DNA of 64,000 nucleotides from Thermothielavioides terrestris NRRL 8126. Lineage: Eukaryota; Ascomycota; Sordariomycetes; Sordariales; Chaetomiaceae. A program made the translations under genes and the position numbers. Location: positions 1,798,001 through 1,862,000 of the forward strand of contig NC_016459.1 in assembly GCF_000226115.1 (NCBI RefSeq), read 5' to 3'. The notes below the pieces were generated by a model, which was not told the origin of the DNA, searched no databases, and saw nothing but the letters and a program-made list of their open reading frames with translations. Every line of letters starts with the position of its first letter. The first letter of the stretch is position 1. Below are positions 1 to 64,000 of this stretch, piece after piece.

Positions 1-226
1 GCTATAGTTATCTCTATTATAGCCTTTAATAAAATGTTCTTTAAAGGAAACTAATAAGGAAATTCTATACTAGGATTTATTATAATCGCCTAGATCAACT
101 AAGCTATTAAAGCTAAGAAGATTAATAAACTTCTTAACAATAAAGACGAAAAGGTCTAAATTTAAATCGAAAAAGCGATTATAAAACACCTTTACTTTAT
201 TGAATTTACTAATATATTTTTAAAGA

Positions 227-259
227 GCCCGCCCTGCGTAGCGGGAACGCAGCGCGGGC
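227..259 (+). other. Stem-loop at the 5' end of T1
   Basis: GCCCGC (227-232) pairs with GCGGGC (254-259), and CTGCGT (234-239) pairs with ACGCAG (247-252). A C faces a C between the two helices, and the loop is AGCGGGA. The structure is still recognisable, with RIP mismatches, in the LINE copies and in T2. It may mark the start of a short transcript or stop reverse transcriptase. Confidence 0.75.
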
Positions 260-312
260 GCTGCGCGTGAGTGGTGTATATAAAGGTGGAGGGACCGCTT
301 GCCCTTAGTGGC

Positions 313-329
313 GAGGCGCTAAGTGCCTC
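313..329 (+). other. 3' stem-loop shared by LINE and tails
   Basis: GAGGCGCT and AGTGCCTC form an inverted repeat (one G-T pair) just upstream of the (TAA)n tail. The same inverted repeat recurs in every LINE 3' end here, for example near 7932, 17172, 21031, 39243 and 59897. A conserved 3' stem-loop is the usual recognition feature for LINE reverse transcriptases of the stringent type; that role is inferred. Confidence 0.6.
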
Positions 330-2639
330 TTCGGTGTAAGATTAATAATAATAATATTTTTAAAGAAAGAATCTAATAAAATACCTTTAAAGCATAAATA
401 CAACTATAAGATTAAACTTACTAGACTGCTACCTTAGCGAGTAAGCCCCCTATACTCTTATACCCTCGACTAGCTAGAGACTATAAAAAAGTACTTAGTT
501 AAGAACCTATAGAAGGGTTTTATTAAGCTGAGTACCGCCTTATATAGCTCTCCTATGCTTTTCGCTATCAAAGGAGATAGGACCTAGAGGTTCTACATTG
601 ACTACTAAGCTCTAAATAAGGTTATTGTCAAGGACTATTACCTACTACCCTATATTAATGAAACTTTATAACAACTAAGAAATGCTAAAATCTTTATTAA
701 GATTAATATTTAGTAAACCTTCTACTAGATCTAACTTGCCTCTAGAAGTAAAGACCTAACAACCTTCTAAACCAACTATAGCTAATTCTACTATAAGGTC
801 CTACTGTTTAACCTCTATAATAGACCTACTACCTTTTAGCGATTTGTTAATTCCTAGTTCTTTAAGTACTTTGATATATTTATAATTGTCTATATCGATA
901 ACCTAATTATCTACTTTTAAAACAAGGAAAAACACTATAAGTATATACGACTTATCCTCTAGAAGTTGTATAAAGTAAGGCTTAAGATAGACATTAAGAA
1001 ATATAAATTCTATACTACTAAAACTAAGTTCCTTAGGTTTATCGTTAGTACCGAAGGCGTCTAAGTAGACCTAAAGAAAATTAAGATCGTAGTTTCTTAG
1101 GACTAACCTACTACTATATAGGGAGTATAAGCCTTCCTTAAATTCTATAACTTTTACTACTAATTTGTCTATAAGTATAAAAGGATTATATAGCCCCTAT
1201 AGCGCCTAACTGTTAAAGGAAAACCATTTAAGTAGACTAAAGAGTATAAGGAAGCTTTTTAAGAACTTAAGAGGCGAATGACCAATACCCTACTCTTTAA
1301 GTACTACAACTCTACTAAGGAGAGTCGAATTAAAGTCGATGTATCTAGCGGAGTTGTAGCTAGAGTCTTCTAATAGAAATACAACAATAGTTAGTACCCT
1401 ATTATATTCTTTTTAAAAACAATATCTAGACTAGAAAGCAATTACCCTATCTATAATAAGGAACTCTTTACTATTATATATACTATTAAGGAATAGTACC
1501 TAATACTACTTAGCCTCTAGTAGCGGTTCAACATCTTATTCGACTACTATATATTATAATACTTTATATAGAAGAGGTTACTTAATATACGATAAGCGAG
1601 ATAGGCTAAGCTCCTCTCTACCTTAGATTTTCAAATCGTCTACCGACCTAGTAAATAGAACGCTATTGCCAACGCCCTGTCCTATAAGGCCGAAGAGCTC
1701 GCCACTTAGAAGGAAGTCTAAGAGGCCTATTGTACCTAGACAGTCCTCTCTAAGAGCAAGCTAGACCTATAGATCCTAGAGGAACTAGAGTTGCTACCTA
1801 AGAAGCCTACTAAGTATGACTTATAGTATATAATTTGTTAAATCGAAGCTAATGAATCTAAGCTGTCCTACCTACAACGACTTAAGGGATATCAACTAGT
1901 AGATATTATCCTTAAAGCGAACTAGGAAAGCAAAGTCCTAGAAAGCTTTTAGAAGCTCGCCTATTAGAATAATACCGACTAGACCCTAAGCAACAATAGC
2001 CTTCTACTAAAGGGAGAAAGGCTAATAGTTCTACTAGATAGTTACCTAAGAACTTACCTACTAGCTAAGATCTATAACTAGATCTCTATAGCCTACCTAG
2101 GTAGGAACAAAATACGAGAGTTAGTCTAGAGACAATACTTCTAGCTAAGGTAAATAGGAGATATCGATAGGTTTATCTAAAATCACTAAACTTATTAACG
2201 TTCCTATATACTCTATAACAAGCTACTAAGCCTCTTTAAGCCTTTAGAAGTCTCTATAAGACCTTAGTAGTATATTACTATAGACTTCTATATAATACTC
2301 TAGGACAAGTTGAGCTACAACTAAGTCTTTGTTATAGTAGACTACTTAGAGAAGTATAGTTATTCGCTCCCCTATTATAAGACTACTATTATTAAAGAGA
2401 TAGTATAACTCTACTACTAGTATATTTAGTATATAAAAAAAGAGCTTCTTCGCACTTAAACGCCGATTATAAAGGAACCGTTGAGCTAAAATCGAATCCA
2501 ACAACGCAAATATACTTAGTATACCTGATTACTCCTATCTACGATGTCGTAGAGGGGGTGTAGCAGCTACGCGGGTCGTAGTAGCGATGGCGGTAGTCCG
2601 ATAGTAGGCGCCACGAATCGTAACATTGCGGCTAACGTA

Positions 2640-3935
2640 TATAAATACCCCGACCAACGCGACTAAAGACTTAAGCTCCCTCCTATAAGAGCTACGAACG
2701 ATTGGAATATATATACCGAGGGCGCTAGCGACAAAAGACCAAGGCTTTTACAAGAATTCTACGCCTTAGTACTACTAGAGATATAGCTATATATATAGGC
2801 TACCGTATATATATACTACTGTGAAGTGTTCTAAGATAAGCTAAACTGCCTCTATAATATATACAAATTATATAAAAGCGTCGACTATATAAAAGAGGAG
2901 ATTATATAGATTAAGAACAAAGTTGGGCTACAAATAGGCGTTAAAGGTATATAAGCGAGGACCTAGGCCTAGGTAGTAGAGCAAGGCGTACCTACGACAT
3001 TGGCGCTCTAGCTACTCGAGAGCTATATACAATATATATCGAAGAAGCTGTTTTATAAGCTTATAATCGACCTTAGGCAGATACCTATAGATATTGTCAA
3101 TAGGAGTATAGGAGATATAGTCTAGGCGATAAATATAGCTATAGCTATAATAGGAGCGACTATAGGGGGCGGTGGAAGCGGCGCTATTATAATATAGAAG
3201 CTATCGAAAAGTAGGAATATAGTAGTTATATTCGAGGAAGATCGTTAAGCGTAGTTCGCTAACGAGAACAATGAGGTATAGGTCACCGCTATATTCAAAG
3301 CGACTATAGTACTTAAACGCTATACCTTTATAGTACTAGCGAAAGGTATATAGCTAGCCGCTCTAGCGAGATATAGAGATAACCTTAGCTACCTAGTAGT
3401 AGACCTAGTAAGAGAGAATAAGGTCTAAATCACGTATATAAGGCTATATACGCTATAGAGCAATACTAAGGGTAATTAAGAGCTATAGACAATGTATATA
3501 CTAGTTGAGCTCTATATAGTTGAAGAAGCTATAAGGCTTATTAATTAGGGTGTTCTACTTAACTATATAGTCTACCTTTATAAGCACTTTAAAGGCGTAG
3601 CATATATAGTCCTATACTTTAAATATAGGAAATAGGGGTATAAAGCAGTATTTTATAAAGAGGAGAAGGCATATTGTCTAGTTTATACCTATATAGTATA
3701 TAGCAATAGCTATATTATAAGGGAGCGAGAGGCGTAGTGCCTAGTAAAGACTAACCTAGCTAGGTACTAGCCAAAGTACGTTAACTGTAGAGGTGCCTAT
3801 ACGACCTTCGATATAAGCTACAAGGTCGTATAGGAGTAGTATAGACGTATAAGAAAGTGGTTCTTTAACCGCCTACTTACGTTCTATATACTCTAACCTT
3901 GGGCAATAGCGATAACGGTAGTAAATATATAGTAT
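2640..3935 (+). pseudogene. LINE-a ORF1 (nucleic-acid-binding, zinc-knuckle protein)
   Basis: Degenerate first ORF of the LINE, which in Tad/I-type elements coats the RNA. A readable frame runs from the motif NIYTEGASDKRPRLLQEFY (about 2705 onward) through a long helical region. Near 3614-3656 there is a knuckle that reads Y-F-K-Y-x4-Y-x4-Y and whose RIP-corrected form is CX2CX4HX4C. A second Cys/His cluster follows at about 3669-3720. Many TAG/TAA codons interrupt it. The true start codon cannot be fixed, because RIP has altered ATG codons in all copies. Confidence 0.75.
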
Positions 3936-4144
3936 AGAAGCTAGGAAGACAAGTTAGGGGAGTAGCGCCTAAGGAAGCGCCTAGCTAAGGTAGGCTAGCC
4001 CACTGACATCTAGAGGGTAGGGCGCTCTAATAGTATAGACCTATTCTAGTTTAGAGTACTCTTATAAACGTTCTAGGGGGCTAGGGTATAGAACAGGAGC
4101 ACTGCTTATATAGCACCCTTATATAACGTAAGTACAAAGTTAGC

Positions 4145-7100
4145 TTTGTAGCCTAATATAGTTATAACTAAAGGCCTCTACTCTATATCGAATATATAGC
4201 TATAACAGTAAGGCTACTCTACTAGAATACTAATAGTAATAGGCATCGCCTTAACTAGGTGCTAAAGGGGAGAGAAGAGTTCGATTTAGTAGCGATTTAA
4301 AAGCTATTGATCTATCTAACTACGACCTCGCCTACCTCGCCCTATAGGCGAAGCGAGTAATCTAAGATAATATATAGTACTAGTAAGGCAGTGCTATATA
4401 TAAGTAAGCGCCTCGACTATATAATGTAGTCTACTAAGGCTAGGGAAGACTAGGTAGTAATAACGTTTAAGAAGGAGAGGTTGGACCCCCTTATAGTATA
4501 GTCTATCTACTTACCTAACTAGGAGCTAAAATAGCGATTATCGCTCTATACCCTAGTAGATCGAGAGCTAAATAGGTATAATATACTTATAGGCGACTTC
4601 AACGTCTACTATCTAATATAGGACAAGTATAATAGAACCTCCTAATTAATAGATATACTACTCTAAATTATAGTAGAGTAGGAGCTCGAGCTCTATATAC
4701 CTCGTAGTATATCTACCTAGGTTCGGCAAAGCAATAGAGATAGTATAATCGACTATATCTAGGCAATATAAGGCAATAGTACCTGATAGCTAGGGCTACT
4801 CGACTTAGTAGGCTTGGACTACGTGCCCTAAGTAGCTGAAGTGCTGCTAAAAAGGAGTAGTAGTAGAGCCGCTACGCTACTAGGCTATAGCTAGGCGCTA
4901 CTCGACTGTAAGAGGTATAAAGCTGAAGTATAGTTCCTTACCCTACTAGGGGAGGTCAATATAGTAGAGTAGCTTAAGGATATAGTAGATACCCTAGTAT
5001 ATAAGCTAACTAGTATCGTAGATATAGCGGTACTACGCTATAAGCTTAACCGGAGGTCCTATACGCTATAGTAGAACCTCGAAGTCGACAAGGCAATATA
5101 AGAAGTAAAGAGGGCTAAACGTATCTAGCGGTTAAGCTATATAGCAAGCTCCTAAACATATTACCGCGAGGTAGTATAGCGTTTTAAACGCTACGCCTAT
5201 TAGCTATAGACGCTATACTAGCGCTACTTGCTCGCTAAGGCGTTAAAGGAGTAAAAGCTAATATAGAATATCGAGAGGTAGATATAGCTTTATAGCTACT
5301 AACGCCCTAAGCCGCTAGCGCTACTAGCGCTCTAGCTAGGACCTAGCGAGCCCTAGAGCGCTATAATATACGCCTAGAAGGCGGAGACGTTGGTAGAGCG
5401 CTTCTTCCCTACCCTATAGGCATAGTACAACAATATACTTAACTAAGATTGGCCTAAGGAGTCTTTCTATAATACTACGCCTATCAACTAGAAAGTCTAT
5501 AATACCGAAATTATAAAGATTATAAGCTATATAGGATTAAATAAGACGCTTAGCAAAGACCTCTTTACTAATAAGTTCTTTAAGGCCTATAACAAAGAGG
5601 GCAAGCTATTGAAGGTACTTACAACGATTATATATACCTATTTCAAGCTAGAGCACTTCCTATATAGATTCTACGCTATATAGATAATCGTCTTTAGGAA
5701 ACTAGAGAAGTCTTTAGAATAGTTGACAGAGATAGAGGCGTACTACCTAATATCGCTACTTAGTATAGTAGGCAAGATTATCGAGGTGGCTATTGTAGAC
5801 TAAGTGATATATATAGCTAAGGCGTATAAGCTACTTCTAGAGATGTAGATAGGCTTCTAGCGGTATAGGTCTATAGAGGTAGCAATCTAGGTAGTAACTA
5901 ATATAGTGAAGATGGCGTAGGTATATAGCGCCTACGCTTCGCTATTGCAACTAGACTTAAAAGGCGCCTTCGACTAAGTCAACTAGGTCTAGCTACTATA
6001 TATACTCTAGGTACTAGGCTTCGAGAGAAAGCTAATTATACTCCTAAAGAGCTACTTCAAAGATCGTATAGCACGCCTATAGTTCAATAGGATTATAGCC
6101 AAGCCGACGACCCTATAGTAAAGTATACTATAGGGTTCGCTACTATCGCTAACGCTATTTATTCTCTTTATTACTCCTTTATTCTATACCCTCAAGGCGT
6201 ATACTAGGCTCTTGATAGTCGGATATATAGATAATACCAACCTTCTTATATTCAGATAGGATATACTAGTGTACTATTGTATACTAGAGAAAGGGTTTAC
6301 TAAGTATAATAAATAGGCTATAGAATAAGGGATATAGTTCGAACTAGCGAAGAGCGAGCTTATCTACTTTATAAAGGCGTAGTAGCTATATATAGAGGTC
6401 GTCAATATCCTTAGCGAAAGTTAGCTAAGACTTATACTTATAAAGTCAGCGAGGTTCCTAGGCGTATAGCTAGACTATAAACTCTTATTTCAAGTATATA
6501 AGAAGGCGGTTAAGGCTAAGATAGCTATATAGAAGTTTACCTTTATAAGACTTATAGCGAAGACGTATAAGGTATATATTGTATAAGCTTGGAAGATCTA
6601 TATAAAGGTCATTAGGAGTATCCTTTTATATAAGGTAATAGCGTAGTATACCCCAACGCCGATCAGAGGGACTCCCTATAGGATTGTATATAGCTTTAGC
6701 ATAACGTAGTTAGGCTACCTCTAGGTTATTGCTAGTATATATAAGGCTATACTAGTCTACAACCTAGAAAGTGAGACCTAGGTACCCCCTATCAATCTAT
6801 ACCTCAACCGCTAAACAGCATATACTAAGCAGAGGCTCTAGAAAACTAGGCTTATATAGCTCCTATACGATATCTACATAAGGGTAGCGTTAAGGTTGAA
6901 GAAGCGGCGCTATACACGCTACGCCCTAGCAGCAGAGCTAGCTACAAAGGAGTCTTCTACAGAGTAGAGGCAACTGTAGGCTCCTTGTGCACCGCCTAGC
7001 GGTAGTAGCAGAGGCGTAGAGCGAGAGCGACGGCTAGAGCTATAGCTATACGCCAATATAGACGAGGAGTAGAAAGTGCATAGAGAGCTATAGATATACT

Positions 7101-7850
7101 ATATAGACGCTAGGAGGCTAGAGAGGGCGTACTATAGGGAGGCGGTAGACCTATATAACCTAGAGCCTTCTACCTAGATACTATAGGTGTATAAGGATCT
7201 TAGTAAAGTATAGAGCTCCCTCCTTATATAGGTGTACACTAGGGCCATTAGCCTTAGGCAGTTCCTATTCTAGAAGAGGGTACTAGATACGCCTATACTG
7301 CTCTACCGCTATAACGAGGCACCTAAGACCATCGTCTACCTTACAATACACTATAGGGACCTTACAATTACTATAGGGAGGCCCTACATTAGAGACTAAT
7401 ATATACTACTCACGCTATTTAAAAGTAGGAGAAGCGCCTAGAGGATTATAGGATAGCTAATACGCACTAGGCGCCTACAAGAGTACCGACTAACGCTTAA
7501 GCTAAACGTCGAGGGCAAGGTAAAATATAAAAGAGCGATAGAGAGCACTATAGGTATATAGCAAGAGCATAGTAGCTAGGACAACGTAGTAGAGGAGCCC
7601 CTAGCGGCTAGCTATAAGAACTTAAGCGCGGACAAGAGGCGTAGGAGGAGGAGGAAGAGGCATAGAAAGGTCGGCCTCTAGCCGCTCCTTATAAGTATAT
7701 AGTACGCCTAGCGGCTATAGTACCTACGCTAGGAGCGTATTGTATATATAAGTAGTACGCAACGGGCCGTATAGGCCGCTATATCTCTATTGCCACTAGG
7801 CTAGAAAGGTGAGTTCTAGCGAGTTGGAGAGAGGGAATTAGAGAAGCCCG
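4145..7850 (+). pseudogene. LINE-a ORF2 (EEP endonuclease + reverse transcriptase)
   Basis: Degenerate catalytic ORF. The endonuclease/exonuclease/phosphatase-type domain spans about 4250-4850, with the GDFN box at 4593-4604. The reverse transcriptase spans about 5480-6450: motif A reads QLDLKGAFD near 5948, then a GSxLSxxLF motif B near 6138, and the catalytic box F/Y-x-D-D decayed to YIDN near 6222-6233. The C-terminal part holds a Cys/His finger decayed to Tyr residues (about 7300-7355) and a basic tail (RRRRRKRHRK) near 7640. I see no clear RNase H between RT and the finger. Stops are RIP-type. Confidence 0.85.
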
Positions 7851-7994
7851 CCCTATATAGCAGGAACGTAGTGTAGGCGCTATACGTGAGTAGTGTATAT
7901 AGAGGTAGAGGGACCGCTTGCCCTTAGTAGCAAGGCACTAGGTGCCTCTTTAGTATAAGATTAATAATAATAATAATAATAATATTTAGTATAT

Positions 7995-9282
7995 TTATAG
8001 AGCTCTAGAATTAATTACTTTAGACTAAGGCCCTTAGTTTATCTCAATATTCTAAGACGAGTTCTATAAGATCCTTAGAATTAATCTACATCTCTCTTCT
8101 TTAAAGTACCCCTAAATAGATAGGTAGATTAAAATTATAAATTAGTACCTCGACTAGCGTCTATACCTATTTGTTAACTATTTCTAAGACAATTAGTTAA
8201 AATTATTGTCTATAATAGATTTTACTTAAGCTATTTTACTCTATTTATCTACTAGCTTTGCCCTATTTAAAGTTGAAACTAATATACTCCCCTAGATAAC
8301 CTATAATTAATAGGAGTATATCTAAGAATTTAATAGTACTAAAGACAAGTTTAATTATACTAAAGCCTAGGAGATACTCTCTAGAATTAATCCTATCGTC
8401 TAATTTACTAGAGAAAGTATATAGAAAGCTTAAGAAGCCTAAAAGCAGTAAGCAAATAAGTATTAGCGACTAGAAGACTTTGAAGTTAGCTAGGAGGTCT
8501 ATATTATAAAGGGCTACTAGCAGACGAACCGACTAAACGATAAGCTCGACTACCCTATCGCTAGGCCTTTTCTGATTATCGCTAAAAAGGGTTATTCCTA
8601 TAAGCTAAAGCTGCTTAAAACCTAGAAGATATACCTAGTATTTACCTTAGATCGACTCTAGAGGGCACTGAATAACCTATTACCAAGTTAGGAACCCTAG
8701 CCTAAGCCGCTAATTAAGGTAGACAGTGAATTAAAATAGTAAATCGAAAAGATTCTTGCCTCCTAGATATTCAAAGGGAAACTCTAGTACTACGCTAAAT
8801 AGATCGGTTAAAGCGAAAATCCTAAATAGTACAACGCCGCTAATTTTAAGAATATACTATACCGCCTTTAGGAATTCTACAAAGTATTCCCCTATATAGC
8901 TAGACTACTATAATAATTGCTATAATAGCTAAAGGCTTATAAGAAGGATTATTTCGATAACGAACACCTAGATAATAATCTGCTAGTACCTAGAGGATAA
9001 TGCGATCCAACTCAATCTAAGAGACGTCGTATATATATATAAACCCACTATAAGGTCGTAGAATGACATTTTATCCTAGCTCCCTCGTATACCCACCGGC
9101 CTAGATACAACGACTTGTATAGCCTAGTGGGCTATAGGGTAGATTTCTAAGTCCTATAGAACTCAATTGTATAAACATTATAAAAAATAGGCTTGTAAGC
9201 CAATTTTTCTAATTACTAATAGCTAGCGAAGTACTATAATACATCTGTTGTATAGGTATAACGTTTTTTCGAAGGGGGGTAA
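7995..9282 (+). pseudogene. GyA-1 pol, second part (integrase core, chromodomain)
   Basis: Continuation of the pol frame interrupted by LINE-a; base 7995 follows directly on base 2434. It contains the rest of the integrase core (the TLDxGPQF box of the complete copy is near 8020), the integrase C-terminal KLKL-type strand, and a chromodomain at about 8740-8930. In GyA-4 the chromodomain region reads ...VEKIL... then Y-x-x-Q-x-IG-x-x-x-D/E-x-E-x-YN. Chromodomains steer this class of elements to histone-marked heterochromatin. The frame continues into the polypurine tract GAAGGGGGG (9271-9279) before the LTR. Confidence 0.88.
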
Positions 9283-9668
9283 TATAATAGCATAGTACAC
9301 TAACTACTATTATATAACTTATATATAGACCTATCACGTGACTACACACCTATATAACTTCCTAAGTTAGTAGATTTATAGGATTTAAGTCGACTTCTAG
9401 ATTAGGAAGAAGGGGTTGACTTGCTAATAAAGAAAAACACGCTAATAAGGCGAACTACGTCTTACCCTATAGCGTGTAGACTTTGTAGCTCTACTATAAA
9501 TTGCAGCCCTACTACAAATTGTCTATACGCACTACCTAAGGTATTTTAACACGGTTTTCCACCTATATATTAATAGTTTTCCTCTCTCTCCTTAGACTTA
9601 AAGTCTTTGTCAATCGAGGATCAATTTAGCTACGAGTTATCTAGCACTTAATTTGCCTTGCTATAACA
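9283..9668 (+). repeat. 3' LTR of GyA-1
   Basis: 386 bp, the same length as both LTRs of GyA-4. It begins TATAATAG (RIP form of TGTAACGG) after the polypurine tract and ends TATAACA. The next five bases, GTAAC (9669-9673), are the expected target duplication in GyA-2; their partner lies left of the window. Confidence 0.95.
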
Positions 9669-11627
9669 GTAACTCTAGTTCCTCTAAGATCTATAGGTCT
9701 AGCTTGCTCTTAGGGAGAACTATCTAGGTACAATAGGCTTCTTAGACTTCCTTCTAGGTAGCGAGCTCTTCGGCCTTGTAGGACAAGGCGTTGACAACGG
9801 CGTTCTACTTACTAGGTCGGTAGACGATTTAAAAATCTAGAGTAGAGAGGAGCTTAGCCTATTCTACTTATTGTATATTAAGCAGCCTCTTCTATATAAA
9901 GTATTACAATGTATAGTAGTTAGATAAAATGTCGAACCACTATTAGAGACTAAGCAGTATTAGGTACTATTCCTCGATAGTATATACAATAGTAAGGAGT
10001 TCCTTGTTATAGATAGGGTAATTGCTTTCTAGTCTAGACATCGTTTTTAAGAAGAATATAATAGGGTACTAACTATCGTTGTATTTCTACTAGAAGACTC
10101 TAGCTACGACTCCGCTAAATACGTCGACTTCGATTCGACTCTCTTTAGTAGGGTCGTAGTGCTTAAGGAGTAGGGTATTAGTTATTCGCCTTTTAAATTC
10201 TTAAAAGGCTTCCTTATACTCTTTAGTCTATTTGAATAGTTTTCCTTTAATAGTTAGGCGCTATAGAGGCTATATAATTCTTCTATATTTATAGATAAAT
10301 TAGCGATAAAAGTTGTAGAATCTAAGGAAAGCTTATACTCCTTATATAATAGTAGGTTAGTCCTAAGAAACTATTATCTTAATTTTCTTTAAGTCTACTT
10401 AGACGCCTTTAGTATTGACGATAAATCTAAGGAACTTAGTCTTAGTAGTATAGAACTTATATTTCTTAATATCTACCTAGAGACCTACTTTATATAGCTT
10501 CTAGAGGACAAGTTATATATATTTATAGTGTTCTTCTTTATTCTAAGAGTAGATAATTAGGTTATTGATATAGATAGTTATAAATATATTAAGGTACTTA
10601 AAGAACTAGGAATTAACAAATTGCTAGAAAGTAGTAGGTCTATTATATAGGCTAAATAGTAGGACCTTATAGTAGAATTGGCTATAGTAGGTTCGGAAGG
10701 TCGTTAAGTCTTTACTTCTAAAGGTAAGTTAGATCTAATAGAAGGCTTACTAGATATCGATCTTAGTAAAGATTTTAGTATTTCTTAGTTGTTATAAAGT
10801 TTTATTAATATAAGGTAGTAGATAGCGGTCCTTGACAATGACCTTATTTAGAGCTTAGTAGTTAATATAGAACCTCTAGGTCCTATCTCCTTTAATAGTA
10901 AAAAGTATAGGAGAGCTATATAAGGCGGTACTTAGCTTAATAAAACCCTTCTATAGGTTTTCAACTAGGTACTTCTTTATAGTCTCTAGCTAGTCGAGGG
11001 TATAGGAGTATAAGGGGCTTACTTACTAAGGTAGTGGTCTAGTAAGTTCGATCTTATAGTTATATTTATACTTTAGAGGCATTTCGTTAGATTCTTTCTT
11101 TAAAAATATATTAGCAAATTTAATAAGGTAAAGGTACTTTATAATCGCTTCTTCGACTTAGGCTTAGACCTCTTTGTCCTTATCGTTAGGAAGTTTATTA
11201 ATCTTCTTAGCCTTAATAGCTTAGTCGATTTAGGCGATTATAATAAATCCTAGTATAGAATTTCCTTATCGATTTCCTTTAAAGAACATTTTATTAAAGG
11301 CTATAGTAGAGATGACTATAGCTTTAATTAGGTCTTCGAGAATCTATAATCGCTTGCCCTCTTTTATCTAGAAGGTAGCCTATTCCTCCTCTTCTTTAAG
11401 TGTTATAGGTCGAGTATAGGTTCTTAGGGGAATGAATTCCTTGCCTCTCAATGCCTAATCTATCTTCTAGAGGCTATTGTCCTATATACCTCTAAACGAT
11501 ATTTTCTAAAGGGGTTTCTTAGGGTGTTTAGTGAAATTATACCTATTAGTATATATTTTAGAGACTTTAAGTTATACTAATTAGTATAATCCTAGGCTTG
11601 CTTTAGGTTGTACTAATTAATATATTT
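9669..11627 (-). pseudogene. GyA-2 pol fragment (RNase H, RT, upstream linker), minus strand
   Basis: Reverse-strand chromovirus pol. Moving right, the sequence runs backwards from the RNase H-integrase linker (site of the GyA-1 insertion, equivalent to 46500-46504 of GyA-4) through RNase H (about 9800-10150) and RT (catalytic box about 10553-10575) to the protease-RT linker. LINE-b interrupts it here; the 13-bp duplication AATTAATATATTT at 11615-11627 recurs at 17230-17242. The frame carries many RIP-type stops. The downstream integrase, chromodomain and 3' LTR should lie left of the window. Confidence 0.88.
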
Positions 11628-11785
11628 TAGAATCAGAGCTTCTTCGCACTTAAACGCCGATTACGAAGGAACCGTTGAGCTAAAATCGAATCTAATAATA
11701 CGAATATACTTAGCGTACCCGATTACCCCTATCTATAATATCGCAGAGGGGGCGTAGCGGCTATATAGGTCGTAGTAGCGATAGC

Positions 11786-13125
11786 GATGGTCCAACAGTG
11801 GACACCGCGAGTCGCGACACTGCGGCTAACGTATACGAACACCCCGACCAACGTGACCGAAGACTTAGGCTCCCTCTTATAGAAGCTATGAACGATCGGA
11901 ATATATATACCGAGGGCGCTAGCGACAAAAGACCAAGGCTTTTACAAGAATTCTACGCCTTAGTGCTACTAAAGATATAGCTATATATATAGGCTACTAT
12001 ATATAGATACTACTATAAGGTGTTCTAAGACGAGCTAAACTGCCCCTATAATATATACGAGCTATATAAAAGCGTCGACTATATAAAAGAGGAGATTATA
12101 TAGATTAAGAACAAAGTTAGGCTATAGGTAAGCGCTAAGAGTATATAGGCGAGGACCTAGGCCTAGGTAGCAGAGCAAGGCGTGCCTACGACGTTAGCGC
12201 CCTAGCTATTTAAGAGCTATATATAGTATATACCAAAGAAGCTATTTTATAAGCTTATAATCGACCTTAGATAAACATCTATAGATATTATTAATAGGAG
12301 CGTAGAGGATATGGTCTAGGCGGTAAATACAGCTATAACTACAATAGGAGCGACTATAAAGGGCGGTAGAAGCGGCGTTATTATAGTATAGAAGCTACCA
12401 AAGAGTAGGAACGTAGTAGTTATATTCGAAAAGGATTGCTAGGCGTAGTTTGCTAATAAGAACAACGAGGTATAGGTTACTACTACGTTCGGAGCAACTA
12501 TAGTACTTAAGCGCTATACCTTTATAGTACTAGCGAAGGGCATATAGCTAGCTGCTCTAGCGAGGTATAGAGATAACCTTAGCCACCTAATAGCGGACCT
12601 AGCAAGAGAGAATAAAGTCTAGATTATATATATAAGGCTATATATACTATAGGGTAGTACTAAAGGCAATTAGAGGCTATAGACGATATATATATTAGTC
12701 GAGCTTTATATAGTTAAAGAAGCTATAAGGCTTATTAATCGGGGTATTCTACTTAACTATATAGTCTACCTTTGTAAACGCTTTAAAAGTATAGCGTATA
12801 TAGTCCTATACTTTAAATATAGAAAATAAAGGCATAAAGCGGTATTCTATAAAGAGGAGGAAGTATACTATCTAGTTTATACTTATACAATGTATAGCGA
12901 TAGCTATACTATAAAGGAGCAAGAGGCACAGTGTCTAATAAAGACTAACCTAGCTAGGTACTAGCTAAAGTACATCAACTATAGAGGTGCCTATATAACC
13001 TTCGATATAAGCTATAAGATTATATAGAAGTAGCATAGATATATAAGGGAGCGGTTCCTTAACCGTCTACTTACGTTCTATATACCCTAACCTTAGGCAA
13101 TGGCGATAACGGTAGCGAATATATA
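11786..13125 (+). pseudogene. LINE-b ORF1
   Basis: Least damaged ORF1 N-terminus in the window: a 60-codon stretch (11798-11980) is still open and includes NIYTEGASDKRPRLLQEFY. Downstream the frame continues with RIP-type stops through a helical region to the zinc-knuckle region at about 12810-12900 (YFKYRKQRHKAVFY, of CX2CX4HX4C type once C-to-Y changes are allowed for). It ends near a TAG at 13124. The likely role is RNA binding in the ribonucleoprotein particle. The start is uncertain: the open stretch begins at GTG, and an ATG at 11787 is in another frame. Confidence 0.75.
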
Positions 13126-13379
13126 GTATAAAAGCCAAGAAAACAAGTTAGGGGAATAGCGCCTAAGGAAGCGCCTAGCCAAGGTAAGCTAGCCCACCGA
13201 CATCTAGAGGGCAAAGCGCTCCAATAGTATAGACCTATTCTAGTTTAAAGTACTCTTATAAACGTTCTAGGGGGCTAGGGCGTAGAACAAGAGTATTGTT
13301 TGTATAACGCTCCTATACAACGTAAGTATAGAGTTAGCTTTGTAGCCTAATATAGTTATAACTAAGGGCCCCTACTCTA

Positions 13380-16300
13380 TACTAAGTATACAACTATAAC
13401 GCTAAGGCTACTCTACTAGAATACTAATAGTAGTAGGCACCGCCTTAACTAAGCGCTAGAAAAGAAAGAAGAGTTTAACCTAGTAGCGATTTAAAAGCTA
13501 CTAATCCGTCTAACTACAACCTCGCCTACTCTACCCTATAAACAAAGTAAACGGTATAAAATAATATATAGTACTAATAGGGCAGCGCTATATATAAGTA
13601 AACGCCTCGATTATACAATATAGTCTATTAAAGCTAAGGAAGACTAAGCAACAATAACGTTTAAGAAGGAGGGGTTGGACCCCCTTACAATATAGTCTAT
13701 CTACTTACCTAACTAGGAGCTAGGGTAGCAATCGCCGTTCTATGCCCTAGTAGATTAAGAGCCAAGGGGGCGTAATATACTTGTAGACGACTTTAACGCC
13801 TACTACCTAATATAGGATAAGTAAAATAGAACCTCCTAATTAGCGGGTACACTACTCTAGATTACAATAGAGTAGGAGCTTAAGCTCTATATGCCTTATA
13901 ATATACCTACCTAAGTTTAGTAAAGTAATAAAAATAGTATAATCAACTATATCTAGGCAATATAGGGCAGTAGTATCTAATAGCTAGGGCCGCTCGACTT
14001 AGTAGGCTTAGACTATATGCCCTAGATAGCTAAAGTGCTACTAAGAAGGAATAGCAGCAAAGCCGCTATACTACTAGGCTATAGCTAAGCGCTACTTAAC
14101 TATAAGAGGTATAAAGCTAAAGTATAGTTCCTTACCCTACTAAGGGAGATCGATATAGTAGAGTAGCTTAAAGATATAGTAGATACCCTAGTATATAAGC
14201 TAACTAGTATCATAGATATAGCAGTACTACGCTATAAGCTTAACCGGAGGTCCTATATACTATAGTAGAACTTCGAAGTCAATAAGGCAATATAAGAAGC
14301 AAAGAGGGCTAAATGCGCCTAGCGGTCAAGCCGTATAGCAAGCTCCTAAACGTATTACCGTAAAGCAATATAGCGTTTCGAACGCTACGCCTATCAATTG
14401 TAGACACTATACTAGCGCTACTTGCTCGCTAGGGCGTTGAAGGAGCAGAAGCTAATATAGAATATCGAAAGGTAGACGTAGCTTTGTAGCCACTAACGCC
14501 CTAAGCCGCTAGCGCTACCAACGCTCTAGCTAGGACCTAGCGAGCCCTAAAGCGCTATAATATATACTTAAAAGGCGGAGGCGCTAACAGAGCGCTTCTT
14601 CCCTACCCTATAAGCGTAGTACAACAGTATACCTAACCAAGATTAGCCTAAAGAGTCTTTCTATAACACTACGCCTATCAACTAGGAAGTCTATCTATAG
14701 TACTAAAATTATAAAGATTATAAGCTATATAGGATTAAATAAGGTGCTTAGTAAAGACCTTTTTACTAATAAGTTTCTTAAAGCCTATAATAAGGAGAAC
14801 AAGCTATTAGAGATACTTATAGCAATTATATACGCCTATTTCAAGCTAGAGCACTTCCTATATAGATTCTACACTATATAGGTAATCGTCCTTAGGAAAC
14901 TAAGGAAGTCTCTAGAACAGCTAATAGAAGTAGAGATATACTACCTAATATCGCTACTTAGTGCAATAGATAAGATTATTAAGACGGCTATTGTAGACCG
15001 AGTAATATATATAGCTAAGGCGTATAAGCTACTCCTAGAGATATAGATAGGCTTCCAACAGTATAGGTCTATAGAGGTAACAATCTAGATAGTGACTAAT
15101 ATAGTAAAGACGGTATAAGTATATAACGCCTATACTTCGCTATTACAACTAGACTTAAAAGGCGCCTTCGACTAAGTCGACTAAGTCTAGCTACTATATA
15201 TACTCTAGATACTAGGCTTTAAAAGGAAGCTAATTATACTCCTAAAGAGCTACTTCAAGGATTATACAACGCGCCTATAGTTCAATAGGATTATAGCTAA
15301 GCCAACGACCCTATAGCAAGGTACGCTATAGGGTTCGCTACTATCGCCAACGCTATTTATCCTCTTTATCACTCCCTTATTCTATACCTTCAAAGCGTAT
15401 ACTAGGCTCCTAATAGTCGGATATACAAATAATACCAACCTTCTTATATTTAGATAGGATATACTAGTGTACTATCGTATACTAGAGAGAGGGTTTACTA
15501 AGTATAAGAAATAGGCTATAGAACAAGGGATATAGTACAAACTAGCAAAGAGCAAGCTTATCTACTTTACAAAGGCGTAGTAGCTATATATAGAGGTCGT
15601 CAATATCCTTAGCAAAGGTTAGCTAGGACTTATACCTATAGAGTCAACGAGGTTCCTAGGTATATAGCTAGACTATAAGCTCTTATTTTAAGTATATAAG
15701 AAAGCGGTTAAAGCTAAGATAGCTATATAGAAGTTTACCTTTATAAGACTTATAGCGAAGACGTATAAAGTATATATTATATAAGCTTAGGAGATCTATA
15801 CAAAGGTCATTAGGAGCGTCCTTTTATATAAGGCAATAGTATAGTATACTTTAACGCTAATCAGAGGGACTCCCTATAAGATCGTATATAGCTTTAGCGC
15901 AACGTAGTCGGGCTACCTCTAGGTTATTACTAGTATATATAAGGCTACGCCAATCTATAACCTAGAAAGTAAGACCTAGATACCCCCTATCGATTTATAC
16001 CTTAACCGCTAAGCGGCGTATACTAAATAGAGGCTCTAGAAAACTAGGCTTATATAGCTTCTATACAATATCTATATAAAGGTAGCGTTAAAGTTAAAGA
16101 AGTAGCGCTATATACGCTACAACCTAGTAGTAGGGCCAGCTATAAAGGAGTCTCCTATAGAGTAGAGGCAACTATAGGCTAAGGACTAGCTCCTTATACA
16201 CCGCCTAGCGATAGTAGTAGAGGTTTAGGGCAAGAGCGACAAGGACGATAGTTAGAGACCCTAAAAGCTATAGCTATATACTAATGTAGATATAGCTATA

Positions 16301-17060
16301 GTAGAGGAGTAGAAGGTATATAGAGAACTATAGATACGCTATATAGACGTTAGAAGGCTAGAGAGGGCACACTATAGGGAGGCAGTAGACCTATACAACC
16401 TAGAGCCTCCTACCTAAGTGCTATAAGTATATAAGGATCTTAGCAAGGTATAGAGCTCCCTCCTTATATAGACGTACATTAGGGCTATTGGCCTTAGGCA
16501 GTTCCTATTCTAAAAGGGGGTACTAGATATACCTATACCACTCTACCGCTATAGCAAAGCGCTTAAGACTATCGCCTACTTTACAATATACTATAGGGAC
16601 CCTATAGTTGCTATAGGGAGGCCCTATATTAAAGACCAATATATATTATTTATATTACTTAGGAGTAGGAGAGACGCCTAAAGGATTATAGGATAGCTAA
16701 TATACACTAAGCGCCTATAGGAGTACTAGCTAACGCTTAAGCTAAACGTCGAGGGCGAGGTAGGATATAAGAGAGCGGTAGAGAGCGCCACAGGTATATA
16801 GTAGGAGCATAGTAGCTAGGACAGCGTAGTAGAGGAGCCCCTAGCGGCTAGCTATAAGAACTTAGGCATAGGCGAGAGGCGTAGGAGGAGGAGGAAGAGG
16901 TATAGGAAGGTCGGCCTCTAGCTACTCCTCGTAAGTATATAGTACATTTAGCGGCTACGGTACCTACGCTAAGAGCGTATCGTATACGTAAGTAGTATGC
17001 AACGGGCTGTATAGGCCGCTATATCTCTATCGCTACTAGGCTAGAAAAGTAAATTCCAGC
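13380..17060 (+). pseudogene. LINE-b ORF2 (endonuclease, reverse transcriptase)
   Basis: The endonuclease domain begins near 13440 with a frame reading ALYISKRLDYTIQS, followed by the GDFNAHH-type box decayed to DDFNAYY at about 13787-13807. The RT has motif A QLDLKGAFD at about 15146-15172, motif B GSLLSPTLF near 15340, and the catalytic box read as YTNNTN at about 15421-15438 (both Asp to Asn). The C-terminal finger is at about 16540-16600, with the Cys codons now TAC/TAT, then a basic RRRRRKR run near 16880. I see no RNase H motif. Numerous TAG/TAA codons make it non-functional. Confidence 0.85.
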
Positions 17061-17199
17061 GAGTTAGAGAGAGGGAATTGGGGAGGCCTGCCCTACGTAG
17101 CGGGAACGTAGTATAGGCACTACGTATAAGTGGTATATATAGAGGTGGAGGGACCGCTTGCCCTTAGTAGCGAGGCACTAGGTGCCTCTTCAATATAAG

Positions 17200-17229
<30 letters not shown>

Positions 17230-17232
<3 letters not shown>

Positions 17233-17800
17233 TAATATATTTCTAAATCTTTAGTAGGCTATATCAATTAGTAGAATTTGTTAGATATAGGTTTAGAAAG
17301 TAACTCTCTACATTTTAATATTTATAGCTACTGCTAAGCCTTTTAACATTGGTCTTAATGCTCTATCGTTTAGTCTCTTTGCTCAATGTCCTTCTAGTAT
17401 TTAGAGTTTAATGCCTTAGGAACAAAGGAGTTATAAAGAATCTCAAGGATATAACTCTATTCTAGATTATATAGTTTGTCTTTAAGCTAGATCAACCGAT
17501 ATTAGTGAGTATTTAATAGAATATCGTAGTAAATAAGCTACTATTAGCCTAGTAATAGCTAATACTCCTTCCCTATATTAAGAGCTAGAAATAGAGTATC
17601 CTTCTATATTCTCTTATTAATTTAGAGGTCGAATTTTAGGATTAAGTCGATAAGGTTTATAGATTAGCTTTAGAAGTCCTTTATAGAGATCAGAGTCTTA
17701 AGCGATATCCCTTTAACACTAAGTTTCTTAGCGATTCGCTTTATATAGGTTCGATTAAAGAAGGTATAACCGTTTACTCTAGAGTTAACAAGTATAATAA
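17230..17800 (-). pseudogene. GyA-2 protease and protease-RT linker, minus strand
   Basis: Continues GyA-2 pol beyond LINE-b. The aspartic-protease motif lies at about 17770-17790 on the minus strand. The equivalent in GyA-4 reads VDSRVNGYAFF and is probably a decayed DSG/DTG-type active site. Pol is in the -1 frame relative to gag, whose stop codon is at 17774-17776, so the two frames overlap here. Confidence 0.8.
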
Positions 17801-19858
17801 TAATAATACTAGTTCTATTAATAGCTAATATATAGGGGAAGGAGAGGCTTCGACCGTCTATTAGCTACTAAAGGTCTATTTAGGTAACTGCTAAGCTAAT
17901 ATCTAGCTCTAAGCTAGAGTCTACTTTCTCTAAAGCTCTTAGTTTTCCAATTCGGTAGTCTTAGTTTTATTTTCTTTAACTAAGTTCGTTATCTTCTCTA
18001 AGTCTACCTCTATCTTCTTAATTATAGCTATAATACGTTTTAGGCATTATACCTTTATATAACTAGTCTCTTAGTAATAAAAGTATTTACCCTCCTTTTT
18101 TAAAGTATTACACTCTTTCTAAAAGAGCCTAGAAGATCCTAATTTAGCCTTGCCTCTACTAGAGCTATCTAGCTAAAGGGTCTTTTCTTTCTTCTTTATA
18201 GGAGCTAATCCTCCGTTTAGTTGTCTAGATCCTAGTGAATTGGATTTTCTATCTTTCTAATCCTTCTTAGCTATCTCCTAGAGTAAGGAGAACTAGTGAC
18301 TAAGGCGAGTAAAGTTGTTAAAGCTAATATTTAGATCGACTAGATCTCTCGCTATCTAGAAACGTAGGCTCTAAGAGAGTTGAATATAGAATTCTTCTTT
18401 CTACTTGTCTTTAAGTTTCTTAGACTTAGTAGCAAGGTAGATAAACTTAATAAGGAACTTATAGTAGAGTATAGATCCTATCTTTAAGACTATAAAATTG
18501 TTCTTCGTATAGCAGAGTTTAGTAGAATCGATATAAAATCTGTCTAGGAAGTCGAACAACTTATTAAGATTAGTAATTAGCTTTGCTATATCCTCTTTAA
18601 AGTAGGGTACTAAAGCCTCTATTGCTTTACTATTAATAAAGGACACTATATATCTAAATTTTAAATCCTTTATTAAAAACAATTTATAGTTCTCTTTAAT
18701 CTTCTAAAGTATAGCTACCTTCTATATTAAATACTTTAGGTCTTTGTTATTAGTAAACTTTTTAAGGTTAATAATCTTCGTAGTTTTTATATAAGTTATA
18801 GGTTTAAAAGTCTTTTTAGTCGTTGGGATTAGACGATTAGGATTATATAACTCTAAATATAACTTAGTTTATATTAGTTCGGTTTAGGTCAAGGGTATAG
18901 TTTAGTCCTATAGATCGACTATATTAGCAATCTTCTTAAAGAGCTCTATCTTCTCGTCTTCTAGTGCTATCTTATTATATAAGAGTACCTCGACTTAAGT
19001 GTATAAAGTAGAAAGTTCTTTAAGGTTAGGGATATTGCCTTATTCTTACTTAAACTACTAAACTCTTATAAGTAGCACTACTATCGAATTAGCTAGTGCG
19101 TTGTAGATGACTCGTAGAGCTATAGCCTATCCAATTACTATATTGTACTATACAATAATTGATTAAATTATTTTAATAAGATTATCGCTTTATAACTAAT
19201 CGACCTATTTAATACTCAATAGCTAGATCTCCTTAGGAGCAATCGGTTTATTATCCTAAGAGAAATAGGCGATAGCGATATACTTATTCTTAAGCCTTAG
19301 ATAGCGCTTAATCAAATCTATTTCCTATTCCTTAGCTAAATACTCGATTTAGCTAATTCGATTAAAAAAACTTAGGAATAGGATTTATAAATTTATATTC
19401 CTCGATTAAGTTAGTAGTTATCTAGGTTTAGGAGCTAAATAGAGTTAAATCGCTAATCTTCGATCGAATTTAGGTACCTTAGTTACCTCCTACGTTGAAT
19501 TTACAGAGATCTACTAGATTAATCTTCTAGGTGTTCTAGTCCTATTTGGTAGGCCTAGGAGTATAATCTACGTTCTTTATCTCGTAAGCTATTGTTGGAA
19601 TTGTACTTCTTTTAGGACTTCTTCTATCGATCGATATAGTTGAATCGCCTTAATAGAGTAATCGCACTACTTACCACTAGTCGATCATAGGTTGCTTCGC
19701 TATTAGCAACCTATTGTATATTTAACAGTTTATCTTTAGTACCAATTAGTTCCTAGCTAACCTATCGCACTGCATTGTTGGTAAGTCGAAGGTTCTATTA
19801 GAGATTTAGGTTCCTTAGCCAACTAAACTAGTCTTGTCGAGAAGACTATATTGGATAT
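17774..19858 (-). pseudogene. GyA-2 gag, full length (2085 nt)
   Basis: Capsid/nucleocapsid precursor of the chromovirus. The start codon has become ATA (19856-19858) and the stop TAA is at 17774-17776, giving exactly 2085 nt, the same as GyA-4. A 94-codon segment (18401-18682) is still open; it contains EALVPYFKEDIAKLITNLN and FDFLDRFY. The zinc knuckle (CX2CX4HX4C in the ancestor) lies near 18044-18085. No indels are evident; damage is C-to-T/G-to-A only. The open part contains no Gln or Trp codons, which explains its survival without selection. Confidence 0.9.
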
Positions 19859-19900
19859 TATATCGCCTTTGTAGGCCTATAGTAGTAAGACTTAAAATAA

Positions 19901-20286
19901 TATTATAGCAAGGTAAAACAAATGCTAGATAACTCGTAGCTAAATTGATCTTCGATTAATAAAGACTTTAAGTCTAAGGAGAGAGAGGAAAACTATCAAT
20001 ATATAAGTAGAAAACTGTACTAAAATACCTTAGGTAGTATGTATAGACAATTTACAATAGGGCTACAATTTGTAGTAGAGCTACAAAGTCTATATACTAT
20101 AAAGTAAAACATAGTTTACCTTATTAGTACGTTTTTCCTTATTAGCAAGTCAACCCCTCCTTCTTAATCTAGAAGTCGACTCGAATCCTATAAATCTACT
20201 AACTTAGGAAGTTACATAGGTATATAGTTATATAACAGGTCTATATGCAAGTTATATAACGGTGGTTAGCGTGCTATGCCATCATA
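19901..20286 (-). repeat. 5' LTR of GyA-2 (minus orientation)
   Basis: 386 bp, the reverse complement of the GyA LTR: it begins TATTATAGCAAGG (inverted ...CCTTGCCGTGACA) and ends TGCCATCATA. The following GTAGC (20287-20291) is the target duplication in GyA-3 gag. The primer-site complement lies just left, near 19888-19898. Confidence 0.95.
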
Positions 20287-20981
20287 GTAGCGTTGCTATC
20301 GAATTGGCTAGCGCATTGTAGGTGACTTATAAGGCTGTAGCCTATCTAATTGCTATATCGCGCTATATAATAATCGATTAGATTATCTCGACAAAATTGT
20401 CGCTTTATAACTAATCGACCTATTTAGTGCTTAATAGCTAGATCTCCTTAGGGGCAATCGGTTCGTTATCCTAAGGGAAATAGGCAATAGCAATATATTT
20501 GTTCTTAAGCCTTAGATAATATTCGATTAAATCTATCTCCTATTCTTTAGTTAAATACTTAATCTAGCTAATTTAGTTGAAAAACTTAGGAATAGGATTT
20601 ATAAGTTTATATTCCTCGATCAAGTTGGTGGTCATTTAGATTTAAGAGCTAAACAGAGTTAAATTGCTAATCTTTAATCGAATTTAGGTACCTTAGTTAC
20701 CTTCTACGTTGAATTCGTAGAGATCTATTAGATTAATCTTCTAGGTATTCTAGCCCTGTTCGGTAGGCCTAGGAGTATAACCTACGTTTTCTGTCTTATA
20801 AGCTATTGTTAGAATCGTACTTCTTTTAAGACTTCTTCTATCGATCAATATAGTTGAATTGCTTTAATAGGGTGATTGTACTGTTTGCCACTAGTTGATT
20901 AGAGGTTACTTCGCTATTAGCAACCTATTGTATATTTGACGGTTTATCCTCGATGCTAATTAGTTCCTAGCTAACCTATTG

Positions 20982-20986
<5 letters not shown>
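20287..20986 (-). pseudogene. GyA-3 gag, N-terminal segment
   Basis: Minus-strand gag corresponding to GyA-4 bases 42017-42716. Copy GyA-2 was inserted at its left edge, and LINE-d at its right edge with the 12-bp duplication CCTATTGCATTA (20975-20986, repeated at 53938-53949). The remainder of the gag start and the 5' LTR are at 53938-54464. RIP-type stops throughout. Confidence 0.9.
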
Positions 20987-21015
<29 letters not shown>

Positions 21016-21204
21016 CTTATATCGAAGAGGCACTTAGTGCCTCGCTACTAAGGGCAAGCGGTCCCTCCACCTCTATGTACACTACTTATATATAGCGCCT
21101 ACACTACGTTCCCACTACGTAGGGCGGGCCTCCCTAATTCCTTCTCTCTAACTCGCTAGAACTCACCTTTCTAGTCTAGTGGCGACAGAGATATAGCGGC
21201 CTAT
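20987..21204 (-). mobile_element. LINE-d, 3' end (minus strand)
   Basis: Starts with the reversed (TAA)n tail at 20987, then the inverted 3' stem-loop and the ORF2 tail. It is cut at 21204 by GyB, whose 5-bp duplication CCTAT (21200-21204) recurs at 48944-48948, where LINE-d resumes. The flanking duplication on both outer sides shows this is not an independent solo tail. Confidence 0.92.
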
Positions 21205-21453
21205 TATTATAGACTAGGCTATACCTAGGCTAGGTATATAGGGCTACACCTAGGATCTATAGTAGCCCTAGGACGAACCTATAGCGGGCCTGCCTCGCGC
21301 CTAGAATAACGTTGGTCCAAACCCATTTCGCGAGCCTCTAAAAAACTCTATATGTAGGGACTATAGCCTATACTTCTCCTTTTTCCTTCCTTAAGGTAGT
21401 TGAATAGAACATCGTACGCTTATCTATAGACGCTATAAGGCTAGTACGTTATA
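21205..21453 (+). repeat. 5' LTR of GyB
   Basis: Begins TATTATAGAC (RIP form of TGTTATAGAC) and ends GTACGTTATA (GTACGTTACA in the 3' LTR). It contains AAGGTAGTTGAA at 21393-21404, which is exactly complementary to 21455-21466 just downstream of the LTR. Confidence 0.93.
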
Positions 21454-21454
21454 G

Positions 21455-21466
21455 TTCAACTACCTT
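21455..21466 (+). promoter_or_regulatory. GyB primer-binding site, self-priming type
   Basis: TTCAACTACCTT starts two bases after the 5' LTR and is the perfect 12-nt reverse complement of LTR bases 21393-21404. In Tf1-type elements the 5' end of the RNA folds back on this position and primes minus-strand synthesis. The function here is inferred from position and complementarity. Confidence 0.7.
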
Positions 21467-22830
21467 TATATAGATAGAGTAGCTATTACTTCTAGACGTA
21501 GACAAGAGTAGTACGCTAGGCGTTTCGACGCTAGTACCGAGTGGACTAGACGCTACTATAAACAACCTAAACGTCCTATAGGTCCTAGACCTAGATTAGG
21601 TCCACGAATACTTCTAACTCTTATAGGAGACGATCGTACATTAGAACGTAACTATTAAGGAACTTTGTATAGCTTAGATTGCTATAGCTTAGGCTATAAA
21701 CGCCTTTATAGTAGCCAATGCTCTAGCTTCGACGACTGATGCTATAGCTCTAGTAGCTCCTTAGACGTAGTAGAAGCGTCTCCCTATAGGACAACCCTTC
21801 AATAGTAAAAAGGAGCTCTTCGCTATTTAGAAGGCTATAATAGTATATATCCTAGTAGCGAACTAGGACTTTATTAGAGGCCTCTATAACTAGTAGGTAT
21901 TCATTTAGAGGAACCTTAGCTAGGGGATCTAGGCTAAAGTCATAGCCTTCTATAAGTTAGGAGGACCTAGCTACAACTATAACCTAGGAGCGTTTCTTAA
22001 ATATCTCGCAACAGTCTATATAGACCTCTATAAATAGGTTATAGCCTTAACGAAGCTAGATATATTTCGCTAAGAAGATAATAAGCCGTTCTCCTCCTTT
22101 ATTATTCGCTTCGAGGCGAAGCTATCGAAGGCTAGAGGATTCAATTAGAGCGACAAGGTACAACTTATTAGACTATAACGATACCTCTCCTCAAAGTTGA
22201 AGTATATCGCAATAGGATAGGAGGTCCTATAGAACGACTATATTATAGCTATTACAAAGTACTATAAGATCGCTATTGACCTAGAGGCCCTTTGTCTAAA
22301 GGAACGACATTAGTAGTCCTAGGGGAAGTGACCTAGGCCTAATGTAGATATAGAGAAGGATACGGATAGAGATATACCAATAATCGGGATTAATATAATC
22401 TATATTGCCCTAGCCTAGGGGGGAGCTAATAAGGGTTATAGAGGAAAGTAGTAGCGGAATAGAGGAAAACGAAGTATAAACGTACTATAGGCGAAGTAGA
22501 TAAGCGACGAAGTATATATAGTACGCTAATAGGCTAGAGCCTATATCCGTTATAGGCGCTAGGGCTACTTTGTAGCTACTTGCCCCTTCGCTCTAGCTAA
22601 GAGACTAGCTCCCTAGGTCGATATCAATAAGTTAGAGGCTAAGGAATAGGTAGAGGAGGACTCCTCTTTTAAAGAGAAGGAAGGAAAAGAGTAGCCCCTA
22701 TACAAAGTCTTGTATAAGGGCTAAAAGGACCTAGCCGTTTATAGAACGAGTTTATAGAGATTAGAGAGAGAATAGATAAACCCCCCTTTCTTATCTTTGT
22801 TTTCCTAAACTCCTTTAGTTTTATAAATAT
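21456..22830 (+). pseudogene. GyB gag
   Basis: Frame with codons at positions divisible by 3, open apart from RIP-type stops from the leader to about 22800. A central region of capsid type (PIGQPFNSKKELFAI at about 21783, then FSSFIIRFEAKLSKARGFN near 22100) precedes a zinc knuckle at 22542-22583. The knuckle reads Y-I-R-Y-x4-Y-x4-C and is CX2CX4HX4C in the ancestor. It is the structural protein of the virus-like particle. The start codon is not recognisable, since ATG codons near the leader have become ATA. Downstream, pol continues in a different frame (+1). Confidence 0.8.
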
Positions 22831-25800
22831 ATAAGTAGATAGTAGGTACTAGAGCTATAGAGCTATTAGCAAGAGAGTATATTAGAAGTTAAAGATTAAG
22901 TAGATAAGCCTATCGACTCTTTATACCTTAGGTATAGTAGTTAAGGGGGTATAAATTATAAAAAAAAAATATATATCGCCTATATTATAATGGACATCGA
23001 TAGGTAGATCAGTATTGCTATATTCTATATAGTCCTAGAGCTAGTCTACAACGTTATATTAGAGCTCCTTTAGATAAACTACTATAAGATTATACTAGAC
23101 TTGGCTAATAGGGTCTTTACCATCAATTTATAAAGCGGCCTATAGGTATATAAATGCTTCTTATAGTGGAAAGAAACTAATATTACCCTAGTTATAGGCG
23201 TAGTATTTATAGGTATAGCCTATAGGGTATAAAGGAAAAAGTCTAAAAGGGTATAAGATACGTTCCTTATTACTAGTATCTACAAGATGACTACTATACT
23301 AGGAGTAGCTATCTCCTAGCCTAATATCGACCTAGACCTAAAGGTCGCTTTACTAGAGGAGCTATATAACTTCGCTAACCTCTTTAATAAGGAGAAGGCG
23401 AATAGCCTACCCCCTTATCAAAAGGAGGCCAACTATTATATCCGTCTTAAGACAGGCTTAGATAGAAAACCTCCTAAGCTCCTATAGGGACCTTTATACA
23501 ATATACTAAGGGACTACCTCCTAGAGATTTAAAAGTAGGTCGTAGACCTATTGGATAAGGGATAGATTTAGGTAAGCTCCTTATTAGTAGCTACCCTAGT
23601 CTTGCTTACGAAGAAGCTAAAAGGAGGATAGAGGTTCTATATAGACTACTAAACCCTAAATAAGATCACTAAGTAAGACTAGTACCTACTTTCCCTAATT
23701 AAGGAGACTCTTTAGTCTCTAGCTAGGGCTAAATAGCTTATAAAGTTGGACGTTAGAGCTATATTCTACTATATCTAGATAGCCAAAGGGGACAAGTACC
23801 TTATAGCGTTTTATATAAGGTTTAGACTATTTGAGTACCTAGTCTACCCCTTTAGGCTCGTAGGTACTTCTACAACGTTCTAGAGATATATTAACAACGC
23901 CCTTAGCCTAACGCTAGGAGACTATATAATAATATATCTTAATAACGTCTTAGTATATTTAAGCGAGAGCTAAAAGGACTATATAAGGAAGGTATACAAG
24001 GTCCTTTGAAGATTAAGGGACGTAGGCCTCAACCTAGACTTTAAGAAATATATATTCGTAGTGAAGGAAGTTAAATATCTAAGATATATCGTAGAGGCAA
24101 AGGTCTATATCTACCCCAACCCTAAGAAGATCAAGGCTATCTATAAATAGGAGGCGCCCTATAAGGTCTAAGGAGTATAGAGCTTCCTAGGATTTACTAA
24201 TTTCTATTACAACTTTATCTCTAACTTCTTTAAAAAGATAGCTCTACTAATATACCTTACCTATAAAAATATCCTATTCTACTAAGGTAAAGAGGAATAG
24301 AAAGCCTTCGATATATTTAAGGCTATGTTTATATTAAAGCTAATCCTCGCCTAGTAGGACCCTAAGAGGGAGACGGTCGTAGAAGCGGACTATTCCAATA
24401 TAGCGTTTAGCAGATATTTATCTTAGTAGGGAGAGGATAGGGTTCTCTACCCTATAGTCTACTACTCTACAAAGCTAAGCCCTATTGAACATAACTATAC
24501 TATCTATAATAAAGAGCTACTAGCTATTATCTCTTACCTTAAGGCCTAGTCGACAGAGCTTTAGAGTATAGTAGCCCTCTTCACTATCTTGATCGACTAT
24601 AAGAACCTTAAGTACTTTACCTAGCTATATCTAATTAATGAACGACAAGCCTAATAGGCGAAGACGCTTTCTCTATTTAACTTCGAGCTAAAGTACTGGC
24701 TAGGATCTTAGGCCTTATGCCCTAATACACTCTTTTAATGTAAATAGGACGAGCCTAAAGATAGTTAGTATATCGCCTAGTTGCTCTCTCTAATCAAAGT
24801 ATACTAGACTAGTGTATAGGAAGAGGCTAGGTTATCTATAGGAGAGACGCTTTTCAAAGATAAGTAGCTCGTTGCCCTATAGGATAAGGGTATTGTCGAA
24901 GACAAGTACTATGTTTACTAGCTCTAAGCTATTTGCGATAGGGCTTAGAAGTTTCTAAAGAAGACAAACGTAGTATAGACCTAGATTATAGACTACTCCT
25001 TCAATATATAAAGTACACTCTAGTTCTATAGCCGTCTCTAGCTCCCTATATAAGAGCCCTTAACTACTACGATTATCTAGCGGATCTATAACTCGACTAT
25101 ATTAGGATACCTAAGGTATAATAGGCTATTTAAAATACTCTAGAGAGATTACTACTAGGACCTTATATTGTCTAATATAAAGTGGTTTATTAGAAACTGC
25201 AATCAGTGCTATTAGAGCAAGATCTTTCAACAGCTACGTCAAGGGCTTTTATAATCTTTGCCTATCCTTAATCGCTTCTAGAAGTAGATCTCTATTGACT
25301 TTATAACCGACCTCCCTATAAAAGATAAGGGGGCGCCTAGCTACTTTATAGTGATTATCGACTACCTTTCTAAGTATATATAGCTTAAGGCGATATACTT
25401 AATAAAAGTGGAAGAGTATACCCTTCAGTTCTATAACGTATAGTAGCGCTTCTATAGGTTCTCGACTCAAATTATAACCAACTATAGATTAGACTAGCTA
25501 AGTAGGTTCTAGACTATACTATATAAGGCGATAGGGGTAGAGCAGCTCCTATCGACGTCTTATTATCTTTAAATAGATAGAGGGATAAAGCGAGTTAATC
25601 AAAAGGTATAGGCGATCCTTTAGATCTTCGTTTCCTTTACATAGTACGACTAGTTCGAATATCTCCTAGTCTAATAGTTTACATTTAATAATAGGGACTC
25701 GTCTATAACCGGAGTAAGTCCGAACTATCTTCTCTATAGGTTCAACATAAGTCCTATACAACTTATTACGATCTTGACGGCGCCTATAGCCTCCCTAGAA

Positions 25801-26424
25801 GGCTATACTACTAGATTCCTCCGCCACCTAAAGGAGGGAATAGAATAGATCTAAGTAGCTATCGTATATATATAGTAGTAGTAGTAGGCGAATACAAACC
25901 GCTCTTGTCGCCTAGTCGAACGGTTCTAGGTTAGGGACAAGGTATAGCTTTCCCTATATAATATAAAGACGAACTGCCCTAGTAAAAAGCTCGATTAGCT
26001 AAATACTAAGTACAAGGTAGTTACAATACCTACCCCCCTAACGGTAACGTTCAACGTACTAAGCAGCCTATACCCAACCTTCTATATTAACCTAGTTGAG
26101 CGAGTAGCCTCCAACTTGCTCCCTTCGTAGAAAGTTACAAATAAGCGACTAGACCCTATATAAGTTATATCGAAGAAGGGTATTCCCTAGTAGAAGTATA
26201 GAGTAGAGGCGATCTTTAAAGCTTGGAATACAAGGGGGAGGGGGAACAACCGCGATATATACATTAAGTAGGTAGGTTACAATAAACTGATATAGGAGCC
26301 TTTAGAGAACTTCTTAGATATTGCTACGTTTGACGAGTTCGAATAGGAATAGAGAGATATATAGTACAACGATAGGCTAGTATCGAACTAGAAGAGGAAG
26401 GGGAAACATTATATTTATATATAA
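22831..26424 (+). pseudogene. GyB pol (protease, RT, RNase H, integrase, chromodomain)
   Basis: One frame (positions 1 mod 3) through the whole polyprotein, ending at a TAA at 26422-26424. Protease-like segment about 22870-23110. RT about 23600-24000, with LDVRAIF at 23746 and the catalytic YLDD box decayed to YLNN near 23934-23945. RNase H about 24380-24680. Integrase zinc finger, with two Cys kept at 25198-25200 and 25207-25209; core Asp near 25297. Chromodomain about 26198-26345, containing VGYNKLIQEPLENFLD. The order PR-RT-RH-INT with a chromodomain places it among Ty3/Gypsy chromoviruses. Stops are TAG/TAA. Confidence 0.9.
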
Positions 26425-26599
26425 ACTACAAAAACTAAAAAGGAGCTTCTTCGTACTTAAACGCCGATTGCGAAAGAACCGTTGAGCTAAAATTGGATCC
26501 GACAACGCAAGCATACTTAGTATACCCGATTACCCCTATCTACGATGTCGTAGAGGGGGCGTAGTAGCTACGTAGGTCGCAGTGGCAATGGCGGTGGTC

Positions 26600-27940
26600 C
26601 GATAGTGGGCGCCACGAGTTGCAACGCTATAGCTAACGTATACGAGCACCCCGACTGACGCAACCGAAGACTTAGGCTCCCTCCTATAGGAGCTACAAAC
26701 GATCGGAATATATATACCAAGGGCGCTAGCAATAAAAGATCAAAGCTTTTATAAGAATTCTACGCCTTAGTATCGCTAGAGATATAGCTATATATATAGG
26801 CTACTATATATATATATTACTGTAAGGTGTTCTAGGACAAGCTAAACTACCTCTACAATATATATAAGCTATATAAAAGCGTCGACTATATAAAAGAGGA
26901 GGTTATATAGATTAAGAACAAGGTTGGGCTATAGGTAGGCGTTAGAGGTATATAGGCGAGGACCTAGGCCTAGGTAGTAGAGCAGGGTATAGCTACGACG
27001 TTGGTGCCCTAGCTACTTAAGAGCTATATACAGTATATACTAAAGAAGCTATTTTATAAGCTTATGATCAACCTTAGGCAAGTACTTGCAGATATTGTCA
27101 ATAGGAGCGTAGAGGATATAGTCTAGGCGGTAAATACGGCTATAGCTACAATAAGAGCGACTATAGGGGGCAGTAGAAGTAGCGTTATCGTAGTATAGAA
27201 GCTACTAAAGAGTGGGAATATAGTAGTTATATTTAAGGAGGATCGCTAGGCGTAGTTCGTTGACGAGGATAACAAAGCGTAGGTTACCGCTATGTTCAAG
27301 GCGACTATAGTGCTTAAACGCTATATATTTACGATACTAGCGAAGGGTATATAGCTAGCCGCTCTAGCGAGGTATAGAGATAACCTTAGCCACCTAGTAG
27401 CAGACCTAGTAAGAGAGAATAAGGTCTAGATCGTATATACAAGGCTATATACGCTATAGGGCAGTATTAAAGGCGATTAGGAGCTATAGACGATATATAT
27501 ATTAGTCGAGCTCTATATAGTTAAGGAAGCTATAAGGCTTATCGATTAGGGTATTCTACTCGACTATATAGTCTACCTTTATAAACGCTTCGAAGGCATA
27601 GTATATACAATCCTATACTTTAAATATAGGAAATAGGGATATAAAGCGGTATTCTATAAAGAGGAGGAGATATACTATCTAGTTTATATCTATATAGCGT
27701 ATAGCGATAGTAGTACTACGAAGGAGCGAGAGGCGCAATGCCTAGTAAAGACTAACCTAGCTAGGCACTAACCGAAGTATATCAACTATAGAGGTGTCTA
27801 TATAGCTTTCGATATAAGCTACAAAGTTGTATAGAAGTAGTATAGGCGTATAAGGGAGCGGTTCCTTGACTACCTACTTACGTTCTACGTGCTTTAACCT
27901 TAGGCAACGGCGATAATGGAGGCGAATATATAGTATAGAA
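26600..27940 (+). pseudogene. LINE-c ORF1
   Basis: Colinear with ORF1 of LINE-a and LINE-b: the NIYTxGASNKRxRLLxEF region lies near 26707-26770, the helical middle follows, and the zinc-knuckle region is at about 27612-27720. RIP-type stops are frequent. It is an RNA-binding protein in the family; non-functional here. Its start is undetermined. Confidence 0.72.
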
Positions 27941-28179
27941 GCTAGAAAGACGAGTTAGGGGAGTAGCGCCTAAGGAAGCGCTCTACTAAGGTAGGCTAGC
28001 CTATCGACATCTAGAGGGTAGGACGCTCCAATGGTATAGACCTATTCTAGTTTAGGGTACTCTTATAAACGTTCTAGAGAGCTAGGGCATAGAACAAAAG
28101 TACTACTTATATAGCGCCCCTATATAATATAAGTATAGAGCTAGCTTTATAGCCTAATGTAGTTATAACTAAGGGCCCC

Positions 28180-30751
28180 TACTCTATATTAAGTATATAG
28201 CTATAACGCTAAGGGTGCTCTACTAGAATACCGATAGTAGTAGACACTGCTTTAACTAGGTATTAGAGGAGAGAGAGGAGTTCGACCTAATAGCGATTTA
28301 AAAGCCGCTAATCCGTCTAACTACGACCTCGCCTACCCTACCCTATAGGCGAGGTAGGCAATATAAGATAATATATAATGTTAGTAGGGCAGTGCTATAT
28401 ATAAGTAAGTGCCTCGACTATACAATGTAGTCTACTAAGGCTAGGGAAGACTAGGTAGCGGTGACGTTTAAGAAGGAGGGGTCGGACCCCCTTACAGTAT
28501 AGTCTATCTACTCGTCTAACTAAGAGCTAGGATAGTAATCGCCGCTCTATGCCCTAGTAGAGCGGGAGCTAAGGGGACGTAAAATACTTATAGGCAACTT
28601 CAATGCCTACTATCTAATATAGGACAAGTACAATAGAACCTCTTAATTAGTATATATACTACTCTAGATTATAGTAGAATAAGAGCTTAAGCTCTATACG
28701 CCTTATAGTATGTCTACTTAGGTTCGATAAGGCAATAGAGATAGTACGATCGACTATATCTAGGCAATGTAAGGTAGTGGTGCCTAGTAGCTAGGGCTAC
28801 TCGACTTAGTAGGCTTAGACTATGTACCTTAGATAGCTAAAGTACTACTAAGGGGGAATAGCGGTAGAGCCGCTATACTACTAGGCTATAGCTAGGCGCT
28901 ACTAGACTATAAGAGGTATAAAGCTAAAGTATAGTTCTTTACTCTACTAAGGGAGGTCAGTATAGTAGAGTAGCTTAAGGATATAGTAGATACTCTAATA
29001 TATAAGTTAACTAGTATTATAGATACGGTAGTACTATGCTATAAGCTTAACTAAGGGTCCTATATATTATAATAGAACTTCGAAGTCAACAAAGTAATAT
29101 AAGAAGCGAGGAGAGCTAAATGTGCCTAGCGATCAAGCTGTATAGCGAGCTCCTAAGTATATTATTGCGAGGTAGTATAGCGTTTTAAGTGTTATACCCA
29201 TTGGTCGTAGACGCTATACTAGTGCTACTCGCTTACTAAGGCGTCAAAGAAGCAGAAGCTAATATAAAATATTAAGAGGTAGGTACAGCTTTATAGCCAC
29301 TAACGCCTAGAGCCGCTAACGCTATTAGTGCTCTAGCTAGGACCTAGTAAGCCCTAGAGCGCTATAACGTATACCTAGAAGGCGGAGACGCTAGTAGAGC
29401 GCTTCTTCTCTACCCTATAGGCGTAGTACAACAATATACCCAACTGAGATTAGCCTAAAGAGTCCTTCTACAATACTACGCCTATCAACTAGGAGGTCTA
29501 TAGTACTAAAATTATAGAGATTATAAGCTATATAGGATTAAACAAGGCGCCTAGCGAAGACCTCTTTATTAACAAGTTCCTTAAAGCCTATAACAAGGAG
29601 AGCAAGTTGTCGAAGGTGCTTATAGCGATTATATACGTCTATTTTAAGCTAGAGCACTTCCTACGTAGATTCTACACTATATAGGTGGTTGTCCTTAGAA
29701 AGCTAAAGAAGTCTCTAGAACAGTTGACGGAGGTAGGGGTGTACCGCCTAATATCGTTGCTTAGTGCAGTAGGCAAGATTATTGAGGTAGCTATTACGGA
29801 CTGAGTGATATATATAGCTAAGGTATATAAGCTACTCCCAGAGATATAGATAGGCTTCTAGCAGTATAGGTCTATAGAGGTGGCAATCTAGGTAGTAATT
29901 AATATAGTAAAAACAGCGTAGGCGTGTAGTGCCTACGCTTTACTATTGCAACTAGACTTAAAGAGCACTTTCGACTAGGTCGACTAGATCTAGCTACTAT
30001 ATACGCTCTAGGAACTAGGCTTTAAGAGAAAGCTGATTATACTTCTAAAAAGCTACTTCGAGGATTGTATAGCGCACCTATAGTTCAATAGGATTATAGC
30101 TAAGCCTATAGCTCTATAGCAAGGTATACTATAGGGCTCGCTACTATCGCTAGCGCTATTTATCCTCTTTATCACCCCCCTGTTCTATACCTTTAAGGCG
30201 TATACTAGGCTTTTAATAGTCGAGTATATAGATAATACTAACCTCCTTACGTTTAGATAGGATATACTAGCGTACTACTATATATTAGAGAGGGGGTTTA
30301 CTAAGTATAAGAAATAGGCTATAGAACGGGGGATACAGTTCGAGCTAGCGAAGAGTAAGCTTATCTACTTTATAAAGGCGTGGCGGCTATATATAGAGAT
30401 CGTTAATATCCTTAGCGAAGGTTAGCTAAGGCTTGTACCTATAGAGTTAGCGAGGTTCCTAAGTATATAGCTAGACTATAAGCTCTTATTTCAAGTATAT
30501 AAAAAGGCGGTTAAAGCTAAGATAGCTATATAAAAGTTTACCTTTATAAGACTTATAGCAAAGACGTATAGGGTATATATTATACAAACTTGGGAGATCT
30601 ATACAAAGGTCATTAGGAACGTCCTTTTATATAGGGCAGTAGCGTAGTATACTCTAATACTAATCGGAGGGACTCCCTATAGGGTTGTATATAGCTTTAG
30701 TGCAACGTAGTCGGGCTACCTCTAGGTAGTTGTTAATACATATAAGGCTAT
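28180..30751 (+). pseudogene. LINE-c ORF2, N-terminal part (endonuclease, RT)
   Basis: The endonuclease domain has ALVERELRGRKILIG followed by the FNAYY box at about 28590-28612. The RT has motif A QLDLKSTFD at about 29948-29974, motif B GSLLSLALF near 30138, and the catalytic box YIDNTN at about 30224-30241. Frame continuity is good, with only TAG/TAA interruptions. The frame is broken at 30751 by element C and resumes at 38014. Confidence 0.85.
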
Positions 30752-31244
30752 TGAAATAGTGCAAAACCTCTATACCAACCTACCCTACTATACCTAGGAT
30801 CAGGCGCGTAAGATAGCTCCTAAAGGAATGCAATGTACTTTTAGACGGATGAAGATAGTGTATATCAAGTAGTAGGAAGGATGTTTCCTAAGAGGAAGAC
30901 ACGTAGCTCAGATACGTCTAGTAGGATATAGTAGAAAGACAAAAGACAATAAGAATATAGTCAGAGCTCAATAGCTCGAATGCCTATCGTCTAGATAGAG
31001 GTAGAACAACGAAAGGAGAGGCTTAACAGCCTTCCTAGAAGAAGGAGGACCATTAACGTAGTGTCAACGAACGTATATTAACAACTACTTAATGTCTTGC
31101 TTAATAACGAAGAAGATAGGCTTAGCCCATTTAAATATATATAATTAGAGGGCTAGACCCCCTAGCAACGAATGTAATATACTAAAATAAATAGAAAAAA
31201 AAACTGGGTCCCTATATCTAGGTAGTCTATTACCCTAATTTATA
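30752..31244 (-). repeat. Element C LTR, left (3' LTR in coding sense)
   Basis: 493 bp starting TGAAATAGTG and ending AATTTATA (AATTCACA in the right copy). It is colinear with 37521-38013 without indels; differences are transitions of RIP type. Read on the minus strand it follows the purine-rich GAAAGGGAAG (31245-31254), as expected for a polypurine tract. Confidence 0.93.
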
Positions 31245-32579
31245 CTTCCCTTTCAAGCTTACTATATACTCCTATAGGCAAGCTTATACCTTAAAAGCTC
31301 CTTAGTATACGTCTCTTATCGTTGCTACTCCTTAAGCTACTCTCTATATATAGCTCTCTCGGTTTACGAAGGTCTAGCTAGCTATAGTAGCTGATTATAT
31401 CGTCTTTTATACTCCTCTACTTCCTTAATATACACGTCCTATCTTTGCTATTATACCGGATATTTATACTTATAGGCGAAGGCGTAGTCGTATAGGTTAT
31501 ATAGAGGTAGGCGAAGTAGACGTCTAGGCTTCGTAGGCTCCTTATAAGGGCGTTTACTACGGTGCTATACTAAAGGTAACATTTAGCTAGATGACATAGG
31601 TGATCTATATGCCTAAAGATACTTCTATACTAGCGTATAAGGCATCTTAAGGTAGTCTAGCCTCCTTATAAGCGTATAGATAAGCGTCTCCTTTTCCTAG
31701 AGGTAGGGATCGAGTACTATCTTCTTAAGGGCTACCTATACTAGTGCCCTAAGGTCTTTAACTAGGTCGCTACCGAAAAGGTGCTCTTAGTCTATCTTGT
31801 CTATAGGGATATCAATAAATTTTTATATCGTAGTCGCTTATAGTATAGTAATCTCTATAATCTTAGCTTCAATATCCCACTAGGTTGATATATTGTTAAG
31901 ATCTTCTATAAATGCTATTAATGGACCTAAAGTAGCTTGCTAGTCCTCTAGTTGGAGGAGTAGAACAGTGCTAGGTACTAGGAATATACTCTATAGCTAT
32001 CGTCCAAGGCTATTTACAAGGTCTTATAAAGGCGGTACACTACTTAACTGTCTATCTAGTAGGAGTCCTACGACTCTACAGTAGTATATTTAGTAGGCTA
32101 TATCCTTCTTTAACTAGGATATAAAGATAATTTAGGCAATAGTAATTACTCCTTTCTTACTCCAGTTAAAGAGCTAGGCTTCCTTAAATGCCACTAAGTA
32201 TATAGCTAGGATCCTAAGTTCTATATCGCTAAAGTGGTCGTAGAGACACGTAGATAGGTTATCGAGTCTAAGAACATCGGATATAAATACATTGTCGGCC
32301 TAGAGGACTTCGATCACCTTATCTTCATTGTACTCCGAGACTATAAGCTATATAGGCTCTTTGGTTAGAGATAGTAGGTCTAGAGGGAGCTTATACGTCT
32401 TACTATTGTCCTATAGTAGTAAGGGGACTACCTTAACGCGAAGTAGACAATCCTTAAAGGTACTAAGAGCTAGCCTACAAGTTCCTAACTATAAGTACAA
32501 TATATACTACTATACAACTATCTCACTATCTCCCTAGTATAGCCGAAGCTAGGGCAGCCTAAACTATATTTATCTATCT

Positions 32580-33160
32580 AGAAGGTAGGGCTCGAGTTCT
32601 TAAAGAAAGGCCTATATAAACTCAAAGGCGAACTATCTATACTCCTATTTTAAACTTTGCCAAGGGCAGTGGACAATAACCTCCTTATACAGCTACGTCT
32701 AAAGGAACCTATAGACAGACTAAAAGGCGATCTAGACCTCTAACAAGATATCGATATACGTCTCTAAGCTCTTAAATAGAGAGTTGAAGTAATAGAGCCG
32801 ACCTCTAACTTAATCGAAGATCGCAACTACCCAATACCTTCCGTCAACGAAGCAAAGGAAAACCTAGAAACGGCAATTGTTAGTAATAACCCTCTGGTCA
32901 GACTAGTAGAACTCCTTTGGTATAGGACTATAGTCTGAGACTAGCTATAGGTAGATCTAGAGATAGCCCTTGTAAAGGCGAAAGAAAAACTATATAACGT
33001 CTAAGATTGTCCTATAATCTAGCTATTCCTTACTAAGTAATATACCTTCTATATCGAAGAGCGAAATACCTATATCTATAAAACAGATATTAAAAAACTG
33101 ATTTATTAGGGACCTTCCCTCTAGCTAGTCTAGGAATAGGTACTTTACAATCTTAGGGTT
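32580..33160 (-). pseudogene. Ulp1/C48-type cysteine protease domain within element C
   Basis: The minus-strand frame shows the C48 order His-Asp-Gln-Cys. The first block is DGRYWVVAIFD at 32845-32813, where RYW is HW-like after C-to-T. It is followed by RLYYFNSL at about 32800-32777 (NSL from DSL). The next block is CPWQSLK with the oxyanion Gln, then E-Y-R-stop-F at 32644-32630; G-to-A changes explain this as ECGWF, placing the catalytic Cys. After it comes FAFEFI-x-AFL, as usual in this family. C48 enzymes cleave SUMO/ubiquitin-like conjugates and are known as cargo of some DNA transposons. Here both the context and the substrate are unknown. Confidence 0.75.
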
Positions 33161-35359
33161 CGTACTAAGCTAAAGGCTTAGGATCTAGTCGAGTCATTAG
33201 TTAATTATATCTTATAGGTACTTCTTTAAAGTCTATAAAAATAGGAAAAGCTTAAGGCTAGTCTTACCTAGGTAGCCTAGTATCTTTAAGCCTAGCTCTT
33301 ACTATATAAGGGAGGTGTAATACTACGTTTAATCGCTATTGCTAGCAAGCCTCCGCAAACCCTATAGTATATAAAACTTGAGCTCTCTAAGTAGCTGCTT
33401 CTATCCTAGGTTGATAGTTATATCGGCCTAGGGCTATATAGGCTCTATGAAATTAGGAATCCTACGACAGCCTATAGCGATGTTTACGATAGCGTATAAA
33501 AAATTGGCTTATAAGAAAAGTCGCTCTCTAGGCAGAAAGATCTAGACTAATTAAAACAATCGTAAGAAAAATCAGAGCGTAATAGGCAAGGTAGAAGAAA
33601 TAGTTGATCGTAAGCGAACTAGTAGGAGAATTAAGAAAAAGGGGTAGGCAAGCCTTTAAAGGCAAGAGGGCTACTTAGCTCTTTCTTAAACTAGGCAAAA
33701 GAAAATAGATAAGGCTTGTAGCGCCTACTAATTAGCTAGAAATGAGCATTCGCCCTCTGAATTCTTAAGGCCTTCCTCTTCTCTTTACTATCCTAGAACC
33801 ATTTTCTTCCTCCAACCTTCTCGCTACTTTATTCTAATACCCTTCTCTCTCTAGTTGGTAAGAAAACCGTTTATAGTGGCGAGCATTTCTCGAAGGCGCT
33901 CCTTAGTAAGTCTTGAGCCTAGCTTAAGATCTAAGAAACAAAGGACTATAAGGTCTTCCTAGTCCTTCTCGAACTACATTTTAGCTTTAGCCTTTGTAAG
34001 CTGCTTTTCTCACTATAATGGGTCTCCCTCTAGCGTAGAGCTATCCGATAGTACCAAGTCGATAGGCTAAACCTTGTTTACAATATTCTTCTAGAGTATA
34101 AATGTCCTCAAGGCCTCCCTAAACTTATAGTAGAACGCCTACCTTAGCTTTCTATTGGAAAAGGGGTTTCCAATCGGGGTCCCCCTCTTCTAGAGCAGGG
34201 TATAGATACAATCGTCAACGTCTCTAGGTAGACCCTTACGAATCCAACGCTCCTAGAGGCTTCCTATATAGATGCCCTATACACTATCCTTAGTAACTCT
34301 AAAGATTACTAGAACTGTCTCGGTCTAACTAGAGGAAGAGTCGTCAAGCGTATTTATATTAGTATATAGAGCCTATACGTAGACCCCTATATCTTTTAGT
34401 ATAGTGGTCGGTCTATTAGGCTTAGGAACACTGGACCCCTTATAGTCAATGACCTTGACGTCGATAGAAATGCTCTATAGATATACGATTAAAGCGTCTT
34501 TATACTTAGGCGAGATATAGACTAAGTTATTAAAGGTTAGACTAGTCTTCGCCTTCATTGTAGTATAGATCGTATCCTTTATATATAAAGGCAATATAGC
34601 AACCTTTAGCGTAGGCGGCTTAGACTATAGCTTCTCTTTCTTTATACAATTCGCTATAGCTAGGTTCTTAAAGATAGTTATATAAGGAGGCTCTACTAGA
34701 GGTACAAAAGTACTACCTATCTAGAAGTTATCTTCCCTTTCGTCTTTAGCGAACCGACGCTTAGTAGACGGTATACCTTGAAATATAGTCTCCGCTTCCT
34801 CGTCCACTTCCTTCTTAGCTTCCCCCTTAGTCTAGTTAAAGAGAGGAAGAGGTAGTCAGCGAAATTCGTTAGCTTTTAATATAGGCTATAGGACAACCTT
34901 CTAAGTTAAGATATAACCTTCTTCTAATAGAACTATATAAAACGACAACTAATTAGACGCTATATAATAGAAGGCGGAGATAAGCTTAGGCTCCCCTTTG
35001 TATATAAGACAATTGATCGTTACCTAGATAGTCGTAGGCTCCTAATATAGTTTAGGCTACTAGAGGTAGTGCTTGTTTAGTACTAGGGATATATCTAGCT
35101 TAAATAGGCGACTATTTAAGCGCTTATACTTACAATAGTACGCCTAATATATAGGGTAGCTGTTATACTATAGGCAATAGGCTACGTATACGAGGACAAG
35201 CTAGCTAATCTTACCGACCTCTTATACATTATCAACATCTACTTTTGTAAAAGTGATCGTCTCGGCTAGCGTATAGCCCTTCTTGCTCTTATCGCCAAGG
35301 CAATAGTCTATACCTTTACGATATATTAGACCTATAGCTATAGCTTTTATAGCTTCTAT

Positions 35360-35401
35360 ATACTTAAGGACTATATAGTCAAAGTTACTACAATAGTAGC
35401 A
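35360..35401 (-). other. Zinc knuckle of element C
   Basis: Fourteen codons reading CYYCSNFDYIVLKY. With TAT as decayed CAT/TGT, this is CX2CX4HX4C. Such knuckles are typical of retroelement gag nucleocapsids and suggest an RNA-packaging role, though cellular nucleic-acid-binding proteins also carry them. Confidence 0.75.
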
Positions 35402-37520
35402 ATAGCTAGAGCTTATAGGTCTACTATAGCTAAAAGGACAACTATCAATATATAGGCTAGCAACAAAGCTAACGCGTCTCTCCTATAAACGGCTCTACTA
35501 CTAGAAATACGTCTAGAGAACCTCGATCTTATTAGGAGTAGGATCGATTCTATATAAACAGAGGGCTTTGATCTTCCGTTCGAACTATTTAGCGATCTTC
35601 TACTTCTAGATATATAGACGCTAGAGCTAATTAGCTAAATCATCGATATCGTCGAGCGTAGGTATAAGAGCTTTCTTTAGCTCCTCCTCTTCCTATTCCT
35701 ATAGCTTAGGGATCGTCTTAATAGTAGGCGTAGCTAGAGGTAAGTAGTACTTCTATAGATTGATCTTATACTTATAGGTCTTAAGAAAGAGGTCTCCTAC
35801 ATTGAGACCCTTCTAAAGAGTATCCTAAACGAACTTAAGGAAGTCTACCCACTTCGTAGTACAAATAGAGTCTTTGTCGTCCTTCTTTAGGGTACGCTAG
35901 CGGTCCTTAAGAGCTACCTAGATCTACTAATTAAGTGTACACTATATAGTTAGAACGATTATATACTATAGCTCTTTACGAACTTTAGTAGAGGCGACAA
36001 TGTATATATAGTCGATCAACTTAAAGTGGTTATAGATAACCTTATCGACTAGCTAGTATCTCCCTTCGATCAGATTATAAAGGTAACCTCTATCTCTATA
36101 CTACTTAGGATCGTTGCCCTTCTAACGCTTTAAGAACTTAGCTTTGAAAGCTACCTAAGTCTCTTAGTCCTTTTTCTCCTAGTGACAGATAATAGGCTAG
36201 ATCGTAGTATTATACCAAAGCTCAAACAGATATATATAGGTCTTGTCATTAGTAACCTAATAAGCCTTGTATATCTCTTCGAAGGTCTTAATCCAACGTG
36301 TAGTATTCTAACTAGAGAAGTGGCCCTAAAGGCTAGCCTTCGCTAAGGTTGGAAAGGTCGTACTAAGCGTAACAATAAAAATGTATTTAGTTATCTTCTT
36401 TAGAGCTTCGGCTTCGGAGAGACTAGAAGGTATTACCGTAGATGCCTCTATATAGATAGGCGAAGTAGAGGTATCTAGCGAAAATAGAAGAGGTATCTAC
36501 GCTACTTTAGCTAAGTCTTCTTCGCTTAGTATACTTTAGAAAGGCTATAAGATAGATACGTCCTTAGACTCTCCTTCGGAGGTTAATATCAAGATTAATA
36601 GTGTTGTAGAGGTTGATAGAATTCCTAGAGCTTCTATAGACAGTGTATATATATATCGCTAGAGTCTAGTTATTAGACGCTTAGCTATTATCTTCGAGAA
36701 AGGCAACGACTATATCGATAAACTATAAAAAGACTGATATATACACTTCTATAGGAATATTAACTCCTTTAACGTCTATCTAGAGGAAGAAAACCTCTTA
36801 AGAAGCTAGGTTCCTTTAGAATATATAGTCTAAACGCCCTGAAGGATAACTATAGGTTCCTTATAGATCACCTAGATACCCCTAGCAACTAATATACTAG
36901 ACCTAACTAGTGTAATAGTAGTAAGAGTATAGCTTTTAAGAAGAAAAGTAAAAGTCTATACTAAAACCTTATATCCAATATAAAATAGTGCTAGATATAC
37001 TATTAGAAGGAGCTAAGTGTCGTAAAAGTGTAGTCCCGAGCTTGGAAGCTTATAAATAGCTACTACGTTTAACTACTTTTGTGACTAGTTCAGCTAGACT
37101 AAGGAAGAAAATGATAATCGATAAAAATTCTACCCCTATCTCTACTTAGGAGGATAGAACTATTATCTTTCGATTAGGTTAGTATTTTACGACTACTACG
37201 TCGATAATAACGAAGCCTTAATAGGTCTTCGAAGTGTTAGAGATAATAGGATATCTTTTTAATGCCCTACGCCGTCTAGGCAAAGGAAGGTCTCCTAGGA
37301 CAAGGTCTCAACAGACCCTTAGAATATATACGCCTCAATAGGTTTCTATACCTCCCGGAGATGCCGATATTAGTATATCGGAGCCTCAACAAGTCGGCTA
37401 TATCGTCGTCGTATAGCTATTAATATAGTATTATATAGTTCTACGATCTTAGAAGACTTTGTAGTCTATACTATCCTATTTAGATATAGAGCTAAGCTCC
37501 TCCCCGATTAAGCCCCTATT

Positions 37521-38013
37521 TGAAATAGTGCAAAACCTCTATACTAACCTACTCTACTACACCTAGGATTAGGTATATAAGATAGCTCCTAAAGGAATAT
37601 AGTATACCTTTGGACGAATAAAGATAGTGTATATCAAGTAGTAGGAAGGATATCTCCTAAGAGGAAGACATATAGCTTAGGTGCATCTAGTGGGATATAG
37701 TAGAAAGACAAAAGACAATAAGAATACGGTTAGAGCTCAATAGCTCGAATGCCTACCGTCTAGACAGAGGTAGAACAACGAAAGGAGAGGCTCAACAGCC
37801 TTCCTAGAAGAAGGAGGACCACCAACGTAGTGTCAACGAACGTATATTGACAACTGCTTGATGTCTTGCTTGATGACGAAGAAGATGGGCTCAGCCTACT
37901 TAAATATATGTGATTAGAGGGCCAGACCCCCTAGCAACGAATGCAACGTGCTAAAACAAATAGAAAAAAAAACTAGGTCCCTATGTCTAGGCAGTCTATC
38001 ACCCTAATTCACA
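37521..38013 (-). repeat. Element C LTR, right (5' LTR in coding sense)
   Basis: 493 bp from TGAAATAGTG to AATTCACA. Less RIP-mutated than the left copy, particularly at 37840-38010. It is followed by ATACTAGTC, the continuation of LINE-c. The left flank ends GGCTAT and uninterrupted LINEs read GGCTATACTAG, so only AT is shared. Confidence 0.93.
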
Positions 38014-39150
38014 ATACTAGTCTATAACTTAGAAAGTGAGACCTAGATACCCTCTATCGATCTATACCTTAACCGCTAGGCGGTATATACCAAATAGAGG
38101 CTTTAGAAAACTAGGCTTATATAGCTTTTATACAATATCTATACAAAGGTAGCGTTAAAGTTAAAGAAGTAGCGCTATATACACTATACCCTAGTGGCGA
38201 GACTAGCTAAAGGGGAGTCTCCTATAGAGCAAAGGCAACTATAGGCTAAGGACTAGCTCCTTATACACTGTCTAGCAGTAGTAGCGAAGGCGTAGGACGA
38301 GAGCGACAAAGACAACGATTAGAGGCCCTAGGAGCTATAGCTATATACTAACGTGGATATAGCTATAGTAGAGGAGTAGAAGGTACATAGAGAGATATAG
38401 ATATACTATATAGACACTAAAAGGCTAGAGAGGGCGTACTATAAGGAAGTGGCAAACCTATATAACTTAGAGCCTCCTATCTAAGTGCTATAGGTATATA
38501 AAGGTCTTAGCAAGGTATAGAGCTCCCTCCTTATATAGGCGCGTATTAGGGCTATTGGCCTTAGGCAGTTCCTATTCTAGAAAGGGGTGCTAGATACACC
38601 TATACCACTCTACTGCTATAGCGAGGTACCTAAGACCGTTGCCCACCTTACGATACGCTATAAAGACCCTATAATTACTATAGAAAGGCCCTATATCTAA
38701 GACCGATATACGCTACTTATACTACTTAGAAATAGGAGAGACGCCTAAAGGATTATAGGATAGCTGATATACACTAGGCGTCTATAGGAGTACCGGCTAG
38801 CGTTCGAACTAAATGTCGAGGGCGAGGTAGGATATAAAGGAGCGGTAGAGAGCGCTATAGGTATATAGTAGAAGCGTGGCAGCTAGGATAGCGCGGCAAA
38901 GGAGCCTCTAGCAGCTAGCTATAAGAACTCGAGCGTAGGCGAGAGGCGTAAGAAAAGGAGGAGGAGGCGTAGAAAGGTCGGCCTCTAGCCGCTCCTCACG
39001 AATATACGGCGCGCCTAGCGGCTATAGTACCTACGCTAAGAGCGCATCGTATATATAAGTGGCGTACAACGGGCTATATAGGCCGCTATACTATGTCTCC
39101 GTCGCCACTAGGCCGGAAAGGTGAGTTCTAGCGAGTTGGAGAGAAGGAAT
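38014..39150 (+). pseudogene. LINE-c ORF2, C-terminal part
   Basis: Resumes the ORF2 frame after element C with a region matching KTQIPPIDLYLN of LINE-b. It continues through the Cys/His finger (about 38605-38670, Cys codons mostly TAT/TAC) to the basic tail near 38950. The 3' untranslated end with both stem-loops follows at about 39155-39270. Confidence 0.85.
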
Positions 39151-39281
39151 TAGGGAGGCCCGCCCTGTGTAGTGGGAACGCAGTGTAGGCGTTGCGCGTG
39201 AGTAGTGTATATAGAGGTGGAGGGACCGCTTGCCCTTAGTGGCGAGGCATTAAGTGCCTCTTCGGCGTAAGATTAATAATA

Positions 39282-41371
39282 ATATATAAACTACTCTATA
39301 AAGACTAACAACTTAGACAAATACAACTACCTAGGCGTAAAGAAACTATAATACGTCTAAGTCTAGTTATCCTCTTAAAACTAAATAGAATATAGTTATA
39401 TATAAAAAGACAATAAGACGTATAAATAGCGCTACCTACTCTAGCTCTATAACAGGTCCTATATTTAGTAGGTCCTCCTCTTTATCCTTAAATAGGTATA
39501 TAGGCGAGGCGGGTAATATAGGGGTAGAATAGGTATACGAGGGGTGTGGGGCGGGGGTAGTATATACGCTTGATAGGCGTATAAGACGTCCTCTATAGAG
39601 GAGGATAGGCGTCGTCTATAGTGTAGGTCGTAGAGGGACGCGCGTATATAGGGTGAGTAGTAGGGGCGGAACCCTTAAAGGGTGTAGATAGGCGAGGGGG
39701 AGGTAAGCGTAATAACGTACTTTACGAAGTATAAATTCGTCTTAAGGACGGTTGCTTAAGACTACGCTATAATATAGATAGCCTCCGTGATACGCTAATT
39801 CTCCTACTAGGAGGAATTGAAATATTACACTATATACTCAACAAGGCGACTATAGTATTATATAGCGAGATTGTTCTAAGGAGCCTAGTATAGAACTAGG
39901 GCTCCTCGCTAGGTTAGGGTCGAAGGTGTAGAGGAGGTGACTAGGGGCGCGTTGGAGGCGAAGGCGAAGTATGCTAGGGATCGGTGTATAAGGGCTATAC
40001 TAATCGCGCTATAGAAGCTATATATAAAAGCGATAAATAGCGCCTTTAAAATAGTATAGCGGGCTAGCTTAGTTTTAGTTTTTTTACAAATAGGCTCTAC
40101 AATAGCTTTATTGTCGACGTGGAATTTAATTAGGCGTTTTAAGCTAGTATATAGAGAGGGATTAGTCGCCTAGAGTACTAAATCCTAGTAGCACTTAGTA
40201 TACAACTTAGTATACTCTATATAGCTCTCTTTATATCTTTAGACGTATTTGACGAAGTTACTATATATAAGCTGCTCAACGTAGTTTAGGTAGATATCCT
40301 CTTCCTCTTTAGGAAGAGCGTTATCCTCGTTATCTAAGTTGCCTTTAACAATGTAGCCGCCAATAGCGTAGCAAGAGGAGTTGTTACGATTGTTGCGGTT
40401 TTGTCTAAAATACTATTAGCTTCTAGCCTAGGGCTAAAGTAAGCTCAATAAGGGATAACGTACATTGCGGTCCTAGTTGTCGTCTCCTTTAGGACAACGT
40501 CCTTCTCTATTACCGTTGAGCGAAGCGACTATAGCCGATATTCTAGAGAATATAGATAAGAACGAAGTAGATAAGTTTTAAGGATATATCGCTATTACAA
40601 AGAGAATAGAAAGCTGCTAAGGAGGTTAGAGCAAATAGACAAGATATATATAGGATATATATATAAAGGAAATGGCGGGAAGCCGAGTATAGATAAGGAG
40701 AAAGAGTTGTAAAAACAAACTAGGTATATAGCGAATTCTTGTTAGGTTCGTATTAAAGTTGAAGTGATAGCGTTGTAGATATAGAACGATTATATAAAAA
40801 AAAAACAACGAATATTGCCGATAGGGCGTAAAACGAATGTACAACGAAAATAGTATAGGCGACGTAGGTGTTACTATATATAAGAAGGTTGAGAAATAGG
40901 TATAAGATAGAGACAAGGTAGGAAGAGCCAACGTATAGAGAGGATGAAGGATAGGAATACAAAGGAGGAATAGGGGCGCGCAGTGGAAGCGAGAAGAAAA
41001 TGTAGGGTACAAAGTTCGTAGGGGAGGAGGGGGTTTTAATAGTATAAGAAAGGGCTAGGTCGTATATAATTAATAGGTATACCTAGTACGACGTAGTTGC
41101 GATATATAAACGTACGAAGCGGGGAAAGGCCAATTAGCAACTAGCTAGGGCGATATAAATAAACAACTTGAGCCTAGGCAATAGGACGACTATAGGTAGC
41201 AAGGCCTTAGTAGGCAACTACGCTAGGCTACCCTAATAACAAGGCAGGCGCTATATAACCTAGCAGTAGGTGCTAGCGTCTATCACGACTAGCGCTATAC
41301 TAGACCTAAACTACGCTCGATATAGCGTTATATATACTCTAATTTAACTGTCTAACGGGGTAGGGGGGGTA
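39282..41371. other. GyB 3' region between pol and 3' LTR
   Basis: About 2.1 kb of GyB after the chromodomain, not matching GyA or the LINE. It includes a G-rich stretch at 39500-39700 and ends in the polypurine tract GGGGTAGGGGGGG (about 41357-41369) directly before the LTR. An antisense reading frame (separate entry) covers much of it. I recognise no domain on the plus strand. Confidence 0.7.
39480..41012 (-). pseudogene. Possible antisense ORF in the GyB 3' region
   Basis: One minus-strand frame starting at an ATG at 41012 is open for 128 codons (to 40626) and then continues to about 39480 with only TAG/TAA interruptions. It totals about 510 codons with no TGA. Readable stretches include NNRNNSSCYAIGGYIVKGN near 40400, NEDNALPKEEEDIYLNYVEQ near 40330 and LIKFHVDNKAIVEPICKKTK near 40135. 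The N-terminal part is rich in Leu, Ser, Tyr and Phe. Some Gypsy elements carry an extra antisense gene at this position. TGA is rare throughout RIP-mutated DNA, so its absence is weak evidence, and I recognise no family. Confidence 0.4.
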
Positions 41372-41501
41372 TATTATAGACTAGGCTATACCTAGGCTAA
41401 GTATATAGGGCTACGCCTAGGATCTATAGCGGCCCTAGGACGGACCTATAGCGAGCCTACCTCGCGCCTAGAATAACGTTGGTCCAAACCTACTTCGCGA
41501 G
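41372..41501 (+). repeat. GyB 3' LTR, first 130 bp
   Basis: Starts TATTATAGAC after the polypurine tract and matches 21205-21334. It is interrupted after GCGAG (41497-41501), the target duplication of GyA-4, and continues at 48825. Confidence 0.93.
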
Positions 41502-41887
41502 TGTAACAGCACAGCACGCTAACCACCGTTATATAACTCGCGCACAGACCTGTCACGTGACTACACACTCACGTAACCTCCCGAGTTGGTGGATTTACAA
41601 GATTCAAATCGACTTCCGAATTAGGAAGGAGGGGTTGACTTACCAATAAGGAAAAACGCGCTAATAAGGCGAACCGCGTCTTACCCTATAACACATAGAC
41701 TTTATAGCCCTACTGCAAATTGTAGCCCCACTGCAAATTGTCTATATATACCACCTAAAGTATTTAAGTATAGTTTTCTACCTATATATTGATAGTTTCC
41801 CTCTTTCTCCTTAGACTTAAAGTCTTCGTCAATCGAGGATCAATTTAGCTACGAGTCATCTAGTATTTGTTTTACCTTGCTATAACA
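41502..41887 (+). repeat. GyA-4 5' LTR
   Basis: TGTAACAGCA...TATAACA, 386 bp. It keeps many CpA dinucleotides in its first 130 bp, where the 3' LTR has TpA. It holds CCTATATATT (41781-41790), a TATA-like box, about 25-30 bp before AGACTTAAAGT (41813-41823), which would then lie at the RNA 5' end. Confidence 0.95.
41781..41823 (+). promoter_or_regulatory. Predicted GyA promoter TATA box and RNA start
   Basis: TATATATT-like box at 41783-41790, followed at normal spacing by AGACTTAAAGT. That 11-mer is the exact complement of the primer site at 41890-41900. In self-priming elements the complementary bases are the first of the transcript, so the start is predicted at about 41813. Confidence 0.5.
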
Positions 41888-41889
41888 TT

Positions 41890-41900
41890 ACTTTAAGTCT
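41890..41900 (+). promoter_or_regulatory. GyA primer-binding site, self-priming type
   Basis: ACTTTAAGTCT starts three bases after the 5' LTR and is the perfect reverse complement of LTR bases 41813-41823. The same pairing is retained next to the 5' LTR of GyA-3; GyA-2 and GyA-5 show it with RIP changes. Part of the match stems from a near-palindrome in the LTR. Confidence 0.7.
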
Positions 41901-41929
41901 CTCTACTATAGGCCTACGAAGGCGATATA

Positions 41930-44014
41930 ATATCCAATATAGTCTTTCCTAATAAGACTAGTTTAGTTAGCTAGGGAACCTAAATCTCTAATAGAACTTT
42001 CGACTTACCGATAGTATAATATAATAGGTTGGCTAGGAACTAATTGGTATCGAGGACAAACCGTCAAGTATACAATAGGTTACTGATAGCGAAGCAACCT
42101 CTGATCGACTAGCGATAAACAGTACAATTACCTCGTCGAGGCGATTCAACTATATCAATCGATAGAAGAAGTCCTAAAAGAGGTATGATACTAATAATAG
42201 TTTACGAGATAGAGAACGTAGGTTATACTTCTAGGCCTACCAAATAGGGCTAGAACACTTAGAAGATTAATCCAATAGATCTCTGCGAATTCAACGTAGA
42301 AGGTAACTAAGGTACCTAAATTCGATCGAAGATTAGCGATTTAACTCCGTTTAGCTCTCGAACCTAAATAACTACCGACTTAATCGAGGAATACAAATTT
42401 ATAAATCCTATTCCTAAGTTTTTTAATCGAATTAGCTAGATCGAGTATTTGGCTAAGGAATAAGAGACAAATTTAATTAAGTACTATCTAAGGCTTAAGA
42501 ACAAATACATTGCTATTGCCTATTTCCCTTAGGATGACGAACTAATCGCTCCTAAGGAGATCTAGCTATTGAATACTAAATAGATTAATCAGTTATAAAG
42601 CGATAATCTTATTAAGATAATTCAATTGATTATTATATAATGCGATATAGCAATCGGATAAGCTATAGCTCTATAAGTCACCTATAATACGCTAGCTAAT
42701 TCGATAGCAATGCTATTTATAAGGGTTTAGTAGTTTAAGTAAGAACAAGGCAATATCTCTAACTTTAAAGAACTTTCTACTTTATATACCTAAGTCGAGG
42801 TACTCTTATATAATAAAATAGCATTGGAAGACAAGAGGATAGAACTCCTTAAGAAGATTGTTAATATAGTCGATCTATAGGGCTAAGCTATACCTTTGAC
42901 TTAAACTAAACCAATATAAACCAAGACGTATATAGAGTTATATAACCCTGATTGTCCGATCCTAACGATTGAAAAGACTCTTAAACCTACAACCTATATA
43001 AAAACTACGAAGATTGCCGACCCTAAGAAGTTCATTGATAGCAAAGACCTAAAGTATTTGGTCTAGAAGGTAGCTATACTTTGGAAAATTAAAAGGAACT
43101 ACAAATTATTTCCAATAGAGGACTCGAAATTCAGATATATAGTGTCCTTTATTAGTAGCGAAGCAATAGAGGCTCTTGTACCCTACTTCGAAGAGGATAT
43201 AGTAGAGCCGATTACTAATTTTAATAAGTTATTTGACTTCCTAGATAGATTTTATACTAATCCTACTAAACTTTGTTGTATAAAGAACGATTTTATAGTC
43301 TTAAAAATAAGATCTACGCCCTACCGCGAGTTCTTTACTAAGTTTATCTACCTTACTACTAAGTCTAAGAAACCTAAGGATAAATAGAAAAAAGAATTCT
43401 ATACTCGACTCTCTTAGAGCCTACGTTTCTAGATAATGAGAGACCTAGTCGATCTAAATATTAGCTTTAACGACTTTACTCGCCTTAGACACTAGTTCTC
43501 CTTGCTCTAGGAGATAGTTAAGAAAGATTAGAAAGATAGAAAATCCAATTTACTAGGATCTAGACAACTGAATAGAGGATTAGCTTCTATAAAGAAGAAA
43601 GAAAAGACCCTTTAGCTAAATAGTTCTAGTAGAGGCAAGGCTAAATCGGGGTCTCCTAGGCTCTTTTAGAAGGAGTATAATACTCTAAAAGAGGAGGGTA
43701 AATGCTTCTATTACTAAGAGACTAGTTATATAAAGGCGTAATACTTAAAACGTATTATAGCTATAATTAAGAAGATAGAGGTAGACCTAGAGAAAATAAC
43801 GAACTTAGTCAAAGAAAATAAGACTAAGACCACTAAATCGAAAAACTAAAAGCCCTAAGGAAAGTAGACTCCAACTTAGAGCTAGATATTAGGTTAGTAG
43901 TTACCTAGATAGACCTTTAATAGCTTATAGGCGATCGAAGTCTCTTCTTCCCTTATATATTAGCTATTAATAGAACTAGCATTACTATTACTATACTCGT
44001 TGACTCTAGAGTAA
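41930..44014 (+). pseudogene. GyA-4 gag (2085 nt, 694 codons)
   Basis: Structural polyprotein. The start codon is read as ATA at 41930 (ATG before RIP), 42 nt after the LTR; the stop is TAA at 44012-44014. Readable blocks include EEYKFINPIPKFFNRIS (about 42380) and KYYLRLKNKYIAIAYF (about 42480). An open 82-codon segment (43142-43387) contains EALVPYFEEDIVEPITNFN. The zinc knuckle at 43703-43744 reads C-F-Y-Y-x4-Y-x4-Y, which is CX2CX4HX4C in the ancestor. The C-terminal part is basic and Gln-rich, hence many TAG codons. Pol overlaps in the -1 frame. Confidence 0.92.
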
Positions 44015-47000
44015 ACGGATACGCCTTCTTTGATCGAACCTATATAAAGTAAATCGCTAAGAAACTTAGCGTTGAAAGAATACTACTTAAGACTCCGATC
44101 TCTATAAAAGACTTCTAGGGCCAATCTATAGACCCTATCGACTTGATCCTAAGACTCGACCTCTAAATTAATAGGAGAATATAGAAGGACACTCTATTCT
44201 TAGCCCTTAATATAGGGAAGGAGCATTAGCTATTACTAGGCCGATAATAGCTCGTTTACTACGATATTCTACTAGATACTCGCTAGTATCAACTGATCTA
44301 GCCTAAAGACAAACTATATAATCTAGAATAGAATTATATCTTTAAGATTCTTTACAACTCTCTTATTTCTAAAGCATTAAACCCTAAACACTAAAAGGAT
44401 ATTAAATAGAGAGACTAAGCGATAGAGCATTAAGATCAACGTTAGAAGGCTTAATAGTAGCTATAAATATTAAAGTATAGAGAAATACTTTTTAAACCTT
44501 TATCTAATAAATCCTACTAATTGGTACAACCTACTAAAGATCTAGGAATATATCAATCAATATAACCTAAGATAAGCCTAGGATTATACTAATTAGTACA
44601 ACTCGAAGTCTCTAAAACGTATACCACTAGGAGCAATCTTACTGAACCCCCTAAGAAACCTCTTTAGAAAGTATCGTTCAAAGGCGTATAGGACAATGGC
44701 CTCTAGAAGATAGACTAGGCACTGAAGGGCAAGGAATTTATTCCCCTAAGAACCTATACTCGACCTATAATACCTAAGGAAGAGGAAGAATAGGCCGCCT
44801 CCTAAGTAGAAGAGGGCAAGCGACTATAGATTCTAAAAGACCGAATTAAAGCTATAGTTATCTCTACTATAGCCTTTAACAAAATGTTCTTTAAAGGAAA
44901 CTAATAAGGGAATTCTATACTAGGGTTTATTACAATCGCCTAGATCGACTAAGCTATCGAGGCTAAGAAGACTAGTAAACTCCTTAACGACGAGGACAAA
45001 GAGGTCTAAGTCTAAGTCAAAGAAGCGATTACAAAGTACCTTTACTTTGTTGAATTTGCCAATATATTTTTAAAAAAGGAATCCAACGAGATGCTACCAA
45101 GGCGCGAATACAACTATAAGATTAAATTTACTAGACCGCTACCTTAGTAAGTAAGCCCCTTATACTCCTATACCCTTAACTAGCTAGAGACTATAAAAAA
45201 GTACCTAGTTAAGAACCTATAAAAGGGTTTTATCGAGCTAAGTATCGCTTTATATAGCTCCCTTATACTCTTTGCTATTAAAGGAGATAGGACCTAGAGA
45301 TTTTATATCGACTACTAAGCTTTGAATAAGGTTATTGTTAAAGACTACTACCTACTACCCTATATTGACAAAACCTTATAACAACTAGGAAACGTTAAAG
45401 TCTTTACTAAGATTAATATCTAATAAGCTTTCTATCGAATCCGACTTGCCTCTAAAAGCAAAGACTTAACAACCTTCTAAATCTAATATAGTCAATTCCA
45501 CTATAAGGTCCTACTATTTAGCCTATACAATGGATCTACTACCTTCTAATGATTCGTCAATTCCTAGTTCTTTAAGTACTTCGATATATTTATAACTATC
45601 TATATCGATAACCTAATTATCTACTCTTAGAATAAAGAAGAGCATTGTAAATATATATAGCTTGTTCTCTAAAAGCTATATAAAGTAGGTCTCTAGGCGG
45701 ATATTAAGAAATATAAATTCTATATTACTAAAACCAAGTTCCTTAGGTTTATCGTCAACACTAAAGGTATCTAAGTAGACCTAAAGAAGATTAAGACAAT
45801 AGTTTCTTAGGACCAACCTACTACTATATAAGGAGTATAAGCCTTCTTTAGATTCTACAACTTTTATTACTAATTTGTCTATAAGTATAGAAGGATTATA
45901 TGTCCTTTATAGCGCCTAACTATTAAGAGAAAACCGTTTAAATAGGCTAAAGAGTATAAGGAAGCCTTCTAAGAACTTAAGAGGCGAATAACCAACATCC
46001 TACTCCTTAAACACTATAATTCTACTAGAGAGAGCCGAATTGAAGTCAATGTATCTGGTAGAGTCGTAGCTAGAGTCTTCTAATAGAAATACAACGATAG
46101 TTAGTACCCTATTGCATTCTTCTTAAGAACGATGTCTAGACTAGAAAGCAATTACCCTATCTATAACAAGGAGCTCCTTGCTATTGTATATACTGTTGAA
46201 GAATAGTACCTAATGCTACTTAGCCTCTAATAGTAGTTCGATATCTTATTCGACTACTATATATTACAATACTTTATATAAAAGAGGCTATTTAATATAT
46301 AACAAGCTAGATAGGCTAAGCTCCTCTTTACCCTAGATTTTTAAATCGTCTACCGACCTAGTAAGTAGAACGCTATTGCCGATGCCCTATCCTATAAGGC
46401 TAAGGAGCTCGCTACCTAGAAGGAAGTCTAAGAAGTTTACTATACCTAGATAGTCCTCTCTAAGAGTAAGCTAGACCTATAGATCCTAGAGGAGCTAGAG
46501 TTACCGTCTAAGGAGCCTACTAAATACGACTTACAGTGTATAATCTATTAAATTAAAGCTAATGAATCTAAGCCATCTCGCCTACGACGACTTAAAGGAT
46601 ATAAACTAGTAGATACTATCTTTAAAGTAAACTAGGAGAGCGAAGCCCTAGAGAGTTTCTAAAAGCTTGTCTACTAGAATAATACTAATTGGACCCTAAG
46701 CGATAGTAGCCTCCTACTAAAGGGAGGAAAGCTAATAGTTCTATTGGATAGTTACCTATAAACCTACCTATTAGCTAAGATCTACAACTAGATCTCTATA
46801 GCCTACCTAGGTAGGAACAAGATATAAAAGTTGGTCTAGAGACAATACTTCTAGCTAAGGTAAATAGGAGATATCGATAGGTTCGTTAGGAATTGCTAGA
46901 CCTGCCAATGTTCCTATATACTTTGCGACAAGCTACTAGGCCTCTTTAAGCCCCTAGAAGTCTCTATAAGACCTTGGTAGTATATTACTATAGACTTCTA

Positions 47001-48438
47001 TACAATGCCCTAAGATAAGTTGGGCTATAACTAAGTCTTCGTTGTAGTAGACTACCTAGGGAAGTATAGCTATTCGCTCCCCTACTATAAGACTACTACT
47101 ATTAAAGAGATAGTACAACTTTACTACTAGTACATTTGGCGTACCTATAGAGCCCTAGAATCGATTACTTTGGACTAAGGCCCTTAGTTCATCTTAGTAT
47201 TCTAGGACAAGTTCTATAAAATCCTTAGAATTAACCTATACCTCTCTTCTTTGGAATACCCCTAGATAGATAAGTAGACTAAAATTATAAATCAATACCT
47301 CGATTAACGTCTATACCCCTTCGTTAACTATTTCTAAGACAATTGGTTAGAATTATTGTCTATAATAGATTTTACTTAAGCTATTTTACTCTACTTATCT
47401 ATTGGCCTTGCCCTATTTGAGGTCGAGACTAGTATACTCCCCTAGATAACCTACGATTAGTAGAAGTATATTTAAGAATTTAATAGCGCTAAAGACAAGC
47501 TTAATCGCATTGAAGTATAGAAGATACTCTCTAGAATCAATTCTACTATCCAATTTACTAAAGAAAGTATATAGAAAGCCTAAGAAGTCTAAAAGTAATA
47601 AGCGAATAAGTATTAGTAGCTAGAAGAATTTGAAGTTGGTTAGGAGGTCTATATTACAAAGGGCCATTGGTAGACGAACCGACTAAACGACAAGCTCGAC
47701 TACCTAGTCGCTAGACCTTTTCCGATTATCGCTAAAAAGGGTTATTCCTATAAGCTAAAGCTACCTAAGACCTAGAAGATATACCTAGTATTTACCCTAG
47801 ATCGACTCTAAAGGGCATTGAATAACCTGTTACTAAGTTAGGAACCCTAGCCTAAGCTACCAATTGAAGTAGACGGCGAATTAGAATAGTAAGTCGAAAA
47901 GATTCTTATCTCCTAGATATTCAAAGGGAAACTCTAGTATTGTACTCAATAGATCGGTTAGGGCGAGGACCTCGAATAGTACAACGCCACTAATTTCAAG
48001 AATATACTATACCGCCTCTAGGAGTTCTATAAGGAATTCCCCTATATAGCTGGACCACCTTGGCGATTGCTATAATAGCTAAAAGCTTATAAGGAGGATT
48101 ACTTTAATAATAAATACCCGGATAATAACCTACTAGTACTTAAAGGATAATGTGATCCAACTTGATCTAGGAGACGTCGTATATATATATAAATCTACTA
48201 TAAGGTTGTAGGATAACGTTTTATCCTAGCTCCCTCGTATACCCACTGGCCTAGATGTAGCATCTTATATAGCCTAGTGGGCTATAGGGCAGATTTCCGA
48301 ATCCTATAGAACTCAATTATATAAACTTCGTAAAAAATAGGCTTATAAGCTAATTCTTCTAATTACTAACAGCTAGCGGAGGACCGTAATATATCCGTTA
48401 TATAGGTACAACGCTTTTTCGAGAGGGGGGTAATATAA
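43930..48438 (+). pseudogene. GyA-4 pol (PR-RT-RH-INT-chromodomain)
   Basis: Frame -1 relative to gag, so expression probably used a -1 frameshift in the overlap before 44014. Protease: VDSRVNGYAFF at 43999, decayed from a DSG/DTG-type site. RT core about 45250-45640, catalytic YIDD now YIDN at 45601-45612. RNase H about 46040-46400, ending with IADALS. Integrase Cys pair TGC at 46894 and 46903; core Asp at 46993-46995 and 47173-47175, with the expected Glu apparently Lys. Chromodomain about 47870-48075. The frame ends at a TAA two bases inside the 3' LTR (48436-48438), so pol spans the polypurine tract. Many TAG/TAA stops make it non-functional. Confidence 0.92.
48421..48433 (+). promoter_or_regulatory. 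GyA-4 polypurine tract
   Basis: GAGAGGGGGGTAA immediately before the 3' LTR, the plus-strand primer position. Equivalent tracts are at 9271-9282 (GyA-1) and, inverted, 62901-62914 (GyA-7). Confidence 0.85.
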
Positions 48439-48819
48439 TAGTATAGTACGCTAACTACCGTTATATAACTCGTGTATAGACCTATTACGTGACTATACAC
48501 TTATGTAACCTCCCGAGTTGGTAGATTTGTAGGATTCGAGTCGACTTCCGGATTAGGAAGGAGGGGTTGACTTACCAATAAGGAAAAACGCGCTAATAAG
48601 GCGAACCACGTCTTACCCTGTAATATATAGACTTTGTAGCCCTACTACAAATTGCAGCCCTACTACAAATTGTCTATACGCACTACCTAAGGTATTTAAG
48701 CATAGTTTTCTACCTATATATTGATAGTTTCCCTCTCTCTCCTTAGACTTAAAGTCTTCGTCAATCGAGGATCAATTTAGCTACGAGTTATCTAGTACTT
48801 GTTTTGCTTTGCCGTGATA
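48434..48819 (+). repeat. GyA-4 3' LTR
   Basis: 386 bp, TATAATAG...GCCGTGATA, colinear with the 5' LTR. Differences are C-to-T/G-to-A, with more CpA loss in the first 130 bp than in the 5' LTR. Followed by target duplication GCGAG (48820-48824). Confidence 0.95.
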
Positions 48820-48824
48820 GCGAG

Positions 48825-48943
48825 CCTCTAAAAAACTCTATACGTAGGGACTGTAGCCTATATTTCTCCTTTTTCCTTCCTTAAGGTAGTTGAATAGAAC
48901 ATTGTACACTTATCTGCAGACGCTATAAGGCTAGTACGTTACA
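48825..48943 (+). repeat. GyB 3' LTR, last 119 bp
   Basis: Matches 21335-21453; with 41372-41501 it gives 249 bp. It ends GTACGTTACA before the duplication CCTAT. It contains the same AAGGTAGTTGAA block (48883-48894) as the 5' LTR. Confidence 0.93.
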
Positions 48944-48948
48944 CCTAT

Positions 48949-51900
48949 ATAGCCCGTTACACGCCATTTATATATGTGATACGCTCCTAGTGTAGGTACC
49001 GTAGCTACTAAGCGCGCTATATACTTGCGAAAAGCAGCTAGAGGCCGACCTTTCTATACCTTTTCCTCCTCTTCTTATACCTCTCGCCTATACCTAAGTT
49101 CTCGTAGCTAGCTATTAGAGGCTCCTCTACTACACTATCCTAGCTACTATACTCCTATTGTATACCTATAGCGCTCTTTACCGTTCCCTTATATCCTACC
49201 TCGCCCTTTATATTTAGTTTAAACACTAGCCAATACTCCTATAGGTACCTAGTATATATTAGCTATCCTATAATCCTTTAGGCGCCTCTCCTACTCTTAA
49301 GTAATATAAGTAGCGTATATTAGTCTCGGAAATAGGGCCTTCCTATAGCAACTGTAGGGTCCTTATAGCGTATTGCAAGGTGGGCGACAGTTTTAAATAC
49401 TTTGCTATAGCGGTAGAGCAGCGTAGATATATCTAGTACCCCCTTCTAGAATAGGAACTGCCTAAGGCCAATGGCCCTAGTATATACCTATATAAGAAGA
49501 GAGCTCTATACTTTATTAAGATCTTTATATACCTATAGTACCTAGGTAGGAAGCTCTAAGTTATATAGGTCTACTACTTCCCTATAGCACGCCCTTTCTA
49601 GCCTCCTAGCGTCTATATAGCGTATCTATATCTCTCTATATACCTTCTACTCCTCTACTATAGCCGTATCTACGTTAATATATAGCTATAGCTCCTAGGG
49701 TCTCTAATCGTCGTCCTTGTCGCTCTTGTTCTACGCCTCTACTACTATCGCTAGGTAGCGTATAAGGAGCTAGTCCTTAGCCTACAGTTACCTCTATTCT
49801 ATAGAAGACTCCCTTGTAGCTAGTCCTGCTACTAAGGCGTAGTATATATAGCGCTACTTCTTTAACCTTGACGCCACCTTCGTATAGATATTATATAGAA
49901 GTTGTATAAGCTTAGTTTTCTAGAGCCTTTGTTTAGTATATACCGCCTAGCGGTTAAGGTATAGATCGATAGGGGGTACCTAGGTTTTACTTTCTAGGTT
50001 ATAGACTAGTATAACCTTGTATATGCTAGTAACTACCTAAAGGTAGCCCAACTATATTACGCTAAAGTTATATATAATTCTATAGTGAGTCCCTCCAATC
50101 GACATTAGAGTATACTACGCTATTGCCCTATATAAAAGGACGCTTCTAATGACCTTTGTATAGATCTCTCAAGCTTATACAATATATACCCTATACGTCT
50201 TCGCTACGAGCCTTGTAAAGGTGAACTTCTATATAGCTATCTTAGCCTCAACCGCCTTCTTATACGCTTAAAACAAGAGCTTACAGTCTAGCTATACGCC
50301 TAGGAACCTCGCTAACTCTATAGGTATAAGTCCTAGCTAACCTTTGCTAAGGATATTAACGATCTCTATATATAGCCGCTATACTCTTATAAAGTAGATA
50401 AGCTCGCTCTTCGCTAGTTTGAACTATATCCCTCGTTCTATAGCCTATTTCTCGTATTTAGTAAACCTTCTCTCTAGTATATAGTAATACGCTAGTATAT
50501 TCTATCTAAACGTAAGAAGGTTAGTATTATCTATATATTTAACTATTAAGAGCCTAATATACACTTCAAAAATATAGAATAGAGGGGTAATAAAGAGGAT
50601 AAATAGTACTAGCGATAATAGCGAGCCCTATAGTGTACCTTGCTATAGAGTCGTAGGCTTAGCTATAATCCTATTAAACTATAGGCGTGCTATACGATCC
50701 TCGAAGTAGCTCTTCAAAAGTATAATCAGCTTCCTCTCGAAGCCTAGTTCTTAGAGCGTATATAGTAGCTAGATCTAGTCGACCTAATCAAAGGCGCCTT
50801 TCAAGTCTAGTTACAATAGCAAAGCGTAGGCGCTATATATCTATACCGTCTTTACCGCATTAGTCACCACCTAGATTGCTACCTCTATAGACCTATACTA
50901 CTAGAAGCCTATCTACATCTCTAGGAGCAGCTTATACGCCTTAGCTATATATATTACCTAGTCTACAATAGCCGCCTCGATAATTTTACCTATCGTACTA
51001 AACAACAATATTAGGTAGTACACCCCTACCTCCGTCAACTATTCTAGAGACTTCCCTAGCTTCCTAAGGACAACTACCTATATAGTGTAAAATCTATATA
51101 GGAAGTGCTCTAGCTTAAAACAAGTGTATATAATCGCTATAAGTATCTCTAACAGCTTACCCTCCTTATTATAGGCCTTAAGAAACTTATTAGTAAAGAG
51201 CTCTTCGCTAAGCGCCTTATTTAATCCTATATAGCTTATAATCTCTATAATTTCAGTACTATAGACCTCCTAGTTGATAGGTATAGTATTATAAAAAGAC
51301 CTTTTAGGCTAGTCTTAGTCGGAGATACTATTGTACTACGTCTATAGTATAGGAAAAAAGCGCTCTACTAGCGCCTTAGCCTTCTAGGCGTATATCACTA
51401 TGCTCTAGGGCTCGCTAGGCCCTAGCTAGAGCGCTAGCAACGCTAGAGGTTCAAGGCGTTAGTAGCTTCGAAGTCGTACCTACCTCTCGATATCCTATAT
51501 TAGCTTCTACTCTCTCGACGCTCTAGCGAGAGAGTAGCGCCAATATAGCGTCTATAACCGCCTAACGTAGCGTTTAAACCACTATACTACCTCACAGTAG
51601 TACGCTTAGGAGCTCGCTATACAACTCGATCGCTAAGCGCGCTTAGCCTTCTTCGCTTCCTATATCGCCTTGTCAACTTCGAGGTTCTACTACAGTATAT
51701 AGGATCCCCAATTAAGCTTCTAGCGTAGCGCTACTATATCTTTAATACTAGCTAGCTTATATATTAGAGTATCTACTATATCTTTAAGCTACTCTACTAT
51801 ATTAACCTCCCTAAGTAGGGTAAGGAACTACGCCTTAGCTTTGTACCTCTTATAGTCTAATAGCGCCTAGCTATAGCCTAGCGGCGTAGCAGCTCTGCCA

Positions 51901-52600
51901 CTACTCCCCCTTAGCGGCACTTTAGCTATCTAGGGTATATAGTCCGAGCCTACTAAGTCGAATAGCCCTAGCTATCAAGTACCATTGCCCTACGTTGCTT
52001 AGATATAGTCGATTATACTATCTTTATTACTCTATTGAACCTAGGTAAGTGTACTACGAGGTATATAGAGCTCAAGCTCCTATTCTATTACAATCCAAAG
52101 TAGTATACCCACTAATTAGGAGGTTCTATTATACCTGTCCTATATTGGGTAGTAGGCGTTAAAGTCGTCTATAAGTACATTACGCCCTTTTAGCTCCTAC
52201 TCTACTAGGGTATAGAGCGGCGAACGCTACCCTAGCTCCTAGTTAGGCAAGTAGATAGACTATACTATAAGGGGGTCCGACCCCTCCTTCTTAAACGTTA
52301 TCGCCACCTAGTCTTCCCTAGCCTTAGTAGACTATATTATATAGTCGAGGCGCTTACTTATATATAGTGCCACCTTGCTAACGCTATATATTATCTTATA
52401 CCGCTTGCCTCGCCTATAGGGTAGAGTAGGCAAGGTCGTAGTTAGATAGATCGGTAGCTCTTAAATCGCTACTAAGTCGAACTCCTCTCTCCCTTCTAAC
52501 GTCTAATTAAAGCGGTGTCTACTACTATCGGTATTCTAGTAGAGTACCTTTAGCGTTATAGCTATATACTTAGTATAGAATAGGGGCCTTTAGTTATAAC
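48949..52600 (-). pseudogene. LINE-d ORF2 (endonuclease, RT)
   Basis: Minus-strand ORF2. The basic tail is near 49050 and the decayed Cys/His finger near 49370-49420. The RT catalytic box (FADDT-type, now with Asn) is at about 50521-50545, and motif A (LDLKGAFD) at about 50777-50815. The endonuclease GDFNA box, read as DDFNAYY, is at about 52150-52172. RIP-type stops are common; no RNase H was recognised. Confidence 0.83.
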
Positions 52601-52827
52601 TACATTAGGCTATAAGGCTAGCTTTATACTCGTATTATATAGAAGCGTTATATAAGCGGCGTTCCCATTTTATACTCTAGCTCCCTAGAACGTTTATAAG
52701 AGTATTCTAAACTAGAATAGGTCTATACTGTTAGAGCGCCCTACCCTCTAGATATTAGTAGGCTAGCCTACCTTAGCTAGGCACTTCCTTAGGCGCTACT
52801 CTCCTAACTCGCCTTCTTAGTTTCTAC

Positions 52828-53937
52828 GCTATATATTTACCCCCATTATCGCTATTGCCTAAGGCTAGGGTATATAGAACGTAAGTAGATAGTTAAGGAA
52901 CTACTCCCTTATACATTTACGCTACTTCTATACGACTTTATAGCTTATATCGAAGGCTATATAGGCACCCCTATAGTTAACGTACTTTGGCTAGTGCCTA
53001 GCTAGGTTAGTCTTTACTAGGTACTACGCCTCTTGCTCCCTTATAATACTACTATCGCTATACGCTATATAGATATAAACTAGACAATGTACCTCCTCCT
53101 CTTTATAGAATACCGCTTTATACCCTTATTTTCTACATTTAAAGTATAGGATTGTATACGCTACGCCTTTAAAGCGTTTATAAGGGTAGACTATATAGTC
53201 GAGCAGAATACCCTAGTCGATAAGCTTCGTAGCCTCTTTAACTATATAGAGCTCGACTAGTATATATATTGTCTACGGCCCTTAGCCGCCCTTAGTACTA
53301 CTCTATAGTGTATATAGCCTTATATACGCGATCTAGACCTTATTCTCCTTCGCTAAGTCCGCTACTAGGCGGCCAAGGTCATCCCCGTACCTCGTTAGGG
53401 CAGCTAGCTATATACCCTTCGCTAGTACCACGAAAGTACAGCGCTTAAGTACTGTAGTCGCCCTAAACGTAGCAGTGACCTACGCTTTGTTATCCTCGTT
53501 GATGAACTACGCCTAGCGATCCTCCTCGAATATAACTACTATGTTCCTGCTCTTCAGTAGCTTCTACACTATAATAGCGCTACTACTACCACCTCCTATA
53601 GTCGCTCCCATTGTAGCTATAGCTATATTTACCGCTTAGACTATATCCTCTACGCTCCTATTGACAATATCTGTAAGCGCCTGCCCAAGGTCGATTATAA
53701 GCTCGTGAAACAGCTTCTTTGGTATATACTGCGTATAGCTCTCAAGTAGCTAGGGCGCCGACGTCGCAGCTACGCCCTGCCCTACTACCTAGGCCTAGGT
53801 CCTCGCCTAGGCACCCCTAGCGCCTACCTATAGCCCAACCTTGTTCTTTATCTATATAACCTCCTCTTTTATATAGTCGACGCTTTTATATAGCTTGTAT
53901 ATATCATAGGGGCAGTTTAGCTCGTCTTAGAACACCT
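52828..53937 (-). pseudogene. LINE-d ORF1, 5'-truncated
   Basis: Minus-strand ORF1 without its first part (the NIYTEGASDK block is absent because of the 5' truncation). The helical middle (about 53300-53900) and the zinc-knuckle region (about 53050-53160) are colinear with LINE-b ORF1. Less RIP-damaged than the other ORF1 copies in places, e.g. about 53690-53830. Confidence 0.72.
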
Positions 53938-54078
53938 CCTATTGCATTATACTATCGGTAAGTCGAAGGTTCTATTAGAGATTTAGGTTCCTTAGCTAAC
54001 TAAACTAGTCCTATCGAGAAAGGCTATATTGGATATTATATCGCTTTTATAAGCTTGTAGTAGTAAGACTTAAAGTAA
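53938..54078 (-). pseudogene. GyA-3 gag start and leader
   Basis: Completes GyA-3: the gag start codon, decayed to ATA, is at 54034-54036 and the primer-site complement at about 54066-54076, adjoining the 5' LTR. The first 12 bases are the LINE-d duplication. Confidence 0.88.
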
Positions 54079-54464
54079 TATTACAGTAAAGCAAAATAAG
54101 TGCTAGATAACTTATAGCTAAATTGATTTTTGATTGACAAAGACTTTAAGTCTAAGGAGAGAGAAGAAAACTATCAATATATAAGTGGAAAACTGTACTA
54201 AAATACCTTAGGTAGTACGTATAGACAATTTGTAATAGGGCTATAATTTACAGTAGGGCTACAAAGTCTATACGCTATAGGGTAAGATATAGTTCGCCTT
54301 ATTAGTGCGTTTTTCCTTATTAGCAAGTCAACCCCTCCTTCTTAATCTAGAAGTCAACTCGAATCCTATAAATCCACCAACTTAGGAAGTTACGTAGGTG
54401 TGTAGTTACGTAATAGGTCTGTACGCAAGTTATGTGACGGTGGTTAGTGTGCTATGCCGTTACA
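54079..54464 (-). repeat. 5' LTR of GyA-3 (minus orientation)
   Basis: 386 bp, from TATTACAGTAAAGC to TGCCGTTACA. The following GTGCC (54465-54469) is the duplication in GyA-5 pol, equivalent to GGCAT at 47814-47818 of GyA-4 on the other strand. Confidence 0.95.
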
Positions 54465-57400
54465 GTGCCCTTTGGAGTTAATCTAGGGTAAACACTAGGT
54501 ATATCTTCTAGATCTTAGATAGCTTTAGCTTATAGGAATAACTGTTTTTAGCGATAATTGGAAAAGGCCTAGCGATAGGGTAGTTAAGCTTGTTGTTTAG
54601 TCGGTTTGTCTGCTAGTAGCCCTTTGTAATATAGACCTCCTAGCCAACTTTAAACTTTTCTAGTCGCTAATACTTATTCGCTTACCGCTTTTAGGCTTTC
54701 TAAGCTTTCTATATACTTTCCCTAGCGAATTAGACAATAGAATTAATTCTAGAGAGTATCTCTTAGGCTTTAGTGTAATTAAGCTTATCTTTAGCACTAT
54801 TAAATTCCTAGGTATACTCCTACTAATTGTAGGTTATCTAGGGGAGTATACTAGTCTTAACTTTGAATAGGGCAAGGCTAGTAAACAAATAGAGTAAAAT
54901 AGCTTAAGTATAATCTATTATAGGCAATAATTCTAACTAATTGTTTTAGAAATAGTTAATAAATAGGCGTAGACGCTAGTCGAGATATTAATTTATAATT
55001 TTAGTCTATCTATTGGTCTAGGGGTACTCTAAAGAAGAGAGGTGTAGATTAATTCTAAGAATCTTATAGAACTTGTCTTAGAATATTAAGATAAACTAAG
55101 GGCCTTAGTCTAAGGTGATTAATTCTAAGGCTCTATAGGTATATTAAATATATTAGTAGTATAGCTATACTATTTCTTTAGCGTTAGTAGTCTTATAATA
55201 GGAGAGTAAATAACTATACTTCTCTAAGTAGTCTACTATAATAAAGATTTAGTCGTAGCCTAACTTGTCCTAGGGCATTGTATAGAAGTCTATAGTAATA
55301 TACTACTAAGGTCTTATAGGGACTTCTAAGGGCTTAAGGAGGCCTAGTAGCTTGTTGTAGAGTATATAGGAACGTTGGTAGGTCTAGTAATTTTAGACGA
55401 ATCTATTAATATCTCCTATTTACCTTAGCTAGAAGTATTGCCTCTAGACCAACTCTTATATTTTATTTCTATCTAAATAAGCTATAGAGATTTAGTTATA
55501 GATCTTAGCTAATAGATAGGTTTATAGATAACTATCTAGTAGAACTATTAGCCTCTCTCCCTTTAGTAGGAAGCTACTATTGCTTAGGGTCTAGTCGGTA
55601 TTGTTCTAGCAAATACGTTCTTAGAAGCTCTCTAAAGCCTTGCTCTCCCAATTCGCTTTAAGGATAGTATCTACTAGTTTATATCCTTCGAGTTGTTGTA
55701 GTTAAGATAGCTTAGATTCGTTAGTTTCGATTTAATAGATTATATACTGTAAATCGTACTTAGTAGGCTCCTTAGGTAGTAACTCTAGTTCCTCTAAGAT
55801 CTATAGGTCTAGCTTGCTCTTAAGGAGGATCGTCTAGGTGCGATAGGCCTCCTAGACTTCCTTCTAGGTGACGAGTTCTTTAGCCTTATAGGATAGAGCG
55901 TCGGCAATAGTGTTCTATTTACTAGGTTAATAGACGATTTGAAAGTCTAGGGCGAAGAGGAGCTTAGCTTATCCTACTTATTATATATTAAGTAGCCTCT
56001 TCTATATAAAGTATTGCAATATATAGTAGTTAAATAGGATATTGAACTGCTACTAGAGGCCTAGAAGCATTAGGTACTATTCCTCGATAGTATATATAAT
56101 AGCGAGGAGTTCTTTGTTATAGATAGGGTAATTGCTTTCTAGTCTAGATATCGTTTTTAAGAAGAATGTAACGAGGTACCAACTATTGTTGTATTTTTGC
56201 TAGAAAACGCTAGCTACAACTTTATTAGATATATCGACTTCGATTTAGCTCTCCTTAGTAGAGTTATAGTGTTTAAGGAGTAGAGTATTAGTTATTTGCC
56301 TTTTAAGTTCCTAAAAGGCTTCTTTACACTCTTCGGTCTATTTAAATAGTTTCCCTTTAACGATTAAGCACTATAGAGGTCGTATAATCCTTCTATACTT
56401 ATAAACAAATTGGCAATAAAAGTTGTAGAATCTAAAAAAGGCTTATACTCTTTGTACAATGGTAGGTTAGTCCTAAGAAACTACTATTTTAATTTTCTTT
56501 AAGTCTACTTAGACGCCTTTAGTGCTAACAATGAACCTAAAGAACTTAGTCTTAGTAGTATAGAATTCATATTTCTTAATGTCCACCTAGAGATCTACTT
56601 TACGTAGTTTCTAGAGGACGAGTTATATATATTTACAGTGTTCTTCCTCGTTCTAAGAGTAGATGATTAGGTTATCGATATAGGCGATTATAAATACGTT
56701 GAGGTACTTAAAGAACTAGGAATTAACGAATCGCTAGAAAGTAGTAGGTCCATTATATAAGCTAAATAGTAGGACTTTATAGTAGAATTAGCTATAGTAG
56801 GTTTAGAAGGTCGTTAGGTCTTTGCTTCTAGGGGTAAGTTGGATCTAGTAGAAAGCTTGCTAAATATCGATCTTAGTAAAGATCTTAGTGTTTCCTAATT
56901 ATTATAAGGTTTTATTAATATAGGGTAGTAGATAGTAGTCCTTAATAATAACCTTATTTAAGGCTTAGTAGTTAATATAGAACCTCTAGGTCTTATCTCC
57001 TTTAATAGCGAAGAGTATAAGAGAGTTATATAAGGTGGTACTTAGCTTAATAAAACCCTTCTATAGGTTCTTAACTAGGTACTTTTTTATAGTCTCTAGC
57101 TAGTCGAAGGTATAGGAGTATAAGGGGCTTACTCGCTAAGGTAGTAGTCTAGTAAGTTTGATCTTATAGTTGTATTTATACCTTAGAGGCATCTCGTTAG
57201 ACTCTTTCTTCAAAAATACGTCGGCAAATCTAGTAAGGTAAAGGTACTTTATAATCACTTCCTCGACCTAAGTTTAGACCTCTTTATCCTCGTTGTTAAG
57301 AAGTTTATTAATCTTCTTAGCCTCAATAGCTTAGTTAATCTAGGCGATTATAATGAATCCTAATATAGAATTACCTTGTTAGCTCCCTTTAAGGAACATT

Positions 57401-58330
57401 TTGTTAAAGGCTATAATAGAGATGACTATAGCTTTAATTAGGTCTTTGAGAATCTATAGTCGCTTACCCTCTTTTACTTAGAAGGCGGCCTATTCCTCCT
57501 CTTTTTTAGGTATTATAGGTCGAGTATAGGTTCTTAGGGGAATAAATTCCTCGCCTCTTAGTGCTTAGTCTATCTTCTAAACACTATTATCCTATACGTC
57601 TCTAAACAATACCTTTCGAAGGGGTTTAGCGAGATTGTACCTATTGATATATATTTTAGAGACTTTGAGTTATACTAATTAATATAATCCTAGGGTTATT
57701 TTAGATTATACTAATCGATATATTCTTAGATCTTTAGTAGGTTATACCAATTAGTATAATTTGTTAAATATAGGTTTAGAAAGTAACTCTCTACGCTTTA
57801 ATATTTATAGTTGCTATTAAGCCTTCTAACATTGGTCTTAATATTCTATTGCTTAGTCTCTTTGTTTAGTATCCTTCTAGTATTTGGGGTTTAGTGCCTT
57901 AAAAACAAAGGAGTTATAAGGAATCTTAAGGATATAACTCTATTCTAGGTTATATAGTTTGTCTTTAAGCTAGATTAATCGATATTAGCGAATATTTAAT
58001 AGAATATTATAGTAAACGAGCTACTATTAGCCTAGTAATAGCTAATGCTCCTTCTCTATATCGAGAGCTAGGAATAGGGTATCCTTCTATATTCTCCTAT
58101 CGATTTAGAGGTCGAATCTTAGGATTAAGTCAATAAGGTCTATAGATCTACTTTAAAAGTCCTTTATAGAGATCGAAGTCTTGAGTAATGTCCTTTCAAC
58201 GCTAAGTTTCTTAGTGATTCGCTTTATATAGGTTCAATTAAAGAAGGTATAACCGTTTACTTTAGAGTTAACAAATATAGTAATAGTAATACTAGTTCTA
58301 TTAATAGCTAATATATAAAGGAAAGAGAGG
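54465..58330 (-). pseudogene. GyA-5 pol (integrase to protease), minus strand
   Basis: Chromovirus pol in reverse. From right to left: protease near 58262-58290 (VNS-type decayed site), RT with its catalytic box at about 56660-56680, RNase H about 55900-56260, and integrase core Asp near 55285. It is cut at 54465, between integrase and chromodomain, by GyA-3. Chromodomain and 3' LTR should lie left of the window. RIP-type stops throughout. Confidence 0.88.
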
Positions 58331-60497
58331 TTTTGTCTACCTATAAGCTACTAAAGGTCTATTTAGGTAACTACTAACCTAATATCTAGCTCTAAGCTAA
58401 AGTCTACTTTCTCTAGGGCTTTTAGTTTTCTAATTTAATAGTCTTAATTTTATTCTCTTTAACTAAGTTCGTTATCTTCTCTAGGTTTACTTCAATCTTC
58501 TTAATCGTAGCTATAAGACATTTTAGATACTACGCTTTTATATAACTAGTCTCCTAGTAATAGAAGTACTTGCCCTCCTTTTTTAAGGTATTATACTCCT
58601 TCTAAGAGAGTCTAAAGGATTTTAACTTAGCTTTACCTCTACTAGAACTATCTAATTAAAGGGTCTTTTCTTTCTTCTTTATAGAAGCTAATCCTCTATT
58701 CGATTATCTAGATCCTAGCGAATTAGATTTTCTATCTTTCTAATCCTTTTTAGCTATCTCCTAGGGTAAATAGAACTAATGACCAAGGTAAGTAAAGTCG
58801 TTAAAGCTAATATTTAGATTAACTAGATCTCTTACTATCTAGAAACGTAGGCTCTAAGAGAGTTAAATATAGAACTCCTCTTTCTACTCGTCTTTAAGCT
58901 TCTTAGACTTAGTAGTAAAGTAGATAAATTTAATAAAGAACTTATAGTAGAGTATAGATCCTATCTTTAGGACTACGAAATTATTCTTTATATAGTAGAG
59001 CTTAGTAGAGTCGATGTAAAATCTATCTAAGAAGTCGAATAACTTATTAAGATTAGTGATTAGCTTTGCTATATCTTCTTTAAAATAGAATATAAGAGCC
59101 TTTATCGCTTCGCTATCGATAAAGGACACTATATATCTAAATTTCAAATCCTTTATTAGGAATAATTTATAGTTCCCTTTGATCTTTTAAAGAATAGCTA
59201 CCTTCTAGACTAAATACTTTAGGTCTTTACTATTAGTAAATTTCTTAAGGTTAGCAATCTTCGCGGTTTTCGTATAGGTCGTAGGTTTAAGAGTCTTTTT
59301 AGTTGTCAAGATTAGACAATTAGGATTATATAACTCCGAATATAATTCGGTTTATATTAGTTCGATTTAGGTCGAGGGTATAGCTTAGCCCTATAGATCG
59401 ACTATATTAGCAATCTTCTTAAAGAGCTCCGTCCTCTTGTCTTCTAATGCTATCTTATCGTATAGGAGTGCCTCAACTTAGGCGTATAAAGTAGAAAGTT
59501 CTTTAAAGTTAGAGATATTGCTTTGTTCTTACTTAAACTACTAAACTCTTATAAGTAGTACTACTATCGAATGAGCTAATATATTGTAGATAACTTATAG
59601 AGCTATAGCTTGCCTAATTGCTATATTGTACTATATAATGATTAATTAGATTATTTTAATAAGATCGTCGCCTTGCAACTGATCGACCTATTTAGTACTC
59701 AACGGCTAGACTTCTTTAGGAGCAATTGGTTCGTTATTCTAAAGGAAGCGAGTAATAGCGATATACTTATTCTTAAGCCTTATATAACGTTCAATTAAAT
59801 CTGCCTCTTAGGCCCGCCTTGCGTAGCGGGAACGCAGTGTAGGCGTTGCGCGTGAGTGGTGTATATAGAGGTGGAGGGACCGCTTGCCCTTAGTGGCGAG
59901 GCATTAAGTGCCTCTTCGATATAAGATTAATAATAATAATAATAATAATAATAAATCTGCCTCTTATTTTTTAGCTAAGTACTTGATTTAACTAATTTAG
60001 TTGAAAAACTTAGAAATAGAGTTTATAAGTTTATATTCCTTAATTAAGTCGACGGTCATTTGGGTTTAAGAGCTAAATAGAGTTAAATCGCTAATCTTCG
60101 ATCGAATTTAAATGCCTTAGTTACCTTCTATATTGAACTTATAGAGGTCTACTAGATTAATCTTCTAGGTATTCTAGCCCTATTCGATAGGCCTAGGAGT
60201 ATAACCTACGTTCTCTGTTTTACAAGCCATTGTTAGAATCGTACCTCTTTTAGGACTTCTTCTATCGATTAATATAGTTGAATCGCTTTAACAAAGTAAT
60301 TATACTACTTACCGCTAGTCGATTGGAGGTTGCTTTGCTATTAGCAACCTATTGTACACTTGATAGTTTATCCTTAGTACTAATTGGTTCTTAGCTAACC
60401 TATTATACTATACTGTTGGCAAGTCGAAGGTTCTATTAGAGATTTAAATTCTCTAGCTAATTAAACTAGTTCTATTAGGAAAGACTATATTGGAAAT
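58257..60497 (-). pseudogene. GyA-5 gag, interrupted by tail T2
   Basis: Start codon decayed to ATT (60495-60497), stop TAA at 58257-58259. Subtracting T2 and one duplication copy (156 bp) leaves exactly 2085 nt, as in GyA-2 and GyA-4. An open 88-codon segment lies at 58884-59147 (with EDIAKLITNLNKLFDFLDRF), and the zinc knuckle at about 58530-58573. Damage is RIP-type. Confidence 0.9.
59811..59952 (+). mobile_element. T2: second short LINE-tail (SINE-like) insertion
   Basis: 142 bp beginning GGCCCGCC and ending in a longer (TAA)n, with 14-bp target duplication AAATCTGCCTCTTA (59797-59810 and 59953-59966). It is inserted in GyA-5 gag. It shares its 5' boundary with T1 although the target sites are unrelated. 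Relatively little RIP. Confidence 0.9.
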
Positions 60498-60539
60498 TGT
60501 ATCGCCTTTGTAAGCCTATAGTGGTAAAACTTAAAGTAA

Positions 60540-60926
60540 TGTTATAGTAAAGCAAAACAAGTGCTAGATAACTTATAGCTAAATTGATCCTCGATTAACG
60601 AAGACTTTAAGTCTAAGGAGAGAGAGGAAAACTATTAATATATAGGTGGAAAACTATGTTTAAATACCTTAGGCAGTATATATAGACAATTTATAGTAGG
60701 GCTATAACTTACAGTAGAGCTATAAGGTTTATATACTATAGGGTAAAACGTAGTTTGCCTTATTAGCGCGTTTTTTCTTTATTAGCTAGTCAACCCCTCT
60801 TTCCTAATCTAGAAGTCGACTCGAATCCTATAAATCCACCAACTTAGGAAGTTACGTAGGTATATAGTTATATAACAGGTCTATACGCAAGTTATATAAC
60901 GGTGGTTAGCGTGCTATGCCGTTATA
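60540..60926 (-). repeat. 5' LTR of GyA-5 (minus orientation)
   Basis: 387 bp: the family LTR with one extra T in the run at about 60770. Ends TGCCGTTATA. The next bases, GAGGC (60927-60931), are the duplication in GyA-6 gag, equivalent to 43169-43173 of GyA-4. Confidence 0.94.
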
Positions 60927-62449
60927 GAGGCCTTTGTACTCTACTTTAAAGAAGATACTATAGAGCTAATTACTAATTTTAACAAGTTGTTCGACTTTTT
61001 AGATAGATTTTACACCGATTCTACTAAACTCTATTATATAAAGAACGATTTTATAGTCTTAAAGATAGGATCTATACTCTACTATAAGTTCTTTACTAAG
61101 TTCGTCTACTTTACTACTAAGTTTAAGAAGCCTAAGGACGAATAGAAGGAAGAGTTCTATATTTAACTCTCTTAGAGTCTACGTTTCTAGATAGCAAGGG
61201 ATCTAGTCGACCTAAATATTAGCTTTAACGACTTTACCTATCTTAGTTACTAGTTCTATTTACTTTAGGAAATAGCTAAAAAGGACTAGAAAGATAGAAA
61301 ATCTAATTAGCTAGGTTCTAGACAATCGAATAGGAGTTTAGCTCTTAGAAAGAAGAAAGAAAAGACTCTTTAGCTAGATAGTTCCAGTGGAAGTAAGGTC
61401 AAATTAGGATCTCTAAGACTCTCTTAGAAGGAGCGTAATGCTCTAAAGGAGGAGGGCAAGTACTTCTATTACTAAGAGACTAGTTATATAAAGGTATAGT
61501 GCCTAAAGTGTATTGTAGCTACAATTAAGAAGATAGAGAAAGACCTAGAGAAGATAATGAACTTAGTTAAAGAAAATAAGATTAAAAATACTAAATTAGA
61601 AAAGTAAAAGCCTTAGAGAAAGTAGACTTTAGTTTAAAGCTAGATATTAGGTTAGTAGTTACCTAAGTAGACCTTTAGTAGCTTATAGGCGGTTAAAGCC
61701 TTTCCTTCCCCTATATATTAGCTATTAATAGAACTAGCATTACTATTACTATATTCGTTGACTCTAGAGTAAATAGTTACATCTTTCTTAATCGAACCTA
61801 TATAAAGCGAATCGCTAAGAAACTTAGTGTTAAAGGGACATTACTTGAGACTTTAATCTCTAAAAGGACTTCTAAAGTAGATCTATAGACTTTATTAGCT
61901 TAATCCTAAAATTTGACCTCTAAATCGACGAAAGGATATAGAAGAATACCCTATTCCTAGCTCTTAATATAGGGAAAGAGCATTAGCTATTACTAGGCCA
62001 ATAGTAGCTCGTTTACTATAATATTCTATTAGATGCTCGTTAATACCAACTAATCTAGCCTAAAGACAAACTATATAATCTAAAATAGAGCTATATCTTT
62101 AAGATTCTTTACAACTCTCTTATTCCTAAGGTACTAAACCTTAAACACTAGAAGGATACTAAGAGGCGAGACTAAGCAATAGAGCGTTAAGATTAGTGTT
62201 AAAGGGCTTAGTAGCAACTATAAATATTAAAGTGTAGAGAGTTACTTTTTAAACCTTCTAAATCTATATTTAGTGAATTATATTAATTGATATAGCCTAC
62301 TAAAGATCTAGGATTATATTAATTAGTATAATCTAAAGTAAGCCTAAGATTATACTAATTAGTATAACTCAAAGTCTTTAAAATATATACCTATAGATAT
62401 AATTTTATTAAACCTCCTAAGGAACCCTCTTAGAAAGTATTGTTTAAAG
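60927..62449 (+). pseudogene. GyA-6 gag C-terminal half, protease and linker
   Basis: Plus-strand GyA equivalent to GyA-4 from base 43169. The gag stop TAA at 61770-61772 is 846 nt from the left edge, exactly the distance in GyA-4. The zinc knuckle near 61461-61502 is decayed to C-to-Y forms. The protease segment is near 61755-61800. It stops abruptly at 62449 within the protease-RT linker (equivalent to about 44675), with no LTR or target duplication, so a deletion or rearrangement is likely. Confidence 0.88.
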
Positions 62450-62514
62450 TCGAGTAGAAGGTGTAGAGTAGATAGGTTAGGAGGTGTAGAGTAGGTTAAA
62501 AGGTGCAAGGTAGG
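62450..62514. other. 65-bp unassigned spacer with imperfect tandem repeats
   Basis: G-rich stretch between truncated GyA-6 and GyA-7 with two or three imperfect units of AGGTGTAGAGTAGG type (62470, 62481, 62501). Apart from the GyB 3' region it is the only sequence here not matching an element. The last five bases, GTAGG (62510-62514), would be the target duplication of GyA-7. Confidence 0.6.
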
Positions 62515-62900
62515 TGTCACAGTAAGGCAAAACAAGTACTGGATAACTCGTAGCTAAATTGATCCTCGATTGACGAAGACTTCAAGTCTAAGGAGAGAGA
62601 GGGAAACTATCAATATATAAGTGGAAAACTGTGCTCAAATACCTTAGGTGGTGTATATAGACAATTTGCAGTGGGGCTACAATTTACAGTAGGGCTACAA
62701 AGTCTATATATTATAGAGTAAGACGCGGTTCGCCTTATTAGCGCGTTTTTCCTTATCGGTAAGTCAACCCCTCCTTCCTAATCCGGAAGTCGACTCAAAT
62801 CCTATAAATCCACCAACTTAGGAGGTTACATAAGTATATAGTCATGTGACAAGTCTATATACAAGTTATATAACAGTGGTTAGTGTACTATGCTGTTATA
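62515..62900 (-). repeat. 3' LTR of GyA-7 (minus orientation)
   Basis: 386 bp, TGTCACAGTAAGGC...TGCTGTTATA. Its left end keeps the unmutated terminal TGTCAC. It is a 3' LTR because the inverted polypurine tract TTACCCCCCCC (62901-62911) follows on the right. Confidence 0.95.
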
Positions 62901-64000
62901 TTACCCCCCCCTCGAAAAAGCGTCGTGCCTATACGATGGATATATTGCGGTCCTCCGCTAGCTATTGGTAATCAGAAGAATTAGCTTATAAGCCTATTTT
63001 TTACAAAGTTTATACAATTGAGTTCTATAGGACTTGGAAATCTGCTCTATAGCCCACTAGGCTATATAAGATGCTATATCTAGGCCAGTGGGTATACGAG
63101 GGAGCTAGGATAAAACGTTATCCTACGACCTTATAGTGGGTTTATATATATATACAACGTCTCCTAGATCGAGTTGGATCGTATTGTCCTTTAAGTACTA
63201 GTAGGTTATTATCTAGGTGTTTATTATCAAAGTAATCTTCTTTATAAGCTTTTAGCTATTGTAGTAATCGCTAAGGTAGTCTAGCTATATAGGGGAATTC
63301 CTTATAGAACTCCTAGAGGCGGTATAGTGTATTCTTAAAATTGGTAGCGTTGTACTATTTAGGGTCCTTACCCCAACTGATCTATTGAATACGATACTAG
63401 AGTTTCCTTTTAAATATCTAGGAGGTAAGAATCTTTTCGACTTACTATTCTAATTCGCTATCTACCTCAATTGGTGGCTTAGGCTAGGGTTTCTAACCTA
63501 GTAATAGGTTATTCAATACCCTCTAGAGTCGATCTAGGGTAAACATTGGGTATATCTTCTAGGTCTTAGGTAGCTTTAGCTTATAGGAATGACCCTTCTT
63601 AGCGATAATTAGAAAAGGCCTAGTGACTAAGTAGTCGAGCTTATTGTTTAGTCGGTTTATCTATTAATAGCCCTTTATAACGTAGACCTCTTAACTAACT
63701 TCAAATTCTTCTAGCTACTAATATTTATCTACTTACTACTTTTAAACTTCCTAGGCTTTCTATATACTTTCCTTAGCGAATTGGATAATAAAATTGATTT
63801 TAGAGAGTATTTCCTATACTTTAGTATAATTAAGCTTATCTTTAGCGTTACTAAATTCTCGAATATACTTCTATTAATCGTAGATTATCTAGAGGAATAT
63901 ACTAGTCTCGACCTTAAATAGGGCGAGGCTAGTAGATAAATAGGATAAAATAGCTTAAGTAAAATCTATTATAGACAATAATTTTAACTAATTGTCTTAG
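62901..64000 (-). pseudogene. GyA-7 pol C-terminus (chromodomain, integrase)
   Basis: Minus-strand end of pol from the polypurine tract through the chromodomain (about 63270-63470) into the integrase C-terminal and core region, running off the window edge. RIP-type stops are present. RT, gag and the 5' LTR should follow to the right. Confidence 0.88.

What the first reader, a model, noticed from the sequence alone, without database searches (positions are those of the whole stretch)
30752..38013. LTR element whose only long gene joins a gag-type zinc knuckle to an Ulp1/C48 protease
Perfectly matched 493-bp TG...CA direct repeats enclose one minus-strand frame of about 2,090 codons. It contains a knuckle (35360-35401) and a C48 His-Asp-Gln-Cys series (32845-32630) in the same frame. 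I could not find RT, RNase H, integrase or transposase motifs. C48 proteases are known as cargo of some plant and fungal DNA transposons; with gag-like sequence between LTRs, this arrangement is unfamiliar to me. It could be a non-autonomous retroelement that uses GyA/GyB enzymes, with the protease acting on SUMO-dependent silencing or on particle maturation (speculative).
Basis: partly seen in the sequence, partly recalled or inferred. Interest (0 to 1): 0.9.

Follow-up and report, generated by a model that had tools for sequence, protein, structure and literature searches.

The report
Deleted Gypsy retrotransposon with protease ORF
The element is one dead, internally deleted copy of a large fungal Gypsy retrotransposon whose other copies do carry reverse transcriptase and integrase; the real curiosity is that the family also carries a separate gene resembling a SUMO-cutting protease.

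Summary
The LTR element (30752-38013, minus strand) is real, and this copy lacks reverse transcriptase (RT) and integrase (IN). It is not a special gag-protease element. Of 32 other loci that keep the C48 region, 0 share its junction at ~33854; they run on into DNA absent from the window, up to ~5 kb where the locus reaches far enough. Another ~0.74 kb is missing at ~34190; 0 of 39 other scored matches are continuous there. In seven relatives the extra DNA encodes Ty3/Gypsy RT-RNase H-IN. The family is thus a ~13-kb Gypsy retrotransposon; 62 of 81 C48-region matches have a family RT upstream on the same strand. The '2,090-codon gene' has 171 stops, and its continuity is an accident of the deletions. 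The LTRs are 88.6% identical, not perfect; all 56 differences are transitions. The C48 domain is probably real but lies in its own ~750-codon ORF between IN and the 3' LTR. Its support is the H-17-D-42-Q-6-C geometry (0 of 12,000 shuffles); profile searches gave no significant hit. Ten literature searches showed no Gypsy family with a C48-like third ORF. New variant of a known kind.

The parts
30752..31244 (-). 3' LTR (493 bp)
   Evidence: 437/493 identical to the other LTR, all 56 differences transitions; LTR-like copies: 41 matches listed, 40 of 248 candidates scored
31245..31257 (-). purine-rich tract next to the 3' LTR (polypurine tract candidate)
   Evidence: sequence read
31303..33566 (-). 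remnant of a separate third ORF (about 750 codons) with the C48-like domain
   Evidence: reading frame kept in 7 of the 10 loci whose indels were listed; a 1-nt indel at ~33566 sets 4 of 4 listed group-B loci apart from group A just upstream. Limits are approximate, projected from L043.
32639..32836 (-). C48-like catalytic tetrad: H position 32834-32836, D 32783-32785, Q 32657-32659, C 32639-32641
   Evidence: codon counts in 33 copies; geometry test on 32 copies
33850..33858 (-). deletion junction 1: about 5 kb (RT-RNase H-IN and what follows) missing relative to relatives; 5-bp microhomology CTAGA
33855..34186 (-). short piece of the pol frame upstream of RT, left between the two deletions
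   Evidence: L059 and L053 alignments
34187..34190 (-). deletion junction 2: about 0.74 kb missing; 4-bp microhomology GAAG; the missing piece holds a LIDS-type aspartic-protease-like motif (by eye)
34191..37520 (-). gag and start of pol frame, RIP-mutated
   Evidence: 39 other scored matches at 85-89% identity over up to 2.5 kb of it
35360..35401 (-). CCHC-type zinc-knuckle remnant (C-x2-C-x4-Y-x4-Y in this copy)
   Evidence: 7 copies compared
37521..38013 (-). 5' LTR (493 bp)

Best explanation
The finding is one dead copy of an otherwise autonomous ~13-kb Ty3/Gypsy LTR retrotransposon family in a RIP-active ascomycete, Thermothielavioides terrestris. Full-length relatives are ordered 5' LTR - gag (CCHC knuckle) - pol (aspartic-protease-like, RT, RNase H, H2C2/DDE integrase) - a separate third ORF with a C48 (Ulp1)-like cysteine-protease domain - 3' LTR. 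Shown: the element boundaries, the LTRs, the two deletions in this copy, the pol domains in relatives, and the linkage of RT and C48 region in most family copies. Inferred: members moved by ordinary LTR retrotransposition with their own pol. The window copy lost two internal pieces at 4-5-bp microhomologies (template switching during reverse transcription, or later deletion) and was RIP-mutated like its relatives. The apparent gag-C48 fusion follows from the deletion and was never a conserved gene. Most likely role of the third ORF (inferred, weakly): a SUMO or ubiquitin-like deconjugase acting in trans on host factors that limit the element.
For: LTRs and transitions-only divergence. Nested insertion with a clean empty site. 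All 19 loci of the closest group (L027-L045) leave the window sequence at 33855-33858 and continue for the ~1 kb held into DNA that matches the extra piece of L053. All 13 of the next group (L046-L058) leave at 33853-33854; in the 7 that reach far enough the window sequence resumes after 4.9-5.1 kb. All 39 other scored matches break at the second site. Eight copies have the same distance, 7,690-7,694 bp, from the piece upstream of RT to a listed 3' LTR. The extra DNA in 7 copies: RT_RNaseH_2 and RT_RNaseH in 7 of 7, Integrase_H2C2 in 4 of 7, RVT_1 in 4 of 7, rve in 1 of 7, ordered RT 37-123, RNase H 247-362, H2C2 512-566, rve 582-673; best solved relative is Ty3 Gag-Pol 7q5b, E 1.9e-25. Linkage: 62 of 81 C48-region matches have a family RT on the same strand within 9 kb upstream, 56 of them at 5.1-6.0 kb; the window copy is one of the 19 without. 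C48: tetrad spacing H-17-D-42-Q-6-C equals that of the host Ulp1 protein P0002 (counted from the sequence printed); the column pattern H-W-x15-D-x(20-80)-Q-x5-C occurs once in six frames of about 1,400 codons over 32 copies, in this frame, and in 0 of 12,000 shuffles. The rare codon at Cys (TGT in 2 of 33) is the one RIP would turn into the common TAT. hhalign lines all four catalytic columns up with host Ulp1, E 0.018 in a single comparison, best of six frames.
Against: C48 identity by profile is weak. No Pfam hit at E <= 1 in 25 of 25 copies scanned and no solved-structure hit at E <= 10, while the equally RIP-damaged pol of the same family is detected. hhalign probability is only 2-2.5%, and one of 23 control comparisons scored higher. 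A RIP-tolerant profile test was matched by 38 of 200 column shuffles in the same frame and 84 of 200 in any frame. No third-codon-position excess of transversions within C48 (9, 4, 4 between the two main groups). No intact homologue: none of 4,141 candidates at E <= 10 and none of the 7,999 scored at E <= 1. Three of ten loci listed carry frameshifts inside the ORF. Target-site duplication: at most 2 bp (AT), not the usual 4-6. Twenty-four of 86 RT matches have no C48 match downstream. No single uninterrupted 13-kb copy was read end to end; the full-length layout is pieced together from overlapping loci and match coordinates.
Confidence: 0.85

Rival explanations
1. One reading: a non-autonomous retroelement family whose gene is a gag-C48 fusion, mobilised by other Gypsy elements.
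For: The window copy lacks RT/IN, and gag and C48 lie in the same minus-strand phase. Pol-less short forms of the family exist.
Against: No other examined locus shares the junctions (0 of 32; 0 of 39). The frame has 171 stops. The two main groups differ by 1 nt just upstream of the C48 ORF. Relatives encode pol. The three short forms with equal spacing lack the C48 region (one of the three was read, the other two by coordinates only).
Confidence: 0.04
2. The short form arose by retrotransposition of a spliced subgenomic RNA (pol and protease removed as introns), so the junctions would be splice junctions.
For: Two clean internal removals in one copy, one of them taking out pol, as splicing does for some LTR elements (copia gag RNA, recalled).
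Against: No placement of either junction gives GT...AG at the ends of the missing piece; both sit on 4-5-bp direct repeats (read by eye).
Confidence: 0.04
3. The long forms are the derived ones: a pol-bearing insertion entered a short gag-C48 ancestor.
For: A 5-bp overlap at junction 1 could be read as a target-site duplication.
Against: The 5-kb piece continues the pol frame that begins on the gag side and holds RT-RNase H-IN in Ty3/Gypsy order. Every other examined locus that keeps the C48 region next to 33854 (32 of 32) continues into it. A second unrelated insertion would be needed at junction 2.
Confidence: 0.03
4. The third ORF is not a C48 protease; the four residues are a coincidence in an unrelated element protein (env-like or of unknown function).
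For: No significant profile match; a single-sequence fold of the window piece was uninformative (mean pLDDT 39.6).
Against: Exact tetrad spacing as in host Ulp1, 0 of 12,000 shuffles, and the same columns aligned by hhalign.
Confidence: 0.2

Closest known systems
Ty3/Gypsy LTR retrotransposons (Metaviridae)
   Same: TG...CA LTRs, gag with a knuckle like CCHC, RT-RNase H-integrase order; best solved relative is the Ty3 Gag-Pol structure 7q5b.
   Different: An extra ORF of about 750 codons between integrase and 3' LTR with a C48-like domain; length about 13 kb; the window copy has lost pol.
Ginger1 DNA transposons (PMC2836005, passages read)
   Same: Link a Gypsy-type integrase with a C-terminal Ulp1 (pfam02902) domain.
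   Different: Cut-and-paste DNA transposons with terminal inverted repeats, reported from animals; here the element has LTRs and RT, and the C48 ORF appears separate from pol.
Cryptons with C48 peptidase, CryptonF/CryptonS of oomycetes (PMC3212892, passages read)
   Same: A mobile element carrying an Ulp1-related C48 peptidase as an accessory gene.
   Different: Tyrosine-recombinase elements, no LTRs, no gag or RT (recalled).
LTR retrotransposons with acquired third ORFs, e.g. bdelloid Vesta/Juno (PMC5408684, passages read)
   Same: An extra ORF3 with an enzymatic domain.
   Different: The passages name GDSL esterase/lipase and DEDDy-exonuclease proteins, not C48.
Non-autonomous LTR derivatives (LARD/TRIM and gag-only elements; recalled)
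   Same: An LTR-bounded copy without pol.
   Different: Those are amplified families with shared structure; the window copy's junctions were found in no other examined copy.

Membership tests
Ty3/Gypsy LTR retrotransposon | Paired LTRs with TG...CA ends | tested here: met
   493-bp LTRs, 437/493 identical
Ty3/Gypsy LTR retrotransposon | pol order RT-RNase H-integrase | tested here: met
   In relatives only, not in the window copy: RVT_1, RNase H, H2C2, rve in that order (rve in 1 of 7 copies at E 0.041)
Ty3/Gypsy LTR retrotransposon | gag with CCHC knuckle | tested here: inconclusive
   C-x2-C/Y-x4-Y-x4-Y/C in 7 copies, consistent with a RIP-mutated CCHC; no Pfam hit for the gag piece of the window
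Ty3/Gypsy LTR retrotransposon | 4-6-bp target-site duplication | tested here: not met
   at most 2 bp (AT) on comparison with three uninterrupted target copies; one damaged copy only
Peptidase C48 (Ulp1) | His-Asp-Gln-Cys tetrad with Ulp1 spacing | tested here: met
   H-17-D-42-Q-6-C; codons across 33 copies; 0 of 12,000 shuffles. Met by comparison of copies; no single copy keeps all four (0 of 33).
Peptidase C48 (Ulp1) | Profile match over cut-off | tested here: not met
   0 of 25 copies at E <= 1; RIP damage may explain it, but pol of the same family is detected
Peptidase C48 (Ulp1) | C48 fold | tested here: inconclusive
   single-sequence model of the window piece, mean pLDDT 39.6
Peptidase C48 (Ulp1) | Cleavage of SUMO or ubiquitin-like conjugates | not testable with these tools
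   no copy without stops among the family matches listed
Non-autonomous LTR element family | Several copies share the window's pol-less, C48-keeping structure | tested here: not met
   0 of 32 loci and 0 of 39 scored matches. A different pol-less form without C48 has three copies with equal spacing.

The most novel reading that the evidence does not exclude
An abundant Ty3/Gypsy lineage in a fungus acquired and kept a separate Ulp1/C48-type protease ORF in the env position, retained through divergence of its subfamilies to about 52-60% protein identity (RIP damage included), and used it against SUMO-dependent silencing or another host control. Such a protease would then be shared by LTR retrotransposons, Ginger, Mutator and Crypton elements.
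Probability: 0.3. Interest if true: 0.65.

Novelty: new variant of a known kind. Interest (0 to 1): 0.38.

Why it matters
The claimed RT-less gag-protease element dissolves on comparison with other copies, a caution for reading single RIP-damaged copies. What remains is a high-copy Gypsy family with a C48-like third ORF. If intact relatives confirm it, LTR retrotransposons join the unrelated mobile elements that carry SUMO/ubiquitin-like proteases, which would make it testable whether deconjugation helps transposons against fungal silencing.

Tried and rejected
Single-copy Pfam scans of the window pieces: nothing. In one search two of the three window pieces were out of the C48 phase; one search repeated most of them in phase, and 33404-33853 was not scanned in that phase. 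Profile of the C48 region against solved structures and Pfam on 25 copies (24 loci plus the window): nothing. Homologue searches with the third ORF, one copy and then 12 copies: nothing. A RIP-tolerant profile scan per copy, then averaged over copies: not better than shuffled profiles. Codon-phase test for selection: no signal in C48 and none between the two main groups anywhere; a weak signal downstream of C48 against the divergent copies (p 0.011 and 0.040), while an LTR control on three sites gave p 0.0498. Splicing as the origin of the junctions was considered and rejected. Structure prediction of the window piece: uninformative, so no fold search was made. Ten literature searches: nothing in the listings or the passages read shows a Gypsy LTR element with C48/Ulp1. 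Four of the six papers that hold all the words were not opened. The library is open-access only, and Repbase could not be searched. Papers read in passages only: PMC2836005, PMC3248453, PMC3212892, PMC5408684, PMC6338049, PMC7264820, PMC8146201; all others seen in listings only.
Full report
What was claimed and what is there. The element boundaries are right: 493-bp LTRs at 30752-31244 and 37521-38013, inserted cleanly into another repeat whose uninterrupted copies lie elsewhere in the window. The LTRs are not perfectly matched: 437 of 493 positions agree and all 56 differences are transitions. The whole window has a RIP-like composition (TA/AT 1.84, (CA+TG)/(AC+GT) 0.37). The minus-strand frame of 2,091 codons holds 171 stops, its longest open run is 86 codons, and one plus-strand frame has fewer stops (152). 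No ORF of 100 aa or more overlaps 29000-40000.

Where it comes from. The genome has 36.9 Mb in six contigs. A host SUMO-protease gene in it is 100% identical, over the 239-residue region searched, to a 1163-aa protein named Thermothielavioides terrestris. It is a thermophilic saprotroph (recalled).

The copy is internally deleted. Twenty loci carrying the C48 region were fetched (L026-L045). L026 is the window itself; the other 19 match it at 85-88% from the LTR to 33855-33858 and then depart. Beyond that point they match the extra DNA of L053 for the ~1 kb held. Thirteen more distant loci (L046-L058, about 82%) depart at 33853-33854; in the 7 that reach far enough the window sequence resumes 4.9-5.1 kb further on. 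One of the 13, L057, lacks about 4 kb of the extra piece itself. A search with 33700-36700 listed 39 other large matches: 38 begin at window 34187 and one later. Thirty-six smaller matches end at 34189-34190, with 743 bp between the two halves in the relative read (L059). The window copy therefore lacks about 5 kb and about 0.74 kb. Both junctions sit on short direct repeats (CTAGA, GAAG), and no placement gives GT...AG ends (read by eye). One search scored 40 of 184 candidates, so other copies with these junctions cannot be excluded outright.

Full-length and short forms. Eight copies have 7,690-7,694 bp between the piece upstream of RT and a listed 3' LTR, one consistent full-length layout. 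Short forms also exist: L012, L013 and L014 join the 3' end directly to about 34050-34111, without C48 or RT. The copy of L014 and two others (C2:8844376, C4:1887957) have the same 706-708-bp spacing, so a pol-less, C48-less derivative may have been amplified (two of the three by coordinates only). The window's form, without pol but with C48, was found only once.

What is missing. The extra piece of seven relatives, stops read as X, gives RT_RNaseH_2 and RT_RNaseH in 7 of 7 (best 1.3e-11 and 2.1e-11), Integrase_H2C2 in 4 of 7 (2.5e-8), RVT_1 in 4 of 7 (3.2e-6) and rve in 1 of 7 (0.041), in Ty3/Gypsy order. The best solved relative is Ty3 Gag-Pol, E 1.9e-25. The 0.74-kb piece contains a LIDS-type motif like that of retroviral aspartic proteases in the same frame (by eye); two of the three minus frames of L059 gave no Pfam hit. 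Genome-wide, 62 of 81 C48-region matches have a family RT on the same strand within 9 kb upstream, 56 of them 5.1-6.0 kb away; 24 of 86 RT matches have no C48 match downstream. So RT plus C48 region is the usual layout and the window copy an exception. Of the 91 rows, all have stops inside except one at E 0.35, so no intact copy was seen in this genome.

The C48 ORF. Compared with the L043 copy, indels between 1335 and 3590 (window ~33566 to ~31310) are multiples of three, or compensated within 9 nt, in 7 of the 10 loci whose indels were listed. L021, L046 and L061 carry single-base shifts. A 1-nt indel at L043 1327-1334 is present in 4 of 4 listed loci of the second group and absent from the one listed locus of the first. 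I therefore take the C48 region as a separate ORF beginning downstream of the deletion, and the gag-to-C48 continuity as fortuitous.

Is it C48? For: across 33 copies the four positions read CAT 22/TAT 11, GAC 28/AAC 5, CAA 22/TAA 11 and TGT 2/TAT 31, each pair in the direction RIP takes; no copy keeps all four. The spacing H-17-D-42-Q-6-C is that of the host's own Ulp1 (counted from the sequence). The column pattern with Trp after His occurs once in six frames and in 0 of 12,000 shuffles; without the Trp 17-31 of 2,000 shuffles per frame match. The pattern was chosen after seeing the site. hhalign aligns all four columns to host Ulp1 at E 0.018, best of six frames. Against: no Pfam or solved-structure hit, hhalign probability 2-2.5% with one of 23 controls scoring higher, a RIP-tolerant profile test matched by 38 of 200 shuffles, no third-position signal in the domain, no homologue found, and an uninformative fold. 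I put the C48 assignment at about 0.75.

Comparison with what is known. C48/Ulp1 domains are described in Ginger1 and in Mutator elements (PMC2836005) and in oomycete Cryptons (PMC3212892). Extra enzymatic ORFs are described in bdelloid LTR elements (PMC5408684), and additional ORFs in plant LTR elements (PMC7264820, abstract). Nothing in the listings or passages from ten searches shows a Gypsy LTR element with C48.

Verdict. As written, the finding is an artefact of one deleted, RIP-damaged copy. The family behind it, a Ty3/Gypsy element with a probable C48-like third ORF, is a new variant of a known kind and moderately interesting.

Noticed in passing
L014 (C1:2961387), and G000 C2:8844376-8845748, C4:1887957-1889322: Three short forms of the family have the same 706-708-bp spacing between the 3' LTR and window position ~34050, lacking C48 and RT: perhaps an amplified non-autonomous derivative. 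L012 and L013 have other deletions of the same kind.
   Followed up: partly
L002 (C1:6053870-6057418) and L003 (C6:2166009-2169557): Two 3,549-bp stretches with an open host Ulp1-type SUMO protease frame are letter-for-letter identical, odd in a genome with strong RIP: a very recent duplication or an assembly duplication.
   Followed up: partly
L049 (C3:1892500-1902000) and L050 (C1:3386000-3395500): 9,253 bp are 100% identical in inverted orientation, RIP mutations included: duplication after RIP, or an assembly artefact.
   Followed up: partly
G000 C1:2629896, C2:5103840, C3:579255, C5:3244110, C5:4280392: Five equal-scoring RT matches lie in open frames of 1,324 codons without stops, about 24% identical to this family's RT: apparently a young Gypsy-type family not yet hit by RIP.
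   Followed up: no
26437-30751 and 38014-39289: The element interrupts another repeat whose uninterrupted copies lie at 2436-7976, 11636-17216 and 48944-53937; at most a 2-bp target duplication (AT) is visible.
   Followed up: partly
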